Below the pieces are notes generated by a model. That model saw only the letters and a program-made list of their open reading frames with translations, made no database searches and had not been told where the DNA came from. A program made the translations under genes and the position numbers. From Hydractinia symbiolongicarpus (taxonomy: Eukaryota; Cnidaria; Hydrozoa; Anthoathecata; Hydractiniidae): DNA of 64,000 nt. Of the stretch, positions 1 to 64,000 are shown piece by piece; positions within the stretch are counted from its first letter, which is position 1; each line of letters opens with the position of its first letter. The DNA is taken from positions 21,091,001 to 21,155,000 of the forward strand of contig NC_079885.1 in NCBI RefSeq assembly GCF_029227915.1, read 5' to 3'.

Positions 1-620
1 TTTCGGATCCAGCAATGCACACAAGGTATTTATACGTAAAAAGAATTTTGAAACATAAGTTGATGCGTTTTCACATCCAAAGAAAGATAAGGCTCTGCCA
101 AAATTTGTTCAAGATGTTTTAAAACATGAAACAACTTATGAGTCAGTGGCAAAAGAATTTTTTTTTCAGCATTTGCATTACTTGCAACGTGACTTAAATA
201 TGCGTGAAACTGAAATGGTAGTGCAACCCCACTTATGCTGGCCTTCTACAAGTCCTGATGGAGTACTTACTGATACGACAACAAATTTTCTGTAGCTCAT
301 TAAAATAAAGTGTCCGAAAACAAAACGTAATTTAAGCCCAAAATAACTTATGTTGGTGATGAAAAATTCTGTTGGACAGAAAAATGGTAAACGATTTCTT
401 AAGAATGATCACCATTTTGGTTAATATTCGCAAATCCAAATGGCAATGGGTTTGTACGGAAAATTTGCAAAAAAAAAAAAAAAAAAAAATCAGATTGTCT
501 CATAATTTTTGAGGAGGATTGTATGAAAATCTGAAAAATTAAAAAGAGTTTCCCTAGTATCATCAATACAATTCTTCGATATAAAGGTAAAAAACTCACT
601 GTATTCATGCCAAAACAACT
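1..620 (+). pseudogene. Broken YqaJ-type viral recombinase/exonuclease domain
   Basis: Three forward frames joined by frameshifts read as one YqaJ domain. In order one sees a NAHKVFIRKKNFETL start, a helical stretch, WPSTSPDGVLTD near 240-275, LIKIKCP near 298-318 and an IQMAMGLYGK stretch near 433-455. YqaJ proteins are lambda-exonuclease-like nucleases with a catalytic PDG...ExK core, and eukaryotic copies ride on mobile elements. Here the Glu of ExK reads as Lys, a stop precedes it, and an A-run at 472-489 shifts the frame, so it is not functional. The left edge of the window cuts the gene. Its start corresponds to the point where the minus-strand YqaJ relic near 15.7 kb ends, so both probably come from one family. 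Confidence 0.6.
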
Positions 621-954
621 ATGTGACGATCACAGCTACATAACCATGTGCTCCTGGTCGGCGGCTATCTTGAATTTACATTTTTGAATTGGTCCAAATT
701 TTACATGACATCAAAACAAAGACTTGACGGCAAATTTAAATGGACACAAAAATTTGCAGCTTTTTTAATACAAAAAAAGTATTAAAGGCCTTATAATGAC
801 AAATTAAAAAGAATATAGGAGTTTTAGGCCACATTAGCACGTTTGGCTAAGTAAAAAGGCTGTGTAACGTGCAAATACATATCTCACTAGCTATGTAAAC
901 ATAAAAAACAACACAGAAACGTGTCAAGAAACAAAATAAGAAAATAATTTATCA
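621..954. other. Non-coding AT-rich stretch
   Basis: No reading frame, structured RNA or repeat that I recognise. It lies between the YqaJ relic and a retrotransposon 3' module. Confidence 0.5.
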
Positions 955-1565
955 TTGAGGTGGCAAGCCACCGCAATGATGAACTGAACCTGTTAGGTCT
1001 TTGGGAATAAGCAAGAGGTTGTACTCCTAATTCTCCCTTTTTACAAGGAATTAATTAAAAATACATAAAAAAAATAAAAAGGACACAACACATTTGAAAA
1101 GATGAACAGAACTTTAACTAAGGGCAGGTAGGTTTCGACCCATATTTCTGAACCTAAGTACCCTGGATGTCTAGCTGGGTCACCTCGAAGAGGTCCGCGG
1201 ACGGTCATTAGCGGAAACTAGACATCCCTATCTTCCTAAAATAAACTTTGACCACTTTCTGTTCAAATTTGCTATTCTTTGTTTTTAACTCAGGTAATAA
1301 GTGGAGTCGTTACTCTCCAAAGACAAGATCATGTGTGATCAAACCCCCCTGCTAATATTATATATTTTTTTTTATTTATTATTTTTTTAACTGGGGTAAT
1401 AAGTGGAGTCGTCACTCTCCAAAGACAAGACCTAGTATGATCAACCCCCCTTGCTAACTCAATTTTTATTTTATTTTTTTATTTTGGACTTGGGTAATAA
1501 GCGGAGTCGTCACTCTCCAAAGACAAGACTGAGTGTAGTCAAGCCCCCTTGCTGACTCTACAGAA
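955..1565 (-). repeat. 3' module of the RLE/USP retrotransposon family, reverse orientation
   Basis: Reads almost base for base as the reverse complement of 41520-42160, with a deletion of about 24 bp near 1035. It carries three tandem units of about 100 bp (centred near 1320, 1415 and 1520), each with the conserved GTAATAAGTGGAGTCGT motif, then a unique segment with GTAGGTTTCGACCCATA, and at 959 the terminal palindrome GGTGGCAAGCCACC. No coding part of the element is attached, so this is a 3'-only insertion as expected from 5' truncation of a non-LTR retrotransposon. Confidence 0.75.
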
Positions 1566-2030
1566 AAAAGTAGCCGGCTTCACTGTATGTCCGACTTCTT
1601 GGACATAGGTGTTTGCTTGTAAAGAACGCAAATACGGACACGAGCATGCACAGCTATAGAAGTGCAAGCAACCTACGACGAACATATCTAGTAACGTACA
1701 GTTAAGCCGAACTTACCAAATTTCCGAGTCGAGAAAGTTTCAGCGAGTCTGTGTGTGCTGAATTCGATCGTGGCACTAGCAAGGCAAAAGTGGTTTATTG
1801 GAAGTGCAGTATGGAAAACCACGAGAATGGCGGCAAAAACTTTTTAGCCCAAGTAAATGGCAAGCCGTAAAAATAAGCTTATCTGGAAAGCACGGAGTAA
1901 CTGTTCATTTTTCAGGTTAACACTAAAACTCTTACACAGCATATAAATATATATGCAAGTCCGACAAGTATGTTTTCCATAGCGCGGACCATCCAAACTT
2001 ATCAGAAATTGGATCACCGAAAACAAAACT
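1566..2030. other. No recognised gene
   Basis: Contains short frames on both strands without recognisable domains. The last part leads into the SF3 helicase relic and could include its upstream coding sequence. Confidence 0.4.
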
Positions 2031-2960
2031 TGCATGAGAGCATACAAGCAAATACACTGCCTTGAACAAAATAAAACTAAAAGTAAAGAACGTTGCGGCA
2101 AAGTTCCGCGCTTTTCAAATTTGAACGTTTGTGAATTCGTAGTTAATAACAATATAAAAGACGACGACGAACTCTTTGTTAAGGCGAAAGCTCAACAAGA
2201 TGCTTGGAAAAAGGACCTAGCTAACTTTTGATACCATGAACTCCTAAAATCTGCAAGATCTTTTAAGCAGCGCGTGGAAATTAGAGAGAGCCCAAGATAA
2301 CGTGGTCGAAGGAACATTTCGCGAATAGAAACGGTTAGGGGGTGCTCTCAAAAAGAGTGTGTTGATGGATGTAAAGGAGTTTGATTGCAATGTGCAGAAC
2401 AGGTATTGACCCAGAACAAGGTGCATCCCATATTGCGACAGCTATGAGAAATTTGTTACTGAGAGGTCGCGGTAAGAACAGAAATATAATTGATTGAAGA
2501 TGAAGTGACAAAACAGCTGGCTGTTGTGATTGACATATCTAATGACGGCTGGTTGATCACTGTTCCAGCAAACTGTGGCAATTTGTGTGATCATCTGCGC
2601 TTCAAAACGTTCTACGACCAGTGTAGTGATAGGCATGCCTGGATAGGAATGGAGAAGAAAGAGTTGATTCACCCTAAGGACTTTTGGTGGAGTAGTAAAG
2701 TGACAGCATGGAAAGAGCTTTTGTTGCTCCTGGAAGGTCAGCCCATCTGCCATCTCCAAAAAAACACTGTGCATTAAACAGTGACATTCCTGTTGTAGCA
2801 ACAGGGAAGGAGCGTATCAGATTTTTAGGCAGACACAACATCACCGATCAGGTTAAGAACGACATGATGGATGCAGGCTTGCGGGTGTTCGACTTTTCTT
2901 ATCCTACACCCTTGCACCAAAAACACAACACGTTACACACGTTACGCTCTATTTATAAAA
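2030..2960 (+). pseudogene. SF3-helicase-like replication protein relic
   Basis: Several forward frames joined by frameshifts give a protein like the SF3-helicase-type proteins repeated in fish and cnidarian genomes. Visible pieces are NVCEFVVNNNI near 2120, RGRGKNRNI near 2465, a worn Walker A loop PANCGNLCD near 2562 (family GPANCGKT), HAWIGMEKKELIHPKDFWWS near 2635, LLLLEGQPICHLPSPKKH across a frameshift near 2725-2765, and MMDAGLRVFDFSY near 2863. Related SF3 domains unwind DNA in replication initiators. Loss of the Gly-Lys-Thr of Walker A, several stops and about 70 extra bases just before the P-loop show it is dead. The family assignment rests on the order of motifs, not on a search. 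Confidence 0.5.
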
Positions 2961-3689
2961 AAAATATATTTTTGTTGATTCCACGGCAGGTGAAATCGGC
3001 CCCAAAAATGCCTAACATTAGCGTCCAGGATTTTCGGCCCGTGTGTTCGCAAAAGCGTTCGGGTTGAAGCTAGGAACGTAGCCTTGTCAGAGCCAAGGAA
3101 TTTTTGTTTTGGCCTGTCTTTTAAACAATTGGTGCGCTCGGTTCATGGTTATTAATAATACTATATTGCATATAGCGTATTTAAAGAAAAAAACGACTTA
3201 CGGTGTAGATTCGCAATGTTAATTAAAAGCAATGCAGCGATATTTGTTTTACAACGAAATCATAAGGTGTAGACTGGGCTTTAAAAGCGATTATTACTAA
3301 TTATCTATCAAAATACTTCCAGAACTTCCTTTGCATTTTGCATAAAGGTAAGAATTTGATTTTTTTGGTAATGTCAGCAATCCCTGATTCTTTTTGTTGA
3401 GTTTATTCTTCACTGAACTGTCAAAATGTTCAAAAGTTTGATTGAAAAATTTGTTGCTTTGAAGCAACATTATGCATTTGGGAATTTTTAAAATGAAAGC
3501 ACAGGATTTTTTTATAAACTGATATTACATGTGTGAGTGCTAAAAAAGTTTTTAATCATTTCATTGTTTTTTCAGATGAAGTGTAAAAGCTGTTATGGGG
3601 ATAGAAGGATAATTCCCGCTCAAACTCGTACACAACTTTGAGGTGCACACAGGTGCAATTGCTGTTTGCCCTGGTCAACCCGATGTGAA
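2961..3689. other. No recognised gene
   Basis: AT-rich sequence with no convincing frame. The end, from about 3570, may be the decayed upstream part of the following transposase. Confidence 0.4.
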
Positions 3690-4077
3690 GGCCTATGGAA
3701 ACATTTGTTTTGACTTTACTTCGGAATGTACCACAACACCCATGGCACAAGCTGTATTTCGATAACTGGTACACCGGTGTGGATCTTGTGAAAGCCCATT
3801 ATAAACAGGGCATTGCTTGCTTGGGTACTGTACGTGCAAACCGCCCACCGAATTGTATAACGCCTGATTCAGCAATGAAAAGAAAAGGAAGAGGCACAAT
3901 AGAACTGTGGACAGCTAATTACGATGGCACAGAACTACGAGCAATCAAATGGTTTGAGGCTGTTCATTCAACAGTGATTGCTTCCAGATTGGAACGCAAA
4001 CAGAAGGCGAAAGTAGACGTGCCTTGCGCTTCCGTTGTTAGTACCTATAACAAGTTCATGGAGGTGTCGACCTGCTA
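3690..4077 (+). pseudogene. PiggyBac-family transposase fragment
   Basis: A 127-codon frame carries the C-terminal half of the catalytic core of a piggyBac/PGBD transposase. LYFDNWYTGVDL near 3752-3790 holds the family's DNxYTS region, followed by GIACLGTVRANR near 3810, a beta-rich region ending in HSTVIAS, and VVSTYNKFM near 4033. Intact members continue as YNKFMGGVDLLDE. Here one base is missing after NKFM, so the frame ends at 4078 although the codons for GVDLLDE are readable in the next frame. The cysteine-rich C-terminus and the N-terminal half are absent. This is a fossil, not a domesticated gene. Confidence 0.75.
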
Positions 4078-4689
4078 GATGAGTAAATGAGGGGTAATTT
4101 GTGTACATACCCTGATGATTGGCAGCCATTTTGAAATTTGAAGATTTGTTCAATAAGTTTGGGATGGCTACTATGCGCAGCACTAAAGACTTAAATTTTC
4201 CTTTCCATACTAGGCATACAATGTGTTATGTACACAAATTCTCCTGGAATACCATATTCTTGATGTTTCCCAGGTGAAAAAATTAAGAATAAGAACAGTT
4301 GTTGGGGAAGTAATGGAACATGGAAATTAATTCCTATGAAGTTTTACAGAGAAAACAAGTTTCAGTTATTGATCTTTTAAAGTTTTCTTTTAAGACTATT
4401 TTTTTAGCGATCAAAGAAGAACAAAGTCGCAACCAAATTTAAGAAATCAGTTTACCATTAACGTAAGTGAAAAAATCTTACCAGGAATATACCTTAAGGC
4501 TTATAAAGCCACTATAGATTTCAGTTCCGAGTTTGGTAGAGAACTTGTTGTAGTTATCAAATTCACAAATTTGAAAAGTTTTAAAATTTATCTTTGTAAA
4601 TTTACCAATGTTAACACCAGTTCAGTTTTTTACAAAGACTTACCTAATAAAGCGGTGGGTGAAATCATTTGCAGTTACGAAAAGTCATG
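4078..4689. other. No recognised gene
   Basis: Non-coding by inspection. Short frames only. Confidence 0.4.
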
Positions 4690-4790
4690 CAAAAGGTTTA
4701 CAATACAGCAGGCTGTACTGAAGTATCTTGTCTACAGGGACGGTGGTTGTCAAAACTGGGATTAGGCTCCCAGATGCACTTTCAGCTTCA
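4690..4790 (-). repeat. Fragment of the SWIM/YqaJ gene, shared with 16650-16760
   Basis: About 95 bp nearly identical to 16650-16760 (shared motif TACTGAAGTATCTTGTCTAC or close variants). Read on the minus strand, the second copy lies in frame just upstream of the SWIM domain there (RYFSAACCIVNLF), so this is a scrap of the same coding family. Confidence 0.6.
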
Positions 4791-5545
4791 AAGTGTCAAG
4801 CAAAATATTGTACATTGAAATGTCATATCAAGTGAAAAACCAATATGGAATGATTTGTAGCTTTTAATTTGTTACTTTAAAATTTTCTTTTAATAATTAT
4901 TGTCACATGCCTCTAAAGGGAAAATCTAAGGCGCAGCATTAAAACTTTCACAACTGCGAAAGTATACATCCAATAATAAGATAATTTCTGGGATGGATAG
5001 AATAGTACTTGATCAGAAAGACCAGAAAAATAAGGGGAAAGAGTATTGAAAATTGAATAGTCAAGTTACTTTACTTAGTCAAGATATTAATGCAAAGAGA
5101 AATCAGATACAAAACCGGTGACTGAGTTAGAAGAAAAAATCAGTAATAATAGAAACATAAAGGGAACGTTTGTATTCACTATCAGTAGAAAAACATCCAA
5201 AAAGCGTGTGCTAAAACAATTATCAGTTGATATGAACAGATCTGCAAAAGATAAACGTCGTCAAGAGACATACAGGGCTTGTTCCTCTATACACAGAGGT
5301 ACATAGAACAAGTCTATAATTTTCGGTATGTTTGATTCTATTTGTTGCAAATTACTATCAAAACTAGTAGCTGATCATATTTAGAAACTTACCATTTCGT
5401 TTTCGTGGAAAGGAAATTTTTGCTTTACTGCGCAAATTTCACACTTGGATTAGTATCATTCTTGCTGAAGTTGAAAGTGAACTAATGAAGCGTAGGTTAC
5501 CTTAGATTCCTTGTCTTTGAAAGATTATATCGCTATCAGTTCCAA
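4791..5545. other. No secure gene, possible gag remnants
   Basis: A lysine-rich 62-codon frame at 5118-5306 and an uninterrupted piece near 5398-5505 (ALLRKFHTW, VESELMKRRLP) could be the decayed capsid part of the retroelement whose zinc knuckle and protease follow. I cannot confirm it. Confidence 0.3.
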
Positions 5546-6049
5546 TTGAAAGTTTATGTTAGAAGATTTGAGAGTTCAGCGTCAATTACTTTTCCATTCA
5601 CCTTGTTTATAAGGAAAGAAGGTAATAAATGCCACAAGATCGGTCATTTTGAGCGTTGCTGCAAAAGTAGCGCTAGGTGTCCGATATCTCGAGGAAGGCG
5701 CTCAGTGAACAACAATACGGCTACTTCTGATTCCTCTGACTCTGGTGCTGAAAAGAATAGTGAGATCAAAGATTATGCGTCAGTAAATTCTATAGAAAGA
5801 TTTTATACAAAAGTGAAGGTAGAAGGGGTCACACGCATACGATTCTTAATAGATACCGGTTCTGCTTTGAATATTTTTAACACAAAAACATTTCACAAAG
5901 TGAACAAAAATTGTGGCGGGAATCTTCGCTTACAAAAGACAGCCACATACGGCTCGAACGAGCCCAAATTAACAGTCCTTGGAAAAATTAACCTGTTATC
6001 GAAAATAAAAAATGTGGTCAGAAGAAGACTCTCCATTGCATGTGTATGA
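5546..6049 (+). pseudogene. Ty3/Gypsy-type nucleocapsid zinc knuckle plus aspartic protease
   Basis: The 167-codon frame has a one-sided zinc knuckle near 5621-5660 (GNKCHKIGHFERCC). The CCHC pattern is kept except that the first Cys is Gly, one base from TGT. It then runs through a serine/asparagine-rich linker into a retropepsin core, RIRFLIDTGSALNIF near 5838-5885, with the catalytic DTG intact. A normal Gypsy pol would continue with flap, reverse transcriptase and RNase H, but none is present. Within 50 bases the sequence passes into an integrase frame of Ginger type. Either an internal deletion fused two parts of pol or two elements abut near 6050-6097. Confidence 0.65.
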
Positions 6050-8679
6050 AAAAATTCGAATGTTTATGTTATTCAAGCTTCTTAATTTTAATCAACATGT
6101 CGACGAATAAGCATGTGAAATTGCAAGATATTGAGAATTATATTAGAAATGGGCAGTACCTTGCTCATATAAAAAAAAAAGGAGACAAAAGTAACTTTAG
6201 GAAATCGAGTAAAAACTTTTCAATTGTTGATGGTCATCTGACGTTTAAAGGGACCAGAAGAGTTATTTTTGAAAATCAAAGAAAGAATGCCATCATTCAC
6301 GACATACACGAGGGCATCAATGAAACTGTCGAGTCAGTGGCAATGAGTAGTCATAGAGGACGCGACTCGACCTACCAAAAAGTATCCGAGAGATTTTATT
6401 GGCATGGTATGGTCGATGATGTTAAAAACTATATTCGAACTTGTCAAAAATGCCAAAAACAAGGGAAAATAGTCAAGAAGATCTCACCTGAACTTCAAAG
6501 TATCCATGTCGATTCAAATGTTATGCAACAAGTTGGGGTGGATATATGCAATCTACCCGAAATGAATGGCTACAAACACTTGATTGTATTGATTGACTAT
6601 TTTTCAAAATGGTCAGAAGCCAAACCTGTTCAAGACAAAACTGCCCCAACTGTAGCAAGATTTTTGTACGAAATGATCTGTCGTCATGGCTGTTTTAAGA
6701 CACAAATTAACAACCAAGGGAGAGAATTTGTGAACCAAGTATCTGATGCCTTGCTTAAACTGACAGGGACAGACCAAAGGGTGACCTCAGCTTACCACCC
6801 TCAGGCCAATGGATTGTGCGAACGGCAGAATCGGACTATTAAAGATACGTTAATTAAAGTCTTGGAAGAAAATCCAGCAAAATGGGTAGATGTTATCGAT
6901 GGTGTTCTTTTTGCACACCGCGCAAGTATTCACTTTTCGACAAAATTTTCGCCTTTCTTTTTACTGTATAATCGACACCCTACTTTACCCATTGACGTAA
7001 AGTACGACTTGATCAAGGAACCTGCAGAACTTGGCAAATGTGATGATCCTTTCGACATTGAGTCATTCAAAGATATCCTAAATTCGAGCTTGAAGCTACG
7101 AGAAGTATCACACTGTATTGCAGGGGAAAACATCGAAAAGGCCCAGAAGAAGCAACAAAGAGATTACAATAGACGCCACAGTCAGCCTGAATCAACCATA
7201 CCCATTGGCTCACAAGTACTCCTTCAAGATCTGAAACGACAAGATCGAAAGGGTGGGAAATTCAAATTCAAATGGGTTGGTCCATACACTCTAACATCGA
7301 TATCAAAAAGAGGCTTATGTGAAATCAGTAATGCAAAAGGGGTTACATTGAAAAAAAAGTATAATGTTTTCCTCGTAAAACCTTTTTATGCAAGTGAACC
7401 GCAAGAGTTTGAAGATACCAGTAAACCGCAAGAGTCTGGAGACGAAGGTCAACCGCAAGAGTCTGGAGACGAAGGTGAACCGCAAGAGTCTGGAGACGAG
7501 GGTGAACCGCACGAAGGTGGACCGCAAGAGTCTGGAGACGAAGGTGAACCGCAAGAGTCTGGAGACGAGGGTGAACCGCACGAAGGTGGACCGCAAGAGT
7601 TTGGAGACGAAGGTAAACCGCAAGAGTCTGGAGACGAAGGTAAATCGTTCGGAGGTGAACCAGAAGCTGAAACAACCCACACCAATCTCAGTTCACGTAA
7701 AAAACAGAAAAATTATTTTGATCTTCTTCCCACTGAGATCGTCGTCTTGATTTTAGAATATTCAATTAAACATGATTTTGGTGCTTTCAAATCCATTGCA
7801 AATACTTGTTCCAGATTTCGAACAATCATCCAACCAAGAAGAAGTAGCCTCTTGCCATCCGTCTACCTGGATTTCTACTGTGATTTTCTGGAAAAGCTAC
7901 CATTCTATGGAAACAAAGTGAAAGTGAGTGTAATCAAACTTTCTCGACATTTTGGTTCAGGAAGTGGCACGATCGATGATGTCTGTAAAGCAATCTCACA
8001 CAAAAATTGGAAATCGGCTTGGTTGATTCTTGAGAAGCAAAAGCACAGCTGGTTTCTAATTGATCGTGTCTTTTGGAGAAAATCGTTTCCCAAAACAAGC
8101 CAGTTACCCGAAACCGAATCAAACGAGTGGCTTCGTAACCGTCTCTATATCTTGAAACAAAAAGATAAGGATATCTTGATCTCTAAAGATAGTTGGTTGA
8201 ACGACAACCTAATGGATGCGGCTCAAAAGCTGATTTGTCAAGAAATCGGAACCCCTCTGACGTTCCAGACAGTCCTGAATTCCCAAAAGAAAGATGTTGA
8301 GCCATATGAAGCCGTTAACCAAGAACACATCCAACTACTTCATGATGGTCGCAATCACTGGATCCTCAGCTTTTGCTCTAATGGTCGCGTTCAAGTTTGC
8401 GACAGCTTGAATCAATTTCTAACGCGCTCCTCGAAAAAATCAATCAAATCCTTATACAAAAATTACTTCACTGGAAAAGAGATTATTTCTTTCGTTGAAG
8501 TACAAAAGCAACCTGATGCCTATAATTGTGGCCTTTTCGCGATAGCGTTTGCAGCTGAACTTCTGGACGGAAAGTCACCCTCTGACGCTGTATTTGTTGT
8601 TGATAGAATGCGAGCACATTTGATATCATGTCTGGAAGAACAAAAACTGAGACCCTTCCCTAAGGTGTCCGAAATTTGA
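6040..8679 (+). CDS. Integrase with F-box and Ulp1 (C48) protease, Ginger-like element protein
   Basis: An uninterrupted 879-codon frame; the natural start may be the Met at 6097 (MSTNKHVKLQDIENYI). Order: H2C2 zinc finger about residues 104-138 (HRGRDSTYQK to CQKCQK); integrase catalytic core with D168 (GVDIC), N225 (INNQGREF, family IND) and E261 (LCERQNR); GPY/F module about 405-450 (WVGPYTL); acidic repeats PQESGDEGE about 452-545; F-box-like segment about 558-598 (LLPTEIVVLILEY); Ulp1 protease about 700-870 with H773 (NHW), D788 (VCDSL) and C830 (AYNCGLFAIAF). Similar integrase-Ulp1 proteins are known from Ginger-type DNA transposons, whose integrase descends from Gypsy. The protease triad is intact but the second catalytic Asp of the integrase is Asn, so integration should be dead. 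The F-box is the less usual part. Confidence 0.8.
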   Translation: MCMKKFECLCYSSFLILINMSTNKHVKLQDIENYIRNGQYLAHIKKKGDKSNFRKSSKNFSIVDGHLTFKGTRRVIFENQRKNAIIHDIHEGINETVESVAMSSHRGRDSTYQKVSERFYWHGMVDDVKNYIRTCQKCQKQGKIVKKISPELQSIHVDSNVMQQVGVDICNLPEMNGYKHLIVLIDYFSKWSEAKPVQDKTAPTVARFLYEMICRHGCFKTQINNQGREFVNQVSDALLKLTGTDQRVTSAYHPQANGLCERQNRTIKDTLIKVLEENPAKWVDVIDGVLFAHRASIHFSTKFSPFFLLYNRHPTLPIDVKYDLIKEPAELGKCDDPFDIESFKDILNSSLKLREVSHCIAGENIEKAQKKQQRDYNRRHSQPESTIPIGSQVLLQDLKRQDRKGGKFKFKWVGPYTLTSISKRGLCEISNAKGVTLKKKYNVFLVKPFYASEPQEFEDTSKPQESGDEGQPQESGDEGEPQESGDEGEPHEGGPQESGDEGEPQESGDEGEPHEGGPQEFGDEGKPQESGDEGKSFGGEPEAETTHTNLSSRKKQKNYFDLLPTEIVVLILEYSIKHDFGAFKSIANTCSRFRTIIQPRRSSLLPSVYLDFYCDFLEKLPFYGNKVKVSVIKLSRHFGSGSGTIDDVCKAISHKNWKSAWLILEKQKHSWFLIDRVFWRKSFPKTSQLPETESNEWLRNRLYILKQKDKDILISKDSWLNDNLMDAAQKLICQEIGTPLTFQTVLNSQKKDVEPYEAVNQEHIQLLHDGRNHWILSFCSNGRVQVCDSLNQFLTRSSKKSIKSLYKNYFTGKEIISFVEVQKQPDAYNCGLFAIAFAAELLDGKSPSDAVFVVDRMRAHLISCLEEQKLRPFPKVSEI
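7393..7660 (+). repeat. In-frame 27-bp coding minisatellite (PQESGDEGE)
   Basis: Nine-residue units PQESGDEGE repeat head to tail, with a higher-order pattern in which two units are followed by PHEGG (7501-7530 and 7570-7590). All length changes are multiples of three, so the frame was protected while the array expanded. The acidic linker joins the GPY module to the F-box. Minus-strand open frames over this stretch are shadows of the repeat. Confidence 0.85.
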
Positions 8680-9430
8680 TTTACTTTTGAATGACATTAG
8701 TTTTATCTTTGATAATTTTTTATATTTGTTGATTATTTTTCTTTATTGAATTTTTTCTTTTCTTCATTACCTTTTATAGTTTTATAGTTTTATAGCTAGA
8801 GAGACTTTTATTTAGTTTTGGTTTATTGCAAGTCTTTGAGAACAGGACTTACACATTTTCGAATTGATTAACAAAACAAAAAAAAATTTCTATTTCGTTT
8901 TTCTATTTCAAACGATAAGGCTAATCATATATAAATTACGGTACGTTTCATTCGCTAGATTTGTTGTATTATTTTATATGTTTTTTACTTACCTTAACTT
9001 ACCATTTTTTGATTGAAATGAAGGCTAAAATGCCAAAATTTACTTACGCTTTTAGATACCGAAAAACACCCCTTTTTGAGCTAAAGAGCAACAATTGAAA
9101 AAAAGTAAGATTTGATTGTAAATTTCCCTTTTTTATCTGACTTTAGTTTTGATTTTTTTCGCAACTTGTTTGATTTTTACACTGCGAAATTTTAACAATT
9201 ATTATGCATTAAAGTAGTTTTTATTTCGTTTTTCTTTTATTCTTTATTTTTATTATGTTGAGTTTTTGTGATGTCGGATAACACTAATCATTCTTCACAG
9301 AAAACATTTTTCTCTTTTTTCATTCTTTCATTTCCCATAATGATTTTGCCATCAATTAAATACTTTCGTCACAAACAAGTTTATGGCAAAAAAAAATACA
9401 AGACGACTAGAAATTAATAATGACGGCTTA
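8680..9430. other. AT-rich 3' flank of the integrase element
   Basis: T-rich sequence without a frame. It may contain the 3' end of the integrase element, but I could not match an inverted repeat to the 5' side. Confidence 0.4.
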
Positions 9431-9850
9431 TATTCGATCAAAAGTTATCGCAAATTGTTCTCCCAGTACCAAAACTTCCCCAAATCGTGACGTCATCAAA
9501 AAAATTTTCGAAATATTTTTACATCGCGTGATAGCTTTCATAACAAAGATCCTTTGTGCAAAATTTCATGCGAATCGGTTCATCCAATCAAAAGTTATCG
9601 CGAATTGTTCTCCCAGTACCAAAAATTCCCCAAATCGTGACGTCATCAAAAAAATTTCGAATTTTTTTTACATCACGTGTTACCTTTCATAACAAAGATC
9701 CTTTGTGCAAAATTTCATGCGAATTGCTTCATCCGATCAAAAGGTATCGCGAATTTTTCTCCCAGTACCAAAAATTCCCCAAATTGCGACGTCATCAAAA
9801 AAATTTCGAAATATTTTTACATCACGTGATAGCTTTCATAACAATTCATA
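9431..9850 (+). repeat. About 150-bp tandem repeat, 2.8 copies
   Basis: Units start with ATCAAAAGTTATCGC at 9437, 9587 and 9736 (spacing 150 and 149) and contain CCCAGTACCAAAA, CGTGACGTCATCAAAAAAAT and CATAACAAAGATCCTTTGTG. Units differ by scattered substitutions. A related single piece lies near 57045-57085 (ATCCTATCAAAAGTTATC), so the unit is part of a dispersed family. Confidence 0.85.
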
Positions 9851-10199
9851 ATTATTGTCAAAACTATACTTCAAGGCTCATTTTACCCTCGTACTTAGGG
9901 ATCGTTCACATATGACGGCAGCCTTTATAGGGGAGGGGGTCTAAAAGTCTGACAAAATCTGACTTAAGAGGGGGAATCCATTTTCGCGGTCAAAAAATAA
10001 AATCAGAAAAATTGCATTTTGCGTGAGCTAATTTTCCTGGTTTTGACCTATTGGGGACGAGTTTCTTTTACTTTCCCAGGGGTTTGTGAAGAATTTTCAA
10101 GAACTTTTCGAAATAATATACTTCGCTGGTTCAAATCTTGGCAAAGAAAACCCGCAAATAAGCGAAAATTAATTCCCTCAATTTCTATTTCATGTCTTA
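9851..10199. other. No recognised gene; possible dispersed repeat end
   Basis: Contains a GGGATCGTTCACATATGACG stretch and poly-G tracts (9928-9980) resembling transposon-end sequence, but no partner repeat was found. Confidence 0.3.
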
Positions 10200-10385
10200 A
10201 GCGTGCTTATTTCCTAGGAAATTTATACTCCCGGAAGTACTTATTTCCCGAAGGAGTCTTTATTTCCTAGGATAAGAGTACTCCCGGGAGTATCAATTTC
10301 CTGGGAAATATATACTTGGGAGTACCTTTTTCCCGGAAATAAATACTGGGAAGTACTTTTTTAGGGGAGTACTTATTTTCCGCGA
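10200..10385. repeat. Cluster of short palindromes (TTTCCTAGGAAAT / ACTCCCGGGAGTA)
   Basis: About 185 bp built of alternating short self-complementary blocks such as ATTTCCTAGGAAAT, TACTCCCGGGAGTA and TTTCCTGGGAAAT separated by AGTACTTATTTCC-like spacers. It lies directly before the Gypsy reverse transcriptase, where the start of that pol or its LTR would be expected. Confidence 0.7.
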
Positions 10386-10399
10386 CACCGGTATTCGCA

Positions 10400-12640
10400 A
10401 TGTCTCATCCCACGCCTACTGTTGATGACCTACTTGTAAAACTTAAGGACAGCAAACACTTTATTAAAGTAGACCTTAAAGCAGCATTCCACCAGTTAGA
10501 ACTAGACGAGTCTTGCAGATATGTAACAGCGTTCCGCACACAAGAAAAAATTTTGCAGTACAAACGATTGATATTTGGTGCAAATAGTGCTTCAGAGGAA
10601 CTACAACATACGATCCAATCAATACTTTCGGACATAAACGGTGCAGACAATATTGCCGATGACATACTAGTTTACGCAAAAACGACAGAAGAACATGACA
10701 GAATCTGGACACAAGTCTTTAAGAGACTGTCGGATAAGGGAATAACATTAAACCTACACAAATGCTTGTTTGACCAACATAACCTTGAGTATTTCGGCTA
10801 TGTGTTTTCAGCAGAGGGGATGAGACCAAGTCCGACAAAAATTAACAGTCTTTTAACCGTCAACCGACTTACAGACGTCAAATCATTAAGAAGCTTTTTG
10901 GGGTTGAATAATTATTCAAAAAGATTCATTCCGAACTACAGTATCATTACTTATTCTCTCCCACGTTTAACGCAAAAAGATGTAAAATTTGAGTGGAATA
11001 CAGAATGCCAGGAAGAGTTTGTAACTTTGACAGCAACATTATCCGAAAAGTCGTGTCTGTCATACTTTGACGAAAACAAAGAAACATTCATGTTCTGAGA
11101 TGCAAGCCCAGTGGGAATTTCAGCGATCCCACTTTAAAAAAAGGGTAAGAAAAATGACATAGTAATGTGATAATGAAATAATATCTTCAAAAATGACATA
11201 GATGTTATACCTTACTCTTCAAGATCACTTACGCAACTGAAATGAATTACTCCCAGATGGAACGGGAATGTTTAGCAGCGCCTTATGCATGTGAAAAAAA
11301 CAATTTGTACCTCTGCGGAAAGCACTTCACACTTTTTAGTGACAACAACGCATTAGTAAATATGCTGAACAATCCCAAATCAAAACCGCCCCCGCGAATT
11401 GAACGAATGATGTTGCGCCTACAGAGATACAACTTTAAAACAGATTACGTCAGTTCTGCACATCACATATGAGACTACCTAAGCCGAAATCCAACGTCTA
11501 TTGGTACAGACACAAAATAGATCGAAAAACACGTTAATTTTCTCAAGTGGTACGCAACACCAAACGCTTTAGACATTAATGAAACAAAAACCGCCACACT
11601 AGCTGACTCAGCATTAAAACAATTGATATTAATCATTAGCACAAACAAATGGCGACATCTGGAAGGAGCTTGAGAATCAGATAAAAAAAAGTTATTAAAA
11701 CACTTCCACAAAATAAAAGATTCCTTAACTTTAAATTCAGAACAGAATCTAATACTGAAGGACAAATGAATTGTATTACCAAGAATATACCATCGTACAG
11801 TAGTTAAACTTGCCCACGTTGGTCATCAGGGATTATCAAAAACAAAAGCCCTTCTGCGAAGTAAAGTTTGGTTTACCAGCATGAACAAACTAGTAACAGA
11901 TGAAGTAAACAACTGCATTCCATGTCAATCTGTCAACAAGAAATCTACGCTACCACCCATCCAGCCAACAGAATTACCTACTCGTATATGGCAAACAGTC
12001 AAGGCAGATTACTTGGGACTGCTCCCTGACAATAAGTATGCCTTAGTAATGATAGATCAGCGGATTAGACATCCTGCCGTGGCATTCACAAACAATACCA
12101 CAGCAAAAAACTTCACCAACATTTTAACGATACCTTTGCACACTTTGGAAATCCGGAAACACCTGTTTCCCATAACGGACCACCGTTTCGTTCTAGTGAA
12201 GTGAAAAGATATATGGAAAAGACAAGAATACATCATAGGAGGTTATGTTACCATTGACAAAAATAATCACATTGAAAACAAGTCGTACGTCGAAGAAGTC
12301 CAGAACTTCTTGATGGCGTACCGCATAACACATCATTCTACAACAAATATTCCTCCAGCCGACCTGATGTATAATCGCAAAATACGATTGGAAATCCGGA
12401 AACACTTGTTTTCCATAACGGACCACCGTTTTGTTCCAGTGAAGCGAAAAGATATATGGAAAAGAGAAGAATTGACGAAAAAAATCACATTGAAAACAAG
12501 TCGCACGTCGAAGAAGTGCAGAGCTTCTTGATGGCGTACCGTATAACACCTCATTCTACAACAAATATTCCTCCAGCCGACCTGATGTATAATCGCAAAA
12601 TACGATGTGCTATTCCCGACTTTATTAGCAACGTTGACAT
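10400..12640 (+). pseudogene. Ty3/Gypsy pol: reverse transcriptase, RNase H and integrase, broken
   Basis: The first 232-codon frame (to 11098) has VDLKAAFHQLELD with the first catalytic Asp, IFGANSASEELQ, and ADDILVY in place of the Y(V/L)DD box with both Asp kept. It continues into the connection domain (LRSFLGLNNYSKRFIPNY). RNase H follows after a break (MNYSQMEREC near 11242, LFSDNNALV near 11335). An integrase follows with HVGHQGLSK...NCIPCQ at 11813-11930 (H2C2 finger) and VKADYLGLLPDNKYALVMID near 12000. It is interrupted by stops, a small insertion near 11140-11215 and a tandem duplication in the integrase. No LTRs or envelope gene are visible. It is a dead Gypsy copy not obviously continuous with the gag-protease piece at 5.5 kb. 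Confidence 0.85.
12146..12606 (+). repeat. Tandem duplication inside the Gypsy integrase
   Basis: TGGAAATCCGGAAACAC begins at 12146 and again at 12389. Both copies run to ATAATCGCAAAATACGAT (ending 12388 and 12606). The second copy is about 26 bp shorter after ATATATGGAAAAGA. The shared block covers the second half of the integrase core and its C-terminal helix (SFLMAYRITPHSTTNIPPAD). Confidence 0.9.
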
Positions 12641-12940
12641 GTATAGGACATGTATAGGACAAGTTGCTTCTCTTTCGTTTTGCTGTTTCAGAGGAAGATA
12701 TTATAACGAATACACGCTACAATGGAGTACACGCTATACGATGGAGAGCATGCAGAAAACAAGTACGAAAGAAGAACTGTAAATATTATTTTTGTTGAGA
12801 ATAGATTATGTTGAACACACGTGTCCTCAGTTTTTAACAGGTTTCTTCTAGTAATAAACGTAAAGGGGATCGAAAAAAAAAAACGCTTTCAGAAAAAAAC
12901 TGAAGTTTGAAATAATCATTGTAAAATAATGAGGGAATTT
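12641..12940. other. Gypsy pol tail
   Basis: Residual sequence after the integrase domain; possibly its decayed C-terminus. Confidence 0.3.
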
Positions 12941-13360
12941 TGATCAAAAGTTCTATATTTCCCTTTCAAAATTTGCTAGATTTAGTAAAATACCTGGTCT
13001 GCAATTTAGACACTGTACATATTTTCAACTCACGAGATCATCGTTTTGCAACTCGCAACTTACTCAACTCACGACTCGAAGATTTACTAGACTCTAGTGG
13101 ATCACATCAAACTCAAAAACTATTTATTTGCATTAGACCACCAACGAAAACTATTGCCATATGCAGTTAAAGATTTTTACCAACCAGTTCATTACATTCT
13201 CACAACACAAAAGTGCACACATAAAATTGCAAGTCCCAAGAACTAACATCATACTTTATCGTTCCTATTCTCTAAAAACACAAGTGGCAAAAATGTGGAA
13301 TGAGATTTATCATCGGTTGAAAATATCAGGTTTAATAAATCAAAACACGTATATATAAAC
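12941..13360 (+). pseudogene. Possible C-terminal tail of a non-LTR reverse transcriptase
   Basis: Two overlapping frames carry KLQVPRTNIILYRSYSLKTQ followed by AKMWNEIYHRLK near 13218-13325. Many jockey/CR1/L2-type reverse transcriptases end in a segment of this form (basic residues, then a WN-x-LP-like motif). Evidence is short and no catalytic motif is present. Confidence 0.35.
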
Positions 13361-14117
13361 GGTTACATCAACCTCTAAACTAAACGGTTATATATTTCCC
13401 TCTTTTTCTTCCAGGCTCACAAGAGAAGAGATAGTCTGGGTATTCCGCCATTTCGGGCCGTTACGGCAAAAGTACTTGACCAAGAGCTGGTGGCCCAAAT
13501 GTAAGGGGCTTAATTTTGTAAAATGGCTGTAGCGAAGGAAGATTTCCTTTATGGTGAAGAACTTGATGTTATATTGTAGGCTATAGATCAAGATATTTTA
13601 CAAAGTAATTCAGAATTTGAAGTGGAACTTATCACAGTTGTGAACAAAACACCCGAGGAGAACACAAAAGTCACTCCTAGCTGTAGTTTGTGTCTAAAGT
13701 TTGGATTAACACACCACACCAACGCAAAACATAGTGACCACAAAAATTGGTGATTCAGCAGGATCGGGTGATACAGATGTCAAGGAAGCTGAGCAGTTGT
13801 TGCATCCATCGTATTTTTAAAAGTACATGGAAGAAGCTGTTTGAAATTAGCTGGTGATTAATGTTACCTATCAGAAATCACCAATGAATTCAAAATGTTC
13901 AAAGTTGGTGACCTTGACAATGTTATACCGTCTTATGCTCTTGTGAAAGACCTTATAAAATCGTTCAATTAAGATGCTGAAAAGTTTTATCCCTTGATTT
14001 TTTAAGAACATTTTAGGTATAGAGCATACTATTGGCTCGAGCTTGAGTTGCAACTGTAGCGTACTGTTGGGATTTGAATTAGCAAATCTGGTTTTGTTCT
14101 TTTTATTTTAAAAAGAA
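13361..14117. other. No recognised gene
   Basis: AT-rich, many stops in all frames, no repeat recognised. Confidence 0.4.
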
Positions 14118-14420
14118 TTCTGAAACAACACTAAATATGTTGGAAAAGTTAAAAACAATGAATACACGTCTTACCAAACTCGAGTCGCTCAATGATAACA
14201 TTAAAAATATAGAAAACAAACTAAATATAATATCACAATCTTAAGAATTTATAAGCAAGGGAATTTGAAATCCACAAAGATTCACTGAAGACACAAAAGG
14301 AAAAAACTGCTGCACTTGAGCGATGTTATAAAACTTAAGACAAATCAGTCAAAGCCTTTAATAGTAAAAGTAAAGGCCTGTGTTGGCCTGAGAAACTGTA
14401 CGTCGATCACTCAAACAATG
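14118..14420 (+). pseudogene. Coiled-coil ORF1-like fragment of a non-LTR retrotransposon
   Basis: After in-frame stops are allowed for, the frame reads MLEKLKTMNTRLTKLES, IKNIENKLNI and further heptad-like Leu/Ile/Lys/Glu runs. This composition is typical of the trimerising coiled coil in ORF1 proteins of cnidarian non-LTR elements. No RNA-binding domain is visible. Confidence 0.3.
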
Positions 14421-14450
14421 GCACAAATCATCAATGAATGATTTTGATAA

Positions 14451-14625
14451 TGAGGTGACAAAACAGCAAGCTGTAATGATAATACTTGTCTAAAGACAAG
14501 ATCATTTGTTATCCACCCCCCTTGCTAGCTAATTTTTATTTGATTTTGTTTTTATTTTGACTGGGGTAATAAGACAAGACTGAGTGCAGTCAAGCCTCCT
14601 TGCTGACTCAATCTGGTTAAAATAT
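14451..14625 (-). repeat. Short 3'-module copy of the RLE/USP retrotransposon
   Basis: Begins TGAGGTGACAAAACAGC, forming the palindrome ACAGC-AA-GCTGT, runs through AATGATAATACTTGTC and then truncated remains of two of the 100-bp repeat units (ACTGGGGTAATAAG, CAAGCCTCCTTGCTGACTC). The unique central part is missing. Orientation is opposite to the copy at 41.5-42.2 kb. Confidence 0.7.
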
Positions 14626-14843
14626 TCTTACCTCAGCTCTTGGAAAAAGAAAACATGAGTGGTGACTGCTAAGAAGGCAGTTAAGGCAGGTAAACACTGC
14701 ATTTCACCAGAAGACCCAACTTTAAAACCCTGTCAAAAACATTTAGCTATATTGGAAAATTAGTACTCTAATCGAAAGTTCATCAAATTAGCTGTAATGT
14801 CTCGACACTGTGTCGTAACAGGATCAATAATGGCGATTATTTA
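14626..14843. other. Upstream flank of the THAP segment
   Basis: No coding feature. A promoter for the THAP segment would have to lie here, but I recognise none. Confidence 0.3.
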
Positions 14844-15498
14844 TTAACAAAATGGCGTAAATCAATATGCAACGTTTATAAAGTATGTCATAGTGAAAGT
14901 CAATGTTCTTGCGAACCACCTTTTACGTAAGCATTTTTTACATGCATTTTTAGTATTTTATTGATTGAACTGATTGAAGTCGAAGGATAACGAGTGTTTT
15001 ATTTCTATTCTAGCTACAGCTAATGTACAGCAGCTAGCTAGAGCTACTAAAGCTGCATAGCCACGATGCATATAAACTTTTATTTTTAATAGATTGTTTA
15101 CATTTCCAACTGAGAAGAAGGATTGTACGATGAGGAAAATCTGGCTACAGATGATAAATCGTATGGATGCAGTAAAAAGGAACAAGTTGCGATCTCCAGG
15201 AAAGTCTTCTAGAGTATGTTCCAAACACTTTGTTTCACAAAGTCCTACTGATAGTTACCCATTTCCATCATTGCATATGGGTTACAATTGTAAGCAAAAA
15301 GCTGAGACAGTTATGCGTCGGATAAAATCTTCACATAAAATGGAATCTCCTTTACAAGTTGCTGTTTCCACATTAAAAAATGCAAAGGAGAAATACGTTA
15401 CAGAGTTACAGATTGCATCACTAATAGAATTCACCAAGAAGGAAGCACCTTTAATAAAGAAAATAGGAGTAACTACATCGCAATGCACATATAACTAG
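14844..15498 (+). CDS. THAP-type zinc finger protein segment, two exons
   Basis: Exon 1 (14844-14926) reads LTKWRKSICNVYKVCHSESQ then CSCEPPFT and ends at a GTAAGC donor. Exon 2 (15093-15498) follows a T-rich AG acceptor and continues in frame as LFTFPTEKKD, RKIWLQMINRMDA and SRVCSKHF. THAP fingers bind DNA through C2CH zinc ligands with an FPxx block and a CSxHF end, which is what is seen. Family members that begin M-x-KWRK suggest the start codon here is TTA rather than ATG, so the start may be lost. After the finger come about 90 residues ending at TAG 15498, without an effector domain. The splice phase match supports a real gene structure, but a transposon origin (P-like or YqaJ-type element) is likely. 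Confidence 0.6.
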
Positions 15499-15659
15499 CC
15501 TTTACAGACAGAGTTCTGTTTATAGTCTTCCAATTACTTCACATAGTTATTTCTTTTTATTTTTTAAGTAGTTATTTACCATTTTTCTGTATTTTTGCAA
15601 AATGTCGCACTTTCGAAAATCCCCGTCACAACATAAACAGGAAAAGTTACTGTTGCAGC
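15499..15659. other. Spacer between convergent THAP and SWIM/YqaJ genes
   Basis: T-rich, no coding feature. Confidence 0.3.
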
Positions 15660-16770
15660 TGACTATTAAAGCTCTTCTTTAACAAAGTCAACATTCTCAA
15701 CAGGCTTAATAAACAGCTGGAAGACAAAGTAAAAAACTGTACATGCAAGAAACCTGTTAATGAGCTGCTTTGTAAATACTCTGTGGAAATTCGATGCAGT
15801 GATTCGATCCTTTCTGTGACTGCGCCATTCTGAACTTTGATTTTGATTTTTAGTTGCCTCATTGAGATATCTAATATGTTCATCAGTATAAACAAGGCTT
15901 TTTTTGAATGAAGTAATATTTTGGTCGCTGTCTAGTTTCCTCTTTTCTAAAATCGTTTCTGCTTCGGCAGGTAAAGTTAACAAAGTTGTTCTGTTAAAGT
16001 TCATTTTTTCTGCCTCTCTAGATATGCTAATGACTTCCATATACATTCCCACAAGGTACTGCTCTTAATGTCGCCTTTAATAACTGCGAATAGCTCTGTT
16101 CTGATGTTATCTTTATTTTGAAGCTTTTTTAGACGACTGGGATCAGATGGTGAAAAAAACTTAAACTTTGCTTTCGATAATTTTTTGACTAGCCTGTGAT
16201 CTTTCATGTAGTGTGGTTTATCAAAATGTATTTCCCTAATATCTTCAGCTTTTGTATTTACTTTCGTTCCTGAAGGGGATGTTCCATGTACATAATGTAC
16301 TGGTCTTGCTAGGATTAGTCATGCCCGCTCTTACTGCGTATTTAATGCGAAACACATAGCTGTTATATGATTGCATGCACCATAAAGCCCAGCGGTACAT
16401 GAGCAATAAGCACTTATGATTTGTCCACCAGGTCGACTTGGAGTATCCTTTACAATTATTGCCCAAACAAAGTAGGGTTTGTTGTTGACTCTTTGCGAAG
16501 GAACTACGCGACATTTCAACATACAATATTTTGAGTCTTCGTTTATTGTATTTATGATTATCTCACGAACAAACTGACATGCAAAATATGTGAACGATTT
16601 CCCTTGCTTGTAATCACTTTGCATATGCCTTAGGAAATCAGGCTGATGAAAAAGGTTTACAATACAGCAAGCTGCACTGAAGTATCTTGTCTACAGGGAC
16701 GGTGGATGTAAATAAAATTGGGATTAGGCTCCCAGAAGAAGGTGCTGAATACACTTTCTTGCTTATTACA
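15660..16770 (-). pseudogene. SWIM zinc finger plus YqaJ nuclease protein, broken
   Basis: Read right to left: RYFSAACCIVNLFHQPDFLR near 16700-16640, then the SWIM finger AYCSCTAGLYGACNHITAM near 16400-16345 (CxC...CxH intact), a linker in other frames (HRLVKKLSKAKFKFFSPSDP near 16200), and the beginning of a YqaJ domain, SEWRSHRKDRITASNFHRVF near 15815-15755. The catalytic PDG...ExK part is absent; sequence after FTK departs from the family. At least three frameshifts separate the pieces. SWIM-YqaJ proteins occur as multicopy mobile-element proteins in cnidarians and molluscs. It converges on the THAP exons. Confidence 0.65.
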
Positions 16771-16955
16771 AGCATGAGTACTGTCAACTTGGACCTATAA
16801 CTATTCACTGAGAAAATCTTAAAGAGAAAAAACAATCCTTCAATCACAAACAATACGACACAAGACAGAGCTAACAACATAAACGGACTGGTTACAGAAC
16901 AACCACAAATGGAAAAAATATATATGTCAAAAATATATAATATAAAAAAGAATTA
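16771..16955. other. No recognised gene
   Basis: Short AT-rich spacer with no coding signal beyond the SWIM gene remnant. Confidence 0.3.
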
Positions 16956-17770
16956 TATAAAACCCTCCTGTGCGCCAGAACTTGTGACTCTGGCTGTAGC
17001 TTTCCACATGTGTTACAGGGCCCCAACACTCAGCCTTACACAGGAGGTTGTCATGACAGGACCAGCCTGTACATATTTTGACTAAGGACAGCAGGGTTGT
17101 CAAGCCTGAAGACCAAGTTAGTAAACTTGGGCACCTTACTGAACTGGGGTAAAAAGTGGGGTCGTTACACCCAAAGACAAGCTGAAAGCAAACCCCCTTG
17201 CTAAGCTTCTTTTAAGTTACCAGAGAAGAGTGAGCTGAACTCTTTACCCTCTGGGTATTGACGGCAAACTGGTTCGAATGAACTAGCTGGGGTAATATAA
17301 AACCGCTCGGATTTACATTTTCCTCCCCCATGAATGTGGAAGTACAGGTTTTGTAAACGTAATGATAAATGTATAAGAAAGAAAGAAAAAGCGGATCAAC
17401 AGCGAACGTAACAAAGAATATAACATGAATTGTTGTTGAGAATAGGTGGAGAGCATTTGCAAACCGCTCTATCGTTGCAGTGGTACCAAGAATTTGTGGC
17501 AGGATCCTTAACATAAGCCCAATAATGACCTGCGCTTAACGTACCAGAGTGATTAATTGTTGCTAACAATGAGTAGTTCTGATTAAACATTGTGTCCGTA
17601 TCACTGACAAGAGGTAGTTGCAGGAGAGAGTCACGTGAAGAAACACATTCAACAACTCTGTTGTCTTTTACCAGATGTTTACCATGTTTTAAAAACCTTT
17701 TAAGATGCAGGAATAAGATTTCACTACTCCTGCTGATTTGCGTTTCTCTAGTACTCTCTCTATGTGCAAA
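16956..17770 (-). pseudogene. 3' part of an RT-USP retrotransposon (copy B): USP C-terminus plus 3' module
   Basis: On the minus strand from about 17735 one frame reads FLHLKRFLKHGKHLVKD, YSLLATINHSGT and LSAGHYWAYVKD, ending CYVRC at 17396. This is the C-terminal half of a C19 ubiquitin-specific protease with the KRF strand, the catalytic His in GHYW and the DDR-like acidic site (HCNDRAV). Downstream (17300-16956) lies a 3' module matching 60960-61340 in reverse, including GTTACAGGG, CCTTACACAGG and one 100-bp-type unit (GGGGTAAAAAGTGGGGTCGT). The Cys box and everything upstream are missing. Confidence 0.75.
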
Positions 17771-18540
17771 GCATTGCGCACAAAACTTTCAAGCCGATAT
17801 AGTTTGCGATGTCAAGATAATTTAACGAATCTAGGGACAACTAAATTTATATCATCAGTCACACGTGAAGCTTGTTTTGAAAATTTTCATTTCGTTCTTT
17901 GGCATAATTTTGGTTATGTAAAATGCGCAATCGAAATCTTATTTTGTTTTGAAGAGCGAAAGCCACAAAGGTTAAAAATCATTAATACGCCGGTGTAAAG
18001 TAAGAGAGATTTTTGATACTTGCATTGGTCTTTAACAAAAAAAATTATATGGGCTAAAGCAGCATTGATTAAGATTTATATGCTTGAGAAAATAAAAAAA
18101 TGGATAAATATCACATGTATATAAACATAATTTTTTTAGCGGTTACAATCAAGATTTTTCCTTCAAAAACGCACAAAAATAATATTTCTTAGTGTTTTTT
18201 TATTGAAATTCCAAGTTCAATCTTTCCTTTGTCGATATTTGTATAGGTTTTACATAGTTGTTGACAAGTTTACCTCTTTTTTTGAGATTTTCATAGTTAT
18301 GTAAAATTCACCGTTTTTCGTGTTTACCTTCTAAAAATCTACCATTATGATTTTTTTTTATTTTCCGAAACCGGAAAGTTGTGTATTATATTGACGGCGC
18401 GACAGGGTTTGCGGAAACCAGCGTTAATAGACATTCTCGTGTAGCAAAATAATAATTCAGGCAAAGGAGCTGTATGCAACGCATAGAGCCCTTAATTTGT
18501 CGTTTTATTTATTTTCTATCAGCCACCAGTATAGAAAGTG
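17771..18540. other. AT-rich non-coding stretch
   Basis: No domain-bearing frame. T/A-rich throughout, with a short GC patch (GACGGCGCGACAGGG near 18393). Confidence 0.4.
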
Positions 18541-18734
18541 TTGCGGAGAGGTTGCCAAGGCAAAGGCATTAAGCACGGCAAGGAAAGGGCACGGCAAAGG
18601 CAGGCAGGGAAACAGGAAGAGGAATCAGCAAGGCAGGGGTAGGCAAGACAGGGGTAGGACAGGGGTAGCAAGGAAAGGGCACGACAAAGGCAGGCAAGGA
18701 AACAGGAAGAGGAATCAGCAAGGCAGGGGTAGGC
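18541..18734. repeat. Purine-rich GC minisatellite, left half
   Basis: Degenerate head-to-tail blocks of GGCAAGG, GGGGTAGGCA, GGCACGGCAAAGGCAGGCA and AAACAGGAAGAGGAATCAGC, nearly free of pyrimidines other than C. A larger unit of about 95 bp, from AAGGAAAGGGCAC to GGGGTAGGC, occurs twice. It resumes at 22741 on the far side of the MULE-like transposon, which inserted into it. Confidence 0.8.
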
Positions 18735-18965
18735 GGTGGTGGCTAGTTTGTATCGGTGAAAGTTGGTCGATATTTTTTGACGACTTTTCAAAATTCGTCT
18801 TGCCGCCAGTCCCGCGCCTCGACTTCACGGTCCCTTGTGTTTCCTCCGTACGGGAATATTTATCATGGAAAAGGAGGAAATTAGGTGTGTTGTGTCATGG
18901 TTTGTTGTTGATAAGAAAAACTCTAAATCTAAAAAATATAGGTACAACTAAAAGAAATGTCCGTC

Positions 18966-21900
18966 CTAACATGCCAAGCATCTCCATTTTTTATGCTCAT
19001 CGTCGCTAGCAAAAACTTTTGCTGGAATTTTCGCACAGCGACGATGAAACCATTCTTTGCATTCACCGCACATGGCCATGAACAAATTTTTATCTTCTTC
19101 AACATCTCTATCAAAGAAAATATCTCTACATATGCAGTAAATCGAATGTGTCTTCGCAAAAGGTCTACAGAAACGTTTTCTCTTTGTTGATTTTGGGAAA
19201 AAGTAAAGGTTGCTGATTCTAAACACTTTAGTAGGTGTGGTCTCATCTGTTTAGTGTCAAAAGATATCGATTGTGGACTTCTACCGAAGGATTCTTCGAC
19301 AGCGAACGCAATGGCAAATAGACCGCAATCAATATCATTTTCTTGTTGTTGTACTGACGCGTTAGTGATCTTTATGGCGTCATCGTGGCAATACATCATT
19401 CTAGCGATTTTTTTCAACGTGTTTCGTTCAAGCTCTTTGTTATACACACTGAGCGAATCGTACAAGTAAATTTCGTCTTGCGACTTTCTTTTTCCTGTCA
19501 CCCAATGATTTCGCTCTTTTATAAAAAAAATCTGTACAAATTGATTCGGAAATCTTGAATGACAGGTGTAACTGAGTCCCGTATCTTCGAATCCATCTAC
19601 ACCACTCTGCTTCTTCAAAATACTCTGAGCAAAATTTATTGTTGCATGTGTCAGCCGTTCTCCATTCATGACTTCCTTGCGCATCGTATCGTCTAACACA
19701 CCATTGTATGGTCTTGGTGGTAAGTCTGGATGGAGGATTTCATCAATGATGGAAACTTCATTGTCGTCACCACCTTGATCGAGAGTGTCATCATGTACGG
19801 TATCAGCAAGATCGTGAGTTCTGAATTAAAGGAAAGTTACTTTAGGTTGACCATGGAAGAAATACGTTTTCAACATACAAATTTCGAAGAAATAAGTGAA
19901 ATAAGGCTGTTACTAAAGTAAACTTTGAAATTTATCAGAAAAAAAATGACATTTGACATAACTATATGAAATATTTACCTCTCTGTAGTTACAACTTCCA
20001 CCTCTTCAGCGACAGTAAGTTCTGACGAAGTTGGTGGAAAAGATTCTTCTTTTCTCTTTCTCGGATCGTTTGCTTTTGACTGTTCAATTTCTGTCAGGGA
20101 AATGCGTGCCCTGTAATACTGTCTCATCATTTCCGCAGTGCTACCGACTCTACCAGTATATGGATGTTTTAATTTTTTTTGTTTCGGTAATGGTTCATAT
20201 TGGGATGTTGATTTAGATGTGGTATGTCGACGCTTTTTTGGTGAAAAGAAAACTTCTATATCTGGAAAAACATCTTGCAAACTCAAGATTTCTGAAGTGT
20301 CGTAATCAACCATCGCGTATTTGGGTTTTACAGCTGGATTCCACTCTACGATGGAAATAAATAAATAAATAATAAAATAATAACTAAATAAATAAGTTGC
20401 TCTGCATCGTTATAATTATTGGCCCACCTTTGATAATTGATAATGATTTAGTAACCATCATTTTCGACTCATCTTGTGGGATCAAAACAGCAGCAACCTA
20501 TAGAGAAAGAGAATTGACGACCTATATATCACTTGATAGTAACTAAAACTAAAATTTTTGAGTAGATAACTAACCATGTAGTTTACGTTGGTTTTCACAA
20601 CCAGAAAGTACAGTGGCAGGGCGTAACCATCATTTTCGACTCATCTTGTGGGATCAAAACAGCAGCAACCTATAGAGAAAGAGAATTGACGACCTATATA
20701 TCACTTGATAGTAACTAAAACTAAAATTTTTGAGTAGATAACTAACCATGTAGTTTACGTTGGTTTTCACAACCAGAAAGTACAGTGGCAGGGCGTATTT
20801 AGTTGTCCTGTAGGTCGCATCCAACAATATCAGCTGTGAAGCGTATCTTCTGTAGAGTAGAGGCGTTGCATTACTTTTGATTGATAAACGAAGAGAAATT
20901 TACCATCGGTAGATGTGGTGTCATAAATTTTTTGCTCTTCCTCGCCCACTTCTTCATCGTCAATATCGAGATCGTTATCGTTTTTATCATCGATTTCATC
21001 GTCTTTGAATTCAGTAGTAACTTCAACTTGTTTGTTTTGCAATCTTGAAAAAAGTTGCAAGATGAAATTAATTAAATACGGAGATAAAAAAAAAAAAACA
21101 TTTCGTAAAAGCATTCGTATAGTCTCACCGTGCACTGAAATAGATATCCGCCCAGTCTGACCATTCGTTTTTCAAAGACTCAACATTCTCCTGGTCAATC
21201 TTTGAATATCGTGTTTCGATTTTGACTGAAGTAATCAAATTTTTGATTTTCTTTCTACTTGGCGTGAATCTGCGCCTACTTTTTTCTGGATTTGATCTAC
21301 CAGAAAAAATAGTGTTTTTCACAAACTCAGCTGCTGCCAACTTCAGCTCTCTTGTTTTTCGACAACCACCTCTAATTAATTGTTTCATATAATTAGCAAC
21401 TCGTTGGTCCAATGGTTCGATTAATCCAGCAGCCTCTCCCATATTATGGTTGCTATGCGTCTCTAGATAAAAAAAAATAAATAAAATAAAATAATAATAA
21501 TAAAAAATAATAATAAAACAAACAAATAAAAAATAACGTAAAAATCCAGTATGCGCTAGCGCTCGTTCCAAAATTTGCTGTCGTACATGTTGCAGATAGA
21601 ACAAAGTCGAGTAAGAAGAACATATAGGTTGGTATATGAAGAAATATAAAAATCGTACCAGTTGGAAATGTCGTTATATACTGCAATCGACTCTCTATTG
21701 TTAATTGATCATCTTTCATGTGATACTTCACCAATGCGCCTTTCAATTTTTTTGAAGCAACAGTTCTGTTCCATTTAGAATCTTTTTCGATTTTATACCC
21801 AGGAAACAGTAGGAGTTTCTTCACGCTGAATACAACAGGACAATCCAACTTCTTGGTGTGTTGTGCCAGTTTTCTCGTTCTAACACATTCGGGGTGGTCA

Positions 21901-22676
21901 CCACGAAGTTTTTCTTCTCGATCTTGTTTGTATTTCTTTTTTATGGAGATACCTCTGTCTTTCCCTTGGTGGCATTGGTATTTCTTTGTACCGAGCCATA
22001 TATATGATATGCCATTAAAATGAATGGGAAGACTGTCTTCTTTATGTGTTAATTGCCAACAAATTTGAGGTGATGAAGAGGCTTCTAAAACCTCTTGTAA
22101 ACATTCTGTAACAAAACGATCAAATCACACATTTTGTGTGATGTGTGATCAGTTGATCTTTTGTTATTGCATTGATTGCTGAATATGAGTTCAAATGAAT
22201 TATATTGATAATATTAATGAAGACTTACGATCTTTGTTGAAATCTTTGGTTTCTGACAAAACTGTGTAATGAGTTTTCGTCTTCACTTCGTATGAATCCA
22301 AAGCCTCGTGAAATTCACTATACGAGGGATAACGATGTAACGAACTACTAGATTCACCGGATTCACCTTGAGAAAAAATATCAAAAATGTAGTAATCCAT
22401 TTCGTGGATAAATATTTCTACATGAAAAAAAAATTCAGTCAAAATAAATGAAAAACTCACCCATAATTTAGCAACAACACCACAAAGTACTCCGTTTTTA
22501 CCACCAAAATACGTATAAAAAATACAGTTGTGAAAAAAAACTTTCAATTTTAATATTTTCTTCGTGTTTATGAAAACACGTGCAACGCACACCTTCTTCT
22601 CATTATATAATAATTTTATGAAGTACTTTTCCCGCGGAATCTGATATTCACGGCGAGACGACATCGCTAACGTCAC
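18966..22676 (-). pseudogene. CaRF domain, MULE transposase, Ulp1 protease, PHD finger fusion, multi-exon
   Basis: Right to left: exon 1 (22676-22463, MSSRREYQIPREKYF); exon 2 (about 22424-22229, YPSYSEFHEALDSYEVKT, GTAAGT donor); exon 3 (about 22109-21662) and exon 4 (about 21465-21131) form a CaRF/ALS2CR8-like DNA-binding region (LDCPVVFSVKKLLLFPGYKI, HSNHNMGEAAGLIEPLDQRV). Exons 5-7 hold the MULE core with its first two catalytic Asp (LLDATYRTTKYA near 20800; YAMVDYDTSEI near 20305), but after FPDIEVF the expected CDFH segment is gone. The last exon has a Ulp1 protease with NHWVTG, LYDSL and DIDCGLFAIAFA (His, Asp, Cys intact), then after a one-base shift a C4HC3 PHD finger (YCICRDIF, MCGECKEWFHRRC, WRCLAC). 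Two frameshifts and an exon duplication make it a pseudogene. Confidence 0.75.
20452..20795 (-). repeat. Perfect 172-bp tandem duplication across an exon-intron-exon block
   Basis: TAACCATCATTTTCGACTC starts at 20452 and 20624, and the 172-bp units look identical. Each unit contains the end of the exon with TTKYALPLYFLVV, a complete short intron and the start of the next exon (VAAVLIPQDESK). The lack of any difference implies a recent event, or an assembly artefact. Confidence 0.9.
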
Positions 22677-22740
22677 ACGACGTCGAAAAAAAAATATATT
22701 TCAGGCCGCCAACTTTCACCGATACAAACTAGCCACCACC

Positions 22741-22975
22741 GGGGTAGGCAAGGCATGGGAGGCACAGGCAAGGGTACAGTAGGCAGGCAACAGAAACGGC
22801 AAAGGAAGAGTAAGGGTGTATTATTAAGCAGGGCAAGGTAAGGGCACGGCAAAGAAACAGGAAACAGCAAAGCAGGGATAAATTAGGCATGGGAAGCGTA
22901 GGCAAAGGCATTAAGGACGGCAAGGAAAAGGCACGGTAAGTACCGGCAAGGCAAGAGAAATGTCTGCTTTATGTA
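22741..22975. repeat. Purine-rich GC minisatellite, right half
   Basis: Continuation of the 18541-18734 array: GGGGTAGGCAAGGCATGGGA, GGCAAGGGTACAG, GGGCAAGGTAAGGGCACGGC. A small related patch occurs at 36735-36770 (GGCAAGGCAAAGGAACGGCA). Confidence 0.8.
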
Positions 22976-23365
22976 GGTTCCCTTTATTTAAACCCCTTCT
23001 ATTAAGCCCCCCCCGTCTAAAACCTCCCTAATTTATCCCCTCCCCCGCGGGGGCTAAAAAGAGGAATTACGGTATTAGTATTACAGGTGTTAGAAAAAAA
23101 AAAATCTGAGATAAGATGTATAATTTTAACCCTCTTTCCCCACCGGTCTAGCTATCCAAGCGAGACATAAAAATTATGCTTTGTAACAATTGTGGTTTCT
23201 AACAGCGGTATTTTATGAATAGCGATAGCGTAAATGGGACTAAAGTTTTTCTACTCTTACCCTCACCCTATAAGAACAAAAAACGAAAGGACAATTGGGC
23301 AGTTAATTAATGAAGTGCGGAGCAATCATATACTTAAATCAACACCTTTTAATCTAATGTGGAAA
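22976..23365. other. No recognised gene; C-rich tracts
   Basis: Holds a C-rich patch (AAGCCCCCCCCGTC near 23005 and CCCCTCCCCCGCGGGGG near 23037). No frame with a recognisable product. Confidence 0.4.
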
Positions 23366-23369
23366 CAAC

Positions 23370-23530
23370 TTAAAAAGAACTAGTCGGTGGCCCGTGGAAA
23401 AATCCACGGTTCGTCCGTCTTTTTTATACAGCACTGCGTGCGTCTCGCTACTTGCGCAGCTAAGCTACCATTTTGCGTTACAGACAGAAGGACAGACGTA
23501 AACGGGTATTATAATATAGATAAAAACGAT
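23370..23530. repeat. Possible short interspersed element
   Basis: Starts CTAGTCGGTGGCCCGTGGAA, forms a hairpin CCGTGGAAAAATCCACGG, is GC-richer than its surroundings and ends with TAAACGGGTATTATAATATAG before A-rich DNA. The sharp edges, internal hairpin and simple tail are what a SINE or MITE would show. No second copy is in this window. Confidence 0.35.
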
Positions 23531-24004
23531 TAAATGGAATAGAATTCTTTAATTCATACTAATAAAATAAAGTAATAAATAATTAGAAGGGTTAACCTTT
23601 AGTAGAACGAGAGGAGAGCAACTTCGAAGTCTGTGTCTCAGGCGGATGTTAACTGAAGCACTAGCTATAAAACGTAATTGACGAAGAAACAGGAATTATA
23701 GGATTTACGGGACCTTAAAAAATCAATGCTACAAATGATTGCACGATGAAGCTTTGTAGACAACTCATAACAATTTTAACTATCTTTATTGTGAATATCA
23801 CATCACAATCTCTCGTTTGTATTTTGTGGACCAGAAATGATGACCATTTTACCCAAATACCATTTGTAGTGTATATCCGCGTATATTTTACATATTAGAC
23901 CGTTTAGTTACTCAAAAATTATTTTTGTCACTGACTTATGGAGTACGAAATTCTAAATCAAAAGGACTTGTTCTTGTTGAGATCTTACGTCATTCTACTA
24001 AAGG
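23531..24004. other. No recognised gene
   Basis: AT-rich sequence without coding or repeat signal. Confidence 0.4.
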
Positions 24005-24470
24005 TTAACAGACGAAATTAAAAAAAAACAAAAAAACATTAGTAAGGTCTGATACGACCCCCCGACCACGTTGACCTCCACGACCGCGTCGGCCACCACG
24101 ACTGCTTCCTTCACCCTTGCTTTTTCGGAATTCTCTTCCGCCATTATGGACCCAACGTCCAAACACCTCAGCCTCCATTGAACCACTGTGGGTCAATCTG
24201 TACCTTAGAAATCGAGTCCAGACATTCACTAAAGGAAAAATAAAGGAAAGGTTAATTCAATAAATTTCATAGATAAAACTGAAGTATATATACCATAGTT
24301 TAATTACGTAACACGAACTTTGAACATTTGAAAATTGATATCTTACTTAATTCCACGTCTGGCGATGTTTCCGTGGTATCTTCCCCCTCCATCCATTCCA
24401 CACCACCTTGCTTGAGCCACCGGCCAAACGATCTGTACCCCGCTGACCCGGGATGTTTAATACGGTGCTC
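24005..24470 (-). CDS. Unrecognised two-exon segment ending in an RGG-rich tail
   Basis: Minus strand. One possible exon (about 24470-24352) reads FIEHRIKHPGSAGYRSF then FGRWLKQGGVEWMEGED, and stops at an AAG/TAAGAT boundary. A second (about 24229-24005) reads NVWTRFLRYRLTHSGSME, VFGRWVHNGGREFRKSKGEG and then SSRGGRRGRGGQRGRG before a stop. The two exons share the motif FGRW-(LKQ/VHN)-GG, so they may be internal repeats of one protein. RGG tails commonly bind nucleic acid. I cannot name the family, and splice sites are not certain. Confidence 0.3.
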
Positions 24471-25416
24471 GATGAATTTACCATAAAGCGCGACTTAAAA
24501 GGACGAATATTTGCGATAAGTTTTTTATTCATGCATACGACTAATGATAACAATAACGATAATATACTTACCAAGTTGGCAATCAATTTGACCTTCAATT
24601 TGACCTTCCATTTTTTGTTATTTTTTGTTTTGCTAAAAAATACAAATGAAGCAGTTGCAAAAATCACAAAACAGGCCATTTTTTATAACAATTTTATTTT
24701 GATTTCGGATACTTTTAGTTTGTATTTGTTTATGTAGCGCTCTTATGTTCGGTAACCACCAGTCTTTGGAGAGGAGGGTTAGTATTTTTGGTACATATAA
24801 TATCAGAAAAGGGGGTCTAATTGGAAGTAATTAAGATTTACTGCTAGGGTGCTTTTAGGTACTTCATAATTTCCCGCAAACTACAGCATGCTCTATTTCG
24901 GTATTTATATTTTTTTACAGATATGTTATCATTCGGTCCCTTGATAATCTGGTTCAGACGATATAGTCAAATAATTCAAAAAGCCTTCTATATACTTGTA
25001 TTTTTAATTTAATACAACTTTTCACAAAATTGATTTTTTTTCTCTTCTTTAACTGTTAACGTTAAAATTTATGATCTATTATATATAGTGCTAGGTAATT
25101 TAGGAAAATAATAATGAAAATCGTGACAAAATAGAGACATATCTAAGGCCTACTTTATACAGGTATAATAGCATCGCATCAAAATGATTTCAACAGACCA
25201 GTACGTATGCAGAAGATGTTATAATGTAAATAGGCCATCAGCTTCCTGTCACTGAAACATCGTACTAGATCTGAATTCCACACGACATTAATGCGACTGT
25301 ATAAACTAGACATAACAAACTAACAAGCTAAATATATTAACTGCAATACTTCTAATGAATTTTTCCAATATGCAAAGTTCTCATGAGCAACAACTATACT
25401 AATATTTGATATACAC
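24471..25416. other. No recognised gene
   Basis: AT-rich, no domain-bearing frame. A short hydrophobic minus-strand frame at 24347-24679 overlaps the preceding item and is probably chance. Confidence 0.4.
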
Positions 25417-25417
25417 A

Positions 25418-25734
25418 GGGGCTGATCCAGAAATTTATTTTGGCGTCGATAGCGCCGCAGATAGAAAAACCTTTAGGGCAACAAAAATACATGGCTTTAG
25501 CATATCGTTTTCTTTTTTAGTATAGAACATAGTTTCTTTATGAACATATATATCTTCTCTGTGATTGAAGATATATATATAAATATAATATGAGATATAA
25601 AATATCCAGAAAATAAGAAATAATGCAATTCTCAAGCATTTTAAATTATGTGTTTCTAAGTTGGGCGCCCAAATTAGATGTCCCCAAAATCGGTATACCG
25701 ATGTCCAAATTGGCTTGGATCAGCCCTTGATACA
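25418..25734. mobile_element. Possible hAT-like MITE (about 317 bp)
   Basis: Left end CAGGGGCTGATCCAGAAATT; right end reads, in reverse, CAAGGGCTGATCCAAGCC. A 14-bp inverted repeat beginning CAGGGGC is characteristic of hAT ends. Flanks TGATATACA and ATACACAA are similar but I could not fix an exact 8-bp duplication. No coding capacity. Confidence 0.4.
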
Positions 25735-28530
25735 CAAGTAAATGTAACAAGTCTACTTTATAACGCTCACAATATGCTAGATAAAGCAAAAAGGAAAATA
25801 TGACCTTATTGATACTAATTTTTCGCGCACCGGAAAAAAAATTATTATTTTGCGTAATAATTTTCGCGCAATAGTAATAGTAATGAATTTCGCGCGGATT
25901 TATTTTTATGCACAAAATTCAATTCCCCCAAAAATTCCGAGCTGAAAGTGACGGCCAAACCCTTCATATAGCCGAGCTTTCTAAGAATAGCCTCGTTTTC
26001 AAAATAATTATTTTCTTTAAATCTAAATAAAATCCAACTAGAATATTATATTGCTCTAAAAACTTCATTTTTGTCATGATAATTTGATATTCTATCTGAA
26101 TATCTTTATTAGAAGAGCATAAAACTTTTATAAAATTTTGGATGACGTCATAATTATTATAATTTATGAAATTCGGGAAAGGTATTATATTTTTGCGCTT
26201 TATAATTTTCGCGCAAAACCTAACTTTTTTGCACAAATACGCAAAATTAGTACGAATAAGGTATTGAAATTCGTTTTTCAAAAAGAAGTATTCTACAAGA
26301 ATGAATTTTTGCAAAATCGACAAAAACGTGCTAAATTAATTCCCTTATGGTAGCTAAATTTTTACTGACTAAACTCAAAAATAATCTATGTAGCAACTTA
26401 TCTAGCCTACTTTATACGGCCATCTCGATTTGAATTCTAGGTGACGTTAATGCTGCCGTAAAAGTAGACCTAAGACACAAGTTTAAACTGTCTATTAACT
26501 GCAATACTCGCAAGGTTCTAACAATTTTTCTCACTTTGAAACTTCGTTGTGACTAACAACCATGAAGGATCCTATAACGGTTAAATACTATACTAATAAC
26601 TGATATAAGTAAGGGGATTATTTGAGGATTATGATGATTGAAAAATTGTGTAAATGCTGAAAAATAAAGTTAAGACAATTACATTTCCTAACACAGGCTA
26701 GAACTAAGCATCTATCACTTCCCACCCTCATTGCTATGATTTTAGAAAAAAGCTTGTAGAGTATATGCTTACCAAATAAATCCTTCATGTATGTTTCATT
26801 GATACCATTGCCAGGGTGCGTCATGGATACCATTGTTAGTGTAGAGAATTTTCCTAAATGATTTACAAATTTACATTATGAATTGCGCAGTCCAAAAATT
26901 AAATGACATGACAAGTATCATTTGGCCGTCCTAACTCACTGTGAAAGAGTAGTTATGAAAAATAATGATATGAAAAATTAAAAAAAAATTCACTGGCGGT
27001 ACAATCTCTTAATAATGTCACATTTTATACAGAAGTGAAATTGAAACAAGTGTGGTTCCAAAATTGTTAAATTAACTTAAAAATTACATTACATAATGAA
27101 AATGGCAGTCCCACCTATGAAATATAAAATTAATTAATAAGAGCTACTTATCTGGTTGTTTTTTATTTAAAATAACTGCCACGTTATATCTTCCATTAGA
27201 ATTTGAAAAAACTTGCTAACGTCTTCTACAAATTCCTTGGAATTTTTTTTATAGTACCTGAAAACAGGAAAAAGACAAAAGCGAGCAACAAAGGAACAGG
27301 AAGTGTACAGTATCAGTGAAATTACAAAATACATTAATTTTCAAATATTTGGTGCTAATTTGATTCCTTTTTAACTGATTGTACCTTATGCGTATAACTT
27401 ATTTTTGTGGATTTGGCTGAAAACCGCAAAACTAAGATCTGTGAAAAATTTAAAATCTCTTATCCGTAAAAATGTTCTATTTGTTCGTACTTCAAACCTA
27501 AACCTCAGACATTGAGTTCTTTGTTTCACATTTGAAAATACTTTTTTCTGAATACCTTTACTAATCTTTTGGCATGTGCAAAAATTTATTTCTCATATTT
27601 CTGGAAAACGAAGTCATCTAAAAATATAGCATTTTGGGCCAGCACCACAAAAATTTTGTATGCATAAGGTATTAATTGCCGGTCTCCTCCATCCCCTTAC
27701 AACCGGACCTATCCTCACCAATATATCTCCTTAATGTCCTCACATAATTTTTAGGTTTTTTCCTTCATGGTTTGAAATCAAGACTGTGTGATATCTTAGG
27801 GGATCATAGTATCATTATGGTCAGTTAAAAATTATTTTCATTGTTATATAGTGAAAGTCTTTCCATAGTACTGATTTTGAGGAATATTAAAGTGTCAAAT
27901 TTGACATTTCAGGATTTACTGACATTGGTTACAAAAGTCAATGATGATGATACTTAATTTGTAAAATAAAAATAAAAACACAAAAATTGTTTTAGTGAAC
28001 TTAGTAAAACTTGAAACTTAGTAATATGAACCCCCTGGGATAATTGTAAGTATACATACTATACACGGAACTAAATGTTTAGAATGTCATACACATTAAC
28101 ACATAAAATTTAGTATAAAAAAAGGGGAGGAAACCAAGAAGTGACCCACTTTTAAATTGACTTAGCTTAATGTTAAAAACCTTTTGTTTTACATTCTTAG
28201 AAGGAAAAAAGACAAGAAGGTAAATCAACTCAAAAGTCTTGTTACAAACTTGATTATATTAGGGCCTTCAGTAACTTAAGACTTGGTATGTGTTAATGAG
28301 CATGTATTTTAGACAAAAAGCCTTGTAAATAAAAGATTTTTCAGTGTTAAATAAGGACAATTTAAATTTGATGCACAAATTATCAAAATTTTAAGAAACT
28401 CTGAGTGCACACAATTGCTTAGGCTTCTTACAAAAAACGAGGATTAATTTGCCTTTAAATTGAGTTTGTTGATAATAATCACACATCTTGATGCCTGATT
28501 TTAGGCAGAGTATTTTTAGTTTATTTTAAC
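25735..28530. other. 2.8 kb non-coding, AT-rich
   Basis: No frame longer than about 120 codons and none with a recognisable domain. TTTTCGCGC-containing patches recur near 25820, 25860, 25892 and 26210, suggesting diverged repeat pieces. A small hairpin GCCTGATTTTAGGC lies at 28493-28506, close to the left side of the Helitron-associated tandem repeat. Confidence 0.45.
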
Positions 28531-29063
28531 CATGATTCTTGGATACAGCTTACTATAAATTGATATTAAATCGAGTGTCTGACTTCGGCTTATTACATCC
28601 AATAATTACGAATTCATGGGCAGACGGTTGTTTTGAGAAACAACTATTCTGTCTGTTGAACTAAAAACTTGTACCATGATTCTTGGATACAGCTTACTAC
28701 ACATTGATATTAGATCAAGTGTTTGACTTCGGCTTATTACATCCAATAATTACGAATTCATGGGCAGACGGTTGTTTTGAGAAACAACTATTCTGTCTGT
28801 CGAACTAAAAATGTTTACCATGATTCTTGGATACAGCTTACTACACATTGATATTAGATCAAGTGTTTGACTTCGGCTTATTACATCCAATAATTACGAA
28901 TTTATGGGCAGACGGTTGTTTTGAGAAACAACTATTCTGTCTGTTGAATTAAAAATGTTTACCATGATTCTTGGATACAGCTTACTATACATTGATATTA
29001 TAATCAAGTATTTGACTTCGGCTTATTACATCCAATAATTACGAATTCATGGGCAGACGGTTT
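28531..29063. repeat. 144-bp tandem repeat, about 3.7 copies, each with a hairpin
   Basis: CATGATTCTTGGATACAGC begins at 28531, 28675, 28819 and 28963, spaced exactly 144 bp. Each full unit contains GTTGTTTTGAGAAACAAC (7-bp stem, 4-base loop) nested in CAGAC...GTCTG. The fourth unit ends inside CAGACGG. It lies just past the C-terminus of the Helitron helicase, so it is probably in that element's 3' non-coding region. Confidence 0.9.
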
Positions 29064-29191
29064 TTATTTTGTTTATTTTCTAAATCAAAATTTTACTTCG
29101 CATATTGATTTCACAACAAATATATGAACATATACAATGTTTTTTAATGTATATTATCTCCAACATAGGTTAATTTCAGTTGTGATTATCA

Positions 29192-30078
29192 TTATGATTG
29201 AGATGTGCATATAATACATGAGCAATCTGCAGATGGTGAAGGACAAACTGCATCTTCAATATCATCATCGCAAAACTCGTCAAGGTCTTTCAGCAAGTTA
29301 ATATACTTTACTATAGTGATATCAAATTTTTTTATTGTTTCATTTGATAATGCTTTCAGCCGTTGCTCTTCCTCTTGTCTGGCTTTCATACGAGGATGTG
29401 TATTAACGTACAAGAGACGTTCTTGAGTAATTGGCTCGACAAGTGCCCAATTCCTTTCTTTTTCGCATCTTGAAAATGCAGTGTAAGCTGTACCAAGGTT
29501 ATTTTTTTCCATCTGAATTGATTGTTGTAACTTGATACGCATGTGGGTGGCAGTTTTACCATCTCCAATCGACATACCCTGACTTTTAGCAATTGTTATC
29601 GCATATCCTGGCATCAATGGCAGGCCATTTCTGCTGCAACAATTAGATTCACATCGACCTTCAACAGCAGTAATTAGTATCCATGTTGGATGTTCTGGAA
29701 TCCATATTGGGCCTTTATAATTTGGGAAATCGACAATGACAGCTATAGGAAATTCAGGTGGTGACATATTTGGCGAATAAAGGATTGCAATTACTTTTCC
29801 CATCGCACCCTTATTAAGACCGAGGCCCGTAAGACCTTTTTGGTTCTTAGTGAGTATTACAGTTGCACCAACTGCCATTATCTCAGCGGTATTTGACCCA
29901 GTTGCTTATCAGTCAAAGAGTGGTGTTTACCACGGCCTCTTGATGGAATTACAGCAACAGGCACACCAAGGCTAGCTAATTTATTGTGATTTTCCTCATT
30001 AACTTCATTCCTTGTTTCCATCAATGTAAGGACGCGACCATGCGAAAAGTTACATTTTTTCGGTTTGTGGCAAAGCAT
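29192..30078 (-). pseudogene. C-terminal helicase part of the Helitron RepHel, frameshifted
   Basis: Two minus-strand frames continue the large Helitron protein. The first (30078-29878) reads CNFSHGRVLTLMETRNEVNE and RGKHHSLTDKQLGQIP. The second (29878-29192) reads MAVGATVILTKNQKGLTGLG, PGYAITIAKSQGMSIGD near 29607 and LGTAYTAFSRCEKERNWAL near 29490. These are the late Pif1/RecD-type helicase motifs. Two one-base shifts separate the pieces from the main frame; the first falls in a run of six A at about 30055, the second near 29885. The protein ends in a cysteine-containing tail (DCSCIICTSQS). Confidence 0.8.
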
Positions 30079-33000
30079 CTTCGTAACGACTATTTATATC
30101 TTGCCAGTCTTGTTGAGTGATCGATCCATTACGTATTCTAAGTAGTCGCTGCAAAAGAGCTAACTGATCTGGGCCTTGACGCATTGTTTCTGTAAGAACA
30201 ATAACATCTTGAAACGAGCGATAGATTGCATAGCCAGCAAAGTTGATTGTCGAATCATCGTGTTTTGGTGGCTGATGTAGATCCAAAGCACGAATTGGTC
30301 CAAGCTGACCAAGGTCACCAAAGAAATTGACAGCTGGTACACCACCATAATAATTATCAAAGTCTCCCGTAGCCTCGCATAATCTTTGGCTGCACCAGGC
30401 CACAAGAAGCTTCGACTGCATGCTACGTTCATCAATATTAAGTTGAAATAATTTCAGTTCATTGTTTTCATGCATACCTGTATACTTTCTCAGCTTTCTT
30501 AGAGATACATCACCCAACGGATAGTCAGAAAGCTGGACAGAATTTAAATTCTTATCTTTTTTCAGTTTGTGTGGTGGTGGAGTCATTGAATGTATAGTGC
30601 GACCATTAGGTATGAGGACTGATGCTGCACCAGTTGGGGCCAAGTTCATAACAGCAGAATTTCGCTTAAAAATACGCCGAACGATTCTGGTGAGCGCAGT
30701 AATGATGAATGTTTTCCCAACACCAGCTGTTCCTTGTATTAATAAACGTAATGGCTGGGTACCTGTTGGCAAAGTTCCTTTTGCAACATGCAATAAATGC
30801 TGAAGATTTATACCAATGACTGTTCTCTGTAATTCATTAGCATTTAAGATGTTTATTTGGGGTAAGGTAAAATCATCAGCCAGCTGCAATTCATTTCTTT
30901 CTGCTTCTTCAGATATAGATTGTAACCATGTGTCAGCATTAATTGGCCATTGACTACCAAAACTTTGAATTGCATAATTATTCCAATCAAATGTAGGCCC
31001 TCCATTGGGAAGAACTTGTTGTACATCCGGCTCATTGATATCAGCAACGTGATGCCTTGCAATATCTCTCATTATCGCTCTGCCTATGTTCATTTGTGCA
31101 ATGACTGAATTTTGGGAACTTTGAGAACTTGCATCTGTATATTGTGATGATTGACATGAAGACTGATTATCGGTTTCATTATTGATTACACGAGTGTGAC
31201 TTTGTTTTCTCTCACTCTTTTTATCGAATGATTGTTTAGCCTCCTTCAATGCATCTATTAATATAGGGGGATAGTTTTCAGTTTGAACAAAGGAAGCCAA
31301 AGCAGCAGCAAATGACTCATGTTGTCCCTTCAATTCTTCAGTATTATGCCACGTTCCAACAGAAAATATAACGAGCATAGCTTTTGCATAGTCCTCAGTA
31401 ACAGGCCAAACAGGTTTTGTAGATATTCCTGTAAAAACTGGCACGTGATCTACTTTGCAGGTACAATTACATTTCTTGCTCCAGTTCCATAATGATATTT
31501 CTGGCTCAGTTTCTCTACGCTTATCGCTCAAGTATTTATCCAATGTGCTATTCTTTGTAACGGTTCCATCTTCACCAGACGTATCCAATGCTCGGAAGCC
31601 ACTGATACCAATGTATCGAAAATTCCTGGTACATCTAGTCAAACGGCCACCACTATTAATAAAATCTGCCGCAGCACCTGGTACATCTACTAGACCAGCA
31701 ATTTTTTGAAGTAGTCGTTGAGCCAAATTTTTAACAGTGCTTCCATCAGCAGTGTTTTCAATGAGATGCCGATAAACATGTACCAAATCTTCAGTTGAGG
31801 CTGCCCCCTTGCAAGCATAACCAGCAATGTATTTTTGAAGAGCCAGAAGATCCTGATCGATAATGACTTGACTGTCACAATTTGCTAGCCAACTAAGCAG
31901 ACGTGTTTTAACATGCATCATTAGGCGAGGATGATTGCGTGGTCCCTCATATCTAGGATGTTCCCCTTTTGTTATGACAGCATGAAAAGGATGAATCTCT
32001 TTGCCACTTGTTTTTTTGGTTTGTGGATCAAGATCACCAAAATGAAAACGACAGTACTTTTTTGGAGCGGTATCCTTTTCCTTATTATTCTTACGACGAT
32101 AACGCAAACAACTGGAATTACAATTATGGAGACCTATTCTATTAACAAGATAAGTATGTTGCTCTCTTATACCACCTTCATGGTTAGCGACATCTGCAAG
32201 TTCTTGCGCCAATGGGTTATGGTCTGGAGGAGCTTGACTCCCTTCTGGTGTTGGCCATTGATTTTTGTTTGGAACCCCAGTTTTAATTCCAGAGGTATTT
32301 ATAATTTCATTCCCCCCAGCAGGATGCAGTGAAGTAATTATGGGTGAAAAAATGTCATCACTGTCTTCATTTGTGGTTTGCAACCAATTTTGAAGTTCTT
32401 GTGCAGCAGTTTGGGATGCTTGTGAGTCAGGTACATCATTCGACAATCCATCCATGATTGTTTTGACCTTTTGAGCGTGTTTAGAGGACGATATAATTGC
32501 GTGACCATGTATCTCACCTCGACCTTTAGCGAATTCATATCGCCCCCAACTATCATTATATTGAAACACTTTCTTGTTGACTGTGGCAAAGTAATTTATA
32601 GTCCTTGCATCAAAATACTGTGTGACGATATGAAGATTTTGTAGAATCATTTCCCGCTTGAATTTGCTGTCGTTTTCCATTTGTTGCCGCACAGTATCTT
32701 CGTTTAAATTGTTTATTAAGGCATGATACTTAATAAGTAATTCATGTAATGGTTTCCAATGGAATTCTGCACAACTGTTGGTATCAAAATAGCCCGGTAA
32801 ATCGCCAAACTCCTTTCGTCTGAAAAACAATAGAGCATCCACTTTTTTTTTTTGGTCTCTCCAGTATGGATCAGTATTCACCAGGTTTTTTCCAATACTA
32901 ATAATTTTTCGTGGAACTGAATCATCGTCATTTTGTAAATTATCTCTCAGTTCAGCAATTGTGAGATGTGCATCATTTAATTGTTGGGAAACAAGAAAGC

Positions 33001-35755
33001 TACCCTGCTGTAGTGCTTGCATTCGTAAGCGCATATTCAATAAGAAAAATTTTAAGTATGGATGACGCGCTACACGATTATCAGAACAATAATATATATG
33101 TTCGATGTATTCTTCAAAGTTAATTTTACTCAACCTTGGAACCGTTAAGTCACAATTTCCATTAATAAAAACAGTTGGGTATGCCATAGTAAAAAAACCA
33201 GGAGTTTTTAATTCTCGAATAGGCTGCTCTCGTGTATATTCCAAATTTGCATTCGCAATTGTGCCATGTTCAAGAGCTTGATTAACTGCATCCTCAGAGC
33301 CCAAGAGCTTCTGCAGTATTGTTCGCAACTCTTTGTCAGCATCTTTAGATTCAAGTGGACAAACTAAACCAGAACGGGTTATACTTTCATCATCTTGAGG
33401 TAAGTTTTCCAGAAATTGATTTTCAGCAGGACCCTTGTCTTCCTCTGGTATAATATTTGGCATTTCAACAACAGGCAAGCCAGGTAATTCAGAACGCATC
33501 TCTGGTAAATTTTGAATGCGGTCATATTTTATCGAAACATCCTTATAGTACTCATTCGGTAGGAACTGAAAGTAGCGTCCTTTTAAAGGTTTGTCAATGT
33601 GATCAGAGCCATTGTATAGATGTTCACTATTAGTATCTGGATATTCAGTGCCACCTTCTGGGTATCCAAAACACAGCCCTCGTAATGCATTTTCATCTTT
33701 ACCCCTTTGCACAGTATACTGTTGAACTGAATTTCGAGTTCCTTTTTTTTTAATAACCACTATTCCAACCTGAGATGGTAACGATGGCAATTCTTTAGCA
33801 ATTTGCATTCTCTGAGGAAAACTGATACAATGTCCTTTTGATGCAAGCATGCCATATCGCAGGAGGTGTATATTCATGATAACAGTGATACGACGAATCA
33901 ATGCTACTTCCAGTATGGTCAAATTTTGAAGATATGGTGGTACCGGTAAAAAATGCATATCGTTATGGCGGATGTTATCGTGTAATGGGCCCAAATCATC
34001 ATCATCAACTGACAGTATACCGGAAAATCTAGCAGGTGTTGTTACATTCTTTTTAAAACGACTAAGGCTCTCCCGATGACACCTGTCACACCTTTCATCG
34101 CTGAAAATTTTCCAAGGCTTTACCGTAATTGGTTTTGTTTCATTTTCTGCAGTAGGACTGATAGGGGGAGTAGCATGAAATACTGGCCGGGTTTCATGAC
34201 AAGTTTTACAGGTTGCCAAGCTATGTAACTTCTCACCTTCCTCAAACTGTATTACAGCTGCCACAACATCAGGATTTTGATGAATGGTGGAGGTTTCATT
34301 TCCATAAATTTGATCTTGGTCAGTGGTCTGGTTGTCTGTGACAATTGTAGGCACTGACTGTGTGGTTGGTAAATTATTCACCTGGTTGTGTGTAATAATT
34401 GGAAGTGTATTAGGTGGCGGGGCACATGTACGTTTACAGGCAGGTGGTTTTTTCAAATTAGCATTTTTCTGCTTATCCATGGCTGTTTTAGAAACGGTTT
34501 TTTTGCAGCTATAACTTATTCGCCTGTGTCTGTTTATTGTTTCGATACTTGTTTCATTAACTTTAGGTTCTTCGTATTTAATATTTAACTGAAGACACTT
34601 TAGCTTTAAAGCAGGTTCTTTATTATAATTTGGCTTGGGTTTAGGCTTGGATTTAGGTTTAACTCTTGTTGGTATTATAGCAGTAGACATATAAGATTTC
34701 ATTATTTTCTCTACTAGGAGGTCTTGATTTTGATTCAAAGTAGTAACTTTCTTTTCACCAGGTTTTTGATTGGTTATATTTTCAGGATATTTCGATGATA
34801 AACGAGGAATTTTTTTAGATGGACTAAGTGGCGTGGATGATGGAACAGAAGGATTGCTCACATTGTCATCAAAGACCAAGGATTGGTAGTGATTTTCATT
34901 AACCCTTCCAAGCAAAATAAAAGCACCAGCAGTGGTACCATCAGTCAATAGATGTGCCATTTGTTGTTCACCAGCAATATTATGTGTTTCATCATGAGTA
35001 GGACTAATAAGGGTATATGGGTGTATTGCAGTACTGGTATCAGATGTTATTAAAATGTTGACACCCAGCATTATTGAAGCAGCTCGTATAAAAATTTCTA
35101 CAACATCAACAGTAGACCTTGACTGAATTTGTAAGTCGCGTTCCCACTCTTCAGGACTTATTGATAAAAAGTCTCTGTTATTTTGAAAAATGCTTAAGTT
35201 ACTATTTTTGCGAACAAATTTGACCACGGCTGCTCGTAGTTGGAGGTGATTTTGAAAGTGTAGTTCAGGGGAGACAATTTGTCTGATCTCAGGACGATTA
35301 AGTTGTTGTACTACTGCTCTATAAAAGCAGTTGCCATCCCCTATTGTCAATTCTCGATATGTTATATTTGACAGACCAATTCTTCTAGCATAAGCAACTA
35401 TATGATCAGCAGAATTTGGCTGATTTAGAAGATGGGTGGCATAAGATTCCTGTAGCAATATTTGGAAGTCAATATCGTTGTTATTAAAGGGTCCAGGATT
35501 GCTTTCAACGTCACCAGATAACAATAACATTAATTTCAAATATGCAAGATTGATATTACAGCTGAGACAACACATGAAAATTACTGAAATAAAAAGTTTC
35601 AAAAAACTATTGAAGTTGTTATTATCCACCTTGTCAAAAAGCATTTCTGCATGGTTGTGCAAATTCATTGTTTCATTTTTAATATTTTTGGAGTGGCTAG
35701 CAGCTACATTATAAAAGGAACCGATAGTGGCACGATATGCTTGGACAGATATCAT
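30050..35755 (-). CDS. Helitron protein: 2A-like leader, OTU protease, HUH Rep, Pif1-like helicase
   Basis: A 1901-codon open frame. Residues 1-88 form a leader with a hydrophobic stretch and end in a 2A-like motif (GDVESNPGP, 81-89). OTU cysteine protease follows: GDGNCFYRAV (D140, C143) and NENHYQSLVF (H289). Next are a basic linker (about 330-480), paired Cys (CKTCHETRP, CDRCHRESL), the Helitron N-domain (LPVPPYLQNLTILEVALIRR), a Rep endonuclease with HUH motif EIHGHAII near residue 1081 and two Tyr in KYIAGYACKG near 1305, then the helicase with Walker A GTAGVGKTF near 1670, APTGAAS and FFGDLGQLGPI. Rep nicks and joins DNA in rolling-circle transposition. The frame is intact until residue 1901 but the helicase C-terminus lies beyond a frameshift. 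OTU-bearing Helitron-like elements are known; a 2A leader on one is not something I recall. Confidence 0.9.
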   Translation of the reverse strand: MISVQAYRATIGSFYNVAASHSKNIKNETMNLHNHAEMLFDKVDNNNFNSFLKLFISVIFMCCLSCNINLAYLKLMLLLSGDVESNPGPFNNNDIDFQILLQESYATHLLNQPNSADHIVAYARRIGLSNITYRELTIGDGNCFYRAVVQQLNRPEIRQIVSPELHFQNHLQLRAAVVKFVRKNSNLSIFQNNRDFLSISPEEWERDLQIQSRSTVDVVEIFIRAASIMLGVNILITSDTSTAIHPYTLISPTHDETHNIAGEQQMAHLLTDGTTAGAFILLGRVNENHYQSLVFDDNVSNPSVPSSTPLSPSKKIPRLSSKYPENITNQKPGEKKVTTLNQNQDLLVEKIMKSYMSTAIIPTRVKPKSKPKPKPNYNKEPALKLKCLQLNIKYEEPKVNETSIETINRHRRISYSCKKTVSKTAMDKQKNANLKKPPACKRTCAPPPNTLPIITHNQVNNLPTTQSVPTIVTDNQTTDQDQIYGNETSTIHQNPDVVAAVIQFEEGEKLHSLATCKTCHETRPVFHATPPISPTAENETKPITVKPWKIFSDERCDRCHRESLSRFKKNVTTPARFSGILSVDDDDLGPLHDNIRHNDMHFLPVPPYLQNLTILEVALIRRITVIMNIHLLRYGMLASKGHCISFPQRMQIAKELPSLPSQVGIVVIKKKGTRNSVQQYTVQRGKDENALRGLCFGYPEGGTEYPDTNSEHLYNGSDHIDKPLKGRYFQFLPNEYYKDVSIKYDRIQNLPEMRSELPGLPVVEMPNIIPEEDKGPAENQFLENLPQDDESITRSGLVCPLESKDADKELRTILQKLLGSEDAVNQALEHGTIANANLEYTREQPIRELKTPGFFTMAYPTVFINGNCDLTVPRLSKINFEEYIEHIYYCSDNRVARHPYLKFFLLNMRLRMQALQQGSFLVSQQLNDAHLTIAELRDNLQNDDDSVPRKIISIGKNLVNTDPYWRDQKKKVDALLFFRRKEFGDLPGYFDTNSCAEFHWKPLHELLIKYHALINNLNEDTVRQQMENDSKFKREMILQNLHIVTQYFDARTINYFATVNKKVFQYNDSWGRYEFAKGRGEIHGHAIISSSKHAQKVKTIMDGLSNDVPDSQASQTAAQELQNWLQTTNEDSDDIFSPIITSLHPAGGNEIINTSGIKTGVPNKNQWPTPEGSQAPPDHNPLAQELADVANHEGGIREQHTYLVNRIGLHNCNSSCLRYRRKNNKEKDTAPKKYCRFHFGDLDPQTKKTSGKEIHPFHAVITKGEHPRYEGPRNHPRLMMHVKTRLLSWLANCDSQVIIDQDLLALQKYIAGYACKGAASTEDLVHVYRHLIENTADGSTVKNLAQRLLQKIAGLVDVPGAAADFINSGGRLTRCTRNFRYIGISGFRALDTSGEDGTVTKNSTLDKYLSDKRRETEPEISLWNWSKKCNCTCKVDHVPVFTGISTKPVWPVTEDYAKAMLVIFSVGTWHNTEELKGQHESFAAALASFVQTENYPPILIDALKEAKQSFDKKSERKQSHTRVINNETDNQSSCQSSQYTDASSQSSQNSVIAQMNIGRAIMRDIARHHVADINEPDVQQVLPNGGPTFDWNNYAIQSFGSQWPINADTWLQSISEEAERNELQLADDFTLPQINILNANELQRTVIGINLQHLLHVAKGTLPTGTQPLRLLIQGTAGVGKTFIITALTRIVRRIFKRNSAVMNLAPTGAASVLIPNGRTIHSMTPPPHKLKKDKNLNSVQLSDYPLGDVSLRKLRKYTGMHENNELKLFQLNIDERSMQSKLLVAWCSQRLCEATGDFDNYYGGVPAVNFFGDLGQLGPIRALDLHQPPKHDDSTINFAGYAIYRSFQDVIVLTETMRQGPDQLALLQRLLRIRNGSITQQDWQDINSRYEDALPQTEKM
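35489..35545 (-). other. 2A-like ribosome-skipping peptide
   Basis: The codons read LKLMLLLSGDVESNPGP. The consensus D-V/I-E-x-N-P-G-P is complete, and the preceding Leu-rich helix matches the context seen in 2A of viruses and of some CR1/L2-type retrotransposons. Translation should skip between Gly88 and Pro89, releasing the hydrophobic leader from the OTU-Rep-helicase protein. Confidence 0.75.
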
Positions 35756-36740
35756 GATTAATTTGTCTTGATTGCTCTACGATGCTACAATTGACTACAA
35801 TGTGCACAATTTCTATGATGCTACGGTTGCTTCCTAGCTGCAGTTAGAACCTAAATCAGATATAAACAGAAGTATATCTTTTTCCTTGCCGACTGTGGCA
35901 ATGTAGTTATAGTCCTTGAATCAAAATACAGGACAGAGCAGGGGACAAAAAATAAGATATAAACAGTAAGCTACAACTACTACGATATAGCTATCTAGCT
36001 AGCTATATAATAGTACGCCAAAATGCAGGGACACAGCTGGGGACAAAAAATCAAATATAAAGATGCACCTAGCTGCAGTTTACACCTAGCTGAATGTGTT
36101 TTGTTTACTAACACAAAAGAGACGGACAAAATTATCAAATAATACTTATCCAATAATCCAGAAAGTATCAATTTCGTTCCAGCAAACAAACACAACACAC
36201 TCCGGTAAACTTCCAGAGGGTTTGAAAAAAGTGGCGCCAGAAAAGTATATTTCCGTCGCCTAAACCACGTGTTCTATTTTATCCAATTAAAGCAAAGAAT
36301 TTTTGTGTTTGGAAAAATCTACGTGATCCATTTTGTCCAATCAATCGATGGAAAAAATGTTTGTTTTTGTAAAAACTATTTATAGTAGCAAATAGCAAAT
36401 TTGCAGTTTGTTCAGGCGCAATATTTTACGGGCTAATGACATTACTTTTTTTTTATAATCTGACCAATCAGAAACTGCTGAGATGTAAATAAACATGATA
36501 TCCGGCGTCCGTGTGCCTACAGTTTTAATCCTATAGCTAGGCATTCCTAATCAGGGCAAAATTTGTTGACTCAGTATAATATGTGTAGCCAAAAGATATG
36601 AGCCTGTCAAGAACAATTCTTTTTTTTCAGCTACTTTTATACTAGCCAGCTAATTTAGTTTTATGCTCACTAACTTTAGTTAGGAAGCTAATGGTCTTTT
36701 TACATGTCTTTGCATTAGTTAGGACACGTAAGTGCTGGCA
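35756..36740. other. Helitron upstream region
   Basis: Non-coding. Includes CCAAT-type boxes (ATCCAATTAAAG near 36280, GTCCAATCAATCG near 36338), CACGTG near 36266, and a copied scrap of the Helitron coding region at about 35895-35932. The Helitron 5' end should be in this stretch, but I cannot place it with confidence. Confidence 0.4.
35893..35932 (-). repeat. Duplicated 40-bp piece of the Helitron Rep coding sequence
   Basis: GACTGTGGCAATGTAGTTATAGTCC... here matches GACTGTGGCAAAGTAATTTATAG... at about 32579-32618 within the open frame, with a few substitutions and one gap. Same relative orientation. Confidence 0.65.
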
Positions 36741-37388
36741 AGGCAAAGGAACGGCAGGGTAGGGGCAGCCACCCTAATAGAAACTCTTCTCCCATACAAC
36801 TCAAAGATTACGTATACTCAATATGTCTAAGCTATGTATCATATTAGTCTAGGAGTAGAGAACATATTGAGGTACAAATAGTTCAAGTTCAATACCTAAA
36901 AAATGGCATTAAATTTGTTACAAGATCAATATAGAGTGAATCATCTTAGCAGAATTATGTGCCAATATATAGAATTTAAACAATTGGCCATAATGACAAA
37001 AAAATCATGTATATATTGATAAATTTGAGATTAAAAGTCAACTTGGTTCAAATGAATTTGAGAATATGGATTTTTACTAACTCTAACAACATTAAAAAGT
37101 CAAGGTAGAGAAATGATTAGAGAAGTCAACTAGAAAAGCATTATTTTTTAGTAAAAAAGTCTTTTTTGCTTTCTTGTGCCTACCAGGTTCATCAACACAA
37201 AACTTTTTAACAAAAAGTGACAGATCTATTACAAAAACAAAGCATTTATGGGCTCTATAAATTAAAGTGATGAATGTATGTAACTCCCCCCTCTACAACT
37301 CAAAGATTACCTATTATACTCAATATATAGCTAATATCATATATGAATACCTGGTTGTTGTAGGTGCAAGATAATTATGTTTTTCCTA
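36741..37388. other. Non-coding; short repeated pieces
   Basis: ACAACTCAAAGATTAC followed by TATACTCAATAT occurs near 36797 and again near 37296, so part of this stretch is a diverged dispersed repeat. A minisatellite-like patch sits at 36735-36770. No coding frame. Confidence 0.4.
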
Positions 37389-37456
37389 GCCCTGTCCAGG
37401 ATTTGAACCTGAATCTCTCATTTGCATGAGTGTCATAGCCATTAGACCAGCAGGGC
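37389..37456 (-). tRNA. tRNA-like pseudogene or tRNA-derived SINE head
   Basis: The minus strand reads GCCCTGCTGGTCTAATGGCT at its 5' end and GGTTCAAATCC in the T-arm, matching pol III A-box (TGGTCTAATGG) and B-box patterns. Acceptor halves GCCCTG and CAGGGC pair over six bases; the seventh position is C-A. The anticodon arm does not fold into a standard 5-bp stem with a 7-base loop (CTCA-TGCAAA-TGAG pairs with a 6-base loop), so the identity cannot be read; GCA (Cys) is a weak possibility. Confidence 0.5.
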
Positions 37457-39226
37457 ATAAATATATATATATACGAAACTTTACAGGTGAATATTATATA
37501 CACTTAGGAATTTACAGCACACAGCCTAGTTAATTAACCTTTTGAGAAATGCTGGTCAAGTAACTGTGTTAAACGCTTGGTGGACCAATTAATATAAATT
37601 GTAAACTGCGCCTTAGTACAAGTTTTCATGACATTAGAATAAAAAGTTCTTATTCCAAACTGAACAGAAACTTCAAAAGTATAGCAATAAATTAGGCTAG
37701 CTTGGTACCTAGCTAGAGCTGGACTTAAACATGATATCCAGCATTGGTGTAAAGTTTAGGTCAAGTTACAGAAAAAGAAATTATATATCAAGACATTATT
37801 TGTATATATACATATAAGGAAATTAAATAAGAAATATATATATAATGAATATATTTGAAGATTTTCAGAATTTAAAAAGCCTCAGTAATATATTGAAATA
37901 ATTTTCGTTTCTGTAACTTGAGCCGCATGATGTATGCTCACCGGCAGGGTTAAAAAAGTTTATTTCCAGATGTGTGTACAATATATATAGCTAGCTACAA
38001 TCGTCCACGAAAAGATGGCTCTCCCATTTCCCCTCAATGTTAAAAACTGCCCTTTAATGGCTAAGCAACGTAAACAATTGCATGTGACATACCTTTATAT
38101 AAACATTGATCATGAGTGAGAACATAACACACTATCTGCAAAATATCTAGCTAGCTATGTTCTTTTGCTGACTTTGCTAAACTTTTTGGTTCTTGATCTT
38201 TGGTATAAAATTGCCAAAGACAACAAATTGTATGGACGATTGTAGCTAGAACCAGCTATGTGATGGGGCATTCCTACGCTACAGTGTAGAATTATCTCAC
38301 TCACTGTGTAGAATATGTAAAGCTAGCTAGCTATAGCTAGAAAATCTGTCTGAAAGAATATTTCTATTAGCAAGCTATTTTGCTGATTTAATGCCAGCTA
38401 AAATAGCTAATTTTATGCTAGATACATTGGTAGTTTTACCCCAACTAAGTAGTTAATTTTATGCTAGCCTTGTAGCTAGTTTTGTGCTAACCATAGGTAC
38501 TGTTTGCTCTTTTTTATACTATCTAGCTAGCTATATGCTATCTAAGTTCTATTATTATTCTATCTAAATCTGTAGTTTTAAGCTAGCTAGCTTTAGGTGT
38601 GAGTGAGAATAAGAATGGGTTCATTACATGTAAAAATAGTGATATACTAGCGAGCTAAACATACCCTTTCTTCGTTTTCTTGAAAATAACCTTCCAGAAG
38701 TTTGGATATATCTTAGATTAACGAAAGTTTGAGTTTGAGGCGCTATGTTATCCGAGAAAAAGTCACGTGATATTAGTCAAAGTGACTTATGAATCACGTG
38801 GTTAGAACTAACTTAGTCTCAACTGGAAGTTCCCGCTAGGAGATCTTTAAATAAACAAAAGCACTCCATCGCCGTATATACTCGCTCAATCTGAAATTTA
38901 CGAAAAAAATAACCAGAAAAATTACGGGGCAACCCAGTCGAAAAACGTCCTACGAAAATTTAAATTTTGATGTATACGTGCGGAAATCCTATACACTTTC
39001 CTCCGTCCCTTATATTTGGCTTATTTAATGAGGAAATGGGCTCCGCTACGCTCCGTGCGCTGGCGCGCACTCCGCTTTTCTCCGCAAAAATAAAACCGAA
39101 AAACAAATAAAAAAGTTACGCAAGCATAGAGCTACAACACAACTGCGTATGGAGAGGGATTATGTCCGCATAATTGATAGGTTTTCACTACACTGTCCTA
39201 TCAATCAATTATTCAAAAATTAATAA
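37457..39226. other. Non-coding, CTAG/AGCTAGCT-rich simple sequence
   Basis: Repeated short blocks CTAGCTAG and TAGCTAGCTA appear near 37988, 38150, 38322, 38520 and 38580. E-box-like CACGTGA sites lie near 38763 and 38797. From about 39025 a GC-rich patch repeats CTCCG (GCTCCGCTACGCTCCGTGCG). No frame with a recognised product. Confidence 0.45.
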
Positions 39227-39355
39227 TGAGGTGACAAAACAGCAGGCTGTAATGATAATACTTCTGTAAAGACAGGTTGTCATGGCTATGTAGAGGTTGT
39301 ACCCTCTAAAGAACCAATGGACCAGCCTGACAACAGGACCAGCTTGTCGTAATTG
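39227..39355 (-). repeat. Terminal fragment of an RLE/USP element in reverse orientation
   Basis: TGAGGTGACAAAACAGCAGG with palindrome ACAGC-AG-GCTGT, then AATGATAATACTTC, GTAGAGGTTGTACCCTC and two CCAGCCTG/CCAGCTTG blocks. The order matches the reverse complement of the end at 61500-61635, so this is a piece of a 3' module pointing left, just before copy A. Confidence 0.65.
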
Positions 39356-39483
39356 AGGTTTTATGCTACTAAGATCGAAAAATTAGCACAAAAAAAATGT
39401 AATTCCATTTAGATCTGTTAAAAGCATAGTCATAATAAAAAAGGTAGTTGTTTGGACTTCTTGCTTAGTATTTCGGTTATTTG

Positions 39484-41508
39484 TTGCAATTTTTGCTATG
39501 CCTGGCGAAAATTTTGCTATATTTGGATGCCCTACTACTCAATTCTTGTTTACATCACTACTCAAAATAGCTGGCTTAGGGCTCTTAGACCACAAGAAAA
39601 TACCATCAAAAGGCACTTATGCTTACCGAAAGCTTGTTTCCAATATCATTGAAGAAAATGAAGAAGATATTTACCATGCCAGAGCTGTACAGTTGCATTT
39701 GCAAGGCAATTGGACGAAATGGTGCTCTTATGTGAAAATGATTTATCTTGGAGAACAATTCTTTCACTGCCACAATGTCTAACTTCCTTTTGTATAGGGG
39801 CAACCTACGACACCCTTCCCTCTCCAACCAAGCTTGTGAGATGGGGAATTGAGAAAGACAAAAGTTGCATTCTGTGCAGGAAACCATCCTCAAATGTCAC
39901 ATATTGGGTGGCTGTAGGACCTCCCTTACGCAGGGTAGATACACATACCGTCATGACTCGGTTTTAATAGTTTTGGTTAAGGCATTAAAAGAGTTTTTGG
40001 TATCATATGAACCTCTTAAGGTTTCCAAGTGCAACAAAATTAATTTCATTCCGGCCGGTCAATCACCATCTAAGAAGAAGCATACAAAATGTCCAGGCCT
40101 TCTTTACCTTGCTTCCGATTGGAAAATACTGTCAGATTTAGATTCCGTTTTAGTTGTTCCACCATACATTGCAATAACACAACTACGCCCAGACGTGTTA
40201 TTAATATCCAGTTCTTCCAAAACTGTAATTATGTTAGAACTGACTTGTCCATGTGAAGAGAACACGGAATATTGGCACAAACGAAAGCTTAGCAAATATT
40301 CTTCACTTTGTTATGCTATGAAAAACAATGGATGGATCGTGCATTTCTTTGTTATTGAGGATGGTGCAAGGGGTTTCTGTTCAGAATCAGTAAGGACCTG
40401 TTTTCGTCGCCTTGGTTTCCCTAACAAGCCTTTACGTTCCCTATTAAGATCCCTAACTTTCACCTCCATGAGTGCTTCTTTTTACATCTGGATGTCTCAA
40501 AATTCTACCACTTGGGTTGAGCCTGAAAAGGCCCCAATCATTCCTGAAGTTTCTTCTGTTACAAATATGGAATGTAAGAAAACCCCTGAGAAATCTTCCG
40601 CAAATCACACAACATCTTGTAAAGTCAAAAAACCCGATAAACTTGCTACAAGGTCGTCCAAAACAACAGTCGCAATGCCATCTAACCCTGATTTTAGGAA
40701 TAGTGGTCTAAAAAACTTGGGAAACACATGTTATGCAAACTCCATCTTACAATGTTTTTATAACCTTCCAAAAGTTAAAGAAGCCATTTCTGTCAGCAAA
40801 ACAACCTCAAAGTTAGGCGAAGCATTTGTAGGTGTTCTTCAATGTTTGGCTGTTTCTAGAAGTCCAGTTGATCCCTCCCATTTTTTGCGTGCTATGAAAC
40901 ATCATATCTCAGCTGCGAAGGGAAGTGCATTTAATATCTTTGCTCAGCACGACGTCCCCGAGGTTCTTGAATATCTCCTACCTGGTCTGTCATTAGACTT
41001 GCCATTTCTTGGAAGTCTTTTTAGTATTGGCATCAAGACATCAACCACTTGCAATTCATGTCATATTACCAGCTCCTCAGAAGTTATAGCACCATGCATC
41101 CAACTTTCTCTGCACCCTACGTTACAATCTTCCTTAGATAATTTCTTCGAAAGTGAGGAGTTGTCAGACAGCAATGCCTACTTCTGCCATGTTTGCAACG
41201 CTCATCAAACTGCTCTAGTTGAAAAAGGGGTAGTGTCGTGCGGTTCCCATCTCATTTTACAGCTAAAACGTTTTGCCAGTGCCAACGGCCTTGTGTCAAA
41301 AATTGCCTCTTGTATTACTGCTTACCCTGGTACCCTTTCCATAACTTTAACCGTAGATGGAGAAGTAAAATTTCGTAAAAATTTTCAATTAATGGCTATT
41401 ATCAACCATTGCGGCAACCTAAATAATGGTCACTACACAACCATAGCCTTCGACCGCCTTATTAACAGTCACGAGTCATATGTTTTCTTTTTAGAAGAGC
41501 TGAAATAA
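39484..41508 (+). pseudogene. RLE retrotransposon C-terminal region fused to a USP deubiquitinase (copy A)
   Basis: From about 39560 (LGLLDHKKIPSKGTYAYRKL) the sequence matches the region downstream of the RT in copies C and D. It contains a CCHC motif (CILCRKPSS...HILGGC, 39860-39930, one frameshift inside) and a restriction-like endonuclease core (TQLRPDVLLIS, MLELTCPCEEN near 40200-40260), as in NeSL/R2-type retrotransposons. The last open frame (39865-41508, 547 codons) continues into a C19 ubiquitin-specific protease: Cys box LKNLGNTCYANSILQCF with C289, AQHDVPEVLEYLL, zinc ribbon CNSC...CHVC, HLILQLKRF, and His box INHCGNLNNGHYT with H523. The final acidic-residue segment is shortened. 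Endonuclease and protease are in one frame, so the fusion is real. The RT is missing upstream (5' truncation). Confidence 0.85.
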
Positions 41509-42160
41509 GAATATTTTAACCGGAATGAGTCAGCAAGGGGGCTTGACTACACTCAGTCTTGTCTTTGGAGAGTGACGACTCCACTTATTACCCCAGTCAA
41601 AAATAAAACAAAATCAAATAAAAATTAAGTTAGCAAGGGGGTTTGATCATACTAGGTCTTGTCTTTGGAGAGTGACGACTCCACTTATTACCCCAGTTAA
41701 AAAAAAAAAAATAAATAAAAAAAAAAATATTAGCAGGGGGGTTTGATCACACATGATCTTGTCTTTGGAGAGTAACGACTCCACTTATTACCTGAGTTAA
41801 AAACAAAGAATAGCACAGTTGAACAGAAAGTGGTCAAAGTTAATTTTAGGAAGATAGGGATGTCTAGTTTCTGCTGATGACCGTCCGCGGACCTCTTCGT
41901 GGTGACCCAGCTAGACATCCAGGGTACTTAGGTTCAGAAATATGGGTCGAAACCTACCTGCCCTTGGTTAAAGTTCTGTTCATCTTTTCAAATGTGTTGT
42001 GTCCTTTTTATTTTTTTTTTATATATTTTTTTTAATTCCTTGTAAAAAGGGAGAATTGTGCTTTTAGAGTCATATTCTCTAGAGGAGTACAACCTCTAGC
42101 TTGTTTCCAAAGACGTAACAGGTTGAGTTCATCATTGCGGTGGCTTGCCACCTCTTTGTA
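41509..42160 (+). repeat. 3' module of RT-USP element copy A, with three 100-bp units
   Basis: Starts 10-20 bases after the USP stop codon. Units begin GTCAGCAAGGGGGCTTGA (41527), TTAGCAAGGGGGTTTGATC (41630) and TTAGCAGGGGGGTTTGATC (41729); each contains TCTTGTCTTTGGAGAGTRAC and GACTCCACTTATTACC. A unique segment follows (GGGATGTCTAGTTTCTGC, GGGTCGAAACCTACCTGCCC) and then the palindrome GGTGGCTTGCCACC ending at 42154 before TTTGTAAATTATTTTC. TGGAG...CTCCA and CAAG-GGGG-CTTG can pair. This is the non-coding 3' end that the element's RT would be expected to recognise. Confidence 0.8.
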
Positions 42161-42249
42161 AATTATTTTCCTATGTTATTCCCAGAAAGTTTAATTTTTA
42201 GACATTTCAACAAAAATCATCAAGTTAATTCTTCACCCAGATCAATATT

Positions 42250-43818
42250 ATCGCTCAAATGTTTGCATTATTTTAACTTTGCCTGTGAAACCTAATCCTT
42301 GTGCTAATTGTACAGCACATAACGTTAAATTTAAATCATCTACAGCCCAGAAAGATACCAAAATGCTTGAACCACCAAAGTTAAAAGCACCTATCAAATT
42401 CACCTCTCCTGAATGCATAAAATTAAGCATTCAAAATCATTGGTTAGAGTGCAAACAACTAACAGCTCAATTAGTGGAAATGAAAACTGCGATTCAAGTT
42501 AATGGTGGCAATGTAAGTCGTGAAATAGGCTCTGATTTAGTAACCTTGTTCAGTGCTTGCGACAAAAAAAAATATACCACCGTTTATGAAATTATTTTTG
42601 GAAGAGCAATAAAGGTATATTCAATCTTCTTTACCAACTATTGTCAGGTACCATCCAATGGTTATTAAATTTTGTCTAAACCTGACAGCAAAATCTTCTT
42701 CTGCTTATTCGGATTTGAGATATGATCCTAAGACTGGTAGTGATATGATGGTTCTTCCAAGCCTGCGAACACTTCGTATTTACAGAAATTACACACGACC
42801 AACTAGGGGATTTAATCCTAAAGTTATAAATGATCTTGCCAAAAAAACTGCCACAATTTTAGATATTAAAAGATACACAATAATATTGTTTGATGAGATG
42901 AAAGATCAGGAAGATTTAGTATGGCACAAATATTATGGCGCACTTATTGGTTTTGTTGATTTAGGTGACATTCCTACAAACTTTGCCACTTTAAAAACCG
43001 TTAAAGAACTTGCCGCACATGTACTGGTGTTTCTTGCTAAAAGTGTTGACAATCCTCTTTTGTATAGTACCGCAACATTTGCTACAACTGGGATTACATC
43101 ATATCAAATCATGCCTATATTCTGGAAAACTGTTCTTTATCTAGAGAGAATAAATTTGAAAGTTATAGTGGCTACAGCTGATGACCAAACAGACCCTTTT
43201 CAGAATGCATAGATTTTTAGATGGTGACTCTGGCAAGGATATAGTTTATCGTGCTAATAATATCCATACAAATGACAACCGTTACATCTTTTTTTTTTTT
43301 TGCTGATGCTCCGCACACATCACGAAATTGTCTCTCAAATTCTGGTTGTGGTCGAGCTACACGTTATATGTGGAATAGTGGTTTGTATATTCTTTGGAGT
43401 CATGTTACACAAGTCTATCATTAAGACCTAGAAAGTGGCTTAAAGTTAGTTCACAAGTTGACAAATGATCATGTCCAACTGACACCTTTCTCTGCAATGA
43501 AAGTTCGTCTTTCCTTAGTGAAACTGTTGGTAGTGTTTTAAATCAATTCGGTCCACCTGAAGCAGCTGGTACAGCACAATTTTGTCTCATGATGGATAAA
43601 TTTTTTGATTGTTTGAACGTAAAGAACACTGTTGAACATGAGTTGAACAGAAAGTCATTTTTAAAGCCTTATGAGTCTGTTAATGATGTACGTTTTGCAT
43701 GGTTGGATGATTTCCTTTCCTATTTTACATTATGGAAAGAATCTATTGAAGAACGTGATAGAACTTAAAAAAATGCAAAATCAAATATGTTATTTCTTGG
43801 CAGACACACAAAGGACTA
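42250..43818 (+). pseudogene. P-element (THAP9-like) transposase, broken
   Basis: Segments in two or three frames follow the order of THAP9/P transposases: a coiled-coil-like region (LECKQLTAQLVEMKTAIQ), HPMVIKFCLNLTAKSSSAY near 42653, MVLPSLRTLRIYRNYTRP near 42750, TIILFDEMKDQEDLVWHKYY with the first catalytic Asp near 42890, GALIGFVDLGD, FATTGITSYQIMPIFWK, RATRYMWNSGLYILW near 43353, and GPPEAAGTAQFCLMMDKFFD near 43550. The N-terminal THAP finger is missing, stops break the middle, and the 3' end stops at SWQTHKGL (about 43815), where it passes straight into the next retrotransposon copy. Confidence 0.85.
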
Positions 43819-45726
43819 AAAAAGCGTTGGAAGATCCACAATGCAAACCGTGCATTTAGTAAGAATCCTTATCAGGATGATAAAGATCTGCTGGATCCCA
43901 AATGCTCTATTAGGCTTAATGTTCCTAAAGAATCCCTAGATGCCCACAAAGCTTCAGTGTTAACTGATCCCTTATATGAGATACCACTTTCGACTCTTCC
44001 TGGTGTGCCCAATGCTCCCAACGTCACGTCTGCATTTGATTCCTCAAAGTTTAATTTCAAGGGCTTTCAAGCCATCCTTCATACTCGTGAAGTGCATCAT
44101 CACCCGGATTGAACAAAATACGTTAAACTGTTTGCAAGAATTGTCCTCAAATAGCGTCTTTCTTTTCAACCTTTTCCAATCTTGTTTAAAGAATTCCTAT
44201 ATTCCTGTTCAGTGAATGGTCGCTTCAGAAGTTTATATCCCTAAGAACAAGCCTCCATCTTCATCATCCATTAAGGACTTTCGGCCAATCGCTCTCCTCA
44301 ATGTGGAAGGAAAACCTTTTGTTCAGTCTTGTGTCAAAGCGCCTAGAAAACCACATTCAGAAAAACCATTATATTAACAAATCCATTTAAAAAGGATGTA
44401 TGGAAAATGTCCCTGGTTGCTGGGAGCAAATGTCTCTTGTCTGGGAAGCTCTGAGAAACGCCAAGTCTAGAAGAAATACACTATCTGCAATATGGCTTGA
44501 TGTGGCGAATGCGTATCTCACTCTACCGCATAAACTCATTTTCATGACCCTTCGTCGCTATGGTGTTTCAGAGTCTTGGCTAAGGCTTATTAACGCCTAC
44601 TATGGCAGCCTCTGGAGCAAGTCATTCTCTTTTACAGCCTCATCCAGCTGGCACCAACACTTTAGAGGAATTTTTATTGGATATACATTATCAATCATAC
44701 TATTAATGGCAGCTATAAATGTAATCATTGAATTTGTGTGCGCCGAAAAAGAGTTGAAAAGTTGTGTTCCGCCTGGCGATTCAGACCATCCTAGGTTAAG
44801 GCCTTTATGGATGACATATTTTTATTGTCTTCAAGTGTCCCTTAAACTCAGAACTTGTTGGATCGTTGTGTAACAGCCCTTAATTCGGCTGGAATGGCCT
44901 TTAGACCTTCAAAATCACGAACCATTGTTATAGGTAATGGAAAATTTTAGATCAATCTCTTTTTTGTGTCCTGCAAGAACCAATCCCATCTATTCATGCA
45001 AACCCAGTTAAGTTTCTTGGCTAAACCATAAATTCAGCATTGTCAGATTCAGCTCTTGTCCAACAGGTTATTGTTAACGCTGTAGAGCAAGTCAAACTCA
45101 TAGATAATTCTTCCCATAGAGGCAATCACAAAGTGTGGTTTTTGCATCATCTTCTAATGCCCCGAATACGATGGCCTTTTTTAATTTACGAAGCTCCGAA
45201 TCTCGTATTGTTTCACTAGAACAAAAGTTTTCTTACGTCATAAGAACGTGGCTGAAACTCCATCACTCTATTTCTAACAAAAGTTTCTATTCCGCTTTAT
45301 CGCCATGCCCGTTACCTTTAAAAAGTCTATCCTCTGTACTAAAATATGCTAAGATCAGCGGTCATCTTCTCCTGCGAGATTCGGCTGATCCTCTAGTCTC
45401 GGACTCTCCTCCAGACTTAAAGGCTGGACACTGGAAGGTAGATCAGAGAGTAAAATCAGCAGAAAGTCAACTCGAGTTCAAGAAAATACTTGGTTTCCAC
45501 CAGTTTGGTAGAGCAGGTTTGGTACTGGTAAGCCATAAGGGTGTCCCACCAATTGGTACCCATTCTTACCGCAAACTTGTATCAGATTTTGTGCAGGACA
45601 ATGAGGAAGACATCTATTAACCTCGAGCCGTTCAGCTTCATGTCCAAGGTAACTGGACTAAGTGGTGCGCGTTTATTAAATACGATCTTGTTTGGAAGAA
45701 CCTACTGTCGCTGCCTCAAAGTTTAT
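43800..45726 (+). pseudogene. RLE retrotransposon reverse transcriptase (copy C)
   Basis: Begins KKRWKIHNANRAFSKNPYQD, then LSTLPGVPNAP, DFRPIALLNVEGKPF near 44278-44325, GCMENVPGCWEQMSLVWEAL (44395), IWLDVANAYLTLPHKLIF (first catalytic Asp, 44490), RGIFIGYTLSIILL, and FMDDIFLLSSS near 44808, the FxDD active site, after a shift. The post-RT region continues to GTHSYRKLVSD and QGNWTKWCAFIKYD. The element is cut at 45726 by the inverted-repeat transposon, and neither endonuclease nor USP is found beyond it. Sequence and order match copy D and the zebrafish-type NeSL clade as I remember it. Several frameshifts and stops are present. Confidence 0.8.
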
Positions 45727-45890
45727 TATGAGGGGGGATCCGGGTCAAAATTCCGTGCATTCGGTCGTCCGTTTTAGGCGTTCGTTTTAGGCATTCGTGT
45801 GAACTGTCGTCCGTTTAAGGCATTCGTTTTAGTCGTTCGTTTTAGGCGTCCGTTTTAGCGGTTGGTTTTAGGCGTTGGTTTTAGGCGTTC
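45727..45890 (+). repeat. Left terminal inverted repeat, array of TTTTAGGCGTTCG units
   Basis: Starts TATGAGGGGGGATCCGGGTC, then CGTCCGTTTTAGGCGTTCG and about ten degenerate 12-14 bp repeats to TTTTAGGCGTTCGCGG. Pairs with 50158-50352. Confidence 0.9.
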
Positions 45891-46018
45891 GCGGAATCGT
45901 TTGATTGTTTTGATGATCGCGAGATTGAGCTCTCAGTTTTTAAGTATTTTGCAGAACCAGTCCTTGATTTATTACTTGAATTTTGAACTCCATCGTTGAT
46001 GTTAGTTAAACTTAAAAA

Positions 46019-48026
46019 ATGGCGGATATCACGTCCATGCTGAGCGATGTAGTAAAAACACTAGAGAATATAAAAGAAAAAGCCAGAGAAAAAAACGAAT
46101 CAAACGACGAGGAAGACAAGAAAAGAAATAGGGAAGGATCAGATAAGATAGCAAAGCCCAGAACGACTCAATCTGAATTAAGGTATAGTTTGAGCTAGCT
46201 AGCTAACAGAAGTTCACAAAATGTCAATTCAACAATATCATAGATGGAAAGACAATAATACCACATAGAGTTTCTGGATTTTTTTTCTAGAAATAGTTCT
46301 GTCCATGCATCTTCATTTCCAATATTATATACAACAAACAACGTTTTTGAGTGTATTTTTCACTACTTTATTATAGCACCTTGTTCCCTCAAATAAGAAG
46401 CAAAATACCAGATTCGTTGAAAAGAAGAAAGTATGATGGTGGTGCCTGTGCTGGAAAAAATTCTTTTGTAACTGACACTTGGACACGGGATTTCTGTTGT
46501 CTTCCATACACGTTTTCTGCTGAAACACCCTCTGTTGATCTTCTTGGATTGTTAACCGAGGCAGGATTAGGGAGGAAAAGGATAAAGTTAACCAAAAGGA
46601 TAATCATAACACCTTTATTACAAAAATTGAAGAAGCATATCCTCGGCTGAAAGTTGTAGGTGGGTTCACCTTGTATAAAGCTGTAGATGGTGGTTCAAGG
46701 AGACCACTAAAAAAAATTGATATTCATTGGTATGATGTTAAGATGCTAAAAAAGAAAAAAAACAGTGGTGGTGGTGTGATTTACATAAAGCCTCTGCAAG
46801 AGAATTTAGATCTGACTCACTTAAAAGAAAATGAGGTATATATAATAATGATTTAACATTGTTTCAATAATATATATATATACAGTATATACAGAATTAC
46901 ATACTTTTTATGTGATAATTGTTTGTGTTTCTAATATCTTGTTTGCATAAATTTAGGTAGTTTGTCAGAAAAACATAATGAATAGATCTGGACCTGAAAT
47001 AAAATGTTCCGGTTGCTCCCATCTATTTCCAATAAAATCACTTGAAGCACATAAAGCATTTTGCACGTATGTATTTTTTCGATATTATTATCAATGTTCA
47101 ATATGTATTAAATTATATATATATATATAATAATAATCTTTTTCTTTAGTCCTACTGTAGTGAGCCAAGAACTTTCGAGTTGCTCTGATGACGAGGATGA
47201 GGAACAGCAGAAAAAGAAAAAGAAACGATCAAAGATAAATTTTGATAAATTCTTGGAAAAGGAGCCAGTGGAAAGACTTAACGAGATGTTTCCAGAAAAA
47301 GATTATGAATCATTGTCCAAGACACTGGAAGAAAATTCTTTTGATATAACAGACACTATTGATGAGCTGCTATTAACAAAATCATGCTTTTCAAACAATG
47401 CATCACATGAAGTTTCGAAAGTATGCAATAGGTCACATGAAGTTTCAAAAAATTTTGACATAAAAGATGCTTTGGAGGTTTTATCTTCACAGTTATATGA
47501 AACATCAAAATCCATCGATCTCAAGCCTGATTCAATATTTAACGACATCGTGTCGTATTACAAGGACAGCAATTGCAATTCAAAGTATCGTTTAAAAATA
47601 AGATACATAGACCAACCTGCGGCAGACACAGGTGGGGTTATGCGTCAGTGCTATACTGATAATGGAACACCACCCAAATTTTTTTACCAAGTTTTTTGTT
47701 TTTAATGAAAAAGATACTCTGAACTTGGAGTCTTTTGAAATATGTAGCCAAAGTGAAATATTAATATCACATTTCAAGCGATTTGTATCTGGCGCATCAA
47801 CAGAGATATTGGATTCGATGTGTGTGTTTCTACTGGTGCAAAGACGCCGCCATTACTAAAGAAAATAAAAATCTACTTTGACGAAATTTCAGGGGAATTT
47901 TACGCATCAACTTGCGAACAAACGATTACAATTCCATTGAAGTACGAAAATTTCGATTATCATGACTTTAGCTTAACATTTCAAGCTGTCCTTCCGAACA
48001 GTGGAAAAGCGTTCAACACAATATAA
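46019..48026 (+). pseudogene. HECT-type E3 ubiquitin ligase with UBZ-like finger and CUE-like domain
   Basis: Exon 1 (46019-46183): MADITSMLSDVVKTLENIKE with a charged tail. Exon 2 (about 46379-46836): QIRSKIPDSLKRRKYDGG, LLGLLTEAGLGRKRIKL, then after a shift YPRLKVVGGFTLYKAVDGG and VIYIKPLQENLDL, the N-terminal pattern of G2E3-like ligases expanded in fish and cnidarians. Exon 3 (46957-47068): CSGCSHLFPIKSLEAHKAFC, a C2HC finger of UBZ type. Exon 4 (from about 47153): acidic/lysine-rich, then a CUE-like LNEMFPEKDYESLSKTLEEN, and a HECT start RYIDQPAADTGGVMRQCYTD (47600). After a shift and an internal loss of most of the N-lobe the C-lobe appears: LNLESFEICSQSE, HFKRFVSGAST and YASTCEQTITIPLKYENF with the catalytic Cys near 47913. 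Dead because of shifts and the deletion. Confidence 0.7.
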
Positions 48027-48413
48027 TGTCCGCTCTATTTTGTTTTAAACAGTGACATACTTATGTACTTGTTTTGTTTTTAAGTTTCTTTTGTTACCCA
48101 ACGGAAAGCGATTAATCCGAATTTCAGTGAGGTCTTTCATCTTCTGTTTCTTAGATTGTCACATTACAAAGTCGTTTTTTGTAAAGCCCGTGAATGCGGT
48201 AAATTCTGTTCGTTTTTTATATGCATATTCTGACGATATATTCTATATTACGCAAGGAGTTAGTGTTTTAACTTATTGATATTTTTTATTGTAAAATATT
48301 TCAACAATTGAGAGAGAAGTTTTGTAAGATAACTTTTATTTTTATTTAACTAATGTAACAGACACATATGGAGTATATGAGCTAATCCTGCGTGAGATAA
48401 TATATAATTTGGT

Positions 48414-50069
48414 TTAAACAATTGTTTGTTTCGCATGTTCCCTGAGAGCCAAGTATATATCTGCTCCGAAATTTTCACTTTGTGCTTTTGGGTTAAATAA
48501 TGCTGTGACAACTCTGTACTCTTCTGTCGTGAAAGGGTTGTTAATTTTCGGAACTTCTACGGTAACAGCGTCGTTGTCGCGTGAGCTCGGACCACACCAG
48601 TCGATCCCGTATAATTGCACCTCCTCTTCATTGCCTGGTTCCCATATTTCACGATCTATGTCCGACCCCGTCTCTGCTATATTATGAAGCCCAAATATCC
48701 ATAATTGATTGGAGGTCATGTTTTTCTCCGAGCTCAAAGGATGATTATTCCACCCATCAATAAACATTTGAAGATGCTGATTAATTCTAGGGAGAAATAC
48801 GTAATGTAAACAAAAGAGATCAATTTGGTTATTGATATCCAAGTGACCAGATTGTTCGAGATTGAGGAAAACTACTTGAAAAATTTGCGTAACTGCGGAG
48901 TAAACATCGACCCACAGTCTTTCTATTCTTTGATTGTGCACGCTCTTCGATGCTATGAAGCTTCCTCTTTCCAATCCTCTATTTTCCAACATGTATTCAG
49001 CAACTTGGATATTTTCGCCGCCGTGGTCGCCTCGCACTCGGGATGGTAAGCCGTGTATAGGAACAGCACTGATAAAAAATTGATATACTGTACTGGCTCT
49101 GTTATTATCCGCACAGTGCAGGTAGATAATCCTTCTCGAATAACCGTTAATACATCCATGGATGACTAATTTGTACCTATTAAGTGTGAATATAAAAAGT
49201 TGAATACGTAATAGATGCACAAAAAACGACGAAACAAGATCAAGAAATACGTACGCAATTAGTTTATGGTTTCCATCCATGTGCCATAACGACAAAGGGC
49301 CAGCTACTTTATATGTTCTGCGAACCACTGGATTGAATTGAAGACTTCGCAGAAGAATACCCTCTGGATCCACTCGCCTCATTGATTCCCTAACTCTATC
49401 TTCTTGCACCTTTACACCAGTAGCCACCAAAAAACCCTTCATTCTTTTGCATCCTGTATTAGGGAAATCGTTCAGTATCATGATTATTTTTGAATCGAGT
49501 TCGGCATCATTTAAGTTAGAGAAAAGACTGTTTCTTCGCAAATTATACTCTTTTAAACGTCTTTTGACAGTACTCTCACTAATTCCTCAACATTAAGGCT
49601 ATCTGAGGATTTGTGAACCCATGACTTAAATAGTATTCGAATACGTCTTCTGGTATTTTGAACTTTGGTGCACCTCTACCACCACAGTGTTCTCTACTTA
49701 CAAAAGGTAAACAACGCTCAGCATTGTGATCATCATCGCTCGAAAACAACCGAGAAATATCTTCGAGTTTATTTATCACCTATCAATACCATATTTTCGC
49801 CCATATACTGCTTCTAAGTAAATTGCCAGTCTGTGAATTCTCTCGAATCTAGTGGAAACTGCATCGTAGTCATTGGCAGACAAATTAACATTAGAAGTTT
49901 CATGAATGATTTTAATGATCGTCTCTTTTAATTTATCAAGAATCAGGATCAATCCTTCTTTGTTTTGCTGAAACAATAGAGATTACAATTATTATTCACA
50001 TTATTGTTTTTCAAAACAACTTCTCAGTAAATAAATGTAACATACCAACGAAGTAAGTGCAGCCACCAT
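48414..50069 (-). pseudogene. DDE integrase-type transposase
   Basis: Exon 1 (50069-50046) encodes MVAALTSL and ends at GTATGT. Exon 2 starts QNKEGLILILDKLKETIIK at about 49965. After shifts near 49780 and 49580 come PFVSREHCGGRGAPKFKI, a helix-turn-helix-like FTNPQIALML-GISESTVKRRL, and the 375-codon frame. Its catalytic core has LWHMDGNHKLI (first D), HGCINGYSRRIIYLHC, RVRGDHGGENIQVAEYML (second D) and SVHNQRIERLW (E, 34 residues later), so DDE is intact. A small intron at about 49191-49255 is needed to join HKLIA to YKLVIHG, but it has no stop, so the frame runs through. C-terminal MFIDGWNNHPLSSE is typical of the family. Convergent with the HECT gene. Confidence 0.8.
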
Positions 50070-50157
50070 GTTGTTTAACCCTGTTAGATAGTCAGAGTTA
50101 AATTTTATATATATTTTCAAGACCAGTTCTGGATTTTAACCGATAGTTTTCTCCATT

Positions 50158-50352
50158 GGCAACGCCTGAAACCAACGCCTAAAACCAACCGCCAAAACGG
50201 ACGCCTAAAACAGAAGACTAAAACAAATGCCTTAAACAGACGACAGTTCACACGAATGCCTAAAACGAACGCCCGAATGCGCAAACGAGTAAAACGAACG
50301 CCTAAAACGGACGACCGAATGCACGGAATTTTGACCCGGATCCCCCCTCATA
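50158..50352 (-). repeat. Right terminal inverted repeat
   Basis: Mirror of 45727-45890, ending GGATCCCCCCTCATA at 50352, with one extra internal block (GAATGCGCAAACGAGTAAAA). Confidence 0.9.
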
Positions 50353-51375
50353 CACACCTGCATGTCAATAAGCCTGTTCGAAAGGGAAGAAACAGTATCG
50401 AGTTTGGTAAACAAGCGAATTCTAGTACAAGAACATACTTTCGTTCCTAATTCTTGATTTGGCTTTGCGATCGTTAAAATAAACATGCCCGTTTTTTCAC
50501 GCAAAAAATCTTTCTTTTCCAAGCATATTTAAGACCCCTCCTGAAATTCGTTGTTATCAAAACAGCAACTTTAAAGAAAGCAAAAGAATCTTACATTTTG
50601 CTCATTCGCGAAAGGTTTTTCGCCCTAAATTAATATTTTTATTCGATTCACAAAAGTTTTTCCGTACAACAGCGAAACGCGTTTTTTTGATACGCGAACG
50701 TTTTTGCCCTTAAAGTAGTAAGTGATGTGAAAATGAAGGAGCTTCTTGTCTAAATAATATGTAGGTGCGTCACAAAAAAAACACCTCCAGTTAAAATAAA
50801 GCACCTCCGGTTAAAATAAAGCGGTAATTTAATTATGATTTTCAGCATTGCAATTGAGTCATCTTTATTAAAATTATTCTCATTGATTAATTCAGGTCAC
50901 ATCGACTATTCCTTAAGATCTTTCATGTGACCAATGCGCTCGGCCCGCGTGGCCCATGGCGTCCGAACCTTGTTGGATAATTGTGAGAGTGGCCATCTAA
51001 ACGCTTAATAAGCCGTACAAATTCGGACAAACACAAGAGGTTTTCTATGCACCTTAAGATAAACGGATTTCTGAAGCATTGCAAATTCCTAGTTGCATAG
51101 ACCGTAGCGTTACTCGGATACAAACCAATACGGTCTTACTTTTCGTTAAGATCAATCCCCTTGTTAATTCGTGGTGTAGGTTTTAATTTGGATTTGAAGA
51201 GCTTTCATTCTGGTCGAAAAAAAAATTTGTCTATGATTCAGAATACTGAACTAAATTTCTTGTTTGCTGCATTTTATTCTTTGTCACTTTCTCTAAGGGC
51301 TGGGTTCCAAGTCTACTTCTCTTACCCTGTGCTCTGTGTCGGTAGGTAAATGCAACAACGATACGATTTATAGTT
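50353..51375. other. No recognised gene
   Basis: Non-coding by inspection. CACCTCCRGTTAAAATAAAG occurs twice in tandem near 50785-50825. The copy C retrotransposon does not obviously resume here. Confidence 0.4.
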
Positions 51376-51379
51376 GTCC

Positions 51380-51510
51380 ACTCTTCTTTTTCCAACGATT
51401 AACAAAAGTTATTGGTTTTGGCAGATGGTGTCAATGAATTTGCTTGATGTCTTGCAGGAGACAGGGGATGTTTACCCATGAGCCCGCACCAGATTCCAAT
51501 CATTTCAACA
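51380..51510 (+). pseudogene. Exon relic related to 54945-55065
   Basis: TTAACAAAAGTTATTGG, GATGGTGTCAATGAA, GTCTTGCAGGAGACAGGGGA and CCCGCACCAGATTCCA align in order with the minus strand of 54945-55065, which translates FTKVNGSEDGVND and WCLAGGRGWLFKGP. Here the same frame carries stops and the upstream CAG acceptor reads CAA. Family unknown. Confidence 0.45.
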
Positions 51511-52945
51511 ATCTTAATGTCTCCACATTCATAGATGTTTGTTTCCGCAAAGCCGAAATCCATTAGCTTTTCGATTAACCCGAGCGAATCCTTCTTTTTT
51601 ATTACACTTTCCGTCTTAAGGACTAGTTCTATCTGCATTGCCATGGTCTTCAACATTCAAAAGATATCGTCTGTGTGAAGACAATTTGTTTATGCTGGAA
51701 ATTGGAAATCCTCGTAATTTAGCTTGGAAGAATCAAAAGTTTGAATTGGAGTTGGTGCAGAAGGTAATCCAGTGTGATCTAAAGTAGGTATATGGAGTAA
51801 AGGATCCTTCAAAGTAAAATATTGTTAGGAATCCAGGTTAAGATATGGTAAAATATTATCAATGAGTATTTTTGAATGTGTTCATAGTCTAGTTGCTCTT
51901 AAAATTGTTGGAATCTTTTCTCACCAGGTTCCTCACAAATATAGCCTTGCTGGATTAGTTACATACATTTGCCACTCCATATGTTCCTTTATTACTTCTT
52001 TTCTTTGCTGCAAGCATCTGTTTGTATTATGTGTTCTTTTGTTTGTAACTGGTCAACATATATTTTTGTGGGTACAACCTTGTGACAAACTTTTTTCAGA
52101 ACTGGTAAATCTAGCAAAAAATCCCTCTTCAAATTTGCGTATTGTTACTTACATTACTTCGTCTCTGCATTCCGTGATTAATTAGGTTGTTAATAATTAC
52201 CATTGGTTACTATTAACACCGTAATTATTTATATTATTATATAATGATAGATTATGCGGGTAACAGTAGATTCAAATATATGTTTATATATATATTTGAA
52301 TCTACTGGTATATTTATTCAGTGCGTACAGCTTCGGCACACGCGTCTGCACTATTCAGCTGCAAACTTTTCTTGTTTTGACAGCCGAGTTAGTTCTCTAG
52401 TTACTTCTCTAAGCTTATTGCCATATGATGCTGCTGATCACCTTACTATAAAGTAAGCTGTCATACACTGATGAAACTATGCGATTTAACACATATATAG
52501 ATATAAATTTCATTAAATTTGATTTTGTACAATATCTAACTAAAGTGTCTGCTAAAGCAATGATATCACTATACAATAACATGCTGGCTGATGACTGCAC
52601 TTGACGCCCAACAATGTCACTTCCTGGTTTCTCTGGACACCTTTTAACGTTAAACCTTAATCCTAACTTGTAATAAAAGGAATTGAATACGTGAATATGT
52701 GACTGGGAGCTCTAAGTCATTTTTTAACAACGTATTCCCTTTTTCGCTATCATGTCAGGTTATGTATATGCATAAAATTGCTTTGTTTTCGAAGACGTCT
52801 TGAAAATTCCGTTCTTTCTTTAATTTTGTCCTTCCGCTTTACTTCTATGTCCTTTTTAGTTAACTGTATATTTGTAGCTAGTACCACTTCTATCTTATTT
52901 TCGAGAACATTTAGTTAGCATTCTCTGTACAGTCTCTTGTGAACC
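51511..52945. other. No recognised gene; one long hairpin
   Basis: Short frames only, including a Leu/Val/Cys-rich one at 51862-52185 that I take as chance. A hairpin lies at 52264-52307. Confidence 0.4.
52264..52307. repeat. 44-bp near-perfect palindrome
   Basis: CAGTAGATTCAAATATAT pairs with ATATATTTGAATCTACTG around a short AT spacer, giving a stem of at least 18 bp. Possibly a tiny MITE remnant or a folded AT-rich site. Confidence 0.85.
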
Positions 52946-53290
52946 TTATACAATCATAACCTCGTGGAGTAAATTCTTTTCCAATTCCGAACACTTCATA
53001 CATAAACTTCGGATTTTTAAGAAGTCTCCATCCATACACATAGTATACACGCCCAATCTTGATTTTTTTTTGCCGAAATCACTAGTCCTCGGATTTCTGA
53101 GTAGAGAGGAGGTGTTACAACAGCTAACAAATACTGAGAAGGAGCCTGAGCTGTCCAATACATAAACCATGCTATCCGTTTCTTTCAAACATATTGCAAG
53201 GTGTCTAGTTTTAAATGTCTTAAATTTAATGGCGGTAGAACTATCTGTGAAGTTTACAGTTAAGGTGAAGATACTTTTACCAATGGACAT
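52946..53290 (-). CDS. Hypothetical 114-codon frame, no known domain
   Basis: Open frame from ATG 53290. It contains FTLTVNFTDSSTAIKFKTF and SSGSFSVFVSCCNTSSLLR with mixed hydrophobic and polar content. I recognise no domain, splice site or neighbour that would support it; chance is quite possible in this low-complexity setting. Confidence 0.15.
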   Translation of the reverse strand: MSIGKSIFTLTVNFTDSSTAIKFKTFKTRHLAICLKETDSMVYVLDSSGSFSVFVSCCNTSSLLRNPRTSDFGKKKSRLGVYTMCMDGDFLKIRSLCMKCSELEKNLLHEVMIV

Positions 53291-53734
53291 ATGAACGAGC
53301 AGTCACCTGATGTAGACACTTTTCATCGTATTGTTGTCACGAAAATATTTACTTATGTAAAAGAGGAAAACGGTGACTGCCTCCAACAACGTAAAGCACA
53401 TCGCGCTTTGTGTTTTGTTTAAAAAAAAGTAACGCATTCACTGAGATGATGCAATAATATAAATACAGTAATTTACAGAACAGAATTGCACGATAGAAAA
53501 CTGCAGCACAAACTGTCATGTGTCTTCAATCTTGGACTTCCTTTGGCCACAGTAAAGAGAATTACAAAGTGCAAGCACAATGATAAACTTGACCAGTTAA
53601 GTTTTTCCTCCTCTAAGGAACATGTTCAAATAATAAAACACATTCCCTCCTTTTTTTAAGGATTGTACATATACGTAAGAATATTGCGCAAATGAAGGGA
53701 GAGTAGGATATGACTTGTGTACAGGATACAAGAG
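53291..53734. other. No recognised gene
   Basis: No domain or repeat recognised. Confidence 0.35.
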
Positions 53735-53965
53735 TTTCGACCATATTGCTGAACCAGGGTACCCAAAATTTCTAGCTAAGTCACCAGTAATGAGTTCTGC
53801 GAACAGTCTTTAGCAGGAAGTAGATATTTCTTTCCACGAAATTAGGCATTTCATCAGCTACCCTACTGGACAATATGCTGTGACTAGGGTAATAAGTGGA
53901 GTCGTCACTCTTGCAAGACTAGGAAAAAGAACATAATTGAACCAACTTGCTGACAAAGAACGTGA
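53735..53965 (-). repeat. Old, diverged 3'-module copy of the RLE/USP family
   Basis: GTTTCGACCATATTGCTGAA, CCAGGGTACCC, TTTCTAGCTAAGTCACC and GGGTAATAAGTGGAGTCGTC follow the same order as 1130-1460 but with many substitutions and only one 100-bp-type unit. It is the most diverged copy in the window and so likely the oldest. Confidence 0.6.
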
Positions 53966-54900
53966 TTTGTGCTGTTGTGATCTCTTATCTCAGCTCTTCC
54001 ACCTTCCTCTGTCATTGCGATGAAACCATTTACTATTCACTTTGTCATAAGCAACAGTAGTGTAATGTTCATTGTCTAAATTTCTAGTATGGTTGATTAC
54101 AAGGCAAAGCGCTTTAATTGTAGAATAAAATTGAAATGCTCTCTGCTACATCTTTTATGTTATAATCACACTGAAAAGCATAAATATCGAACAAATTAAA
54201 TAAAATTGATGAGACGAACAAAAAAATTAAACAAATGTTGAATGTGATACTCATTTTTTGGCAAGTACGATAACAATTCTCTAGCAAAGATACCTTTAGC
54301 TCTTTTATAAAATAATCATTACAATAATTTTTGGTCATTCAAGTACTCAATAAAAACAAAAACAAAGAACATAACAAATAACACAACCCAAGTACTGTGA
54401 TGCTTGATTTTAGGGGTCCCCCCATACAATTAAGCACAGAAGAGTAGCCAATGAAATAGTGAACTATTGCATCAGAGCATTGTAGTGTATCCATAGCTTA
54501 AACTTTGTTCAGAACTTGCTCTTGGAGGTTAACTTAGAGGACCTTTTAGTTCATAGAGATAAATCAGCTTACAGATTAATCACATATCTTCGAAATAATT
54601 ATTTGAAATAAAAGTACTATAACCATCAATTTGATCTTCTTTATAATCAAACTTCAAAATGATCACTTCGTATTTAGCTAACCTAAACATTTTTTTCATG
54701 TTGGTTTTTCGAGTTAACAGTTGCTAAAATTCTTTTAACAGCATGTAACTTGTCAACTAAGCTTCGAAGTATGATAGCACATTCTTCAGGCTTTTTAACA
54801 ATGCTACCGGAGCTAAATATGATGCATTTCAGACAATACTATATTTTAAAGGATACTTTTCTTCAAACTTTAAGAGAATTTCTGACACCAACTGTTTATG
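53966..54900. other. No recognised gene
   Basis: AT-rich, no supported feature. It may hold downstream parts of the gene whose exon relic lies at 54905-55065 on the minus strand, but I see no clear second exon. Confidence 0.35.
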
Positions 54901-54904
54901 CACT

Positions 54905-55065
54905 GATTTTCTGCAACAATTTTTGAGTAGCAGATTTAGTGTCAATTAAACCATTTTGGATCTGGTACGGGCCCTTAAATAACCATCCCCTGCCTCCTGC
55001 AAGACACCAGCCGCAGTCATTCACACCATCTTCTGAGCCATTAACTTTTGTGAAACGCTGGAAAA
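54905..55065 (-). pseudogene. Exon-like relic of an unknown protein
   Basis: On the minus strand a CTTTTTCCAG acceptor is followed by an open stretch reading RFTKVNGSEDGVNDCGWCLA, GGRGWLFKGPYQIQNGLID and SATQKLLQKISA, then a stop. The WCLAGGRGWLFKGP core is rich in Trp/Gly/Cys and does not look like chance. A second decayed copy in the opposite orientation is at 51380-51510. I do not recognise the family. Confidence 0.4.
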
Positions 55066-55289
55066 AGAAGGGTTGATCTTATGTATCTTAAGGAAATACA
55101 TGAAAATACCAAAATTCATGCACTAGTGTAGGGCGTTGCTGTCTACATTACAAACTTTTTCAGCTACCAATTGGCATTTTTTTAATACCCAAAAAAGACC
55201 CATATGAAATTTACAACATTAAATGAGGACAAGTTTTTAAAACCACAGTTTATTAAAAGACAATAGCATTACAAAAATGTGCCTTAATT
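55066..55289. other. No recognised gene
   Basis: Short AT-rich spacer. Confidence 0.3.
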
Positions 55290-55495
55290 TATGTACGGGA
55301 GGTTTGATCACACATGATCTTGTCTTTGGAGAGTGACCTAACTAGACATATAGGGTATTTAGGTTCAGAAATATGGGTCGAAACCTACCTGCCCTTGGTT
55401 GAATGCTTTTGGAAGCATTTTCTCTAGCTTGTTTTTTAAAGACCTAACAGGTTGAGTTCATCATTGCTGTGGCTAGCCACCTCTTTGTAAATTAA
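55290..55495 (+). repeat. Internally deleted 3' module of the RLE/USP family
   Basis: GGTTTGATCACACATGATC, GGAGAGTGACC, then a jump to CTAACTAGACATATAGGG, GGGTCGAAACCTACCTGCCC and the terminal palindrome GTGGC-TA-GCCAC ending 55493 before TTTGTAAATTAATTTC. The middle and the other repeat units are missing. Confidence 0.7.
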
Positions 55496-57439
55496 TTTCT
55501 TATTTAGGGTCCTACCTACTACATTTTCAACAAACCAGTAGAGCGCTACCTACTGCTTCTTACTATTCTATTAATAGAAAGGGAATGTTGACTTTCTTCA
55601 AGTAACTAACTTTTTTTCTGATCGGTCTTTCACACCTTTAAGTTGAATAAGAGTTCGAGTGAATATTTTAACACTTATCATCCTCTTGAGTATAATTTTT
55701 CAAGATACTCTGTCACGTTTTTATAAACAATAAAATTTAAAAGGAAGATAGGTTTCCATACGACTGCATTTTCCGCTCAAGCGGAAAAAGCTCGCGAGTT
55801 TTTTTCTCTCGAGTTCGACGTGAATGGAAATTAATTTACAGCTCATTTAGATTAAAATGGCTGCCGTAAACAGAAGATATGCTTTATTTTATTTCAACTT
55901 CGTTTATATGGCACCGTGTTAAAAGAAGAAGAACTCGAAAACATCAACAGAAAAGATTGTTTAGGGGCAAGAGACGGCAAACATGTAGTAATGCAAGCGC
56001 CATCCCGAAGTGGCTCAGACTACTTTAATTACAAAAAAGCACATAGCATAGTGTTGCTTGCTGCGTGTAACGTATGTTAGGAATATACCTTGATCAACAT
56101 TGGTGATGTGGAGGGTCAAAGCGACAAACTCAATCAGTAGGCCACACCCAACTACAATAAAAGATGCATTAAGTAAGATATATACAGATGTTTTTGTGGC
56201 TGACGATACCTTTCAATTAAAAACACATATGAGAAAAGGGTTTTAGCACATATGCTAAAACCGTTTGCTCCTCTTGGTTCTTGCATTAAAAAAAATATTC
56301 AACTACCGTCTATCAAGGGCCAGCAGAATAGTTGAAAATTGTTTGGTATATCAGCGCTAAAGTTTCGAATTTTTAGACGTGCCATTATTGCACAGGTGAG
56401 AACTTTAAATTTAATAACAAAAGCAGCAGTTGCTCTACACAATATGTAAGTAAAGTTTTTTTTGAAATATGCAACTAGATACACACTTTTTTTTATAAAG
56501 ATTATGCTTTTTAGTTTAAGTGATTCTTAAAAAATCGACATATTCAATCTTAAATAATCCTTAAAGTGATTCTTAAACACGGTTGCAGTAATAAGAGAAA
56601 GCCAATCAAAGAACGTATAAGGTTCAGTCCAGGTAATGGACAATTTTTTTCAAAAAATTGAAATTTTCCAAAAATGCTTTGGTATAAAGTTACAGGAAAA
56701 AATTGGAAGGAAAAATTTTTTTTAAAAAATAAAGTTGATGACGTCACTAATTATGTGCATAATTAAGAAAAGAAAGGCATAAAAACAGGTAACCTCTTAG
56801 TATAGATATGTCCTTGTAGGATTATTCTTGTAGGTATGTTCTATGGTTCTAGGAGCATGTATTGAACGAAGCACTTTTTCTATTTTTGCCTTGATTCAAA
56901 CCAGGCTGGCCTTCAAACTCAAAAAACTTTCCTTTTTTTTGAAATATTGGTGTGGCAAAATCCTTTTTTAAAATTCTTTTAGGCAATTAGGCAAAAAAAA
57001 TACTTTGTTCAATACATGCTATGCATATCAACGAATATATGTTAAAAATTTCAGGCCAAAAGCTTTATCCTATCAAAAGTTATCCTTGTTGAAAGATTGA
57101 AAAAGCGTGAAAAAGTGAGTTTTGAGAAAAATACTTTCATAAAACATTTAATAACAAGTCAAAAAGCACCATAACGATATGTCACACCTTCTTGAGCATT
57201 TTTGTAATCAAAGCCTTTGAAGTTTATGCAAATTGATCATACGTTGGAAGAACCGCGACATTCATGTAACTTCCATCCTGCCTGGACTCCCTTTAAGATT
57301 GTCATTGCTGGTAAGCAACTGGGTTAGTGTCTTTATTCCTTCCCCACATATCACATTCTCCGGTCTTCTTGGTCATAACTTTAACATCAACACATTTTAC
57401 ATGCAAAATGAACGTGACAATCCTGTTCAATGATGAGTA
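55496..57439. other. Non-coding; dispersed repeat pieces
   Basis: Contains a repeat end at 55744-55800 that is inverted at 63545-63595, and at 57045-57085 a piece related to the 150-bp repeat of 9431-9850. No recognised frame until the retrotransposon begins at about 57.45 kb. Confidence 0.4.
55744..55800 (+). repeat. Dispersed repeat end with palindrome TTTTCCGCTCAAGCGGAAAA
   Basis: ATAGGTTTCCATACGACTGC then the palindrome. The same block lies inverted at 63545-63595 (CTCGAGCGGAAATTATAGTT, GTATGGAAACCTACC). Probably MITE ends; whether the two bound a single 7.8-kb unit cannot be told from sequence alone. Confidence 0.5.
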
Positions 57440-60400
57440 CCCCCGTTTTTGCCAAGCGCCATCACCACTGACTGTAGCCTTGCCCTGTGCGCCAGGCAAC
57501 GCAGGGTGGTCCCTTGTCCTGTGCATATTCTTTCACTGTAGTTCTGAATTTAAACAGCCCAAAACCTCAAAGCTGCTACAGCGATAAGGATATTGATTTT
57601 GAGGTAAATAGATCAGCTAATTCTTGCCAGTCGGACCAAATTCCTCCCTTGAAAAGGTGCAGCGTCGTCCTTCAGGATATTTTCTCAAAACGTGGTGCTG
57701 AAAAGTTTCAGACAGCGAATGCGTTTCCGGATAAAAGCCACACGAACCATCCCTGTCACATTGATGAGAAATATCTTGAAGATTTGCGAATCAAAACACC
57801 AATAAAATGGGGTAAAATGATCGATCCTCTTTGGTCTACCTTGGACATAGCTGTTTCTAACAGACTAAGTAGACACTATATATGAGAAAGGTGCAAAAAC
57901 ATTTGGCCATTCAGAAGCTAAAAAGTTTAAACATCTTTCTGGGAAAAATAGGAGGACTTTGCGGTCCATTAAACTAATACAGTCTTGTGGCGCAGGTAAT
58001 GACTGTGTCCGACCCTGTCCAGAAGTCGGATCTACAGGGGCTGCTAGCAGGAACGCAAGAGAAAATTAAGGTGAAACGTCGTGCAGAGAGAAGGTTAAGG
58101 AAAAAGATTAGGTTCAGAAAGGCGCAGTTTGCGTTCAGGGCAAACCCGTTTGCAGCTGGTAAGGCTTTGCTCGATCTAAAATGCAAGTCAAACTGCGTGT
58201 TAACCAACAGACCCTAGACCAACATAAATCTTTGGCTGTTCAGGATAAGTTCTATGACGTTCCCTTGACGAATCTAGACGGTTTTCCTGCTGCCCCATCA
58301 ATTCTGAAAGCTTTAACTCGTCTTCTCTTAAACACAAACATTTTTTAACTCTTCTAGCAATCTCCTGGTGTTAATGCAATTCCTTACAAAGCTTATAAAA
58401 CGTTTTTAAATGTTGTGTCAAAAATTGTGTCGTACCTGTTCATTGGCGTATTGCTCGTGAAATTTATATACCTAAATCGAAAACCTATGGAGTCAAACAT
58501 AAAAGACTTTCGACTTATAGCAATTTCAAATGTCGAAGGTAAGCTTTTCTTCAGCCTTGTATCAAGGCGGTTGGAAGCTCATATCATAACAAACAACAAT
58601 TTTATAAATACATCTGTCCAAAAAGGTTGTATGGAAAAGGTTCCGGGCTGCTGGATACATATGTCAATGGTTTGGTCAGCACTCAAAGATGCCTGTTCAT
58701 CAAAGTCAGATCTAGCAACTATTTGGCTAGATATCGCAAATGCATATCCTTCAATTCCTCACCGTCTTATCTCCTTTGCTCTTCAGCGGTACGGTGTTCC
58801 ACCACCTTGGATTGCTTTTATTAGAAACTACTACATTGGTATTTACAGTAAATCATTTTCTGAATATGCACCAAGTTCTTGGCATAAACACATGCGAGGC
58901 ATATTTGTTGGTTGTACGCTATCCATTGTCCTCTTTTTAGCTGGCATCAATATTATTCTTGAATATACCTTATTGGCTTCCGTTCCAGGATTTATCACAT
59001 CAAGCAAGGTGGCACTTCCCTTAATGAGAGCTTTCATGGACGACATTAACCTTATGTCTTCATCTGTTTCGGGTACTCAAAAGCTATTATACGGATGTGC
59101 TACCGCACTTAAATGAGCTGGTATGGACTTCCGAACTCAGAAGTCGCGAAGTATTGTTATTATAAAAGGCAAGTCTCTGAATTCTGCACCTTTCACCGTC
59201 CAAAAGCCTGAAAACCCTACAGACTTCTCTTCCTATATACCATCTATCCACTCCATGCCAGTACGCTTTTTAGGTTGCGTCATAGATGGTTCTATTTCTG
59301 ATAGGAAAGCTATTGACGAGCTTCAGGAGAAATTATCTATAGGCCTTTCAACTATAGATAAGTCAGTTTACAAAGGTCCCCAAAAGTTGTGGATTTTACA
59401 ACACCTTCTAATCCCGTCTAAGCCCATAGGTCTCTTACATCTTACCTCCGATTGGTTGCTTCTTTCTGACTTAAAGGTGGATTCGTTTTCCCTGGTCATA
59501 TCGCAATAACATCGCTTAGACCAGATCTTGTCATGTACTCTAACAACAGTAAACGTGTAATTTTGATAGAGCCTACCTGTCCATGTGAGGAAAATATGGA
59601 AATCTGGCATTCAAAGAAGCTTTTGAAGTATTCACCCTTAGTTGAAATTATTAAACAGAACGGATGGAATGTAGATATTTTCGCAATTGAAGTAGGTGCT
59701 CGAGGCTATTGCTCCCGATCAGTGTGACTGTGTTTAAAAAGATTAGGGTGGAACAACAACAAAACTTTCCGAGCTGCGCGTAACCTTGCTGATGTATGTA
59801 TGAAATCCTCTTTTTGTATTTGAATTGCAAGAAATTCAAGTGAATGGAATCAAGATGGACTTATCTCCATATCCTCCACACCAACGGGGCCTGATTCTCA
59901 AAAGCCAAAAACAAAAACCTTGCCACAGAAACAAAACCAAACTTGCTGTAAGAGCAACCCGTCTGAAAGGCCTTTCCCTGATTTGCCTAACCACAAGACT
60001 GCTTCAATAACTTTACATGCAGGGCTTACAAATAAAGGTAATACGTGCTACGCCAATTCTATTTTGCAAGCTTAACTGTAACTCCTACACTTTGGTCACA
60101 ATGTGCATCTGAGTCCTCTTATGTTTCTCCTCTCTCCAAGTCAGTTTCACTGAACTTATCTCTGCTGTATAAATCACGCTTTGCTATAGACCCGTCCAAC
60201 TTTCTTAGAGCTTTGCAGTGTAAGATGTCAAGCATTAGGGGCACTCCATTTAATATTAACACTCAACAGGACGTTCCAGAGATACTTTTACACATCTTGG
60301 ATGAATTAACAGGACCGTCGGTTATTGCAAACAATGGCATTACTAATATTTTAACGACGACCATGTCATGCAATTCGTGTCTCTTTTCATCTAGTAGCGA

Positions 60401-60882
60401 GGAGAGGATGACTGTTGTGCCACTTGCTACCTTAAGTAGCGTTGCAAACTCCTTTCACTTGTTTTTCCAACCCGAAGAGCTGACTGGCAATGACATGTCC
60501 ACAGTGTTCTTCTCTCCAGGATAGTACAAGAGAGACAGCTTTTAGTCAGTGTGGGGATTTGTTGATTCTCCAACTAAAAAGATTTACCTGTGTCGAGGGA
60601 AGATCAGTAAAAAACAACCAATTTGTTAATTGTATCTCTCACTCTGGCAACATATTGGAGGTACCTTCACATCCTGCAGATGATGTATCTTTTACCAACA
60701 AATACAAACTAGTGGCAACTATAAATCATTAAGGCACACTAACAGCAGGTCATTATTGGGCATTTATTAAAGATCGGAATGTAGACCAGTGGTTGAAATG
60801 CGATGACAGGGCAGTAGTTAAGGTTAAGCCGTCTGATATAAATAACTCAACAGTGTATGTGTTGTTCTTTCTTAAGCTGTGA
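57440..60882 (+). pseudogene. RLE (NeSL-like) retrotransposon with C-terminal USP deubiquitinase (copy D)
   Basis: The fullest copy, in at least eight frame segments. N-terminal part: KTPIKWGKMIDPLWSTLD (57795), a basic region (RRAERRLRKKIRFRKAQ, 58075) and RANPFAAGKALLDLK. Reverse transcriptase (58415-59116): IKDFRLIAISNVEGKLFFS, GCMEKVPGCW, IWLDIANAYPSIPHRL with the first Asp, RGIFVGCTLSIVLFLAG, AFMDDINLMSSS with the DD pair (59029). Thumb: FLGCVIDGSISDRKAIDEL. A deletion removes the CCHC part, then DLVMYSN and EPTCPCEENMEIWHSKKL keep most of the endonuclease. USP: NKGNTCYANSILQ Cys box (60040), INTQQDVPEILLHIL, CNSC and CPQC zinc ribbon, LLILQLKRF, INH(stop)GTLTAGHYWAFIKD His box and KCDDRAV. 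RT copies the element, RLE nicks the target, and the USP could remove ubiquitin. Stops and shifts make this copy dead. Confidence 0.85.
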
Positions 60883-61640
60883 AAACGCGAATTTTGCTTT
60901 GCAAAAGGGGGAGGATTTCTTTTCCTAGCGGTTTTATTACCCCGGCTGTTATTTTCACCGGCAGCCTACCGTAATTCAGGAGTTTGCTCACTCCCACTTT
61001 CTTACAGAGTAATTAAAAGAAGCTAAGCAAGGGGGTTTGACAATCTGTCTTGTCTTTGGGTGTGACAGCCCCACTTTTAACCCCAGTCCATTGGGGAGGC
61101 CAAGTTTGCTCACTTTGTCTACAGGGTTAACGATCCTGATGTACCCACAGTTATTGTTATAAGAAGCTTTGCAAGGGGGTTTGAAATTTCTTTTTCGGGT
61201 CTTCGTGGATTTACGCCCACGCATTTTACCCCAGTAACTTCAGGCTGGTCCTGACATAGGGCTGGTCCCAAGCGTCAATCACCTGTGTAAGGCTGAGTGT
61301 TGGGATCCCGTAACACATGTGGAAAGCTACGGCCAGGTTCAAAAGTCCTGGCGCATGGGTGGTTGTCTGCTCTTTATTATAGTTTTGTATTTTTAGTTTT
61401 ATATTTATTTATTTCTTTCTATGTCGTATAGTAATTTGTAACTGTCAGTAGGTGTTTGTGATGTAAGGTTTATAGAGGGTCTTTAGTTCAATTACCTTGA
61501 TTCTGCAGACTATCCTTGTAAAAAGGGAGATCTTGCACTGAGTATAGATCTCTAGAGGGTGTAACCTCTACAATTCAAAAACAAAAGAGTAAGTAGACTG
61601 GTTCCATCATTACAGCTTGCTGTTTTGTTATCTCACAATC
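60883..61640 (+). repeat. 3' module of RT-USP copy D
   Basis: Two repeat units: CAAGGGGGTTTGACAATC...TTTGGGTGTGACAGCCCCAC...TTAACCCCAGT (61028-61088) and CAAGGGGGTTTGAAATTTC...CGTGGATTTACGCCCACG...TTTTACCCCAGT (61170-61233). Then a unique part shared in reverse with 16956-17100 (CTGTGTAAGGCTGAGTGTTGGGATCC), GTAGAGGTT-like blocks, and the terminal palindrome ACAGC-TT-GCTGT before TTTTGTTATCTCA ending at 61635. Confidence 0.8.
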
Positions 61641-61654
61641 ATAAATTCTCATCA

Positions 61655-61909
61655 TTAATAGCTTGAATGTGCTTCTTCACCAGCCTGTTTCATTAAAATA
61701 TGTGAAGTTTCAGCATAGGCACTGTGTACGTGACAGTTTATATCATCAAAAGTTGTGTGTGACAGGAGTGGATGGAGTGGTTGTGGGAGTACTTGGTACA
61801 TCTGAAGCTGTTTTATTACTGAAACCCTTTCTTTTATAACTTCTTCTAGCAGCATATCTTTTAGAAGAACCCATTGTAAACAAGCAAACATCAAGACAGA
61901 AAAATTCAT
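61655..61909 (-). pseudogene. Possible N-terminal exon of an element protein
   Basis: Two overlapping minus frames. One, from about 61874, reads MGSSKRYAARRSYKRKGFSN then KTASDVPSTPTTTPSTPVT before stops, a basic start followed by a Ser/Thr/Pro linker that I associate with N-termini of multicopy cnidarian element proteins. The other frame is longer but has no pattern. Weakly supported. Confidence 0.25.
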
Positions 61910-62399
61910 ATCAGTATAACAACAGCATCACTTCATGTTGATTTTTAAGAAGTGTTGTCTGGGTGCTGAAAGTATAGCCTTTATCCGAATCGATCAAAGA
62001 AGACTCGTGAATGATAACAGAGGGCGTAGGTCGGAAAATGGCGTTGATTCGCGGCTTTTAGCCCTTGCCACGGGAAGAGATATTTCCCTACAAGCTTGTT
62101 GCTAAGGGCGTTGCTAGATGAAATAACTTCGGGTGACTTTAAATTAAAGGCCAATTATGCTAATCATGACATATTTGACTTTTTTAAGTTAAACCACCTA
62201 AAAGTTGATAAAATAAGGATTCCAATAATGTATAATACTTGATATTGAAAAAAAATGAAAAGCTGGCCTTTATTACCAGGACTCCACCATAACACAACAA
62301 GAAGGTAATCTCTCTTTTATAAAAATATTTACAATAATGTAACTTTTACTATCTAAAAAGTTTGTATATACAAGTAAAAAAGTTGAAAATATATATATG
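61910..62399. other. No recognised gene
   Basis: Spacer between relics. AT-rich. Confidence 0.3.
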
Positions 62400-63110
62400 T
62401 TTAAAAAGATGTTCTTAGATTTATTTTTTCGAGGTGCTAATTTTCTTAACGTTGGCACAATACTTTTGGTAAAAAGCATATCTTCGTCGTCCTCAGTATT
62501 ATTTGAAAGTAGGGCAGCCCTAGTTGTTGAATTTATGTCCTCCAATGTTATTACTCCGACTTTGTCGTGGTATAGAAACATTTCTAGCAGTCTCTTTATT
62601 CATGAATTTGTCTTGTACGAACCGCAACTGTAAAAAGTATTTCGGCTGTGTATGTGCTGCTGTACCAGATTGTGTCAATTCGGCACACCTTACCAAACAT
62701 CGTTTCAGATTGTCACACAAGTTTTTCTACTGCGGTTTCAGGAATTTAACTAAAATAAATAAATATTCAAGTTTAGGCAGCTAGCATATTTGATTGAAAA
62801 ACAGCATTTAAAAATAAAGCTAACTTAATACAACCATTCTTGATAAAACTTTTTGTGTCTCTTTAGGGTTTTTATCGAGTGTTCAATGTGCGAAAATACT
62901 CTAACCTGGTTTTCCAAGCTTGGTTGCCAGTTGTTGCCATGCTGTCTTTTCTCATGTTTTGGTCATGGTGTGACCTGGTTGATGTATTCCATAATCATGG
63001 GAAACCTTCAATCTCGTTTATTGACATTTCCACGTCATAATTGGCCACAGTGTTTTCTTCTGATACTTGTGAGAAGTCAGTTACAATATCATCCTCATCT
63101 TGTCCTGCTG
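62400..63110 (-). pseudogene. MADF-BESS type DNA-binding protein, decayed
   Basis: Right to left: an acidic stretch (QDEDDIVTDFSQVSEE near 63100), EIEGFP-LWNTS near 63010 and, after a shift, KTAWQQLATKLGKP near 62940, matching the start of a MADF (Myb/SANT-like) domain. Then CDNLKRCLVRCAELTQSGTA and QPKYFLQLRFVQDKF near 62715-62600, matching its second half, and DDEDMLFTKSIVPTLRKLAP near 62490-62430, a good BESS motif. MADF-BESS proteins bind DNA, and some derive from PIF/Harbinger transposon partner proteins. Several shifts and stops are present, and no transposase is found nearby. Confidence 0.5.
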
Positions 63111-63540
63111 ACTGTTGATTCTGTTGTTACTGTTGTAGCAGCATCTGTTCATAAATAATATTTATAAAATGATAACCTCTGTTTACAAAATCGTTGCTTT
63201 GTCTCTCTACATCTTCGTTCACTACATCTTCTTCTTCTGATATCCGGTATATCTTTGTTAGTTTGTGGGCGATTATAAAATCGAGCCAATCGAGAACTTT
63301 TAAAAATATGTCTTTTTACCATCTTGACGTTTCCTTCAACTTGTTATGCAAAGAAATTCCGCCAAAATTTATGTCACTGGAAGGATTTTAAGGTATGTTT
63401 ACATTTTTCTTGAGTTTCATTGGCTGAAAAGCTTGACAGAAAAAATGCGCGCTGAAAAAGATACTCAGGAGCATCCTTTTACGTTGAGTCAGCGGTCGTT
63501 TTACTTCATTGCGCATGCTTGTGGGAAAAGCTTTTTACCT
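63111..63540. other. No recognised gene
   Basis: May include N-terminal remnants of the MADF gene. No other signal. Confidence 0.3.
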
Positions 63541-63544
63541 TTTT

Positions 63545-63595
63545 CTGCTCGAGCGGAAATTATAGTTGTATGGAAACCTACCTTAAAGGTAGTGT
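63545..63595 (-). repeat. Inverted partner of the 55744-55800 repeat end
   Basis: CTGCTCGAGCGGAAATTATA then GTATGGAAACCTACCTT, the reverse of 55744-55785 with a few changes. Confidence 0.5.
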
Positions 63596-63679
63596 GCTAG
63601 TGTGCTGAAGCCAACGTGTTTATCTAAAAGCGATTTTTTTTTATCGCCACAAAACTAACAATTCTCTAGATATTCCCAG

Positions 63680-63965
63680 CTGGCATTATTACGTTATTAA
63701 AACGCTATCGTAACGTTGCACCGTGACCATACATGACGTTGTGATAACGTCATCAGATGGGTACATTTGTACTCAACGACGACGTCAGTCCATGACGTAA
63801 TTATCAGTCTATGACGTAATAATCAGTCCATGACGTAATAATACGTTTTAAAAGACGTCATTTCGAACGTCATGAGTTAGTGATTCCTAGGTAATACGGC
63901 GTTTAAGTAACGTTAGCATGACGTCAGTATAACGTTTGAGTCGTCGCCATGACCCATAGCATTGT
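63680..63965. repeat. ACGT-rich repeat with 19-bp tandem units
   Basis: CAGTCCATGACGTAATTAT-type units of about 19 bp lie head to tail at about 63787-63842 and are surrounded by many more AACGTT, GACGTC and TGACGTMA sites on both sides. The near-palindromic ACGT core recurs roughly every 10-20 bp over 280 bp and then stops near the window end. Confidence 0.8.
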
Positions 63966-64000
63966 ATAAAGAACTCATTTGCATTGGTATAGTGCCGTCG

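What the first reader, a model, noticed from the sequence alone, without database searches (positions are those of the whole stretch)
57440..61640. RLE-type retrotransposon family with a C-terminal USP deubiquitinase
Copies A (39.5-42.2 kb) and D (57.4-61.6 kb) place a C19 ubiquitin-specific protease directly after the restriction-like endonuclease. Copy A keeps endonuclease and USP in one open frame, so the fusion is not an accident of neighbouring relics. NeSL-clade elements are known to carry an N-terminal Ulp1-like protease; a C-terminal USP is a different enzyme in a different place and I know of no description. A deubiquitinase carried with RT could stabilise the RNP or edit target chromatin.
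Basis: partly seen in the sequence, partly recalled or inferred. Interest (0 to 1): 0.88.

Follow-up and report, generated by a model that had tools for sequence, protein, structure and literature searches.

The report
Retrotransposons carrying their own deubiquitinase
A family of jumping genes, known here from a hydroid and from many unidentified sources, carries, fused to the end of its copying-and-cutting protein, an enzyme of the type that strips ubiquitin tags from proteins; the fusion recurs in many related elements with its active site kept, which suggests that the element uses it to survive or act inside the cell.

Summary
Copy D (57.57-61.57 kb) is a decayed non-LTR element in the order N-domain, RT, restriction-like endonuclease (RLE), USP, own 3'UTR. 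Copy A keeps RLE and USP in one 551-codon frame (Pfam UCH E 5e-26). Both are broken: copy A's USP lacks the segment with the third triad residue; D is frameshifted with an internal deletion.

Of 340 homologous proteins fetched, 134 carry both RT/RLE and USP, always in that order. 43 are single ORFs from RT to USP, ending 0-6 residues after the USP. The catalytic Cys is kept in 134 of 134, the His in 94 of the 95 that reach it. RT-RLE and USP trees agree (Mantel r 0.87). None of 118 nearest USP-less-type relatives listed (named ones mollusc, fish, amphioxus) matches the USP profile. Models give an R2-like RT-RLE and a USP fold.

Verdict: a new lineage of RLE non-LTR retrotransposon with an old C-terminal deubiquitinase. 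Function is inferred, most likely protection of its own RNP from ubiquitin-dependent destruction. dN/dS was only crudely testable; genome-wide searches never ran.

The parts
57568..58321 (+). Copy D: N-terminal domain of the element ORF, in four pieces and shifting frames
   Evidence: profile 'nt' built from A1; pieces E 3e-18 to 2e-7
58361..59416 (+). Copy D: reverse transcriptase and start of thumb (58361-59113 and 59117-59416)
   Evidence: rtrle profile E 8e-111 and 2e-34; Pfam RVT_1 4.4e-11; 79% identical to Hydractinia P0138 over 219 columns
59479..59820 (+). Copy D: C-terminal part of the restriction-like endonuclease, after an internal deletion of the linker and zinc knuckle
   Evidence: rtrle profile 687-768 and 771-800, E 1e-38 and 2e-4
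60013..60876 (+). Copy D: C19/USP deubiquitinase domain, nearly full length, broken into four pieces
   Evidence: usp profile 3-288 of 289; UCH pieces; 51-72% identical to H. symbiolongicarpus P0054 over its three tblastn pieces
60880..61570 (+). Copy D: element 3'UTR with GCAAGGGGGTTTGA units (61027, 61171) and CCTTGTAAAAAGGGAGA (61514); ends approximate
39567..39901 (+). Copy A: linker/zinc-knuckle region upstream of the RLE, in two frames
   Evidence: rtrle profile 492-603
39886..40521 (+). Copy A: restriction-like endonuclease, open frame
   Evidence: rtrle profile 600-811, E 9e-87; AF2 model of the ORF
40696..41505 (+). Copy A: USP domain in frame with the RLE; Cys and His boxes present, W..CND segment missing
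   Evidence: Pfam UCH 5.2e-26; usp profile 3-256, E 1e-82; Foldseek USP2 2hd5 E 4e-22; alignment
41506..42180 (+). Copy A: element 3'UTR with three ~100-base tandem units
   Evidence: 90.6% identical to 930-1558 (-); motif at 42038
43807..45728 (+). Copy B: N-domain, RT and thumb of a related copy; no RLE or USP match follows in place
   Evidence: nt and rtrle profile pieces; 60-89% identical to H. symbiolongicarpus P0055/P0176 by segment
17402..17785 (-). Copy C: C-terminal USP half, including Zn CxxC, GHY and CND motifs
   Evidence: usp profile 166-288, E 7e-41; translation
16913..17220 (-). Copy C: 3'UTR homologous with copy D
   Evidence: 78-81% identity to blocks within 61009-61409
53734..54109 (-). 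Relic: USP fragment (54008-54109) followed by 3'UTR blocks
   Evidence: usp profile E 1.4e-5; UTR matches
14489..14681 (-). Relic: last bases of the USP frame plus 3'UTR
   Evidence: 77% identity to 41453-41669
930..1558 (-). 3'-end copy of the copy A subfamily (3'UTR only)
   Evidence: exact motif at 1032
55297..55505 (+). Deleted 3'UTR copy of the copy A subfamily
51702..51815 (-). N-domain fragment of a further relic
   Evidence: nt profile E 1e-4

Best explanation
WHAT IT IS (shown by sequence and prediction; about 0.95): a lineage of RLE-encoding non-LTR retrotransposons. Its single ORF reads N-terminal domain (with C2H2 fingers only in deep branches), reverse transcriptase, thumb, CCHC zinc knuckle, PD-(D/E)XK-like RLE, a 31-143-residue linker rich in Ser, Pro and Lys, and a C19 USP deubiquitinase as the natural C-terminus, followed (in the window copies) by the element's 3'UTR. 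The USP was most likely gained at the C-terminus of an RLE element that formerly ended after the RLE, and has been inherited with the RT since. HOW IT WORKS (inferred; about 0.45 for this version): the protein nicks DNA with the RLE and copies its RNA by target-primed reverse transcription, as R2 does. The tethered USP removes ubiquitin in cis from the element's own RT/RNP (or its neighbour molecules), so that host E3 ligases cannot send it to the proteasome before or during insertion. A counterpart threat is known for LINE-1, whose ORF2p is ubiquitinated by TRIM41 and degraded (PMC10716122, abstract read).
For: Fusion: 134 of 340 proteins match both profiles; USP downstream of RT/RLE in 134 of 134; 43 complete RT-to-USP ORFs with linker 31-143 and tail 0-6 residues. 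Active site kept: Cys 134/134, His 94 of 95 aligned, third position N/D in 89 of 93 and S in 4, following Asp 93/93, Zn cysteines 114/117, 117/117, 112/112 and 111/112 of aligned rows. RT FMDD Asp residues 70/70 and 70/70; RLE PD Asp 127 of 128, Glu 128 of 130, Lys 131/131. Co-inheritance: 37 shared rows, Mantel r 0.867 against a permuted maximum of 0.386; 15218 of 20000 quartets agree. Gain at the C-terminus: 118 of 118 new proteins listed have no USP match; of the 102 that reach the RLE end of the profile, 98 stop within 26 residues after it. In the rooted tree all 44 USP rows lie in one 58-row branch and all 44 rows outside it. Fold: USP2/46/21/8; R2 structures are the top seven hits for the RT-RLE model, TM 0.55-0.70. 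Constraint among window copies.
Against: No enzyme activity, substrate or transposition was measured. The 58-row branch has SH-aLRT 83, below the starred level, and a single capture of the USP is consistent but not shown. Thirteen rows inside that branch show no USP match. Of the four deep ones P0212 stops before the RLE end while its 72-76% relatives P0191, P0192 and P0196 have a USP; for P0195, P0202 and P0220 loss, truncation or a split ORF cannot be told apart. The USP diverges about 1.6 times as fast as RT-RLE, with median identity 0.29 against 0.50, which fits an arms race but also weaker constraint. dN/dS could not be computed because silent sites are saturated. No copies across the window's own genome could be counted (genome search did not complete).
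Confidence: 0.6

Rival explanations
1. The same element, but the USP acts in trans on ubiquitin marks at the insertion site (monoubiquitinated histone H2A/H2B, PCNA or FANCD2), opening chromatin or blunting repair factors that destroy the insertion intermediate.
For: The USP is tethered by a linker (51-residue median; low pLDDT at 228-260 and 262-279 in copy A) to the nuclease that would sit at the nick. Loss of Fanconi anemia factors including FANCD2 raises LINE-1 retrotransposition in mice (PMC10584689, abstract read). Foldseek hits include USP1, USP21, USP36 and USP46.
Against: The sequence gives no substrate. The fold hits cover the USP family in general, and the USP trees place element USPs with no particular cellular USP; the cellular set was small (24 and 16 rows).
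Confidence: 0.3
2. The USP has become mainly a structural or binding module (ubiquitin-binding anchor to ubiquitinated chromatin or to a host complex) and its catalysis is secondary.
For: USP sequence diverges faster than RT-RLE.
Against: Cys 134/134, His 94/95 and the following Asp 93/93 are kept at 29% median identity among 43 complete proteins, which binding alone would not require.
Confidence: 0.12
3. Accident: chimeric gene models, neighbouring relics, or a host USP gene beside a retrotransposon.
For: The window copies are broken, and Hydractinia gene models split the element variously (P0055, P0138, P0160, P0176, P0200 show no USP match).
Against: 43 complete ORFs ending 0-6 residues after the USP, matching trees, and homologous 3'UTR just downstream of USP remains in five window copies or relics.
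Confidence: 0.02

Closest known systems
R2 non-LTR retrotransposon (R2Tg, R2Bm; PDB 9dou, 9nl3, 9nl2, 8gh6)
   Same: Collinear RT, thumb, CCHC, RLE; profile E 1e-50; Foldseek E 4e-31, TM 0.70
   Different: The R2 chains matched end after the RLE with no USP part in the alignments; here the ORF goes on. R2 sits on a long separate branch. Target sites were not examined
RLE elements without USP (P0065, P0223-P0340; named hosts molluscs, fish, amphioxus; perhaps HERO or NeSL clade, which is recalled and not tested)
   Same: Nearest USP-less RT-RLE relatives in the searches made; same zinc knuckle and RLE motifs
   Different: 118 of 118 newly listed show no USP match (120 of 540 matches were listed)
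NeSL and nematode Utopia with Ulp1-like protease (PMC4640811, passages read)
   Same: RLE non-LTR elements with a captured cysteine protease of the ubiquitin/SUMO world
   Different: Ulp1-like, N-terminal, nematodes; here C19/USP, C-terminal, named host Hydractinia
Ginger1 transposases with C-terminal OTU or Ulp1; a Trichomonas transposase_11 + Peptidase C19 protein (PMC2836005, passages read)
   Same: Mobile elements with a deubiquitinase-type domain (C-terminal in Ginger1); [quoted passage not shown]
   Different: Cut-and-paste DNA transposons; the C19 case there is a single cited protist protein
Cellular USP2/USP21/USP8/USP46 deubiquitinases
   Same: Fold and catalytic motifs
   Different: 19-24% identity over the 50 listed structure hits; fused to RT-RLE here

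Membership tests
RLE-encoding non-LTR retrotransposons (R2 group) | Non-LTR-type RT with catalytic D and F-x-DD | tested here: met
   Pfam RVT_1 4e-17 to 1e-19 in P0121, P0127, P0135; FMDD Asp 70/70 and 70/70 of aligned USP+ rows; R2 and L1 top structures
RLE-encoding non-LTR retrotransposons (R2 group) | CCHC knuckle and PD-(D/E)XK-like endonuclease C-terminal to RT | tested here: met
   Knuckle residues 112/113, 112/113, 114/114, 114/114 of aligned USP+ rows; PD Asp 127 of 128, Glu 128 of 130, Lys 131/131; RLE aligned with R2 RLE
RLE-encoding non-LTR retrotransposons (R2 group) | Single ORF, no LTRs, 3'UTR-led insertion with 5' truncation | tested here: inconclusive
   Single ORFs in 43 proteins; 3'UTR-only copies in the window; LTRs, target site and priming not tested
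R2 clade proper | RT nests among R2/R8/R9; insertion in rDNA | tested here: inconclusive
   Only two R2 rows were used, as outgroup, on a long branch; flanks not searched for rDNA
NeSL clade with Ulp1 protease | N-terminal Ulp1-like protease domain | tested here: not met
   No Ulp1 domain in the Pfam scan of 6 long members; the protease is C19 and C-terminal
HERO or NeSL clade by RT phylogeny | RT groups with named HERO or NeSL references | not testable with these tools
   No named reference RT sequences of these clades were found in the sources used
C19 USP deubiquitinases | Cys box, His box, third N/D, Zn CxxC pairs | tested here: met
   Pfam UCH 1.7e-21 to 5e-35 in P0121, P0127, P0135, P0191
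C19 USP deubiquitinases | Hydrolyses ubiquitin conjugates | not testable with these tools
   needs an enzyme assay

The most novel reading that the evidence does not exclude
An old, diverse non-LTR retrotransposon lineage carries a dedicated, catalytically kept deubiquitinase tethered to its endonuclease as a counter-defence: it undoes host ubiquitination of its own reverse transcriptase, or of factors at the nick, during target-primed reverse transcription. To my knowledge that would make it the first LINE-type element with its own anti-restriction enzyme of this kind, with the fast-evolving USP as the arms-race partner.
Probability: 0.5. Interest if true: 0.92.

Novelty: new variant of a known kind. 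Interest (0 to 1): 0.82.

Why it matters
Ubiquitin-pathway domains on transposons have been noticed before (Ulp1 on NeSL; OTU/Ulp1 on Ginger1), with roles only suggested. Here a true USP has stayed fused to RT and RLE over deep divergence with its active site kept. That makes an open question testable: do retrotransposons manipulate host ubiquitin signalling to survive or insert? The dead-USP test is one residue. Practically, some such ORFs are named as host USPs (P0025 'USP51-like', P0026 'USP17-like', P0054 'USP50' in Hydractinia), which would inflate USP gene counts.

Tried and rejected
Accident of neighbouring relics: rejected. Genome-wide copy count and dN/dS: the genome search did not complete. 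Only window copies could be compared, where silent sites are saturated. DNA of relatives: viral contigs (4 loci) and genome contigs (9 loci) matched the USP part alone, apart from a weak 21% match in L011 that reached before it and turned out to be a lone USP-like protein among bacterial genes. The 3'UTR motif in viral contigs gave 6 loci, with no tblastn match to P0121 or P0191 in them. AU test of one origin of the USP: unfinished; a 40-row tree then had element USPs on one side of a branch, SH-aLRT 87, while the 103-row tree needed 3 changes. The first linker numbers included negative values from domain-coordinate artefacts; one search replaces them. Literature: no RT-USP fusion showed in the titles and abstract starts listed by searches (three of these listed nothing), nor in the passages read of PMC4640811 and PMC2836005; the other listed papers were not opened. 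The library is the open-licence part of PMC; Repbase entries and subscription papers are not covered. One search (Hydractinia, non-LTR) listed one paper, not opened. NCBIfam gave nothing useful.
Full report
OBSERVATION. Copy D runs N-domain 57568-58321, RT/thumb 58361-59416, RLE 59479-59820, USP 60013-60876 on the + strand, with frame changes and one internal deletion. Copy A has RLE 39886-40521 and USP 40696-41454 in one 551-codon frame. Pfam finds UCH in copy A's ORF at E 5.2e-26 and RVT_1 in copy D at 4.4e-11. The copy A model (mean pLDDT 83.8) matches USP2, USP46, USP21 and USP8 structures (best E 4e-22). Copy A's USP has a 20-residue gap where relatives have W..CND, so it lacks the third triad residue. 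Neither window copy is intact.

MOBILE UNIT. The USP is followed by element 3'UTR. Copy A's UTR (41527-42180) is 90.6% identical to a 3'-only copy at 930-1558 (-). Copies A and D, about 41% identical in protein over 211 positions of RLE, linker and USP start, share 3'UTR blocks and the exact 17-base motif CCTTGTAAAAAGGGAGA: 3 exact matches in the window, at most 2 in any of 100 shuffles with 3 mismatches allowed. Copy C (USP 17402-17785, -) and relics at 54.1 kb (-) and 14.6 kb (-) also have USP remains just upstream of this UTR. The USP is therefore inside the transposed unit.

RELATIVES. Three protein searches gave 340 different proteins (120 matches, all listed; 120 of 162 listed; 120 of 540 listed; only the 7994 candidates sharing most words were scored). 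With profiles built from alignment A1 (48 sequences), 134 of 340 match both RT/RLE and USP, 149 RT/RLE only, 57 USP only. In 134 of 134 the USP is downstream. 43 are complete from RT start to USP end in one ORF; the linker is 31-143 residues (median 51) and rich in S, P and K; the ORF ends 0-6 residues after the USP. Some clusters stand for many sequences (P0181: 593; P0163: 364; P0158: 142), which may reflect copy number or repeated sampling. The only organism names on fusions are Hydractinia symbiolongicarpus (P0001, P0025, P0026, P0054) and two records labelled Pseudomonadales MAG (P0137, P0167), probably misbinned eukaryotic DNA (inference). Window copy A is 89-95% identical to P0001 in pieces over 39570-41019, so the window is most likely Hydractinia (inference).

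ACTIVE SITES. Among the 134: USP Cys 134/134; His 94 of 95 aligned (1 Tyr; 39 do not reach it); third position N 77, D 12, S 4; following Asp 93/93; QQD Asp 121 of 122. RT FMDD Asp residues 70/70; RLE PD Asp 127 of 128, Glu 128 of 130, Lys 131/131. Median pairwise identity over 43 complete proteins (903 pairs) is RT 0.50, RLE 0.43, USP 0.29. The USP changes faster, yet its active site does not.

SELECTION IN THE WINDOW. USP copy C against D: 78 and 48 codons, pS 0.80 and 0.84, pN 0.39 and 0.36. Copy A against C: 96 codons, pS 0.92, pN 0.49. RLE A against D: 80 codons, pS 0.85, pN 0.28. dS is infinite by Jukes-Cantor, so no ratio is given; but replacement sites are far from saturated, as expected of past purifying selection. 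These are short stretches of relics, and part of the constraint may date from the common ancestors of the copies.

ORIGIN. In a tree of 104 rows (101 chosen from 161 candidates by a 72% similarity cut, the window's copy D RT, two R2), all 44 USP-bearing rows fall in one 58-row branch (SH-aLRT 83, length 0.74), and the 44 rows fall outside. Thirteen rows without a USP match lie inside. Nine are in the crown (P0133, P0138, P0140, P0160, P0174, P0176, P0178, P0206, P0213) and end 1-83 residues after their last RT/RLE match; whether they are truncated or truly lack a USP was not established. Four are deep: P0212 stops at profile position 725, before the RLE end, while its 72-76% relatives P0191, P0192 and P0196 carry a USP; P0195, P0202 and P0220 reach the RLE end and stop 0-22 residues later, so loss or a split ORF is possible. 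All 118 new proteins lack a USP match; 102 reach the RLE end of the profile and 98 of these stop within 26 residues after it. That search was limited to proteins of at most 810 residues and was seeded with a USP-less protein. RT-RLE and USP trees agree over 37 shared rows (Mantel r 0.867, largest of 2000 permutations 0.386; 15218 of 20000 quartets). Element USPs form one side of a branch in a 40-row tree (87) but need 3 changes in a 103-row tree, so one capture is consistent, not shown. C2H2 fingers in the N-terminus are found by pattern in 9 of 43 complete proteins and in none of the other 34. The nine are P0185, P0194, P0201 and P0214 of the deep subclade and their near relatives P0190, P0191, P0192, P0196 and P0198.

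STRUCTURE. The AF2 model of P0166 (RT to RLE, mean pLDDT 89.2) has R2 structures as its first seven hits (9dou E 4.2e-31, TM 0.70), then LINE-1 ORF2p. Profile comparison aligns RT, thumb, CCHC and RLE with R2.

MECHANISM. Shown: architecture, conserved motifs, predicted folds, co-inheritance. Inferred: target-primed reverse transcription as in R2; ubiquitin as substrate; cis protection of the RT/RNP. Support for a threat of this kind comes from LINE-1, where TRIM41 ubiquitinates ORF2p and promotes its degradation (PMC10716122, abstract). The main rival, action on ubiquitin marks at the nick, is encouraged by the restriction of LINE-1 by Fanconi factors including FANCD2 (PMC10584689, abstract).

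KNOWN KIND. RLE clades CRE, R2, R4, NeSL and HERO, and Ulp1-like proteases at the N-terminus of nematode NeSL and Utopia-1_TSP, are described in PMC4640811 (passages); R2-group architecture in PMC3636483 (passages) and PMC7650587 (passages). Ginger1 transposases bear C-terminal OTU or Ulp1, and a Trichomonas transposase_11 + Peptidase C19 protein is cited in PMC2836005 (passages). No RT-USP fusion showed in the listings of searches. A Repbase entry could exist that I cannot see. The element belongs to the RLE non-LTR kind; its clade could not be tested; it is not a NeSL-type Ulp1 element.

Noticed in passing
P0025, P0026, P0054: Hydractinia proteins named USP51-like, USP17-like 6 and putative USP50 match the element's RT/RLE profile as well as its USP profile: probably element ORFs annotated as host deubiquitinases.
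   Followed up: partly
P0137, P0167: RT-USP fusion proteins in records labelled Pseudomonadales MAG, probably eukaryotic contigs misbinned into bacterial genomes.
   Followed up: no
complete proteins P0185, P0190, P0191, P0192, P0194, P0196, P0198, P0201, P0214: N-terminal C2H2 fingers occur by pattern only in these deep members, 9 of 43, and in none of the other 34, so the crown may have lost the fingers usually used for target binding.
   Followed up: partly
L011 2443-4080: A Holosporaceae MAG contig, among ordinary bacterial genes, encodes a 545-residue USP-like frame with Cys and His boxes.
   Followed up: no
L001-L003: IMG/VR contigs of 56-132 kb encode USP-like proteins 25-27% identical to the element USP.
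   Followed up: no
window 41526-41810: Three tandem ~100-base units open the 3'UTR of copy A; diverged units occur in copies C and D.
   Followed up: partly
window 28523-29065, 9432-9844, 20451-20797: Local direct duplications (92-100% identity) with no element profile match on them.
   Followed up: no
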